From NCBI GenBank assembly GCA_031272515.1, contig JAISTR010000052.1, positions 1 through 35,947 on the forward strand: a stretch of DNA of 35,947 bases, written 5' to 3'. Every line of letters starts with the position of its first letter. Positions within the stretch are counted from its first letter, which is position 1. This DNA comes from Erysipelotrichaceae bacterium. Its GTDB lineage: Bacteria; Bacillota_I; Bacilli_A; Erysipelotrichales; Erysipelotrichaceae. Position numbers and translations under genes: made by a program. Positions 1 to 35,947 of the stretch are shown here, in pieces. The notes under the pieces were generated by a model. The model had not been told where the DNA came from and did not search any database. It saw only the letters and a program-made list of their open reading frames with translations.

Positions 1-28
1 GTGGCTGCCGGAAGAGAAAAACTGGTCG

Positions 29-1540
29 ATGATGTTGAATGAGCCGGACCATGGTTCTGACCCGGAAACCGGAGACGGCAGACCGGCGCTTCCGGGACGC
101 CGGTTCGCAACGCATGTCGCCTTCCGTATGATTTTGGATGGAGTGGAGAGTGCTTTTTGGACAGAGGTACAAGAGCCGAAGGAAGTACAGCAGGAAGTGG
201 AAGTGTACCGCCCCACCTGTGTCAAGGCAATCGCCCGCAACCAGGATGTGGGATTAGTGCAGGGCTTCAAACTGCAAGATGCTCCCATCACTTTGAATAA
301 CAAAGAGAAACTGCGGAATTTTAATAAATACTGGAAGGATCCAAAACACCATCTGCCGATGATTGTCATGGCAGAATATCTGCCAACACCGGATTCAAAA
401 TCAGATCTTTCATCAAAGCAGATTTTAGAACAGTCCCCCAGCGGAGGGACAGCTCGTATTGAAACGCATGGCAGCTTGCCGAAAATTGATCCGGGTGCTA
501 AAATCCTTGACTGCTTGAACAACATCGGTCGCTACCGCATGGGCTTCGCCCAGTATTTTATCCTTCCCTACAATATGATTCCCACTGCCAACAAACTGGG
601 CTTGGACATTAAGGAAGGGGACTTCTGCATGTTTGAGCCGCAGCATGTGAACAAGCGGATGACACGTGTCACCAAAGAAGAGATTGAGAAAGATCAAGAC
701 GCATTTCTGGCAAACTATGATGAGCGGGTGGGTAATTATCCAATGAACTTGAAGGTCAAATACGGCAACTGTATCTTTGTCTACCAAGCACGGGATATGC
801 GAATCGACCGGATTTTGCGTAAAGCTTCAAGCAGTGAAGAAAGCACACAAAAGCTTCAAAAGGAGATTAGCTTGGGCCAAGAAGAACAAGACCACAAACT
901 GCAAGCGAAAGAAGGAGAAATCAAAGATCTTCAAAGCAGAAATTCCCGTCTGCAAGGTGAAATTGAAACATTGAGAAAAGAGAAAAGCGAAGCTGGAAAA
1001 CCCTTTGAACAGCGGATAGAAAAACTCAAGAGTCAGCTTGAAAGAAAACAGGAAGTCATTCAATGGCTCTGGACCCGCTTTGAGCGTCCCAAAGATTTCA
1101 GTGAAATTGCGGACTGGGCAAAGGAGCGGTTTGATGGGCGTTTGATTTTACATAAAAGGGCAGAGGATCAGCTGAAAAAGCTGCCCCCGGATCGCCTGGA
1201 TATTCAGGTGCTGTGTGACTGCCTGGATTTTCTGGCATCAGAGTACCGTGATAATTGGCTTGCGAAAATAGATAAAGATCAGCTCAATGATTTATGTGAT
1301 GAAAAGTATGGCCGAAGATTTGAAGTCACCATGGTGACCGGAAATTCGCTTACAATTTACCGCAATGATTACTATATCAAATACCCGCTTGCGGGAAGTC
1401 CCAGCAAAGAAAATCCCCTGGACCATCATCTGAAAATCGGAGTGAAGCCCAAGGACCTTCTGCGCATCTATTTTCTTCGAGACAAAACCCAAAAAATCAT
1501 CGTGGTCGGCTCGCTGCCAGACCACCTGCCAACCGGCTAG
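29..1540 (+). CDS. Unrecognised protein with central coiled coil and RelE/ParE-like C-terminus (possibly 5'-truncated by window)
   Basis: I do not recognise the family as a whole. The reading frame is open to the left edge of the window (codons from base 2 read through without a stop), so the ATG at 29 may not be the true start; only a weak GGAAGAG lies about 12 nt before it. Residues about 40-265 form a globular region of unknown fold. Residues about 270-350 are Lys/Glu/Gln-rich heptads, a clear coiled coil. The last 130 residues begin with HKRAEDQLKKLP and end with LRIYFLRDKTQKIIVVGSL followed by PDHLPTG. That strand pattern, ending in a His-Leu-Pro motif, resembles the terminal strands of RelE/HigB/Gp49-type toxins; this is inference from pattern only. 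No partner antitoxin is visible downstream. No obvious terminator follows. Confidence 0.7.
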   Translation: MMLNEPDHGSDPETGDGRPALPGRRFATHVAFRMILDGVESAFWTEVQEPKEVQQEVEVYRPTCVKAIARNQDVGLVQGFKLQDAPITLNNKEKLRNFNKYWKDPKHHLPMIVMAEYLPTPDSKSDLSSKQILEQSPSGGTARIETHGSLPKIDPGAKILDCLNNIGRYRMGFAQYFILPYNMIPTANKLGLDIKEGDFCMFEPQHVNKRMTRVTKEEIEKDQDAFLANYDERVGNYPMNLKVKYGNCIFVYQARDMRIDRILRKASSSEESTQKLQKEISLGQEEQDHKLQAKEGEIKDLQSRNSRLQGEIETLRKEKSEAGKPFEQRIEKLKSQLERKQEVIQWLWTRFERPKDFSEIADWAKERFDGRLILHKRAEDQLKKLPPDRLDIQVLCDCLDFLASEYRDNWLAKIDKDQLNDLCDEKYGRRFEVTMVTGNSLTIYRNDYYIKYPLAGSPSKENPLDHHLKIGVKPKDLLRIYFLRDKTQKIIVVGSLPDHLPTG

Positions 1541-1661
1541 CAGTTTTTCAATCATGGGAAACTGACTGCGCAATCGTCAAACTCTCACCCACACTCCAAG
1601 GGCTCATGTACGATAAAACCGATAGCCTCCAAAATGTTCCCACAAAGCCGTATTTTTCCTA

Positions 1662-1735
1662 TTGTGCTTTCCTTTCTTTAGTTGTAAAATAAGCGTAGTT
1701 TAAGGGCGATACACAAAATAAAACAGGAGGCATAC
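1662..1735 (+). promoter_or_regulatory. Promoter and conserved leader, copy 1
   Basis: TTGTGC (1662-1667), a 17-nt spacer and TAAAAT (1685-1690) form a sigma-A-like promoter. Seven bases after the -10 box the motif GTTTAAGGGCGATACA begins at 1698, which is where transcription should start. The leader continues through an A-rich stretch to AGGAGG just before the ATG at 1736. The same arrangement occurs at 8164-8236 and, more diverged, at 10056-10131. Confidence 0.75.
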
Positions 1736-4700
1736 ATGTTGAAGTTTGTTTTACTTCGCGCCCGCAAACTGGTTTTACTGACCTTGAGTTTAATCATTTT
1801 GATGCCATTTCTGGCGGACACGAAGATTCAGGCGGCGGAATTTAACGTCACCTTCTATGTACGTGCCTTCGGGGGCGGCTGGACACAATATGGATCACCA
1901 ATCCCGACGGCAAATGATGGCGAAATTGTTTTTCCCACAGAGCCGGATATGACGACCAATGACTATGGCAGTTACCTGTCATTTTTAGGCTGGAGCACCA
2001 ACTCAGATCCCGATGAGGATGCGGTGCTGACGCTTGAAGGAGAGAAGATTACCGGCAATATCGAGCTCTATGCGGTGATGTCCAATGAGTACAAGATTGA
2101 ATACCGCTATTCCATTGGCGGTGATTTGATCATGTACAAGCTGGTATCGCCCGGCATGTCCTATCCCCGGCCCTCCGGACCGGAGCTGGAAAACGCGAAC
2201 TTCACGGTTGCGTCCAACCAGTGGTTTGAAGACGGCTGGCAGACCACCAGCGGTACTGAGATTCAATTCGGAACAGACCTGGTCTACAGCAATGCGACCC
2301 TGATTCCGGTATTCTATGATGCGGTGCAGGTTTCCTTTAATCTGCAAGGTGGCACCTATAACGGCAATGGCATCGACCCAATCAAGGTAAAAAAAGGCAG
2401 TACCTTCGAAGAGATCAGCGGGGTTCCTTTAGTCGCAGAAGTATCCAAGGTAGGTACCGTTGCCTCATACTGGTCTTTGAGTGCCACCGGTTCTGAGATT
2501 GCCTCCAATTACATATTCAATGCGGACACGGTTTTGCATGTTGTCTACAGCAGCGATGAAGGTGTTCCCTATCAGATTGTCTACTGGGTGGAAAAGCCCA
2601 ACCTGGGTGTCAACTTCTCACCCAGGCCCGGCAATGCCAACCACTACAACTACGGCTACTCGGTTCCCGTTGCCGGCTTTGGCTTACCCGGCCAGACCAT
2701 CGGCGGCCCCGGGTCCGGTGCTGATATCATCATCAATTCCATCCCGGCGTACAACTACTTCGATGTGGAGGACCCGATGCGCTGGGCGCAGTGGCAGGAC
2801 ACCGAACCCACCACGATTTCAGCGGATGGCACCACCATCGTCAATGTCTACTGCTCCCTGCGGGTTTATCGCATCATCTTTGAAATCACCGATGAAACCG
2901 ATCCCCAGTCCGGCTTACCGGTCGGCCGCTATATGGAGTACGACCGCGATGGCGATGGGGTCATGGAAATCTACAATCAAAGCACGCCTTACTCCTTCGA
3001 CTTCAAGTTCGGGGATAAGATCAATACCAAATGGCCGCATCCGGTCAATGGAGCCCTGTTCCATCATGAAAACGATGACCAGTACTCGCACTGGAACCAC
3101 CCCGATTTGGCAGTGGTTTCCGGGGTCTGGCAAACGCCCCGTACCGATATCACGGCGGCGATGATGCCGGCTTCCCCCAACGCCACCGGCTATGTGGTGA
3201 CCCTGGCCTGGACCCCGGCTTCCGGCTCGATCTGGATGTACTACTGGGCGGAACTTTTACCCGGAGAGCTGGAGGATCCAACGGTTACCAAGCGCGAATA
3301 CAATGGCACCTGGTGGGCTCTTCTGAGTGATTACAGTGCCATCATCCCCGACACCGCACCCGACATCGCTTCCAAGGCGATCCCGGGCTTTCAAGCCGGG
3401 ATTCAGGGTGACTTTTCCGATACCCCGGATGGGGTCGGTTATACCACCAACCTGGATGCCTACGGAAACTGGCACAACTATGTCAACCACTACTATCTGC
3501 GGACCCGTTCCAATCTCTACTACAACATGGAAGGACACGGCACCCCCAATCTGGCGGATGCCGGAATCGCCTACAGCGAATCCATCAATCCGCTGGGCTT
3601 GCCCGGTTATGAGTCCATCCCCTACGGAACCTCGATGGCAGCCTTTGACATCAGCGTGAGCGATGTACCCGGCTGGCGCTTTCTGGGCTGGTACCAGGAT
3701 GCCGCCGGTACTTTGGCCTATGACTTTTCCAACACCATGCCATCCACCGACTTGACCCTGTTTGCGAAGTGGGAATCCACCGATCTGACAGTCACCTTTA
3801 TGGACAGCGACGGCTCGACTTTTCTGGGCACCCAAGGTGTGCAGATGTACGGCCGCATCAACTTCAGCAACCTGACCTTCAATGGCATCCGTTATGTTTT
3901 AAACGAATACAACGATCCCAACAAGGGAGCCCTGGTGGGCTGGGAATACATCCCGTACTCCACCGGCGGACGGGTACCCTTTGACACTTCCACCACCCTG
4001 TGGCGAAATGAGACCCTCTATGCCGTCTGGCAAAGTACCGGCTTGACCGTCATGTATCACAGCACTTCCGGCTCCGTGCTGGAAGTCGATGACGGGGAGA
4101 ACGATGCGGGCTACAACCTGGGTGTCATCATCCCCACCCGCGATGATTCCGGCATTTCCTGCAGCGGCACCTCCGTGTTTGTGGGCTGGCGGATTGACGG
4201 GACCGGGGCGGTCTACAACGGCGGTGACAACCTGAATGTCATCGGCAACCTGCACATGTATCCGTACTGCGCCAATGAAAACGCGGACCTCTCCGACTTG
4301 GAATATGTGGAAAACGAAGGCCATCTGATTCAGTATGTCGATGGTTATGGCACCGTAATTCTGTCCTATGTGGCTTTGGACAACGACTTTGTACCCAAGC
4401 CTTCTGACAGTGACCTCAGCAGTGCCAACTTTATCTATCCCTCCGACAAAGTCTTTGAAGGGGAATGGATTTATCGCGGGGGCGGTGCGGTGGACTTTGA
4501 TGACGACCGGGTCAGCAGCGATCTGGTTTTGGAGCCGGTTCTCTATAATGGGGCCACCATCTTCTTTAATACCTATGCGACCCCGGCAGACTCCATCAAA
4601 GTCAAGGAAGGCCTGAGCTTTGGGGAGGTTGCCCTGCCGGATATCAACAGCTTCAGCCGCACCGGCTATCACCCGGTGGGCTGGTCGCTCTTGCCTGGCG

Positions 4701-7700
4701 ACAGCCTGAGTGACCCCACCCGTCCGGAGCTGGATTTGATTGATCCCTCTGATTTGATCAATACTTCCGAGGTGCACCTGTATTTGAAATGGGCAGGGAA
4801 TGACCACATCGCCTACCACATCACCTACTGGGTGGAAAAACCGAATTTGGGTGCCAACTTCACGCCGACTCCCGGAAACATCAACCACTATGATGTCGGC
4901 TACATCGATCCGACCACCTACTACGGGACCGCCGGCTATTCCATCGGCGGACCGACCAGCGCGGCGGATATCATCATCGACTCCATGCCAGCCTATACTA
5001 CTTTTACGACGGATGACCCGATGCACTGGGCTGTATGGCAGGCGACCTTACCGACGGTGATTGCCGGCGACGGTTCGACCATCGTCAACGTCTACGTGCG
5101 CTTGAAGAAATATACCATGACCTTCAATCTGGGCAGCAACAACTACCGGATGGTGGTCAACGGTGTCACCTATGACAGCAACACCAGCACCAGCTATCCG
5201 GTCTATACCATCGATTACAAGTTCGGGCAAACCATTGATGATATTTTCCCGCACCCGACCTTCGGCACCACCTTCAGCGGGTTTACGGGAAACAACCACT
5301 TTTATATGTGGGGAACCTCATATCTGAACCTGGGTGGTGAATCAGGCTTCATCTCCCCGCGCTATGTCGTAGGTGTGGAAATGATGCCGGTCGACTGGGA
5401 TTCCAACGGCTATACCGTTACCCTGCAGGTAAACAGCGCGACTGCGTATGGCTTGTTATACTGGCTGGAAATTCTGCCGGAGCAGGATTGTGACCGGGAT
5501 GGCTTAATCTGTCAGGACCGCTACAATTCAGTGCGGGGGGAAACCGTAACCTATGTCTATACCCCGGTTCATACCGGAACCAATTCCGGGTATGGAACCT
5601 ACCATAAGGCAATCTTTGGCTTCGACGCGGTACCCTCATTGATGACAACCGGTGCCTGTACCATTGCGATGCCACCGGCACTGCCGACTCCCGGCAGCTG
5701 CAGCAACTTCTTCTATGACCGCGTACGCGCGACCTTCTACTATGACTTGCGCGGCTTTGAAAGCCAGCTGATAGACCAGCTTGGCCAAGCGGCCTATGAT
5801 GCCCTGGTTGCCCCAAAGACCCTGATGTATGGCCAGAGCCTTTCAGACATGGACATCGACATCCCCAACCTGCTCAACCAGCAGGGTCAGACCAGCAACA
5901 CCTTCATCTACTGGAGCTCGGTAAGTGAGCTGACCTATGAGTTTGACTTTTCACAGACGATGCCGGTCAATGACCTGGTCGTCTATGCCTTATTTGAATC
6001 AACTGACCACACGGTGACCTTCCGTGACAGTGACAATTCACCGCTGGCCACCGACGGCTCCGACAAGCAGGGCGTCAAGGATGGCGGCACTGTGCGCTTT
6101 GACGGTTTGACCATCGGCGATGTGATTTATATTCCGGGTGAAACCTTCGACCCGGTAAAGGGTGTATTTTTGGGATGGCAGACCAAATCAACCAATGGGA
6201 CGATGGTGGATTTCCACAACAACACCCCGATTTACAGCGATGTGACCCTGTATGCCAAGTGGCAGTCCAACGGTCTGTATGTGGTATACCACAACACCGA
6301 CTACAGTGTGCTCTATACGGATCTGGGGGATGGCGGACAGGGCTACTCCGTAGGGACCCAGGTCGCTGTCAAGGACAAGACGGACAGCGAGCTCTCCGCA
6401 CTCACAATCCCGGCTTCCTCCAGCTTTGTGGGCTGGCGCATCAACGGGACCGGCTTGATCTACAAGAAAGACAGCCTGGTCAGTATCGATGGCATCATCC
6501 ATCTGTATCCGTTATTCAACTATACCTCCTATCCGCTGTCTTTGAACAAGGTGGAATTCTATTCCAATACCGGAGCGTCCGGCAGTACTGCCGGGGATCT
6601 GGACAATGACGGGATTGCGGAGATGGAATACACCATCGTCAACGGCAACAACTTCTATCTGCCGGAAGCAGCCCTGCTGCCTTTGTTCAAGAAATCCGGC
6701 AGTGTACTCAAGGGCTGGTCCACCAAACCGGATCCCAATGAAAACGGGGCGGTGTTCTACCCGACGGGTGCGGAGATTATTGCCAGCGGCAATCAGACTT
6801 TCTACGCTGTATACGGGGATGCTTTGAGCGTGACCTACCATGACAATACCGACTATGCGGACTTGAGTGTTCCCCTGGATGAGAGCGAATATTTAGAGGA
6901 TCAGCTGGTCTATGTCAAATTCGGCATCGACAGCAGCTTCATCTATAACGGCAAGACCTATACCTTCAGGGGCTGGAGCAGCGATGAGCATGCGCTAAGT
7001 GCCACCTATACCTTTGACGGCTTGAATTATTTCGCCATTACGCAAAACACCGACCTGTACGCCGTCTGGGAGGAAAGCTACAGCATCACCTATCTGGGCA
7101 ATGGCTTCCCGGGAGTGGTTCCTGTAGACAATACCCCGTATTTCAAAAATACCGATGTAACCCTTTCCTTTGATATCAATAGCAGCTATGCGATTGCCGA
7201 GAGTGAAGAGTACTTCCTGTTTGTGGGCTGGGATGAAGACCCGCAGGCAAGTGACCCCACCTATAAAGCCGGCGGACTCAATCATCTAAACATCCAGAAA
7301 GATGTCGTCCTCTATGCGATCTGGCAGCCGGCCTACCTGGTGGTCTATAACGGCAACGGCTTTACCGGCGTGGTGCCGATGGATACCACCCTGTATGTCA
7401 ATTCTGCCGGGGTAGCCGTACGCTTTGGCTTATTGAACCGCTATACCTCGCATGACAACCACAAATACAAGTTTGCGGGCTGGAACCAGGACCCCCTGGC
7501 TTCAGAGCCAATCTTTGCGCCCAATGGCACGACGACCTTTGCGATTACCGCCAACACCATCCTCTATGCGATTTGGGATCCGCTTTATATGGTCACTTAT
7601 GATGCCAATGGCTATGATGTCCATATGCACGACGACAACGAGTATGACCCGCAGGATGCGGTGACGGTGCTGTTTGCCGGGATTGAGAACTATGAGGATG

Positions 7701-8026
7701 CGGACTTCAGCTATACCTTCTTGGGCTGGGATACTGACCCGGATGCCGAAGAACCGACTTATACCGAAGACGGGGTAGCGGAGTTTGTGATCGAAAACGA
7801 CACCACTTTGTATGCGATTTATCGGGCAACCCCGAAAAATGACGAAGAAGACCGGGACGATCCGCTCGATGAGAAAGAGGAGATTGATCCACCAGCTCTC
7901 AGCAGCAACCCGGTGCCTTTGACCGGGGTGAATAATCAGCGGGGCTGGCTGAGTGCCCTTTGGGGTGTGTCGCTGTTAGGTGTGGTGATGGCGTATAAGA
8001 AGCGTAAAAGGAAAATGAATTGGTAA
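1736..8026 (+). CDS. Giant secreted InlB-repeat surface protein A with VPLTG sorting signal
   Basis: Predicted cell-wall-anchored surface protein of 2,096 aa. An N-terminal signal peptide (basic start, hydrophobic residues about 11-27, cleavage near IQAA at 31-34) leads into beta-rich, Tyr/Trp/Asp-rich sequence. A module of about 745 residues occurs twice in tandem: the YWVEKPNLG motif appears near residues 282 and 1031, the TVTFxDSD motif near 682 and 1423, and the SFVGWRI motif near 815 and 1562. Residues about 1697-2032 are four tandem repeats of about 84 residues with the Listeria-Bacteroides (InlB_B, Flg_new) pattern: YNGNG, GW, Y..G, TLYAIW. DxDxDGxxE-type loops (DRDGDGVME, DLDNDGIAE) suggest calcium binding. 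An acidic linker leads to VPLTG (residues 2060-2064), a hydrophobic helix and a basic tail. No sortase lies in the window. Paralogue of the gene at 10132. Ligand and role are unknown. GGAGG lies 5 nt before the ATG. Confidence 0.93.
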   Translation: MLKFVLLRARKLVLLTLSLIILMPFLADTKIQAAEFNVTFYVRAFGGGWTQYGSPIPTANDGEIVFPTEPDMTTNDYGSYLSFLGWSTNSDPDEDAVLTLEGEKITGNIELYAVMSNEYKIEYRYSIGGDLIMYKLVSPGMSYPRPSGPELENANFTVASNQWFEDGWQTTSGTEIQFGTDLVYSNATLIPVFYDAVQVSFNLQGGTYNGNGIDPIKVKKGSTFEEISGVPLVAEVSKVGTVASYWSLSATGSEIASNYIFNADTVLHVVYSSDEGVPYQIVYWVEKPNLGVNFSPRPGNANHYNYGYSVPVAGFGLPGQTIGGPGSGADIIINSIPAYNYFDVEDPMRWAQWQDTEPTTISADGTTIVNVYCSLRVYRIIFEITDETDPQSGLPVGRYMEYDRDGDGVMEIYNQSTPYSFDFKFGDKINTKWPHPVNGALFHHENDDQYSHWNHPDLAVVSGVWQTPRTDITAAMMPASPNATGYVVTLAWTPASGSIWMYYWAELLPGELEDPTVTKREYNGTWWALLSDYSAIIPDTAPDIASKAIPGFQAGIQGDFSDTPDGVGYTTNLDAYGNWHNYVNHYYLRTRSNLYYNMEGHGTPNLADAGIAYSESINPLGLPGYESIPYGTSMAAFDISVSDVPGWRFLGWYQDAAGTLAYDFSNTMPSTDLTLFAKWESTDLTVTFMDSDGSTFLGTQGVQMYGRINFSNLTFNGIRYVLNEYNDPNKGALVGWEYIPYSTGGRVPFDTSTTLWRNETLYAVWQSTGLTVMYHSTSGSVLEVDDGENDAGYNLGVIIPTRDDSGISCSGTSVFVGWRIDGTGAVYNGGDNLNVIGNLHMYPYCANENADLSDLEYVENEGHLIQYVDGYGTVILSYVALDNDFVPKPSDSDLSSANFIYPSDKVFEGEWIYRGGGAVDFDDDRVSSDLVLEPVLYNGATIFFNTYATPADSIKVKEGLSFGEVALPDINSFSRTGYHPVGWSLLPGDSLSDPTRPELDLIDPSDLINTSEVHLYLKWAGNDHIAYHITYWVEKPNLGANFTPTPGNINHYDVGYIDPTTYYGTAGYSIGGPTSAADIIIDSMPAYTTFTTDDPMHWAVWQATLPTVIAGDGSTIVNVYVRLKKYTMTFNLGSNNYRMVVNGVTYDSNTSTSYPVYTIDYKFGQTIDDIFPHPTFGTTFSGFTGNNHFYMWGTSYLNLGGESGFISPRYVVGVEMMPVDWDSNGYTVTLQVNSATAYGLLYWLEILPEQDCDRDGLICQDRYNSVRGETVTYVYTPVHTGTNSGYGTYHKAIFGFDAVPSLMTTGACTIAMPPALPTPGSCSNFFYDRVRATFYYDLRGFESQLIDQLGQAAYDALVAPKTLMYGQSLSDMDIDIPNLLNQQGQTSNTFIYWSSVSELTYEFDFSQTMPVNDLVVYALFESTDHTVTFRDSDNSPLATDGSDKQGVKDGGTVRFDGLTIGDVIYIPGETFDPVKGVFLGWQTKSTNGTMVDFHNNTPIYSDVTLYAKWQSNGLYVVYHNTDYSVLYTDLGDGGQGYSVGTQVAVKDKTDSELSALTIPASSSFVGWRINGTGLIYKKDSLVSIDGIIHLYPLFNYTSYPLSLNKVEFYSNTGASGSTAGDLDNDGIAEMEYTIVNGNNFYLPEAALLPLFKKSGSVLKGWSTKPDPNENGAVFYPTGAEIIASGNQTFYAVYGDALSVTYHDNTDYADLSVPLDESEYLEDQLVYVKFGIDSSFIYNGKTYTFRGWSSDEHALSATYTFDGLNYFAITQNTDLYAVWEESYSITYLGNGFPGVVPVDNTPYFKNTDVTLSFDINSSYAIAESEEYFLFVGWDEDPQASDPTYKAGGLNHLNIQKDVVLYAIWQPAYLVVYNGNGFTGVVPMDTTLYVNSAGVAVRFGLLNRYTSHDNHKYKFAGWNQDPLASEPIFAPNGTTTFAITANTILYAIWDPLYMVTYDANGYDVHMHDDNEYDPQDAVTVLFAGIENYEDADFSYTFLGWDTDPDAEEPTYTEDGVAEFVIENDTTLYAIYRATPKNDEEDRDDPLDEKEEIDPPALSSNPVPLTGVNNQRGWLSALWGVSLLGVVMAYKKRKRKMNW

Positions 8027-8033
8027 GTTAAAC

Positions 8034-8058
8034 AAAACCCGGTGATGCCGGGTTTTGT
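8034..8058 (+). terminator. Intrinsic terminator after surface protein A
   Basis: AAAACCCGG (8034-8042), loop TGATG, then CCGGGTTTT (8048-8056). A perfect nine-base stem ending in a U-run directly after the stop codon at 8024-8026. Confidence 0.85.
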
Positions 8059-8163
8059 GCTGGAAGGGCGGTGGATTGAAAAAAGTTCATCATAAAAACA
8101 TCTTCTATTCCCAACTTCCTCCCAAACACATCACAAAATAAGTGAAAACAGACACGCAATCTA

Positions 8164-8236
8164 TTGCCTTTTTGGGAATCATACGGTAAAATGATATTAG
8201 TTTAAGGGCGATACATGAAATAAAACTGGAGGTTTT
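8164..8236 (+). promoter_or_regulatory. Promoter and conserved leader, copy 2 (before the membrane protein gene)
   Basis: TTGCCT (8164-8169), a 17-nt spacer and TAAAAT (8187-8192). GTTTAAGGGCGATACA starts at 8200, again seven bases after the -10 box, and is followed by an almost unchanged leader with GGAGG at 8228-8232. The match to copy 1 covers about 35 leader bases and runs on into the first codons. ATTCCCAA (8107-8114) and TTGGGAAT (8172-8179) form a widely spaced inverted repeat whose right arm lies between the -35 and -10 boxes. Confidence 0.72.
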
Positions 8237-8347
8237 ATGTTGAAACAGGTTTTAATTCGTGATCGCAAAGCAGTTTGGGCTTACTCTTTGTTTTTGCGAA
8301 AAAACACGAAAATGGAAAACAGGGCTTGTGAGAAAGCCCCGCTTTGA
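8237..8347 (+). pseudogene. Truncated start of a surface-protein gene, or a leader ORF
   Basis: A 36-codon ORF begins with MLKQVLIRDRKAV, clearly related to the surface protein A start (MLKFVLLRARKLV). It then loses the signal-peptide hydrophobic core, becomes KNTKMENRACEKAPL and stops. It has its own promoter and GGAGG 4 nt before the ATG, so it is probably translated. Its TGA (8345-8347) overlaps an in-frame ATG (8344) of the downstream membrane-protein frame, so it could act as a coupled leader peptide. The alternative is a fossil left when a third surface-protein copy was deleted. I favour a fossil that now supplies expression signals to the next gene. Confidence 0.6.
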
Positions 8348-8430
8348 TGATGTCCGAACAGGTGAAATGCGCAAGCAACCGGAGCGGACATTTTGGTGTT
8401 GAGAGAGTTAGGCAGAAAGGAAAGCGGAAG

Positions 8431-9039
8431 ATGACCAGTGTCAAAAAGAAGCACGGCTTTGAAGTAAAGTTTCGGATGTTGACCCGATACCGTTTGAAAG
8501 TGCCCTGGTACGCCATGACTTTGGCGATGTTTTTGATCGGGGTGGCGATGCTGCCGGTAACCGGTCTTTGTGCCCTGGGTGCCGGTCTATACGGGTATGC
8601 GGACTTGTTCCGGATCATCCATATCGGTATCTTATTTACTCTTTATTGGCTGGTCGGGTACCTCTACCCGCATTTTGCCGAGGAAAATGCGAATCTGACC
8701 TTATGCTTTCCGGTAGCCGTGACAATCTTCTGGTTTTTGTTGGTTCTCAACCGCAATCTGCCGGCTTTATCCAATTACCACTACCCGTCCTTTGAATGGT
8801 CCCTGCGCTTTATGGTTGGCGCCGCCAATCAGCTCTACTCCGGCTTTGCGACCATCTTTGATGATGTCTACTACCTGCTGTGGGACAGCCTGCCCTACAG
8901 TTTGGGGAGGTTTTTTGACTTATTGCTGCTGCTGTTACTTCCCTGCGGGGGGACTTGGCTGTTATTGAAGGGGGCCAGGACCCGAAAGCGGCATGTGAGG
9001 GAAATATTCAAGGAAATCTTCACACCCCATGACAATTAA
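8431..9039 (+). CDS. Four-helix membrane protein 1 of unknown function
   Basis: A 202-aa protein of a family I do not recognise. A basic N-terminus (MTSVKKKHGFEVKFR) precedes KVPWYAM and four hydrophobic segments at about residues 28-48, 62-80, 92-108 and 160-178; the tail is basic and likely cytoplasmic. The stretch between helices 3 and 4 is rich in aromatic and Asp residues. It is paralogous to the protein at 9366: shared KVPWYAM, a helix with YWLxGYxYP, FWxLxxxxRNLP, YxGFAxxFxDxYxLL and LGxFFDLxLLxLxP. The ATG at 8431 is chosen because AAAGGA lies about 9 nt upstream; an in-frame ATG at 8344, overlapping the leader ORF stop, would add 29 residues. It lies downstream of a copy of the surface-protein promoter, suggesting co-expression with the surface proteins (inference). 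Confidence 0.78.
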   Translation: MTSVKKKHGFEVKFRMLTRYRLKVPWYAMTLAMFLIGVAMLPVTGLCALGAGLYGYADLFRIIHIGILFTLYWLVGYLYPHFAEENANLTLCFPVAVTIFWFLLVLNRNLPALSNYHYPSFEWSLRFMVGAANQLYSGFATIFDDVYYLLWDSLPYSLGRFFDLLLLLLLPCGGTWLLLKGARTRKRHVREIFKEIFTPHDN

Positions 9040-9365
9040 AGCCCACTTCTTTTCTAAGGGGAGATCCATAACGGTTCTCTCTTTTTTTTGGTTTTTGTGA
9101 AATTTTCAAAACTGAAATTTTCAAACCGGTAATTTCAAAATAGGAAAAAGTATCAAAATCGTTTGGATTAACAGGACAAATTCCTGAAAACAATCGATCT
9201 TTCCAAGTTCTTCCCCGGGAAGAGGGAGAATGGTATTAAAATTTAAAATGAATATAAAAATAGTAGGTATTTTTTTAAAATCAAAAAATATCAAAAACTT
9301 TCACAGATGAATCCCTGGAAAATAGGTAGAATATATTTATAGAGGAATTTGGGAGGAGGTTTGAT
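9040..9365. other. AT-rich intergenic region with a weak terminator and palindromic direct repeats
   Basis: No gene is seen in these 326 bases. A weak hairpin (GGGGAGATCC against GGTTCTCTC) followed by T8 at about 9057-9089 may end the first membrane gene's transcript. TGAAATTTTCAAA occurs at 9098-9110 and again at 9113-9125, with a partial third copy (TAATTTCAAAA) at 9129-9139. The remainder is A-rich. TAGAAT (9327-9332) or the overlapping TATATT could be a -10 box for the next gene, but no convincing -35 box is visible. Confidence 0.5.
9098..9139. repeat. 15-bp-spaced direct repeats of a palindrome
   Basis: Two exact TGAAATTTTCAAA copies start 15 bp apart, with a third degenerate copy 16 bp further on. 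Each unit contains the near-palindrome TGAAATTTTCA. They lie upstream of the second membrane-protein gene and could be an operator or a bent-DNA element. Confidence 0.5.
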
Positions 9366-9929
9366 ATGTTCCCCGGACTACGCCCCAAAGTGCCGTGGTA
9401 CGCAATGATTCTGGTAATGCTTGTAATCGGCTCTATGATGCTGATTGTGGATGTGATGTGCGACTATCTGGTCACTCTGACCGGAAACGACAGTATCCGC
9501 ATACTTCATATCCTGCTGTTGTTTGTTGCTTACTGGCTGGCAGGTTATTTCTATCCCATCTTCGATAGTACCTGCTCAAAGTTTCTTGATTCCCGCCTGA
9601 TCGCGATAGCGGTGTTCTGGCTGTTGATTGTGATTGATCGCAACCTGCCCCAAAATGTTGTGACCAATCAGAATACAGCCCTGCTTGTCGTACGCCCCGC
9701 GATTGCAATGATTGCCAGAACCTATGCCGGCTTCGCGGCTACGTTCAATGATTTCTATTTGCTTCTGTTTTCGCACTTGCCCTTCGGTCTTGGTCATTTC
9801 TTCGATTTGTTTCTGCTGATTCTAATGCCGTCCGCCTGCATGCTTGTGGGCATCAAGGCCACGGCATTAAGGAAGAAGCGGCTGGCATCTGTTCAAGTTA
9901 CCATCTTCGGCCCGGGCATCCATTCTTGA
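9366..9929 (+). CDS. Four-helix membrane protein 2 of unknown function
   Basis: A 187-aa membrane protein paralogous to the one at 8431. It starts MFPGLRPKVPWYAM and has hydrophobic segments at about residues 13-33, 46-62 (containing VAYWLAGYFYP), 77-95 (FWLLIVIDRNLP) and 140-163 (FFDLFLLILMP), then a short basic tail. The shared motifs show common descent; overall identity looks moderate, so the duplication is not recent. AGGAGGT lies 5 nt before the ATG. A clean terminator follows, then the promoter of surface protein B. No catalytic motif is visible. A role in export, folding or regulation of the neighbouring surface proteins is inferred from position only. Confidence 0.8.
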   Translation: MFPGLRPKVPWYAMILVMLVIGSMMLIVDVMCDYLVTLTGNDSIRILHILLLFVAYWLAGYFYPIFDSTCSKFLDSRLIAIAVFWLLIVIDRNLPQNVVTNQNTALLVVRPAIAMIARTYAGFAATFNDFYLLLFSHLPFGLGHFFDLFLLILMPSACMLVGIKATALRKKRLASVQVTIFGPGIHS

Positions 9930-9930
9930 T

Positions 9931-9963
9931 AAGACCCGCACACTTCCCAGCGGGTCTTTTGTT
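9931..9963 (+). terminator. Intrinsic terminator after membrane protein 2
   Basis: GACCCGC (9933-9939) pairs with GCGGGTC (9950-9956), flanked by AA and TTTT. It begins two bases after the stop codon. Confidence 0.85.
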
Positions 9964-10055
9964 TGTCTAAAATCACAATAACTGCTAAAAATGTGTTAAT
10001 TTAACCGCAAAACAACAGAATAAATAATTGATTGTAGAAATTTTCATCAACAAAG

Positions 10056-10131
10056 TTGATTTTCCTTGATTTTGTGATAGAATGCCAATGTTTAAGGGCT
10101 TAAAGAGAAAATATGCGGAGGCATTTTGCTG
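10056..10131 (+). promoter_or_regulatory. Promoter and leader, copy 3 (surface protein B)
   Basis: TTGATT (10056-10061), a 16-nt spacer and TAGAAT (10078-10083). GTTTAAGGGC begins at 10090, six bases after the -10 box. The leader then diverges but keeps GGAGGCAT (10117-10124). Spacing decides poorly between TTG 10126 (4 nt after GGAGG) and ATG 10132 (10 nt); I prefer the ATG. Confidence 0.68.
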
Positions 10132-13100
10132 ATGAAGCGCGTTTCATTTTGTTTGCACAAAGTTGTTTTTTTTGTCCTGAGTACCATCCTGCTGCTCCCA
10201 CTAGTGGGGACGATTTCCATTAAGGCAGCGGAATACACTGTTACCTATTATGTGAAAAGCTATGGGCAGGACAACTGGAGTATCTATGACAGCATCGCCA
10301 CCATCAATGACGGCGAGATTGTCTTGCCCACAGAGCCGGATTTATCCAACAGCAATTACGGGGACTACAAGTCCTTTTTAGGCTGGAGCACAGACAGCAC
10401 GCCTGACGAAGACAGTGCCCTGGTGGATCTGAGTACCAAAATAAACGGCAACCTCGACCTCTATGCGGTGATGTCCACCAGCTACAAGATCGACTACCGC
10501 TATAGTGTAGGCGGCGATTTGATTATGTACAAGCTGGTGCCGGAGGGTATGTCCTATCCCCGGCCATCCGAGCCGGAGCTCGCCAATGCCAACTTCACCA
10601 TCGCCAGCAATCAGTACTTTGAAAACACCTGGCAAAAACCCAATGGCACCGAAATACAGTTCGGGGTTGATTTGGTCCATGAAAATGCGACCCTGTTACC
10701 AATCTTCAGCGATGCCGTCTGGATTTCCTTTGATTTGCAGGGGGGAAATGTCGGCGGTTTGGGCATTGACCCGATTAAAATCAAGAAAGGGTCTGCCTTT
10801 ACCGATGTCAACCTGCCGCTTGTCACCAATGTTTCAAAAACCGGCTCCCTGCCTTTGCACTGGTCCTTGACCAGCTCCGGCAGCGAGATTCCCGAGCACT
10901 ACATCTTCAATTCCGACACCACCTTATTTACGGTATACACCAGTGAGGAGGGGGTTCCCTATCAGATTGTCTACTGGGTGGAAAAGCCCAACTTAGGTGT
11001 CAACTTTTCGCCCAGGCCCGGTAATCCCGCCCACTATGACTATGGCTATGCGGTCACAATCGGCGGCTTTGGCATGCCCGGGCAAACCATCGGCGGCCCG
11101 GGTTCGGGCGCCGATATCATCATCTCCTCAATCCCTTCCTATAACTACTTCGATGTCGAAGACCCGATGCGCTGGGCCCAGTGGCAGGAAACCGAACCGG
11201 CGACGATTGAAGCCGATGCTTCCACCATTGTCAATGTCTACTGCACCCTCAGGGTCTACCGCATCATCTTTGAGATCACCGATGCCACTGACCCTGGTAC
11301 CGGATTGCCAGTCGGCCGCTATATGGAGTACGACCGAGACAAAGATGGCACTAGTGAAATCTACAACCAAAGCACTCCGTATTCCTTCGACTTCAAGTTC
11401 GGCGACAAGATCAGCTCCAAGTGGCCCCATCCGGTCAACGGGGCAGTCTTCCATCACGAAAGCGATGAAGAGTACTCCCACTGGGAACACCCGTCGTTGG
11501 CGGTGATTTCCGGGGTCTGGCAAACGCCCAGGGCGGATATCACCGCGGCGATGATGCCGGCCTCCCCCAATGCCACCGGCTACGTTGTGACCCTGGCCTG
11601 GACCGCTCCGACCGGGGAGATTGGCATGCTTTACTGGGGCGAACTCTTGGAAGGGCAGATGGAGGATGATTCCATCGTGAAACGGGAGTACAACGGCATT
11701 TGGTGGGCTTTGTTAAGCGACTACAGTGCCACCATTCCCGATACCGCCCCCGACATCGCCTCCAAGGCGATCCCGGGCTTTCAAGCCGGGATTCAGGGGG
11801 ACTTCTCCGATACGCCCACCGGTCAAAGCTACTCCAGCACCCATAACGAAAACAACCAGTGGCATAACTATGTCAACCACTACTATCTGCGCGTCAAATC
11901 CAACCTCTACTACAATATGGAAGGACACGGCACTGCCAACCTGACAGATGCCGGGATTCCCTACAGCACCAGTATCGCCCCGCAGAATCTGCCCGGCTTT
12001 GAGGATATCGCCTATGGCACTTCCATGGCTGCCTTCAATGTCAGCGTCGATGATGTGGCAGGCTGGCGGTTTCTGGGCTGGTATGTCGATGCGGCGGGTA
12101 CGCTGCCCTTTGACTTTACCACCACCATGCCTGCCAATGATTTGACCTTGTTTGCCAAGTGGGAATCCACTGATTTGACGGTCACCTTCATGGACAGCGA
12201 CGGCAGCACGCTTCTTGGCACACAGGGCGTGCAGATGTATGGCAAGATCAAGTTCAACAACCTGACCTTCAATGGCAACCGCTATATTATCAATGAATAC
12301 AATGACCCCAATAAAGGGGCTTTAATCGGCTGGGAGTATATTCCCTACTCCAATGGTGCGCGGGTACCCTTTGATACCAGCTCCACCCTTTGGCGAAATG
12401 AGACCCTCTATGCCGTATGGCAAAATACCAGCCTGACGGTCATGTATCATAATACCACCGGCTCGGTACTGGAAGTCGATGACGGGGCGAATGATGCGGG
12501 CTATAACCTGGGCGTGATCATCCCAACCCGGGATGATAATGGTGTCACCTGCAGCGGCACTTCCAGCTTTGTCGGCTGGCGGATTGACGGGACCGGAGCG
12601 GTCTATAATGAGGGGGACAACCTGACGGTCATCGGCAACCTGCACATGTATCCGTATTGTGCCAATCAGGACGCCGACCTCTCCGACCTCAACTATGTGG
12701 AAAACGAAGGCTATCTGATTCAGTATGTCGATGGCTATGGCACGGTGATTCTGTCCTATGTGGCCTTGGAGAACGACTTTATTCCCCAGCCCTCCAGCAG
12801 TGACTTAAGCAGTGCCGGTTTCGTCTATCCTGGCGACAAGTACTTTGAGGAAACCTGGAGCTACCGGGGCACAGGTACAGAGGTCAATTACAGCAGTGAT
12901 AGGGTGAGCGGCAATCTGATTCTGGAGCCGATCCTCTATGACGCCGCCACGATTTTCTTTACGACCTATTCCACCCCAACGCAGGCCATCAAGGTCAAGC
13001 TGGGCACCACCTTTGGTGAGAATACCCTGCCGGATATAAGCAGCTTCAACCGTACCGGCTATCATCCGGTGGGCTGGTCGCTGGATCCCGGGGATGCGCT

Positions 13101-16100
13101 ATCCAACCCCAATAACCCAACCAATGACCTGATTGATCCCAATGCAATGATTGATACAGATACGATCAACCTCTATCTGAAGTGGGAAGGGGACCCCAAC
13201 ATCGCCTACCACATCACCTACTGGGTGGAAAAGCCCAACCTGGGCGCCAACTTTACCCCGACGCCCGGCAACATCAATCACTATGACATCGGCTATATTG
13301 ACCCGACCACCTACTATGGGACCGCCGGGTATACCGTCGGCGGACCGGGCAGTGCCGCGGATATCATCATCGCTTCAATACCGGACCACACCACCTTCGA
13401 TGACAATGATCCGATGCACTGGGCACTGTGGCAGACTACCATGCCCACGACCATTGCCGGTGACGGTTCAACGGTCGTCAATGTCTATGCTTCCTTAAAG
13501 AAATACACGATTACCTTTAATCTGAATGAATCAAACCGGACCCTGACCATCGGCGGGGTGGTATATGGTGGCAAGCAGGCAGCGGGTCATTATAAAATGG
13601 AGTTCAAGTTCGGGCAGAATCTGGAGGATATCTATCCCCATCCCTCCTTCGCTACCGTTTTTAAACTTTCCACCGGCCTTCGTTTTTATTCCTGGGACAA
13701 CAAAGGTTTGTCCCTGTATGCAGTTGTGAGCGGTCTTAAAAAGACCATCCAGTTTGCGACCCCGAGATTTGTCGCGGATGCGGGCATGATGCCCTATGAT
13801 TGGGATTCCCAGGGCTATACGGTGACCCTAAGCACGACCACCGCCGCCTTTGACGGGGCTGTCTACTGGCTGGAAGCACTGCCGGACCAGGATTGCGACA
13901 ATGATCCGGAGCTGGTGTGCAAGATCATGGTTCATCCTGTAACCAATCAGCCGGTGACCTATGTCTATGCCCCAACCCACACCGGCACCGGCACCGTCAA
14001 TGCGACTTGGAACCACAAGGAAATCTACGGGTTTACACCAGTGGAAGACCTGTTCTATAAGGCGGCTTGCGAAGTACCCGACCCCAATGAGGCATTTCAG
14101 CTGCCTGCCAACTGCGTCAACCTGTTCTATGACCGTGTCAGGGCGACCTTCTCCTATGACCTGCGTGGCCATGACAGTGCTTTATCCACACAGCTGGCGA
14201 GCGAGAACCCGCCCCGTGACCTCGCTGAACTGACAGGTACGCTCACCCTGATGTACGGGCAGGACTTAAGCAAGCTGGACATTGATTTACCGGATATCCT
14301 AAACAGCACCGGGGATGTCAGCTACCGCTTCAAGTACTGGAGCTCGGTCAGTGAACTGACCTATCCCTTCAACTTCAACCAGACGATGCCAGTCAACAAT
14401 ATCATCGTCTATGCCCTCTATGAGTCCACCGACCACACCGTGACCTTCCGCGATGGTGACGGCACGCCGCTGGCCAGTGACGGCAGTGATAGGCAGGGGG
14501 TCAGCGATGGCGCGACCATCCGCTTTGAAAACCTGACCATCGGCGGGACCCTCTATATCCCGGGTGAAACCTTCGATGGGCAAAAAGGCTTCTTCTTGGG
14601 CTGGCAAATCAAGGAGGAGGGGACCGGCAACCTGGTGGATTTCCACAACAATACCCCGATTTACACCAATGTGACTTTGTATGCCAAGTGGCAGACCAGC
14701 GGTCTGTCGGTGGTCTACCACAACTCTGATTACAGCGTGCTCTATAGCGATACCGGCGATAACGGCAACGGTTATATGGTCGGCACCCAGGTCGTCATAC
14801 AGGACAACAGCGATCCGAACCTGTCCGCCTTGAATATTCCCTCGGGCGCCAGCTTTTTGGGTTGGCGGGTCAACGGGACCGGATTAGTCTATGTCAAGGA
14901 CAGTCTGTTGGCGATTGACGGTGTGATGCATTTATATCCCTTATTCCAGTACACCAACTATCCGCTCAAGCTCAACGCGGTGAAGTTTATCTCCAATACC
15001 GGTGCCAGCGGCAGTGCGGTGGGCGATGAGGACAATGACGGTATTGCGGATCTGGGCTACAACGTCGTCAACGGCAACAACTTCTATCTGCCCCAGGCGG
15101 CTTTACTGCCGGAATTTAAAAAAGAGGGTAAGGTCCTCAAAGGCTGGTCCACCACGCCCGATCCTGAAGACCCCGAGGCCGAACTCTATGCCCCCGGCGA
15201 AGAAGTCATCGCCACCAAAGCCCTGTCCTTCTATGCCGTCTATGGGGATGCTTTGCGCGTGACCTATCATGACAATACGGATGACGCGGTTTTGGATGTG
15301 CCAATGGATGAGTGGGAGTATTTGGAAGGGGAGGTCGTCTATGTGAAGTTCTCAATTGATGAGACCTATTTCTATAATGGGCGAACCTATGCTTTTGTGG
15401 GCTGGAGTACCAATCCCCTTGCCACCAGTGTGCAGTATAGCAGCGATGGCCTCAATCATTTTGTCATCAATGACAATACCGACCTCTATGCGATCTGGGA
15501 AGTCAGCTATAAGGTCATCTATGACGGCAACGGCTATACCGGGGCAGTGCCCATCGACAACACCCCGCACTTCTATGATGACAAGGTCGATGTGCTCTTT
15601 GACATCAATAAGACCTATGCCTTGGCAGAGAGCCTGGAGTACTTTGTATTCAAGGGCTGGGATGAAGATCCCAAGGCGAGTGTACCTGCGTATACCGCTG
15701 CTGATATCAACTTCTTCCATATCGAAAAGGACACGACCTTATACGCAATCTGGGGACCGGCTTACCTGGTCACCTATAACGGCAATGGCTATACCGGTGT
15801 GGTGCCGGTCGATGCCGCTTTGTATCAGCCGTTGGTCAATGTGGCGGTGCGCTACGGCTTTTTGTCGCAATACATCTCCCATGATAACCGCAAATATGTT
15901 TTCAAAGGCTGGAGTGAGGACCCAGAGGCCAGTGAGCCCACCTACACTAGCAGCGGGCTCTCCCAGTTTGCAATCAACCAGCACACGACCCTGTATGCGG
16001 TTTGGCAGCCGTTATATCATTTATCCTACAACGGTAACGGCTATCTGGCTGATTTTGAAGACCCCAATGACTACAATCCCAATGATTTGGCAGAGGTGAA

Positions 16101-16443
16101 CTTCAACCGGACGGAGGACTTTGAGGATGAGGATTTCCGTTATGAATTTCTCGGCTGGGACAAGGACCCGGATGCAGTTGATCCGATGTATACTGCAGAT
16201 GGTGTGACAACCCTGGAAATGCAGGGTGATACGACTTTGTATGCGATTTATAAAGTCACCCCCAAGCATGCCAGTGAAGACCGTGAAGAGCCGCCGTTAG
16301 GAAACGATCAGCCATCCAGCTATTCACCCCAAAACCCAGCGGTACCGCTGACCGGGATGCAGAGTGATGTGGGACGCTGGTGGTGTCTGTTATGGTTTTG
16401 CGGCTGGCTGTTTTGGTCGATGCTTTTGAAACGGGAGGATTGA
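10132..16443 (+). CDS. Giant secreted InlB-repeat surface protein B with VPLTG sorting signal
   Basis: A 2,103-aa paralogue of surface protein A, collinear along almost its whole length. It has a signal peptide (hydrophobic residues about 9-28, cleavage near KAAE), the same tandem pair of modules of about 745 residues (YWVEKPNLG motif twice), and four terminal InlB_B-like repeats of about 84 residues (nt about 15256-16257). An acidic linker leads to VPLTG (nt 16342-16356). The final hydrophobic stretch is Trp-rich and the tail KRED is weakly basic, a slightly unusual sorting signal. Ca-loop candidates sit at homologous places: DRDKDGTSE and DEDNDGIAD. One module-2 segment (nt about 13530-13830) differs clearly from A, so divergence is concentrated. 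Long stretches are identical to A at the DNA level, for example 37 bases at 11761-11797 against 3370-3406. Probably displayed on the cell wall; ligand unknown. Confidence 0.92.
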   Translation: MKRVSFCLHKVVFFVLSTILLLPLVGTISIKAAEYTVTYYVKSYGQDNWSIYDSIATINDGEIVLPTEPDLSNSNYGDYKSFLGWSTDSTPDEDSALVDLSTKINGNLDLYAVMSTSYKIDYRYSVGGDLIMYKLVPEGMSYPRPSEPELANANFTIASNQYFENTWQKPNGTEIQFGVDLVHENATLLPIFSDAVWISFDLQGGNVGGLGIDPIKIKKGSAFTDVNLPLVTNVSKTGSLPLHWSLTSSGSEIPEHYIFNSDTTLFTVYTSEEGVPYQIVYWVEKPNLGVNFSPRPGNPAHYDYGYAVTIGGFGMPGQTIGGPGSGADIIISSIPSYNYFDVEDPMRWAQWQETEPATIEADASTIVNVYCTLRVYRIIFEITDATDPGTGLPVGRYMEYDRDKDGTSEIYNQSTPYSFDFKFGDKISSKWPHPVNGAVFHHESDEEYSHWEHPSLAVISGVWQTPRADITAAMMPASPNATGYVVTLAWTAPTGEIGMLYWGELLEGQMEDDSIVKREYNGIWWALLSDYSATIPDTAPDIASKAIPGFQAGIQGDFSDTPTGQSYSSTHNENNQWHNYVNHYYLRVKSNLYYNMEGHGTANLTDAGIPYSTSIAPQNLPGFEDIAYGTSMAAFNVSVDDVAGWRFLGWYVDAAGTLPFDFTTTMPANDLTLFAKWESTDLTVTFMDSDGSTLLGTQGVQMYGKIKFNNLTFNGNRYIINEYNDPNKGALIGWEYIPYSNGARVPFDTSSTLWRNETLYAVWQNTSLTVMYHNTTGSVLEVDDGANDAGYNLGVIIPTRDDNGVTCSGTSSFVGWRIDGTGAVYNEGDNLTVIGNLHMYPYCANQDADLSDLNYVENEGYLIQYVDGYGTVILSYVALENDFIPQPSSSDLSSAGFVYPGDKYFEETWSYRGTGTEVNYSSDRVSGNLILEPILYDAATIFFTTYSTPTQAIKVKLGTTFGENTLPDISSFNRTGYHPVGWSLDPGDALSNPNNPTNDLIDPNAMIDTDTINLYLKWEGDPNIAYHITYWVEKPNLGANFTPTPGNINHYDIGYIDPTTYYGTAGYTVGGPGSAADIIIASIPDHTTFDDNDPMHWALWQTTMPTTIAGDGSTVVNVYASLKKYTITFNLNESNRTLTIGGVVYGGKQAAGHYKMEFKFGQNLEDIYPHPSFATVFKLSTGLRFYSWDNKGLSLYAVVSGLKKTIQFATPRFVADAGMMPYDWDSQGYTVTLSTTTAAFDGAVYWLEALPDQDCDNDPELVCKIMVHPVTNQPVTYVYAPTHTGTGTVNATWNHKEIYGFTPVEDLFYKAACEVPDPNEAFQLPANCVNLFYDRVRATFSYDLRGHDSALSTQLASENPPRDLAELTGTLTLMYGQDLSKLDIDLPDILNSTGDVSYRFKYWSSVSELTYPFNFNQTMPVNNIIVYALYESTDHTVTFRDGDGTPLASDGSDRQGVSDGATIRFENLTIGGTLYIPGETFDGQKGFFLGWQIKEEGTGNLVDFHNNTPIYTNVTLYAKWQTSGLSVVYHNSDYSVLYSDTGDNGNGYMVGTQVVIQDNSDPNLSALNIPSGASFLGWRVNGTGLVYVKDSLLAIDGVMHLYPLFQYTNYPLKLNAVKFISNTGASGSAVGDEDNDGIADLGYNVVNGNNFYLPQAALLPEFKKEGKVLKGWSTTPDPEDPEAELYAPGEEVIATKALSFYAVYGDALRVTYHDNTDDAVLDVPMDEWEYLEGEVVYVKFSIDETYFYNGRTYAFVGWSTNPLATSVQYSSDGLNHFVINDNTDLYAIWEVSYKVIYDGNGYTGAVPIDNTPHFYDDKVDVLFDINKTYALAESLEYFVFKGWDEDPKASVPAYTAADINFFHIEKDTTLYAIWGPAYLVTYNGNGYTGVVPVDAALYQPLVNVAVRYGFLSQYISHDNRKYVFKGWSEDPEASEPTYTSSGLSQFAINQHTTLYAVWQPLYHLSYNGNGYLADFEDPNDYNPNDLAEVNFNRTEDFEDEDFRYEFLGWDKDPDAVDPMYTADGVTTLEMQGDTTLYAIYKVTPKHASEDREEPPLGNDQPSSYSPQNPAVPLTGMQSDVGRWWCLLWFCGWLFWSMLLKRED

Positions 16444-16451
16444 AATTGGAT

Positions 16452-16485
16452 AAAAACCGGATTTCTACAGAAGTCCGGTTTTTAA
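16452..16485 (+). terminator. Intrinsic terminator after surface protein B
   Basis: AAAAACCGGA (16452-16461) pairs with TCCGGTTTTT (16474-16483) across a 12-base loop. Perfect ten-base stem with a U-tract, 8 bases after the stop codon. Confidence 0.88.
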
Positions 16486-16497
16486 ATCAATGAACAG

Positions 16498-16533
16498 GTA
16501 TATCGGCAATAATTTAAAAAATTGCCGATATAC
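16498..16533. repeat. Perfect 13-bp inverted repeat
   Basis: GTATATCGGCAAT (16498-16510) and ATTGCCGATATAC (16521-16533) are perfect inverse copies around a 10-base AT loop. No U-run follows on either strand, so it is not a standard terminator. It lies just after the surface protein B terminator. It could be a regulator site, a processed RNA hairpin or the remnant of a small mobile repeat. Confidence 0.8.
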
Positions 16534-16572
16534 TTGAATCTTCAGTGTCCGCTTCATCTGTGCGCCATCATC

Positions 16573-16625
16573 AACTTATCAATTACACCATAGAAATGAT
16601 AACTGAATGAGCGAATTGACAAGTT
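16573..16625. repeat. Imperfect 12-bp inverted repeat
   Basis: AACTTATCAATT (16573-16584) and AATTGACAAGTT (16614-16625) are inverse copies with one mismatch. They are separated by 29 bases that contain TGATAA, a second possible partner of TTATCA. The element lies between the 13-bp hairpin and the hydrolase promoter. Confidence 0.55.
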
Positions 16626-16651
16626 AGGGGAGCAGGTCCGCTTAACAAAGA

Positions 16652-16694
16652 AGCAGTGACTGCTAAAAACCTTGAATGATTTTCAAGGTATAAT
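16652..16694 (+). promoter_or_regulatory. Promoter region with two operator-like palindromes before the hydrolase gene
   Basis: AGCAGT-G-ACTGCT (16652-16664) and CCTTGAA-TGATT-TTCAAGG (16670-16688) are perfect palindromes. The second abuts TATAAT (16689-16694). There is no good -35 box at 16-18 bp, as expected for an activator-dependent or tightly repressed promoter. GGGAGGG at 16706-16712 serves the ATG at 16721. Confidence 0.55.
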
Positions 16695-16720
16695 AAAGGT
16701 AACAAGGGAGGGATAATACC

Positions 16721-17488
16721 ATGTGGAATCAACTGAATACCGGCGAATACGAAGGCATGCTTGCCCAAACCATTTCCTTTCAAGGCTACAATCGCGATTG
16801 GGTTCACGGTTATTATGTACGGCCATTAACCGGCAAAAAAATCGGCAGCATCGTCTTAATCCCGCATATGCCCGGCTGGGATGAGTACTGCCGGGAAGCT
16901 TCCAGGCGCTTTGCGCAGCACGGCTATGCAGTGCTCTGTCCGGACATCTACTGCCGCATCGGCCATGGGACCCCCAGCGAAGTGGCGGCCTTGGCCAGAG
17001 AGCAGGGCGGTCTGGCGGATGCCTGTGTGATGGGGGATGTACAAGGGGCAGTCGACTTTCTGAAAGCCCAGCCCCTCAGCAATCAAAAGGCCGGGGTCAT
17101 CGGCATGTGCTCAGGCGGCCGCCACGCCTTTTTGGCAGCCTGCAGCATCGCCGGACTGGATGGCGCAGTGGATTGCTGGGGTGGCGGTGTAGTGATGGCG
17201 AAAGACCAGCTTTCCGATAAACGGCCAATAGCGCCCATTGATTTGACCAGCGATTTATCCTGTCCGCTTTTGGGCATCTTCGGCAATGATGACCACTCGC
17301 CCACCAGCGACCAGGTGGATTTGCATGAGGCCAAGCTCAAGGAATGTGGCAAAGACTACCAGTTTTTCCGCTATGATGGCTGCGGGCACGGCTTCTGGTA
17401 CTACCATACGGAGATGTACCGGCCCAAGGCGGCAATGGAATCCTTTGAACAGGTCTTAAGCTTCTTCGAAAAAACGCTTTCTCTATGA
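16721..17488 (+). CDS. Dienelactone hydrolase family protein
   Basis: A 255-aa alpha/beta hydrolase resembling carboxymethylenebutenolidase (dienelactone hydrolase). The nucleophile elbow is GMCSGG with Cys130, the family hallmark that replaces the usual Ser. The likely acid is Asp190 or Asp191 in FGNDDHSP and the base His223 in GCGHGFWYY. IGSIVLIPHMPGW near residues 41-53 fits the first strand and oxyanion loop. There is no signal peptide, so it is cytoplasmic. Its last codon overlaps the start of the next gene by 4 bp (ATGA), implying one mRNA and translational coupling with the radical SAM protein. Because the family is broad, the true substrate (a lactone or ester) cannot be named. The start is well supported by GGGAGGG 8 nt upstream. 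Confidence 0.88.
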   Translation: MWNQLNTGEYEGMLAQTISFQGYNRDWVHGYYVRPLTGKKIGSIVLIPHMPGWDEYCREASRRFAQHGYAVLCPDIYCRIGHGTPSEVAALAREQGGLADACVMGDVQGAVDFLKAQPLSNQKAGVIGMCSGGRHAFLAACSIAGLDGAVDCWGGGVVMAKDQLSDKRPIAPIDLTSDLSCPLLGIFGNDDHSPTSDQVDLHEAKLKECGKDYQFFRYDGCGHGFWYYHTEMYRPKAAMESFEQVLSFFEKTLSL

Positions 17489-18603
17489 GTGAAGTGCTGT
17501 TTTTTAGCCCGCAAACGGTGATGATCAAACCGGTGGGCTCTCGCTGCAACCTCAACTGTCACTATTGTTACTACCTGGGCAAACAGCAGCCCGGCGGACA
17601 GCCGGCAGGTAAAATGTCGAAGCGAACCCTGGAGAAGATGATCCGCCAGGTACTTGTCAATTCACCCTATCCGGTGAACCATTTTATATGGCATGGCGGG
17701 GAACCGGCTTTGGCCGGGATGGACTTCTTTAAGGAAGTGCTGGCTTTGCAGAAAAAGTATTGCCAAACCGGACACGGCTTTGTCAATATGCTGCAAAGCA
17801 ACGGCACGCTGCTGGATGAAGCCTGGTGTGATTTTTTGAAGGAGAACCGCTTTCTGGTGGGGCTGTCTTTGGATGCAACCGAAAAGTTGCACAACAAGTA
17901 CCGCAAAGACTACCAGAACCAGGGCAGCTATCAAAGCGTGAAAGCCGCTTTAAAAAGGCTCAACAATGTTGGCATTGAGCCTGACTTATTGACAACTGTG
18001 ACGATGGATACGGCATTAAGGCCAGAGGAGGTCTACCGCTGTTTAAGTGAATTGAAGCAAAGCTGGGTACAGTTTATCCCGATTGTGAATTTTCAGGATC
18101 ATAAGCTCACAAGTGAAAGTGTGACCGGGAAAGCCTACGGGGATTTTCTTTGTAGGATCCTGGAGCTTTGGCTTGAGAATAACGGGCAGGACTTCCAGGT
18201 TCAGATTTTCTCAGAGATGCGCTTATGCTTAAGCGCCATGGAGAGCACAGTCTGCTGGATGCGGGAGGTCTGCGGGGAAGTGCCGGTGGTGGAAGCGGAT
18301 GGCTCGGTTTATCTCTGCGACCATTTTGTAAATGAAAAACATCGCTTGGGGAGTCTGTACAATCAGGACTTTAAGGATATCTGGAAATGGCCCAATGCTT
18401 TTGGCTTGCAAAAGAGTAACGCGGCAGGTCAAAAATGCCTGCAATGCGAAGTCTTTGCGTATTGCCATGGCGGCTGTCTCAAAGACCGGATCAGTAATGC
18501 AAACGGGGAGATTGAGAATGTCCTCTGCGACGGTCTGTACCGGTTTTTTATGGAAGCGAAACAAAAATTGAAACCATTGGTTTCTATTGATAAGCAACTG
18601 TGA
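17485..18603 (+). CDS. Radical SAM/SPASM protein, anaerobic sulfatase-maturase (anSME) type
   Basis: A 372-aa enzyme with CNLNCHYC (Cys21, Cys25, Cys28), the CX3CX2C site for the radical-SAM 4Fe-4S cluster. FSPQTVMIKPVGSRCN and WHGGEPALAG match anaerobic sulfatase-maturating enzymes, which oxidise an active-site Cys or Ser of sulfatases to formylglycine. The C-terminal SPASM region has the typical cysteines (CGEVP, ADGSVYLCDHFV, CLQCEVFAYCHGGCLKDRI), which bind two auxiliary clusters. Length is near the usual 370-400 aa. No sulfatase is encoded in the window, so the substrate is elsewhere or is a different peptide. No ribosome site precedes it; translation is probably coupled to the overlapping hydrolase gene. 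Confidence 0.88.
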   Translation: MSEVLFFSPQTVMIKPVGSRCNLNCHYCYYLGKQQPGGQPAGKMSKRTLEKMIRQVLVNSPYPVNHFIWHGGEPALAGMDFFKEVLALQKKYCQTGHGFVNMLQSNGTLLDEAWCDFLKENRFLVGLSLDATEKLHNKYRKDYQNQGSYQSVKAALKRLNNVGIEPDLLTTVTMDTALRPEEVYRCLSELKQSWVQFIPIVNFQDHKLTSESVTGKAYGDFLCRILELWLENNGQDFQVQIFSEMRLCLSAMESTVCWMREVCGEVPVVEADGSVYLCDHFVNEKHRLGSLYNQDFKDIWKWPNAFGLQKSNAAGQKCLQCEVFAYCHGGCLKDRISNANGEIENVLCDGLYRFFMEAKQKLKPLVSIDKQL

Positions 18604-18615
18604 TAGAGTAATAGC

Positions 18616-19021
18616 ATGGCGAGAGGAAGAAGATATAAAATACCATTGCCAAAAGATGAAGGCGATTGGGTTATGTGGATTCTCGCAGGTTTTGTTTTTT
18701 TTCTGCGGTTTGTGTTTCTATGGGTTTATGAAGTTTCTCATCTGGATAACCGGGTCGAAAGACAGATTTCCCGTAGACAAAAAACCGCGCAGGCCCAAAC
18801 CAAGCAGTACAACTGTCTCTGCACCTGCTGCCAAACTTTCTGAAATGACCACCTACCAGCCGTAAGTAAATCCCAAAAACAAAGAGCGGGCAGAGTTAAA
18901 AAGCGTCTGGGGGCTGGATGATGATGAGCTTGACATGATTGAAGCCGGCCAGCAGGACGCCTGGGACTTCGATGAGGAAGACGACGAACACGAAGAAGAC
19001 TATTATTACGAGCAGGAATGA
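18616..19021 (+). pseudogene. Frameshifted gene for a small membrane protein with acidic tail
   Basis: The gene seems broken twice. From the ATG at 18616 frame 1 reads MARGRRYKIPLPKDEGDWVM, a hydrophobic helix and a basic stretch, ending at 18843. After the A6 tract at 18779-18784, the frame used by the rest is frame 2: a Pro/Ser linker (KPRRPKPSSTT...), a TAA at 18863-18865, then an uninterrupted acidic tail (SVWGLDDDELDMIEAG, later Asp/Glu/Tyr-rich) to the TGA at 19019-19021. An A5 tract would join the first two parts; the TAA would still interrupt the tail. The architecture (basic start, one or two membrane segments, proline linker, very acidic end) reads as one former protein of about 134 aa. 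It starts 13 bases after the radical SAM gene, so it was likely part of that operon. Function unknown. Confidence 0.6.
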
Positions 19022-19035
19022 AGAGTTTCTGCTTT

Positions 19036-20406
19036 TTAATTCTCCTTGGCCAGTTTTATCCTGGCGGCCTTCAGTTCTTTTTCAATGGGGATGCGTGAGG
19101 CCGCCCACAGCATCAAAACGGATACCGCCATCGGTGCAATTCCCAGCATGAAATTGATGACGGATATTGCGGCTGCCGGCTGATTGGGCAATTCGGCATT
19201 AAACCCGGCAACGGCCAGGGAGATGGTGATGAACTGGGTTGCGGCTGCGGAAGCCAGTTTGGCAGCGAGATTGTCTGTGGAAGCGATCATCGAATCAAAA
19301 CGGCGGCCGCTGTCCGCTTCGACGATGTCCACCAGATTATTGCGGTTGGTGTTAAATAAGACGAAGGCGATGGTGGCGGAAATGCCCACTGAGACCGCAT
19401 TGACATAAATCGCCATTGTTGAGGCAGGTGAAAGGACAAACCAAATCTTTCCCAGGATGGAAACAAGCGGTGCCATCATCATCGTCTTTCTTCTGCCCAG
19501 CTTTTGATCAATCTTTGAAACAAAGAAGGAGGATAAAAGCGAGCTCACCAGAAAAGCTGCCTGCACGCTGGTAGCGGCAGCGGTGGAGCCCAGCACATAG
19601 GTGGCATAATAGGTGACGCAGGTTAAAAGCAGCAGGTTGATGACGCCATAGCAGATGATATAAAGGGTGTTGATGACCCAGGATTTGTTTTTTAACAGGG
19701 TGGTGGCAATGGTTCTAAAAGGCAGGTGTTCTTCATCATCCGCCACCTGTTTCACCCGTTCCCTGGTGGTGAAATAGTGAATCAGACAGCCGGCAATGAC
19801 AATCAAGCCCATTATCACCGCAACCTTGAAGAAGCCGCTATCGGCAGTATCCGTCAGGTTGCCCTCACGGTTGAGGGCTCCAAAGCGTTTCAAAAGCGGC
19901 AGACAGGCAAGGGCACCAATGCCCGAGCCTAAAGTCCCGCCCAGGTTACGGAAGACGTTGATGGAGCGGCGGTCACTGTCCAGATCACTGGCCAGACCGC
20001 CCATGGAATTATAGGGAATCCCGACAAAGGTATTAAAGACTTCAAATAAGATATAAATGACCAAAGCCAAAATGATAGCCGGAACCTCTGAAAGATGGAA
20101 GTCTGTGAACAAGAGCACTACCGTAATCGCCCAGGGCACGCTGTGCCACAGGGCGAAAGGCCGTACGCTTTCCCCGCTTTTGAAGCGGTGGTTGACTGCC
20201 CAGTAGCCCAGCAGCGGGTCATTGATGGCATCCCATATGGTACCGATGGTCAAAATCGTCCCGGCCCAGAAGACATCCAGCTTGACGACATTGGTCAGAA
20301 AGAAGAGGTAGTAGATGCTTTTGAACTGATAGACGATGTTGTTGGAGCCGGAGAAGGTGAAAAATCCCAGCTTTTCTTTTAAGTCAACCTTGCTTTTGGT
20401 ACTCAT
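19036..20406 (-). CDS. GPH-family (MelB-like) MFS sugar:cation symporter
   Basis: A 456-aa integral membrane protein with about 12 hydrophobic segments. The N-terminus (KLGFFTFSGSNNIVYQFKSIYYLFFLTNV) followed by GTIWDAINDPLLGYWAVNHR is the hallmark of glycoside-pentoside-hexuronide:cation symporters, including the conserved Asp in helix 2 that helps bind the coupling cation. FNTFVGIPYNSMGGLASD corresponds to the conserved family loop. The substrate cannot be told from the sequence. Its ATG overlaps the stop of the upstream peptidase-like gene by 4 bp, with an AGGAG inside that gene's last codons, so the two are co-transcribed. Some members of this family take up small solutes other than sugars, so a peptide- or amino-acid-linked role with the neighbouring hydrolase is possible but unproven. 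Confidence 0.88.
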   Translation of the reverse strand: MSTKSKVDLKEKLGFFTFSGSNNIVYQFKSIYYLFFLTNVVKLDVFWAGTILTIGTIWDAINDPLLGYWAVNHRFKSGESVRPFALWHSVPWAITVVLLFTDFHLSEVPAIILALVIYILFEVFNTFVGIPYNSMGGLASDLDSDRRSINVFRNLGGTLGSGIGALACLPLLKRFGALNREGNLTDTADSGFFKVAVIMGLIVIAGCLIHYFTTRERVKQVADDEEHLPFRTIATTLLKNKSWVINTLYIICYGVINLLLLTCVTYYATYVLGSTAAATSVQAAFLVSSLLSSFFVSKIDQKLGRRKTMMMAPLVSILGKIWFVLSPASTMAIYVNAVSVGISATIAFVLFNTNRNNLVDIVEADSGRRFDSMIASTDNLAAKLASAAATQFITISLAVAGFNAELPNQPAAAISVINFMLGIAPMAVSVLMLWAASRIPIEKELKAARIKLAKEN

Positions 20407-21386
20407 ACCCGTACTCCTTTCTGACGGTACTCTTCACAGAGTGCTGTCAAGTCTTTGATTAACAAAGCCTTGAACGCTTGTGGTTCATCACCCATCGGGT
20501 TGTGTCCGCTTTTCTCAAACCAGACCAGTTTTTTGTTTTTTGCCTTGAGGTTATTGTAATAATCCTCTACCAATTGGGCCGGGGTATTATAGTCCAGCCG
20601 GCCGTCATAGATGTAGTAGGGCACTTTGATTTCGCCGACTTCCTTACTCAAATTGCTGCCGACAACCTCAGGCAGCATCGTATCCAAAACCAGGATGTGG
20701 CCGAAGGCCAAACCCAACAGGTCAGAAATGGAGTATTCCCCGGACTTGATGATGGGAATGATAAAGGAGGTGGTGTAGTCGCGTTTCTTTTGATCTTGGG
20801 AATAACCGCCATACTTCATCATGACCTTGCGCTGTACCAGCATGCCTTTGCGGCCGCCGGAATAGTTGCCGTTGACTGGGGCTCCCAGTTTTTCAAGTGC
20901 TTGTACCGCTTTGGTGTCATTGTGTTTTTTGGCTTCACTTAAGGCGAAGTGATAGGAGATCTCCTCGTTTTTGGGACCGTTGACCATCTGCCCGAAGCCC
21001 ACATAGCCGGCAATTTTATCCGGGAAGCGGTATACCAGCATCGTACCCAAGAGACTGCCCCAGCTGCCGCCAATCACAAAGACCTTGTCTTTATGAAAGG
21101 TTTCACAGCACCAGTCGACCAGGGCTGCCGCATCACGGGTCAGCTGATCGATGGTCAAAGTCTTTGGATCCACCCCCCAGTAGGAACCGCCGCTGCCTCT
21201 TTGATCCCAGCAGACCAGCGTGAAGTGATCCAGCAGTTCGTTGTCGTTTTTTAAAACACCATGACGGCTGATGACGCCAGGCCCGCCATGCAGAAAAATC
21301 AGCACCGGCAGACTTTCGTCCTTGCTTTTGATATGAATTTTCTGCTTAAATCCGCAGAGTTCAATTTTTTTCTTGAGATCCAGCAT
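20403..21386 (-). CDS. Proline iminopeptidase-like alpha/beta hydrolase
   Basis: A 327-aa alpha/beta hydrolase of the prolyl aminopeptidase (S33) group. HGGPG (residues 33-37) and DQRGSG (61-66) are the family oxyanion-hole and strand motifs. GGSWGS places the nucleophile at Ser108. The acid is probably the Asp in YDGRLDYNTP and the base the His in KSGHNPMGDEP. There is no signal peptide, so it is cytoplasmic. Such enzymes usually release N-terminal proline from peptides, but relatives hydrolyse other amides and esters. GGAGG lies 6 nt before the ATG. It is first in a two-gene operon with the GPH transporter. The upstream gap is shared with the divergently oriented surface protein gene. Confidence 0.85.
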   Translation of the reverse strand: MLDLKKKIELCGFKQKIHIKSKDESLPVLIFLHGGPGVISRHGVLKNDNELLDHFTLVCWDQRGSGGSYWGVDPKTLTIDQLTRDAAALVDWCCETFHKDKVFVIGGSWGSLLGTMLVYRFPDKIAGYVGFGQMVNGPKNEEISYHFALSEAKKHNDTKAVQALEKLGAPVNGNYSGGRKGMLVQRKVMMKYGGYSQDQKKRDYTTSFIIPIIKSGEYSISDLLGLAFGHILVLDTMLPEVVGSNLSKEVGEIKVPYYIYDGRLDYNTPAQLVEDYYNNLKAKNKKLVWFEKSGHNPMGDEPQAFKALLIKDLTALCEEYRQKGVRV

Positions 21387-21532
21387 AGTGCCTCCTGCAG
21401 CAATTGTGAAAAAATCATATCATACTATCCGTGAAACAAAAAAAGAAAATCAAAAATCAGGGAACCTATGAGAGAAAAGCAACATATCCAACAAGCTTGT
21501 TTTTTATGCAAAGAAAGGGCTATGCGCATTAA

Positions 21533-21548
21533 AAGCAATAGGTTGCTT
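21533..21548. promoter_or_regulatory. Operator-like palindrome upstream of surface protein C
   Basis: AAGCAATAGGTTGCTT has perfect 6-bp arms around TAGG. It is nearly the same as TAAGCAACAGGTTGC in the MarR-gene promoter (31052-31065). It lies about 100 bp before the chosen start of surface protein C. A second palindrome, AACAAGCTTGTT (21490-21501), lies nearby. Confidence 0.5.
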
Positions 21549-21645
21549 AAATGTAAAGAACCCTTTATTGGAAAGCTTTCCATCTTTATCGCAACTTCAG
21601 GAAGGTTGGCTTTATGATGTAGTTGAACTCGAACAGGAGCAGTTT

Positions 21646-24600
21646 ATGAACAAGCACACACTGCGGCCGCTGGTCGCCCTGCTACTTGCCTTGAACTGGA
21701 TTCTGACCTGCTTCTCTTTCCCAATTAAGGCAAGTGCGATGATTACCATCAACACTTACTATACCAGTGATGCCGGCAATACCTGGACGCTTTATCAAAG
21801 CCTGAATGTTGCCAAGTCGACTACTTACCGGCAACTTAAGAATTCTGGTCTGGCGTTCGACGGACCTCCCAAAGAACTATGGCCGGCTGATGCGCTTAGC
21901 TTTACCGGTTATTTTCAAGATCCTGAATCCGCCACCTATCCTGATGGTTTTTTGTCCCCGTTCTATCAGGTTGACTTGCAATCAGATGCGACTATAGAGC
22001 AGGACCTAAACCTTTTTTTGGGCTTTGCGGATCGCTGGGTTGTCAAATTCACCGATGGCAAGGGCCGGGTGATCTTGACCGACTGGCGCTATGATGGCCA
22101 AAAGGTACCGTTCTTTCACCGCTATGGCAATTTGGATTTGAGCCAAGGGCGGGTTTTGGCCGGGTGGTCCTATGACCCCCAGGGCCAAAAACCGGTGTAC
22201 TTCTATGATGAAGTCCACTCTGATTTGACTTTGTACCCGGTGTTTCTGGATACGCACCTGGTGCACTTTGACAGCCAGGGCGGAAGCAGAATCAACTATG
22301 ATAACACCCACCAGGATTACGCCCTCATTGCCCCGGGTGCTCTGCTTAAAAAGCCCCCGGACCCAAGCAAACCCGGGTATCTCTTTGGCGGCTGGCAATA
22401 TCAGGGCAAGTCCTGGAATTTCGCGGTGGACCGGGTAAACAGACCGCTGACTTTACAAGCCATCTGGCACAAGGATACTAATCCGAAAGCTGAGGTAAAG
22501 GTGGTAGTCTGGCTGGAGCGTCCGGATGTCGCCAAAAACGGTACCGTATTGGCGGATGATGAAAACAGCAGTCCCGCTGATCTTGCAAAGCATTTTGGCT
22601 ATTATGACAGCCGCATTCTTTTACTGCCGGTCGGCACCAGTCTAGACCCGCAGTCCTTTCAAACAAACATCCCGCACAGCTACTATGACTTTGCGATACT
22701 CTCCAGCCAAAGTGTACAAGAGGACAACAGTAGTGTCATCCATCTCTACTACAAGCGCAAGGTCTATCAGCTGCAGTTTGAGCTGACACAAAGCACAGCC
22801 CAAATGCGCATCGGAAATGACCTCTTTGGCGCCGGTTCGCCTTATCAGTTTTTGGCCAAAGCGGGGGAGAGCATCCATGAGCGCTGGCCAATACGCGACT
22901 TGGCAGACTTCCCGCCCGTCACTAGCACCACGGACACTTTGAATTTTTTTGGCTGGAGTGATCAAAACCAAAACCTTTATCCCTACAAACAAATTGTGCT
23001 GGATGAAAGCATGGCTGATTTGGCGGTGCATGATACAATCACCTTCACCTCAATCTACCAAGAGCAGGGGATGCTGTTTCATGTGAACTATCTGTTTCAG
23101 CCGCTGGCAAATGATGACGGGTTAGGCCGCTATGAGAACTATCAAAACCGAAATTACCGCTATGATGAAGCCTACAATCAGCAGCTCTTTGGCGATGGCT
23201 ATCCGCTGGTGCTGCCGGTATTTCCCGGTTTTAGAGCAATGTCCGCCAACGCCCTGATGCGCGATCAGGGCGGTTTTGTCCCAACCACACAGCCGCTTTT
23301 GGACCAGTACCTCTTTTATGGCCGCAAAAAATATACCCTCTACTTTGACACTTGGGGCAACTTGGCAAAGCTGGCGCTACCGCTTGATCAGCTGCCACAG
23401 CGCTACTCGTACTACGATCTCTTCTATCAGACCCCGTTAGCACCATATGCCAAAGAGTCCGACCGCTATCAGCCCGTCACTGTCCATAAAACAACCTACC
23501 AGTTTACCGGCTGGTACTATGACTTAACCAGTCTGCACCCGGTGGACTTTCAGTACGACCAAATGCCGGCGGAAAGCTTAACCCTCTATGCGAAATGGAT
23601 ACCAACCAAACAGATGCTCACCATGCATGCGAGTGTGCGCGGCTTTAACTACTGGACCAAAGGTCCCAGGGAAGTGGAGTATGGTTATGTTGTCAAAGCC
23701 GAAGACCTGCCGCAATTGACAGTAGGTGAGGCAGTCTATCTGACGATGGACCCGGATTACCGGTATTGGGTTGTCGGCGGGTCTCCGGATAATAAGGAGG
23801 ATGTACCGATGGGCAGATTTGTCGGATATGTGACTGATATCGTGCATCCAGAAAAGGAGGAGGCCTTCAATCGCTTGATTATCCCGACCGATCCCATCGG
23901 CCAGGTGGTGGACCGGGATACCCATTTCTATTCCATCTACAACACCCTGGATTTTACCCTGAACTTCCATAGCGGTGAGGGAGAGTGGAAAAACAGCTTC
24001 AACAAGATTAAAACCGACACCAAGACCTACGACATCAACCACTATGCCAGAATGCCAAAAAGCAGTGATGACCTTGGTGAGTTGGTGCTGCCTGCCGGCA
24101 AGATCTTTTTGGGCTGGAAGCTGGACCGCAACCACGATGGGATGCCGGATGTCAATAGCCGGATCTACCTTGCCGGTGAGCTGCTTATGATAACAGAGGA
24201 TACCCAGGTGGTTGCGGTGTATGCTTATTTAAATGAAGTCACACAGCTGACCTATCACGCCAATGACGGCAGCGGCTATAGCCGCAGTGTGATTGTGCCA
24301 AGAAACAGTGAGGTAGTGCTGCTAAGCCAACAGGAGGCCTTGAACCCCCGTTATGGCTACCTCCCAAATGGCAATCACCGTTTTCTGGGCTGGGATGATA
24401 AGCCGAACCGGGAAAGGCCGCAGTACCTGAGTAAAATCCAGGTAAAAGAGCTTCCGGTGGATGTCTATGCCCACTGGTCAGATAGCAGCAATAACCCGGA
24501 TGAGCCGCCAGAGCCACCGATAAAGCCGCCACAGCCACCGGTGAATCCTACAATTCCGCCGCTCTCGGCAACCCGGCCTGTGTATCACTGGTATCTGCTG

Positions 24601-24654
24601 TTTTTGATGGCACTGCTTGTTGGCTGGTATGAAAAAAGAAGGGGTGGGGGCTAA
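21646..24654 (+). CDS. Secreted InlB-repeat surface protein C, no clear sorting motif
   Basis: A 1,002-aa member of the same surface family as proteins A and B, but with a single module. The ATG at 21646 is chosen because AGGAG lies 6 nt upstream and a signal peptide follows at once (MNKHTLRPLV, hydrophobic core, cleavage near KASA at residues 28-31); the frame stays open upstream to 21568. Residues about 206-283 are a good InlB_B repeat (FDSQGG, GGW, LTLQAIW). VVWLERPD near residue 286 corresponds to the YWVEKPN motif of A and B. A further repeat ends YAKW near residue 655, and DRNHDGMPD near residue 827 is a calcium-loop candidate. The end has a proline-rich spacer (PPEPPIKPPQPP), a hydrophobic helix and KRRGGG. 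Where VPLTG would be expected the sequence is PPLSATRP, so wall anchoring by a sortase is doubtful; simple membrane anchoring is likelier. Confidence 0.88.
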   Translation: MNKHTLRPLVALLLALNWILTCFSFPIKASAMITINTYYTSDAGNTWTLYQSLNVAKSTTYRQLKNSGLAFDGPPKELWPADALSFTGYFQDPESATYPDGFLSPFYQVDLQSDATIEQDLNLFLGFADRWVVKFTDGKGRVILTDWRYDGQKVPFFHRYGNLDLSQGRVLAGWSYDPQGQKPVYFYDEVHSDLTLYPVFLDTHLVHFDSQGGSRINYDNTHQDYALIAPGALLKKPPDPSKPGYLFGGWQYQGKSWNFAVDRVNRPLTLQAIWHKDTNPKAEVKVVVWLERPDVAKNGTVLADDENSSPADLAKHFGYYDSRILLLPVGTSLDPQSFQTNIPHSYYDFAILSSQSVQEDNSSVIHLYYKRKVYQLQFELTQSTAQMRIGNDLFGAGSPYQFLAKAGESIHERWPIRDLADFPPVTSTTDTLNFFGWSDQNQNLYPYKQIVLDESMADLAVHDTITFTSIYQEQGMLFHVNYLFQPLANDDGLGRYENYQNRNYRYDEAYNQQLFGDGYPLVLPVFPGFRAMSANALMRDQGGFVPTTQPLLDQYLFYGRKKYTLYFDTWGNLAKLALPLDQLPQRYSYYDLFYQTPLAPYAKESDRYQPVTVHKTTYQFTGWYYDLTSLHPVDFQYDQMPAESLTLYAKWIPTKQMLTMHASVRGFNYWTKGPREVEYGYVVKAEDLPQLTVGEAVYLTMDPDYRYWVVGGSPDNKEDVPMGRFVGYVTDIVHPEKEEAFNRLIIPTDPIGQVVDRDTHFYSIYNTLDFTLNFHSGEGEWKNSFNKIKTDTKTYDINHYARMPKSSDDLGELVLPAGKIFLGWKLDRNHDGMPDVNSRIYLAGELLMITEDTQVVAVYAYLNEVTQLTYHANDGSGYSRSVIVPRNSEVVLLSQQEALNPRYGYLPNGNHRFLGWDDKPNRERPQYLSKIQVKELPVDVYAHWSDSSNNPDEPPEPPIKPPQPPVNPTIPPLSATRPVYHWYLLFLMALLVGWYEKRRGGG

Positions 24655-24686
24655 AGGGAATAGAAGAAATTAACAGCAAACCCACC

Positions 24687-24717
24687 AAAAAAAGACTTTC
24701 TCTCGAAAGTCTTTTTT
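24687..24717. terminator. Bidirectional terminator between surface protein C and the GlcG-like gene
   Basis: AAAAGACTTTC (24690-24700), loop TCTC, GAAAGTCTTTT (24705-24715), with runs of A on the left and T on the right. It can end both convergent transcripts; on the minus strand it begins at the last base of the stop codon. Confidence 0.85.
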
Positions 24718-25133
24718 CACAAATCCAATTTCGCAAAGGCTTCCAGCACCGCTTCGCAGACACTCTCGTCCTGCTCCACCGAACCGCCGGAGACACCGAT
24801 GCCGCCAATGACTTTGCCATCGCTGAAAAGCGGAAAACCGCCGCCGAAGATGACCAGTTTGTCGTTTGTCACATTGATGCCAAAGGCGCTTTCGCCAACC
24901 TGGGCGATCTTTCCGAATTCGGCCGTTGGCTGCCGCAGTACGGCGGCGGTGTAGGCTTTCTTCTGTGAGATTTCAATGCTGGGCAAAATCGCATCGCCAA
25001 AGCGCTGCAGAAAGCGCAGGTTGCCGGCTTCATCGGCAATCGAAAGGGTGACCCCTACTTTGATTTTCTCCGATTTTTTCCTGGCCGCAGAAGCCAATAC
25101 CCCAATGGTCTTCTCATCCAAAATAATGCTCAT
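24717..25133 (-). CDS. GlcG/HbpS family (DUF336) protein
   Basis: A 138-aa protein of the GlcG/HbpS family. Recognisable features are AxxKAxTAAxxR-like spacing (SQKKAYTAAVLRQPTAEFG), FGGGFPLF and GKVIGGIGVSGGSVEQDESVCEAVLEAF. Members bind heme or small corrinoid-like ligands, or accompany glycolate and diol utilisation genes; the true role here is unknown. No glycolate or diol genes are adjacent, so it stands alone. The start at 25133 is preferred over the upstream ATG at 25244 because GGAGG lies 8 nt before it (GGAGGGACAATC) and family members begin near here. There is no signal peptide. Confidence 0.85.
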   Translation of the reverse strand: MSIILDEKTIGVLASAARKKSEKIKVGVTLSIADEAGNLRFLQRFGDAILPSIEISQKKAYTAAVLRQPTAEFGKIAQVGESAFGINVTNDKLVIFGGGFPLFSDGKVIGGIGVSGGSVEQDESVCEAVLEAFAKLDL

Positions 25134-25201
25134 GATTGTCCCTCCTGATTGTACTGACTTTATTCTATCATCATCCATCCGCTTTTTTGCGGCTTTGCCA
25201 A

Positions 25202-25251
25202 TTGACAATGCCAGATTTTTATCTCTGTTGTATAATTGAACCAAGAGGTGA
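25202..25251 (+). promoter_or_regulatory. rapZ promoter region and ribosome site
   Basis: TTGACA (25202-25207) and a perfect TATAAT (25231-25236) are present, but 23 bp apart, too far for a normal pair. AGAGGTGAG (25245-25252) is a good ribosome site for the TTG at 25257. The TTG at 25236 lies inside the -10 box and so cannot be the start if this promoter is used. The mRNA leader would be only about 14 nt. Confidence 0.5.
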
Positions 25252-25256
25252 GTCCA

Positions 25257-26117
25257 TTGTCAAAAAAAAGAATTGTAATCGTAACCGGACTCTCCGGTGC
25301 CGGCAAAACCAGTGCCATGCGGGTATTGGAGGACATCGGCTATCACTGTATAGACCAGATTCCGGCAGAGCTGCGCGAAGAGCTCTACCACCTGTTTTTG
25401 ACTTCGCGCTCACGCAAGTACCAATACATTGCCTTGGCGATGCCGATGCAGGACTTCAAGGCTTTTACCAAGACCTTCTCCACCGGGGAGTTTGATCTGC
25501 AGGTGCTGTTTCTGACGGCCAGTGAAGACTCGCTGTTACTGCGCTATAAGCAGTCCCGGAAAATCCATCCGCAGATCTTATCGAAACAGGCCATCAGCCT
25601 GGAGGAGGCCATCCGCCAGGAGATTGAGATTGCCAAAGAGATGAAGGACTCCGCCTGGCTGGACATCGATACCACCTTTTTAAGAAACAGCGAGCTCAAA
25701 CGCAAGCTCAACGACTTCCTGTCCATCAAGGAAGGTCCGGACTTCACGGTCTCCTTTATCACCTTCGGCTACAAAAAGGGGATTCCCCAGGATGCCGATT
25801 TGGTCTTTGATGTCCGCTTTCTGCCCAATCCCTTCTGGGTCAACAAGCTCAAAAACAAGACCGGGCTGGAGCAGGATGTCTATGACTATGTCCTGGACAA
25901 TCCGGTTGCGAAGGAATTCCTCAAGCAATTGACAGGTTTTCTGGACTTCATCCTGGACCAGTTCTCCTTTGAAGGCAAGAACCACTTCACCATCGCCATC
26001 GGCTGTACCGGCGGCCAGCACCGCTCGGTCTCGGTCGCCCGCTACCTCTATGACTTCTACCTGAATAAATACCAGTGCTATATCTCGCACCGTGATATCA
26101 ATAATGAAGAAGACTGA
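25257..26117 (+). CDS. rapZ: RNase adapter / nucleotide-binding protein RapZ (YvcJ)
   Basis: A 286-aa P-loop protein of the RapZ/YvcJ family. Walker A GLSGAGKTSA follows the first strand directly. DVRFLPNPFW and the C-terminal IAIGCTGGQHRSVSVA are family signatures; the C-terminal domain binds small metabolites or RNA. In E. coli RapZ steers decay of the sRNA GlmZ and so sets amino-sugar synthesis; in Bacillus YvcJ hydrolyses GTP and affects competence. The TTG at 25257 is chosen over the TTG at 25236 by its ribosome site and the -10 box overlap. It overlaps yvcK by 14 bp and heads the conserved rapZ-yvcK-whiA operon. Confidence 0.95.
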   Translation: MSKKRIVIVTGLSGAGKTSAMRVLEDIGYHCIDQIPAELREELYHLFLTSRSRKYQYIALAMPMQDFKAFTKTFSTGEFDLQVLFLTASEDSLLLRYKQSRKIHPQILSKQAISLEEAIRQEIEIAKEMKDSAWLDIDTTFLRNSELKRKLNDFLSIKEGPDFTVSFITFGYKKGIPQDADLVFDVRFLPNPFWVNKLKNKTGLEQDVYDYVLDNPVAKEFLKQLTGFLDFILDQFSFEGKNHFTIAIGCTGGQHRSVSVARYLYDFYLNKYQCYISHRDINNEED

Positions 26118-27060
26118 AACCAAAAAAAATGTCGTGGTCATCGGCGGCGGCCATGGGCAGGCGACGATTCTCAAGGGCTTGAAACAGCTGGCGGATATTG
26201 ACCTGACGGCGATTGTCACCGTCGCCGACGACGGCGGTTCCACCGGCCGTCTGCGCCGGCGCTTTCACATCCCGGCGATGGGGGATATCCGCAATGTGAT
26301 GATCGCTTTGGCCAAATCAGAGACGCTTCTGTCCTCTTTGATGGACTACCGCTTCAGTGCTTCCGAAGAGAAGGAACTCGACGGGCACAACCTCGGCAAT
26401 CTGATGCTCTCTGCCTTAAGTGAAAAGACCGGCAGCTTCATGGAAGCCATCCTGCAGATCTCGTCGGTGCTCAATGTCATGGGTACCATCATCCCCTCCA
26501 CCCTGGAGGTGGTGACACTGATGGCGGCGATGAGCGATGGCGTGATTGTCAGCGGTGAATCCAACATCCCCATCTATCAAAACCGGGTACAGCGGGTCTT
26601 CTACAACCATGAGGTCAAGGCTACCCGGGATGCGATCCGGGCAGTTGAGGCCGCGGATGTGATCATCCTGGGCATCGGCTCCCTCTATACCAGCATCCTG
26701 CCCAATTTGATTATCGAGGATCTGCGCAAGGCACTAGTGGCTTGCAAGGCTAAAAAATACTACATGTGCAATGTCATGACCCAGTCCGGGGAGACTGACC
26801 ACTACTCTGTGGAGGACCATGTCGATGCCCTAATCAAGCATTTGGGCGGGGATATCGATTCTGTTATTGTGGCCAATGACCCGCTGCCGCCAGAGATCCT
26901 GGTGCGCTATGAGGCGGAGCACGCGACCCCGGTTTTAATACGGGACAAGCATCATGACTACCAGCTCAAAAAGGTCAGCCTTCTGACTTTTGAAAACCAG
27001 CTGATCCGCCATGACCCCAATAAGATCAAGCGCTTGTTTGCGCGCTTGTTGAAAGAGTGA
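26104..27060 (+). CDS. yvcK: YvcK/CofD-like gluconeogenesis factor
   Basis: A 318-aa protein of the YvcK family, a Rossmann-like UDP-sugar-binding protein needed for growth on gluconeogenic carbon and for cell-wall homeostasis in Bacillus. Signatures are VVVIGGGHGQATILKGLK, TVADDGGSTGRLRRRFHIP, MGDIRN, DGHNLGNLMLSAL and LGIGSLYTSILPNL. It overlaps rapZ by 14 bp, so translation is coupled. The GTG at 26092 is an alternative start adding four residues; neither has a clear ribosome site. In other Bacillota phosphorylation by PrkC regulates it; no kinase gene is present here. Confidence 0.94.
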   Translation: MKKTETKKNVVVIGGGHGQATILKGLKQLADIDLTAIVTVADDGGSTGRLRRRFHIPAMGDIRNVMIALAKSETLLSSLMDYRFSASEEKELDGHNLGNLMLSALSEKTGSFMEAILQISSVLNVMGTIIPSTLEVVTLMAAMSDGVIVSGESNIPIYQNRVQRVFYNHEVKATRDAIRAVEAADVIILGIGSLYTSILPNLIIEDLRKALVACKAKKYYMCNVMTQSGETDHYSVEDHVDALIKHLGGDIDSVIVANDPLPPEILVRYEAEHATPVLIRDKHHDYQLKKVSLLTFENQLIRHDPNKIKRLFARLLKE

Positions 27061-28007
27061 GTATGACCTTCTCCCAGGATGTCAAAAGCGAGATCGTTTT
27101 ACAACAGCTGAAAGCCTGCGACCAAAGGGCGCAGCTTTCAGCTTTGCTGTCGCTTTGCGGCAGCTACATCATCTCCAGCAACCGGCCGCAGTTACTTTTG
27201 GTCAGTGAGAATTCCCAGGTCATCAAGCAGGCGCGGATTCTGGTCTTTGGGCTTTACAAAGCCCAGAGCCAAATCACCGTGGTACGCAAGATGAAGCTGA
27301 AGAAAAACAACCAGTACCAGCTGCGCATCACCAGCGAGGTGGAAAGGATTTTAGCGGAGTGCGGCCTTTGGGGCGCAAACGGCCTGCGGGCAGTACCGCT
27401 GGCGTCATTGCTTAAAAAGGAATGCTGCCAAAGGGCCTATATCGCCGGCGCCTTTCTGGCGGGCGGTTCCGTGAACTCCCCGCATACCTCCAACTATCAT
27501 CTGGAAATCGCTGCCAACAGCGAAGCTTTGGCAGGCTTTATCCAAAAGCAGCTGATCGCCCATGATTTGCCAGCCCGGACCATCACCAGGCGCGGCCAGT
27601 TTGTGGTGTATCTGAAGGCTTCGGAGAAGATCTCCGACTTTCTGCGCTGGCTCAATCTGTCCGGCTGTGTGATGACCTTTGAGGATGAGCGCATCAAGCG
27701 CGACTTTTACAACAACCTCAACCGCCTCGATAATTTTGAGGTCGCCAACAACCTGAAGGCGATGTCCACCGGCCTAAGGCAGGTGGCGGACATCGAGCTG
27801 ATTCAAAAATACCTGCCGCTTGTAAAACCGGAGAAGAAGCTATTGGAGGTGATGGAGCTGCGCCTGGATTTTCCCGAACACAGCTTAAAGGAGCTGTGTC
27901 TGGAATACCTGCGCCGCTACCACCACACCATCTCCAAATCCGGTATGAAGCACCGCCTGGCCAAGATTTCCAACCTGGCTTTGGAGGTACAGAAGCGCAT
28001 CCAGTGA
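27057..28007 (+). CDS. whiA: DNA-binding protein WhiA
   Basis: A 316-aa WhiA/DUF199 protein. The N-terminal two thirds resemble LAGLIDADG homing endonucleases without catalytic activity (CCQRAYIAGAFLAGGSVNSP is the typical fold signature). The C-terminal helix-turn-helix contains SLKELCLEYL and SKSGMKHRLAKI. In Bacillus WhiA influences cell division and chromosome segregation; in Streptomyces it is a sporulation regulator. The GTG start overlaps the yvcK stop (GTGA). ATG 27063 is an alternative two codons later. HPr/Crh, which follows whiA in Bacillus, is absent here. TGAAAATTTTCA (28005-28016) is a palindrome at the stop codon but has no U-run, so it is not a terminator. Confidence 0.94.
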   Translation: MSMTFSQDVKSEIVLQQLKACDQRAQLSALLSLCGSYIISSNRPQLLLVSENSQVIKQARILVFGLYKAQSQITVVRKMKLKKNNQYQLRITSEVERILAECGLWGANGLRAVPLASLLKKECCQRAYIAGAFLAGGSVNSPHTSNYHLEIAANSEALAGFIQKQLIAHDLPARTITRRGQFVVYLKASEKISDFLRWLNLSGCVMTFEDERIKRDFYNNLNRLDNFEVANNLKAMSTGLRQVADIELIQKYLPLVKPEKKLLEVMELRLDFPEHSLKELCLEYLRRYHHTISKSGMKHRLAKISNLALEVQKRIQ

Positions 28008-28056
28008 AAATTTTCAGAAAAACCTATGAAAGTACGATATCTTTTTTTGAAAATAT

Positions 28057-28066
28057 TTGTTATAAT
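28057..28066 (+). promoter_or_regulatory. Extended -10 promoter before the pyrophosphatase-like gene
   Basis: TTGTTATAAT contains TGT followed by a perfect TATAAT (28061-28066), an extended -10 element that needs little -35 contact. GAGGAA near 28078-28083 serves the ATG at 28090. This separates the next two genes from the rapZ operon. Confidence 0.65.
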
Positions 28067-28089
28067 GACTGGCGAGTGAGGAACGAAAG

Positions 28090-28476
28090 ATGAACGCGAT
28101 TGAAAACAATGCCTACTTCTGGCAGAAGATAGATACTTTGGTATCCAGCAGCAGTTTTGTCTTGTTGCGCAAAAAAAACGAGAGCCATCCCCAGTATCCC
28201 AACCTGGTTTATCCGGTAATGTACGGCTACCTCAGTGATACCAAGGCAGCCGGGGAGGGCATCAACCTCTATAAGGGTTCTTTGAAACAGCAGTCGGTAC
28301 AGGCCTTGATTGTCGCTGCTGATATCTTAAAAAAAGACCTGGAGGTCAAACTGGTGGTTGGCTGTACAGAGGAGGAGGAATTCTCCATCCTGCAGTTTCT
28401 CAACCAGACCGACCTGCAGAAAACCATATTGATTCGCCGGGGCACGGATCTTCCGTCCTGGAGTGTCACCGATTGA
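28090..28476 (+). CDS. Inorganic-pyrophosphatase-like protein without obvious catalytic residues
   Basis: A 128-aa protein. FWQKIDTLVSSSSFVLLRKK, SHPQYPNLVYPVMYGYL and LKKDLEVKLVVGCTEEEE match small Bacillota proteins annotated as inorganic pyrophosphatase (PYPxxYGYL-like core of class I enzymes). Class I pyrophosphatases are about 170 aa and have a DxxDxxD-type metal site after the core; here that region is only LYKGSLKQQSVQALIVAAD, with no Asp cluster. I infer a pyrophosphatase-fold protein that is probably not an active diphosphatase. Its stop codon overlaps the TTG start of the rRNA methyltransferase (TTGA), so the two are coupled. Confidence 0.78.
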   Translation: MNAIENNAYFWQKIDTLVSSSSFVLLRKKNESHPQYPNLVYPVMYGYLSDTKAAGEGINLYKGSLKQQSVQALIVAADILKKDLEVKLVVGCTEEEEFSILQFLNQTDLQKTILIRRGTDLPSWSVTD

Positions 28477-29798
28477 AACAGCTCGAGAAAGCTCCGCTTG
28501 CGGAGCTTGTTTTGTCTGTGAAGAAATATGGCATCAATGGCGAGGGCATCGGCTACTATAATAAAAAGCCGGTCTTTATCCCCGGTGCCTTTGCGAATGA
28601 GTGGGCGCGGGTCGCCATCATGGTGGACCATGGCCGCTACTATAGCGGCAGGCTCTTGGAAATCACCAAGGCCAATAATGCCAGAAAGAAGACCTTCTAT
28701 CCCCAGCTTTTGTCCTGCGGCTATCCCTTTCTTAGCCTGAAGTATGGTGCCCAGCTCAAAGCCAAGCGCGAGTTATTGTGCGAGTCTTTAGAGCGCTATG
28801 CTCAGGTGGATTCAAAGCTGGTAAAACAAGTCATCCCCAGTGAATTTGAACTGGGGTATCGCAACCAGTGCAAGGTGCCCTTTGGCATGCAGGACAATCA
28901 ACTGGTGAGTGGACTTTTTGAGGAGAAGACCGGCGTGTTTGTGCCGGTACAGGATGACCCCATCCATAAACTGGAGCTGGAGACAGTACGCAAGCAGGTA
29001 CTGCGGGTGCTCAATCAGTTTAAACTGAAGGCCTATGATACAAAAAGCAAAAGGGGCTTGCGCACCCTGATCCTTCGCAGTACTTCCAACCTGGTTCAAC
29101 TCAGCATCATCGCCAGTGAACCCTTAAAGCCGGAAGTGGCTATGGCCTTGGGCAAGATACCGGGGATTTGCGGTTTGAGTGTGTGTGTGAACAAGGACCC
29201 GGACGGGAGCTTGTTGACGGATAAGACGAAACTTTTGATACCGGAAAACAAGGTGGAGCTGAAGCTGGACCGCTACCGCTTTCTTCTTTCACCTACCTCC
29301 TTCTTTCAGCTCAATACCTACCAGGCCAAGGCGCTCTACCGCTATGTGAGAGACTTGGTGCCAGTGGGTGTCAAGACGATTGTGGAAGCCTATTGCGGCA
29401 TTGGGACCTTGAGCCACTACCTGGCTAAGAAAGCGGAGTGTGTAATCGGGATTGATGCCAATCAAGAGGCGATTGCGGACGCTAAAGCGGCTGCCATTAA
29501 AAACCAGGTGGAAGCTTTGTCCTTTGTGGCGAGTGACAGTGCGGCCGGCTTTAAAGAAATCACAAAAAAAGTGGATCTGCTGGTGGTGGATCCGCCGCGA
29601 AGTGGACTGGATGGGGCGATGATTGCGGCAATCCATCATAAAAAGCCGCGTTATTTAATCTATGTGTCCTGCAATCCATCCACCCTGGCGAAAAATATTG
29701 CGGATCTTTCAGAATACCAAATCCTCTCGCTGCAGCCCTTTGACATGTTCCCGCAGACACCGCTGGTGGAATGCGTGGCTTTGATGGTATTAAAGTGA
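28473..29798 (+). CDS. rlmD: 23S rRNA (uracil-5-)-methyltransferase, RlmD/RlmCD (RumA) family
   Basis: A 441-aa SAM-dependent enzyme that makes 5-methyluridine in 23S rRNA or tRNA. An N-terminal TRAM-like domain (VKKYGINGEGIGYY) is followed by the catalytic domain with IVEAYCGIGTLS (SAM binding), VVDPPRSGL and the nucleophile Cys400 in YVSCNPSTLAKN. The Fe-S cluster region found in many relatives (CxxxxxCGGCxxQ) is reduced here to SCGYPFLSLKY, leaving one cysteine, so no 4Fe-4S cluster is expected. Exact target position is not decidable from sequence. The TTG start overlaps the upstream stop. A strong hairpin covers codons 6-12; TTG 28512 with GGAG 6 nt upstream is an alternative start that still keeps the TRAM core. 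Confidence 0.9.
   Translation: MKQLEKAPLAELVLSVKKYGINGEGIGYYNKKPVFIPGAFANEWARVAIMVDHGRYYSGRLLEITKANNARKKTFYPQLLSCGYPFLSLKYGAQLKAKRELLCESLERYAQVDSKLVKQVIPSEFELGYRNQCKVPFGMQDNQLVSGLFEEKTGVFVPVQDDPIHKLELETVRKQVLRVLNQFKLKAYDTKSKRGLRTLILRSTSNLVQLSIIASEPLKPEVAMALGKIPGICGLSVCVNKDPDGSLLTDKTKLLIPENKVELKLDRYRFLLSPTSFFQLNTYQAKALYRYVRDLVPVGVKTIVEAYCGIGTLSHYLAKKAECVIGIDANQEAIADAKAAAIKNQVEALSFVASDSAAGFKEITKKVDLLVVDPPRSGLDGAMIAAIHHKKPRYLIYVSCNPSTLAKNIADLSEYQILSLQPFDMFPQTPLVECVALMVLK
28489..28513 (+). terminator. Terminator-like hairpin inside the start of the methyltransferase gene
   Basis: AAGCTCCGC (28489-28497), loop TT, GCGGAGCTT (28500-28508), then GTTTTG. A perfect nine-base stem with a short U-run. 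It may terminate or attenuate transcription from the pyrophosphatase-like gene and also hides the GGAG at 28502-28505. Confidence 0.5.
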
Positions 29799-29805
29799 GA
29801 ATTTC

Positions 29806-29831
29806 AAAAGGAGTGGGGGGACTCCTTTTTA
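29806..29831 (+). terminator. Intrinsic terminator after the methyltransferase gene
   Basis: AAAAGGAGT (29806-29814), loop GGGGGG, ACTCCTTTTT (29821-29830). It lies 8 bases after the stop codon. Confidence 0.85.
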
Positions 29832-29840
29832 AATTGTGCG

Positions 29841-29849
29841 TGATATGAT
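29841..29849 (+). promoter_or_regulatory. Extended -10 promoter of deoC
   Basis: TGATATGAT is a TGn-extended -10 box (TATGAT at 29844-29849). No good -35 box is visible. AGAGGAAG precedes the ATG at 29877 by about 7 nt. Confidence 0.5.
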
Positions 29850-29876
29850 AACAGTATCAGAAAAGAGGAAGTCATC

Positions 29877-30569
29877 ATGATTGAAATCAAAAGCGTATCG
29901 GATTTGACCAGGGTGTTTGACCACACATTACTCAAACCAGAAACCACAAGGGAAAGGTTTGCGGCATATGTCAAGGAGGGAATTGAGCTTGGCTGCGGGA
30001 TGCTGGCAATCAACTCCCTGTGGGTCAGCGAAGCCAAGCGGCTGCGCCAGGATTCTTTGATTCATATTGGGGCTGCCATCGGCTTTCCCCTGGGCCAGAC
30101 CACTATTGCCGTCAAAGCATATGAAACCGAAAGGGCAATTGCGGAAGGGGCGGATGAGATTGACTATGTGATTCACATCGGTGCCCTCAAGGATAAGGAC
30201 TATGACTATCTGCACACGGAGATGCGCACCATCGTCGACATTTGTAAGAAACAGGGCGTGATTTGTAAGGTGATCTTTGAGAACTGTCTTTTAACAGATG
30301 AGGAAAAGATTGCCATGTGCCAGATCGCCCGGGAAGTAAGGCCGGACTTTATCAAGACCTCAACCGGCTTTAGTAGTGGCGGGGCGACCTTTGCGGATGT
30401 CGCCTTGATGGTCAAGGAAGCCCGGGGACTGGTGCAGGTCAAGGCAGCCGGCGGCATCCGCGACTGGCCGACCTGCAAGAAAATGCTGGAGCTGGGAGCA
30501 ACAAGAATCGGGACCTCTTCCAGTAAAGCGATTATGGAAGGATATCTGCAAGAGACACTTACCAAATAA
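29877..30569 (+). CDS. deoC: Deoxyribose-phosphate aldolase
   Basis: A 230-aa class I aldolase that splits 2-deoxyribose 5-phosphate into glyceraldehyde 3-phosphate and acetaldehyde in deoxynucleoside breakdown. It has FDHTLLKPETT at the start, EIDYVIHIGAL, the Schiff-base lysine in DFIKTSTGFSSGGAT and the second active-site lysine in VQVKAAGGIRDW. Full length for the family. No other deo genes (deoA, deoD, pdp) are adjacent, so it is a single-gene unit with its own promoter between the terminator at 29806-29831 and the broken small gene at 30600. Confidence 0.95.
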   Translation: MIEIKSVSDLTRVFDHTLLKPETTRERFAAYVKEGIELGCGMLAINSLWVSEAKRLRQDSLIHIGAAIGFPLGQTTIAVKAYETERAIAEGADEIDYVIHIGALKDKDYDYLHTEMRTIVDICKKQGVICKVIFENCLLTDEEKIAMCQIAREVRPDFIKTSTGFSSGGATFADVALMVKEARGLVQVKAAGGIRDWPTCKKMLELGATRIGTSSSKAIMEGYLQETLTK

Positions 30570-30599
30570 GACGAACCAACAAGGTCACAAGGAGAAACT

Positions 30600-30937
30600 A
30601 TGGCAAATTTCATTCAGGCTCCATTGGATCATTTTAAAAAAATGAAGAGAAGAGCACAAGCGAGATTTACCTGTTGTCACTAAAAAAGGAAGTTGTTTCC
30701 AAACTGATCAATATTTCTGCCGGAAGACTGTTAACCTATATGATCAAAAGTGGACTTGACAGTGAGGATTCAAACCATCCGGTTTATCTGTTATGGAAAT
30801 ACTTACGCAAACTGGCAAACAGAACCATCCCGAATTTGGACGACATTGCGCACGTGAAAGAATACGGTATTTTCATTCAGTGCATCAATGAATATATCGA
30901 AACATTGGAAGAATCCATTCAGGGAAAAACTGAATGA
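30600..30937 (+). pseudogene. Small unknown gene split by a frameshift at an A7 tract (possibly phase-variable)
   Basis: A strong ribosome site (AAGGAGA, 30589-30595) and ATG 30600 open a frame reading MANFIQAPLDHFKK and then, after A7 (30636-30642), MKRRAQARFTCCH and a stop at 30681-30683. With one extra A the frame would continue as NEEKSTSEIYLLSLKKEVV into the open frame that runs to 30937, giving about 112 aa. That second part (LINISAGRLLTYMIKSGLD ... INEYIETLEESIQGKTE) is helical and protein-like but has no ribosome site of its own; its first start is TTG 30674. I do not recognise the family. Decay, slipped-strand phase variation or a base-calling error in the A-run would all look the same here. 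Confidence 0.55.
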
Positions 30938-31020
30938 GTCCAACCCTTTATCCTGAATCTCTATTGAGGTCATGCACAGGCCGAAATTGAAAATTTTTCC
31001 AATTTTCAAAGAAAAATCCA

Positions 31021-31087
31021 TTGACGCAGACAGATTCACAATATATACTGTAAGCAACAGGTTGCACATTGGGGATGACAGGAGGTG
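31021..31087 (+). promoter_or_regulatory. marR-coaX promoter with operator-like palindrome
   Basis: TTGACG (31021-31026), a 17-nt spacer and TATACT (31044-31049). The palindrome GCAAC-AG-GTTGC (31054-31065) covers the expected transcription start, a classic place for autorepression by a MarR protein. GGAGGTG (31081-31087) is the ribosome site, and it selects ATG 31093. Confidence 0.72.
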
Positions 31088-31092
31088 TGCAC

Positions 31093-31545
31093 ATGAACCG
31101 ACGCGAAAAAGAAGAATTACTGTTTGGCAGCATTCTGCTGCTATCCAACAAATTGCAGATCTGGGGGGACAAAACGCTGGAGAGTCTATCGCTCAAGCAA
31201 TGGTTTTTGCTGATGCAGATTCACAGCATGGAAGTGGAAAACCCGACTGTCAATGAGATTGCCGACTTTGTCGGCACTTCCCGTCAGAATGTGCGCAAAC
31301 TGCTCGACCATCTGCAGGAGCAGGGCTTCATCGAAATCAAAGCCTCGAAACAGGACCGCAGGGCCCTGGAGGTCAGTCTGAGTGCGGATACCCTGGAATA
31401 CTTGAATGAAAATCCGGACAGCGGCTATACCCTGATCAAGCTTTTGTTTGCGGATTTGAATGATACGGAATTGGATGGGACAACGGTGACCATCTTTAAA
31501 ATCATGAACCGCCTGCGCAAACTGGTGGAGAAGAAGAACAAATGA
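31093..31545 (+). CDS. MarR family transcriptional regulator
   Basis: A 150-aa winged-helix regulator. SLKQWFLLMQIHSMEVENPTVNEIADFVGTSRQNVRKLLD gives the helix-turn-helix with recognition helix SRQNVRKLLDHLQEQGFI; the wing is IEIKASKQDRRALEVSL with the conserved DRRA motif. Flanking helices would form the dimer interface. ATG 31093 is chosen because GGAGG lies 7 nt upstream, rather than 31069. It overlaps coaX by 4 bp. A palindrome at its own promoter suggests autorepression, and a near-identical palindrome upstream of surface protein C suggests a second target (inference). The inducing ligand is unknown. Confidence 0.88.
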   Translation: MNRREKEELLFGSILLLSNKLQIWGDKTLESLSLKQWFLLMQIHSMEVENPTVNEIADFVGTSRQNVRKLLDHLQEQGFIEIKASKQDRRALEVSLSADTLEYLNENPDSGYTLIKLLFADLNDTELDGTTVTIFKIMNRLRKLVEKKNK

Positions 31546-32300
31546 TTCTTACAATCGATATTGGCAACTCGGACCTGGTTGCCATTCTTTATGACGGACA
31601 GGGTCAAATCCTGCAGCGCAGCCGGGTGAAAACCGCGCGGGAGAATATAGAGGACTACTACCGCAAATGGGCAAAGGACTTCTGCGGTAGCCAGAGTGTG
31701 GATGCCTGGGTGCTCTCCTGTGTCGTGCCAGGTATTTTCGCCCAGGTCAATGAAGTATTCAAAGCCTTTTTTCATAAGGAAGGCTTGGTTATAAGCGCAG
31801 ACAAAGCCCCGGGCTTTGTCTGCAGCCTGAAGAATCCCAGTGAACTGGGGGCCGATTTGGTGGCGACTGCCATCGGTGCTCTGGCCCAGTATCCTGCCCC
31901 GATTCTGATCGCGGATCTGGGCAGTGCCGGCAAGATTACCGCCATCAATCAGGATGGCGTCTTTGTCGGCGGCGTAATCTTTCCGGGCTTGGGCAGCAGC
32001 TTAGCGGGCATGGCTTCCCTGATTCCCCATTTGCCAAAGATAGACTTGACATTGCCGGAGACTATCATCCATACCGACACCATCCCTTCCATGCAGTCCG
32101 GACTGTTATATGGCTATATTGCGGAAGTGGAGGGACTTTTGGAAAAGATGGATGAGGAACTTCCGGGGGATTGCGTGAGACTATTGACTGGAGGTTACTC
32201 CAATCTTCTTTATCCGCACTTCAAGAGAGCCCTGTTTGTGCCGGATCTTCTCAATGACGGGCTGTTTGAAATTTATCAGCGGGTGAACAAAAAGAAATGA
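31542..32300 (+). CDS. coaX: Type III pantothenate kinase (CoaX)
   Basis: A 252-aa ASKHA-fold kinase catalysing the first step of coenzyme A synthesis. DIGNS at residues 6-10 is the phosphate-1 motif. ELGADLVATAIGAL matches the conserved GADR-type motif, with Leu in place of the usual Arg. IADLGSAGKITAI corresponds to the phosphate-2 motif, usually DxGTATT, here changed to GSAGK. GGVIFPGLGSSLAGMAS matches the family GGxIxPG region. The two substitutions at conserved positions make activity worth testing. It starts inside the MarR stop codon (ATGA), so it is co-expressed with the regulator. Confidence 0.85.
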   Translation: MILTIDIGNSDLVAILYDGQGQILQRSRVKTARENIEDYYRKWAKDFCGSQSVDAWVLSCVVPGIFAQVNEVFKAFFHKEGLVISADKAPGFVCSLKNPSELGADLVATAIGALAQYPAPILIADLGSAGKITAINQDGVFVGGVIFPGLGSSLAGMASLIPHLPKIDLTLPETIIHTDTIPSMQSGLLYGYIAEVEGLLEKMDEELPGDCVRLLTGGYSNLLYPHFKRALFVPDLLNDGLFEIYQRVNKKK

Positions 32301-32309
32301 TGCATACAT

Positions 32310-32336
32310 AAAAACCGGGGGAAACCCCGGTTTTTA
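32310..32336. terminator. Bidirectional terminator between coaX and the AAA ATPase gene
   Basis: AAAAACCGGGG, loop GAAA, CCCCGGTTTTT (32310-32335). It serves both convergent genes; on the minus strand it overlaps the ATPase stop codon. Confidence 0.88.
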
Positions 32337-33458
32337 GAATGTTGCCAAATCAAAGTTCTCCTGCAAAAGATACTCATTCAAATAGGGAATGATGATGGTC
32401 ATGATTCCGCGTCGCGGAGCAGCGATGACACCGGCATCCAGCAGGCGCTTGCGATACATCTGCACATAGCCCTGATTTACCTTTAAGCGAGTGGCAATGT
32501 CATCTACACAGCTGTAGGTCTTATCCTTTGCCATTGCTTGCAGAAAAGCAATATCCTGATTGGACAGGGGATTCAGGCAGGGTTTAAAGACACTGTCCGC
32601 CAAGGCGGCTTTGGCTTCTTTGATGGCACTTTGGACACATTGGTCGCTGATGACCTTCAACCCTGCACAGTTTCTTTCAATTTGATACCCGATCAGCTGC
32701 AGAAGATAGGGGAAACCTTGGGTCGCCTTTGCGGCTTTTTCAAGGGCTTTGTCACTGATTTCCTGTTTGTTGTTTTCAAAAGACTCTTGATAGAACTGCC
32801 GGACTTCACTGATTGGGATTGGATTCATCTTAATTTGTTTTGCCCGATTGAGAAAGGTCAGAATTTTATCATTCAGGACGCTGGACAAAGCGCTGGGCAA
32901 GCCGGCCATCACAATCGCGATGTTTTTTTCTTCTCCAATCAAGTGCTGGTAAGTCGTTGCCAGTTCCCGAATCGAATCAGAGGAGGATTGTACTTCATCC
33001 ACCAGCAGCAATACGCCTTTGTTGTATTTGGAAAGCTTGTCCAGCAGTAAGGACAGTTTAATGCGAAAACCGTAGTTCTTTTCCGTTTCCTCATTGAAGG
33101 TCAGCCCCAGGGAAAACCCAATCCCTTTGATATTGACTTCGGTATTTACTTCGGAAATGCTTTTTTTCCCTTTGACGAATTTCGCGCCTTGTGATTGTAT
33201 CACCTGAAGAATATCCGAAAGCAGCTGCGCATTCGCTGTGACTTTGGCTGTGATATAGTTCTTTTTTTGTGCCCGCTCCGCAAATTCCAATAATAAAGCA
33301 GTTTTGCCTGTGCCCCGCTGCCCAATCAGCATCATGGAACGGCCTGGGTGACCAACCGGTGCCGAAATTGCCTCATCAAATTCCTGCAGGATGTCATCCC
33401 GGCCAATAATGCGAAACGGTTTATTGCCGAAAGTCGGTGTGAAGATGTTTGTTTTCAT
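32334..33458 (-). CDS. AAA/Orc1-Cdc6-like P-loop ATPase with winged-helix C-terminus
   Basis: A 374-aa ATPase. Walker A is GQRGTGKT (residues 46-53) and Walker B LLLVDEVQ (Asp154, Glu155). SEVRQFYQESFENN and GFPYLLQLIGYQ match the lid region of the archaeal-type/Orc1-Cdc6-like ATPases found scattered in Bacillota. The C-terminal 90 residues (NQDIAFLQAMAKD ... VDDIATRLKVNQGYVQMYRKRLLDAGVI) form a winged helix likely to bind DNA. Such genes are often single and of unknown role, sometimes in mobile or defence contexts. The ATG at 33458 has only a weak AGG upstream, and the best -10 box implies a leaderless mRNA. Confidence 0.82.
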   Translation of the reverse strand: MKTNIFTPTFGNKPFRIIGRDDILQEFDEAISAPVGHPGRSMMLIGQRGTGKTALLLEFAERAQKKNYITAKVTANAQLLSDILQVIQSQGAKFVKGKKSISEVNTEVNIKGIGFSLGLTFNEETEKNYGFRIKLSLLLDKLSKYNKGVLLLVDEVQSSSDSIRELATTYQHLIGEEKNIAIVMAGLPSALSSVLNDKILTFLNRAKQIKMNPIPISEVRQFYQESFENNKQEISDKALEKAAKATQGFPYLLQLIGYQIERNCAGLKVISDQCVQSAIKEAKAALADSVFKPCLNPLSNQDIAFLQAMAKDKTYSCVDDIATRLKVNQGYVQMYRKRLLDAGVIAAPRRGIMTIIIPYLNEYLLQENFDLATF

Positions 33459-33464
33459 ATACCT

Positions 33465-33473
33465 ATTGTAACA
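33465..33473 (-). promoter_or_regulatory. Extended -10 element of the ATPase gene
   Basis: On the minus strand TGTTACAAT (33473 to 33465) is a TGn-extended -10 box. Its end is 6 nt from the A of the start codon, so transcription should begin at or next to the ATG. The -35 region is poor, but the AT repeat at 33492-33540 lies where an UP element would be. Confidence 0.5.
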
Positions 33474-33491
33474 CGGGAAAAAAGCGATTCC

Positions 33492-33540
33492 TTTATTATT
33501 TTTTATTATCTTTTATTATTTTTTATTAATTTTTATTATT
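33492..33540. repeat. Five tandem 10-bp AT units
   Basis: TTTATTATTT is repeated five times with single-base variants (TTTATTATCT, TTTATTAATT, a shortened last unit). The 10-bp period matches one helical turn, so the A-tracts are in phase. Located 34 bp upstream of the ATPase start codon on its promoter side. Confidence 0.85.
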
Positions 33541-33568
33541 CGTATATTCTCTGCATCTTCAGCTGCAA

Positions 33569-34993
33569 TCACAGTTTGTCTTCCTTCATGTATTGCGCCA
33601 GTTTTCCGTTGATTTTCAAGAACTCTTCTGTGGCCCTCTCACCAATTCCCTGGGGATAAGCCTGTACTTTGGCCAGGGCTGCCTCTTCATCGATGTGCAC
33701 CAATTTACGGTCTTTCATGATGAGCTGCCCGTCGACGCAGGAATGCGTCACTTCACTGCCCCGGGCGCTATAAACCAGATTGGGGACGATGTTTCGCATC
33801 GGGTTGGCATAGACCGGCTGCATGGAGGGGGTCCAAAGATCCACGGCGATGAAGTCGGCTTTCTTGCCTGGCTCCAGCGAACCGATGTCATTCTCCAGAC
33901 CGATGGCTTTCGCACCTTCGATGGTTGCCATGCGCAGGGCCTTGTAGGCAGGCATCACCTCCGGATTACCGTATTTGATCTTATTGAAGAGGGTGACGTT
34001 TTTCATTTCATTGATGATGTTATGGCAATTGTTGCCAGGTGCCTGATCCGAACCCAAAGCACAGGCTCCGCCGGCTTTCTGGAAGACCAAACTGGGGCAG
34101 ACCACCCCATCGATGATGGCGATGGAGCCGGGATTGACCACCATGCCCGCCTTGCTTTTGGCGACCACCCGGGCTTCATCATCATTGCAGTCCGTTAAAT
34201 GCACCGCAATGATGTTTTCATCCAGAAAGCCGAGTTCACTTAACAGGGCGACCGGCCGCTTGCCATAGCGCTTTTCAATCTGCCAGGTCTCGCGGTCGCC
34301 CTGCTGAACATGGATGTGTACTTTGGTATGACGCGCTACCGCCAGTTCCTTGACCCGCATCAACTGCTCAATGCTGAGAAAATCGCAGCCCTGCGGACCA
34401 AAGAGAATCTTGATTCTGCCATTGGCCTGATTATTCCATTTATCAAAAAGGGCAAGATTATCGGCAATGCTTTGGTTTCCCATCTCCTCATCAAATTCAT
34501 AGAGTTCTCCGGGATGATAGACTCTGCGCTTGGCAGAGCGGACCGTCTGGGCAAGGTGGCCTCTGGCCCCGGCTTTTTTTATGAACTGGCAGACATGTTC
34601 CATCTTTGCATTATAGTCCCCCAGGGTGGTGGTTCCGGCTTTGATGGCTTCAATCAGGGCCAGATCACTGCCGGCATCCCGCTCTTTCTGGGTGAGTACG
34701 CGGTCAAAGGGCTGCAGGCCATGCATCATCCACAGGTTGACATCCTGGGCCAGGCCGCGCATGATGTTGAGCGCGGAGTGCATGTGGGCATCGATGAAAC
34801 CCGGGAAGATCGCATGGTGCTCTAAATTCAAGACTTCCTTCGCCTCATATTGCCTCTCGACATCTTCATCAGGTACAAAGCCCTGGATTTTGCCTTCATG
34901 CACCACCATACAGACGTTGCCCTGATAGCCGACGCCATCACCCGTCATCGTATAAAAATGCGGTGCTTTGACAATCATGTCAACTCTTTTCAT
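33569..34993 (-). CDS. Amidohydrolase (ATZ/TRZ, SsnA-like deaminase family)
   Basis: A 474-aa metal-dependent hydrolase. The metal site is seen as DAHMH (His70, His72), VHIHVQQG, VHLTD and LGSDQAPGNN (Asp). GSLEPGKKADFIAVDL near the end is the typical amidohydrolase tail. The family covers cytosine and guanine deaminases, methylthioadenosine deaminases, chlorohydrolases and SsnA; the exact substrate is not decidable. The start at 34993 is selected because GGGGG lies about 8 nt before it; the frame is open to 35032. It runs divergently from gpmA. A TAGAAT box on the minus strand (35031-35036) may be its -10 element. No transporter or xanthine-pathway gene is adjacent. Confidence 0.87.
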   Translation of the reverse strand: MKRVDMIVKAPHFYTMTGDGVGYQGNVCMVVHEGKIQGFVPDEDVERQYEAKEVLNLEHHAIFPGFIDAHMHSALNIMRGLAQDVNLWMMHGLQPFDRVLTQKERDAGSDLALIEAIKAGTTTLGDYNAKMEHVCQFIKKAGARGHLAQTVRSAKRRVYHPGELYEFDEEMGNQSIADNLALFDKWNNQANGRIKILFGPQGCDFLSIEQLMRVKELAVARHTKVHIHVQQGDRETWQIEKRYGKRPVALLSELGFLDENIIAVHLTDCNDDEARVVAKSKAGMVVNPGSIAIIDGVVCPSLVFQKAGGACALGSDQAPGNNCHNIINEMKNVTLFNKIKYGNPEVMPAYKALRMATIEGAKAIGLENDIGSLEPGKKADFIAVDLWTPSMQPVYANPMRNIVPNLVYSARGSEVTHSCVDGQLIMKDRKLVHIDEEAALAKVQAYPQGIGERATEEFLKINGKLAQYMKEDKL

Positions 34994-35121
34994 TTTGTTT
35001 TCCCCCTTGAAGGTATTCTTCCATAGAGTCATTCTATCATATTTATACGCGCCGCTAAGGCTCTGTTTGTCCTTCGTTCAAACAACCTTTGCGACACATA
35101 GAAATCTCTCTCTGCTTGGTG

Positions 35122-35145
35122 TAAAATAGAGGATGTAAATGGAGG
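35122..35145 (+). promoter_or_regulatory. gpmA promoter -10 and ribosome site
   Basis: TAAAAT (35122-35127) with a partial -35 match TAGAAA 17 bp upstream (35099-35104). GGAGG at 35141-35145 precedes the ATG at 35153 by 7 nt. Confidence 0.55.
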
Positions 35146-35152
35146 ACAACGA

Positions 35153-35899
35153 ATGAAAAAACTAGTTGTGGTCCGCCATGGTGAGAGTGAGTGGAACAAG
35201 CTCAATCTGTTCACCGGCTGGACCGATGTGGATTTGACTGAAAAGGGAATCGAAGAAGCGAAGACGGGCGGGGTTTTATTAAGGGAAGCCGGATTTGACT
35301 TCGATCTGTGTTATACGTCCTATCTCAAGAGAGCCATCCACACCTTGAATTATGTGCTGGCCGAACTGGACCGCGAGTGGCTGCCGGTCATCAAGACCTG
35401 GAAGCTCAATGAGCGCCACTACGGCGCCCTGCAAGGCTTAAACAAAGCGGAGACCGCCGAGAAATACGGAGATGCCCAGGTGACCCTGTGGCGGCGCTCC
35501 TATGCGGTGGCACCGCCGGAGCTTGATCCCAGCGATGAGAGGGCACCTGCCAACCAGGCGACCTACCGGGCGGAGGACAAGAGCTTAATGCCCTTGACCG
35601 AGAGCCTGAAGATTACGGTGGAAAGAGTCATCCCTTACTGGGAAGAGGAGATTAAGCCGCAAATCGCGAGCGGTAAGCGGGTATTGATTGCTGCCCATGG
35701 CAATTCCCTGCGGGCCTTGGTGAAATACCTGGAAGGGATCTCTGACGATGATATCGTCGGGGTCAATATTCCGACCGGGGTACCACTGGTCTATGAGTTT
35801 GATGATGACTTCAACATTTTGAACCATTACTACCTGGGCGATCAGGATGAACTGAAAGCCAAGATGGAAGCGGTAGCCAACCAGGCAAAGAAAAAATAG
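35153..35899 (+). CDS. gpmA: 2,3-bisphosphoglycerate-dependent phosphoglycerate mutase
   Basis: A 248-aa glycolytic enzyme interconverting 3- and 2-phosphoglycerate. [21 protein letters not shown] contains the phospho-accepting His9, [26 protein letters not shown] the catalytic Glu region, and [21 protein letters not shown] the second active-site His. Full length for the family, cytoplasmic. It is monocistronic: its own promoter region upstream and a terminator immediately after. The gene is one of the best-supported calls in the window. Confidence 0.97.
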
Positions 35900-35913
35900 A
35901 ACAAACGGATCAC

Positions 35914-35947
35914 AAAAGCCGGAGCAAATACTTGCCCCGGCTTTTTT
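35914..35947 (+). terminator. Intrinsic terminator after gpmA
   Basis: AAAAGCCGG (35914-35922) pairs with CCGGCTTTT (35937-35945); GCAA and TTGC inside the loop can extend the stem. It ends in T6 at the window edge. Confidence 0.85.

Follow-up and report, generated by a model that had tools for sequence, protein, structure and literature searches.

The locus raised the question of whether two giant surface proteins and the two small membrane proteins encoded between them (MP1 and MP2) make up a functional surface system, as had been put forward in the original prediction. The window, that is, the whole stretch of 35,947 nucleotides analysed here, is the entire contig C48 of an Erysipelotrichaceae genome of 2.13 Mb in 55 contigs, so the window edges are contig ends. 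Feature coordinates are collected in Table 1.

Table 1. Features of the giant/membrane protein locus and of the third membrane protein gene (window positions unless a contig is named).
Feature	Position	Strand	Description
Giant 1 predicted promoter and leader	1662..1730	+	TTGTGC, 17 nt, TAAAAT (1685-1690), GTTTAAGGGC (1698-1707), GGAGG; aligned to the copy at 8164-8232
Giant 1	1736..8026	+	2096 aa: putative signal peptide, two 415-aa units, Flg_new/InlB_B repeats, sortase-type tail
Giant 1 unit A (~415 aa)	2546..3790	+	internal duplication; 36-37% identity to unit B
Giant 1 unit B	4790..6013	+	internal duplication; unit profile
Giant 1 sorting signal	7913..8023	+	translation: VPLTG, hydrophobic stretch, KKRKRK
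Terminator-like hairpin after giant 1	8032..8058	+	-21.8 kcal/mol for 50-nt stretch, z -3.8
Copied giant promoter (predicted) and leader	8164..8232	+	TTGCCT, 17 nt, TAAAAT (8187-8192), GTTTAAGGGC (8200-8209), GGAGG
Leader ORF	8237..8347	+	36 aa; truncated giant start (MLKQVLIRDRKAV...)
MP1	8431..9039	+	202 aa; alternative starts 8347 and 8476
Terminator-like hairpin and T run after MP1	9056..9084	+	z -1.9, weakest of the four
MP2	9366..9929	+	187 aa; upstream like that of MP3, unlike that of the giants
Terminator-like hairpin after MP2	9931..9958	+	z -3.7
Giant 2 predicted promoter	10056..10121	+	TTGATT, 16 nt, TAGAAT, GTTTAAGGGC (10090-10099), GGAGG
Giant 2	10132..16443	+	~2103 aa; ORF opens at TTG 10126 (2105 aa)
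Giant 2 unit A	10936..12180	+	80% identity to giant 1 unit A
Giant 2 unit B	13183..14439	+	internal duplication; unit profile
Giant 2 sorting signal	16342..16440	+	translation: VPLTG, hydrophobic stretch, KRED
Terminator-like hairpin after giant 2	16451..16484	+	z -5.3
MP3	contig C44:147-707		186 aa; third family copy, 47% identity to MP1, 45% to MP2

The two giants were 66% identical end to end over 2108 aligned columns and showed the same anatomy. Both translations start with a putative signal peptide (basic N-terminus, hydrophobic core, IQAAE or IKAAE junction), the likely start of giant 2 being the ATG at 10132, 10 nt past GGAGG. In each giant the two units, with 36-37% identity across units, come first, a series of Flg_new/InlB-type repeats follows, and the VPLTG tail stands last. 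The InlB-type repeats that had been noticed at the outset were borne out: Flg_new/List_Bact_rpt repeats were found in both giants (Pfam E 9e-29 and 3e-25; 99.8 and 88.6 bits against a curated cut-off of 27), as was TIGR02543 (37.8 and 24.6 bits, cut-off 20.95). VPLTG is a variant of LPxTG, a hydrophobic stretch and a basic tail are also present, and similar xxTGV tails occur on other surface proteins of the source genome. The description of a pair of paralogous secreted proteins of about 2,100 aa with sortase signals thus held, and the best reading of their sequences is that the giant gene was duplicated in place. One sortase gene (PF04203, above cut-off) was found in the genome, at C54:74362-74838. 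Within C54:74054-79987, this sole sortase gene found adjoins a 1675-aa Flg_new protein downstream and an ftsZ-like gene upstream.

Among known systems, the giants come closest to the InlB B-repeat or Listeria-Bacteroides repeat surface proteins (PF09479 Flg_new, PF18998, TIGR02543), with which they share a signal peptide, many repeats above the gathering cut-off and a wall-sorting tail. Indeed, the solved InlB B-repeats (2y5p) were the only PDB match of the 415-aa unit, at its repeat end. Unlike InlB-type internalins, the giants are devoid of an internalin LRR domain, and they depart from InlB B-repeat proteins in that each bears two units, most of which Pfam leaves uncovered. A structure model of the unit (AlphaFold) reached a pLDDT of 35.1 with few homologues, too poor for fold comparison. 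Flg_new has been treated as a fibrillar-adhesin-like stalk domain (PMC9210967), and the giants are likewise very long, repetitive and, by prediction, wall-anchored. They contain no recognised adhesive domain, however, such as a fibrillar adhesin would carry at its distal end, and VPLTG does not figure among the sorting motifs listed for such proteins, which include LPxTG, IPxTG, NPxTG and others (PMC9210967).

MP1 and MP2 are paralogues (39% identity, E 1e-40) with four hydrophobic segments each, in agreement with the original prediction. That there are two such copies holds for the locus but not for the family, since a third member, MP3, was found on contig C44. Two of the three known copies thus sit in the 2.1-kb gap between the giants. 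Conservation by codon position followed the order second > first >> third (0.61 for the second against 0.36 for the third), which identifies the MP genes as real, selected coding genes. The family had been called unfamiliar, and in fact MP1-MP3 gave no credible match in Pfam, NCBIfam, PHROGs, PADLOC or PDB; a structure model (AlphaFold) had few homologues and a pLDDT of 49.6, too poor for fold comparison. In all three proteins, the N- and C-termini are positively charged, which, by the positive-inside rule, suggests that both termini lie inside, and one extracytoplasmic loop of about 45 residues would then connect helices 3 and 4. On sequence grounds, we would class MP1-MP3 as a family of four-helix proteins restricted to one lineage. 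Contig C44 begins 146 bp upstream of MP3, in sequence of 21% GC, and a flavin oxidoreductase-like gene and a MATE-type transporter lie 3' of it. No giant was present in the 22.7 kb of C44, which covers the visible side only, the upstream side being cut by the contig end.

If the membrane proteins served the giants, they would be expected to recur beside such giants in other genomes, and this was not what we found. Using a profile built from the three copies, we obtained no MP homologue in 272 other genomes of the family (E<=0.001), in 315 other genomes of the order or in 391 others of a phylum sample; the three sets overlap, and none includes another member of the source genus, so the MP family may be limited to that genus or species. 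Genome and viral contigs (pattern scan) and phages and plasmids (tblastn) did not yield any homologue either. Weak matches to the profile within the family (E 0.002-1) were dismissed as chance, being partial and confined to single hydrophobic stretches; the most promising of them, G105:C3 (233 aa), resembles a membrane protein of the CAAX-protease type and lies between mnmA-like and recD-like genes. The search for giant neighbours of the MP family across genomes thus came down to three copies, all in the source genome.

The giants, for their part, have relatives. Of the 272 other family genomes, 23 (or 24 counting the source) had matches to the profile of the 415-aa unit, in long Flg_new-type open frames that reached 3,930 codons, and the unit core outside the Flg_new repeat was covered in 14 among the matches listed. 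In these same-family giants (e.g. G106:C43, G082:C16 and G104:C63), with frames of ~900-3900 aa, the unit profile matched at positions 84-278 and at the repeat end. They differ from the giants studied here by their low similarity to them (best 2e-14) and by having no MP neighbours: in 13 neighbourhoods of related giants, an MP homologue was missing even when every HMMER filter was switched off, and no recurrent small multi-helix protein of another kind was seen among them. Within the source genome, Flg_new proteins without an MP homologue were found on contigs C6, C17, C30, C36, C40 and C54. It would appear that giants of this class do not generally need an MP. As a side observation, C30:15446-28622 and C54:145286-153241 hold consecutive Flg_new surface-protein genes with xxTGV tails, and both contigs end within a Flg_new gene, which indicates that the surface-protein repertoire is under-assembled.

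We then considered the promoter copy reported upstream of MP1. The copy is real: positions 1684-1768 and 8186-8269 are 78% identical over 85 nt (E 5e-13), and the upstream regions of giant 1 and MP1 gave a local score of 70, the best of 500 shuffles reaching 51. It is, however, not a promoter alone. The similarity starts at the -10 region and takes in the leader, GGAGG, the initiation codon and some 10 giant codons, and since it runs past the start codon into coding sequence, it represents the truncated 5' end of a giant gene. The gap 8027-10125 was searched for remnants of a third giant, and nothing beyond the 5' piece 8186-8269 was found. Against an expectation of 0.11, the window contains just three occurrences of the motif GTTTAAGGGC, all of them downstream of the -10 box of a giant-type promoter, and the motif was absent from the other loci examined outside the window. 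A strict -10 plus motif pattern was met genome-wide at giant 1 and MP1 only, the spacing in giant 2 being one base shorter. MP1 is thus probably transcribed from a giant-type promoter, and the simplest history is that it gained this promoter through local duplication and deletion.

A different possibility was that the 5' copy is not a relic and acts as a working regulatory leader of MP1, through a leader peptide, attenuation or translational coupling via TGATGATG. As a matter of fact, the -35 and -10 boxes, the Shine-Dalgarno sequence and the start codon are all intact, the TGA stop of the leader ORF overlaps, within TGATGATG, in-frame ATGs that run into MP1, and the predicted fold of the 150-nt leader is a little more stable than that of shuffled sequences (z -2.35). 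Yet the leader ORF begins like the signal peptide of the giants, and the leader peptide amounts to a truncated version of it; moreover, the in-frame N-terminal extension of MP1 is missing in MP2 and MP3, and MP1 has its own Shine-Dalgarno sequence for the start at 8431. No second example was found, and an Rfam search of the window returned zero matches. We thus hold such a regulatory role to be improbable. Incidentally, we noticed a strong hairpin (GGGCTT/AAGCCC) at 8316-8345, at the end of the leader ORF, which is terminator-like on the minus strand (12 pairs).

The transcriptional layout bears on whether the four genes work together. An operon of the four genes was rejected, as a predicted terminator-like hairpin lies 3' of every one of them, which makes four separate units the likelier arrangement. 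What is shared is the promoter sequence common to giant 1, MP1 and giant 2, and the region upstream of MP2 differs. Indeed, the upstream regions of MP2 and MP3, both very AT-rich, bear a modest likeness to each other (score 57, 0/500 shuffles as high) and none to that of the giants, and the giant-type promoter is missing from both.

These results allow us to weigh the idea of a dedicated partnership, in which MP1 and MP2 would each serve one giant as a membrane tether, a sensor or an aid to export or folding, and in which the copied promoter would bring MP1 under shared regulation. The tight nesting of the MP genes between the giants, the purifying selection acting on them and the promoter, leader and GTTTAAGGGC start common to giant 1, MP1 and giant 2 would fit it. 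It is at odds with the same-class giants of the 23 other genomes and the other Flg_new proteins of this genome, which do without an MP, with the layout, which is not operon-like, and with the promoters of MP2 and MP3, which are not of the giant type. In addition, among the three MPs it is MP1 and MP2 that differ most from each other (39% identity, vs 47% for MP1-MP3 and 45% for MP2-MP3), hence the pair was not born with the duplication of the giants. Dating of the giant and MP duplications at fourfold sites showed no significant difference, silent-site divergence being saturated. Overall, we regard dedicated partnership as unlikely. A variant, in which MP1-MP3 form a new four-helix class evolved within the lineage as partners of its own giants and co-expressed with them through promoter capture, seems to us quite unlikely as well. 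Should the MPs nevertheless act on behalf of the giants, they would be a novelty, namely an accessory factor, specific to one lineage, for wall-anchored proteins of very great length.

The dispersal of three MP copies in one genome, with none in relatives and one copy at a contig edge, might also be the trace of a small element, mobile or selfish, that had inserted itself between the giants. The GC and GC3 of the MP genes are nevertheless those of resident genes, transposase, inverted repeats and target duplication were not found around the copies, phage and plasmid collections gave no match, and the mutual identity of the MPs is low (39-47%). We consider this origin highly improbable.

Collectively, these data lead us to favour, with a probability of roughly 0.7, a more ordinary explanation, in which sortase-anchored stalk proteins were duplicated in place beside a lineage-restricted MP family, one member of which captured the giant promoter. 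The giants would be exported by Sec via their signal peptide, would build a long rod from their two 415-aa units together with InlB/Flg_new repeats of the beta-grasp type, and would be joined to the wall by sortase at the VPLTG tail. The giant gene would have been copied in place, with members of the separate four-helix MP family happening to sit between the copies and presumably no dedicated functional link to them, and the giant 5' fragment standing before MP1, a relic of copying or deletion, would supply its promoter. Some observations count against this explanation. MP1 has the promoter and the GTTTAAGGGC start in common with the giants, which makes co-expression likely; two of the three MP copies fall in the 2.1-kb gap between the giants; and selection could be the reason why two orphan genes are so cleanly grouped with a pair of giant paralogues. 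The giant-MP association is seen at a single locus of a single genome. The dedicated surface system originally proposed is possible, but found no support here, given the 23 genomes whose unit relatives have no MP and the separate predicted terminators. If right, the ordinary explanation would make the locus a clear case of gut-type surface-protein arrays growing by duplication, and would mean that a 5' fragment of a surface gene can come to serve as promoter for a membrane gene next to it that is restricted to one lineage.

Lastly, we looked at the surroundings of the locus in the window. Positions 2-1540 encode a coiled-coil protein, truncated by the start of the contig and of unknown family, whose last residues are HLPTG. 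Directly after giant 2 (16721-18603), a dienelactone-hydrolase-like gene overlaps a radical SAM gene of the anaerobic sulfatase-maturase type, but no sulfatase gene was seen in the window. Further on (21568-24654), a third Flg_new-repeat surface protein, of 1028 aa and with a degenerate tail (PPLSATRP...), precedes the conserved rapZ-cofD-whiA genes.
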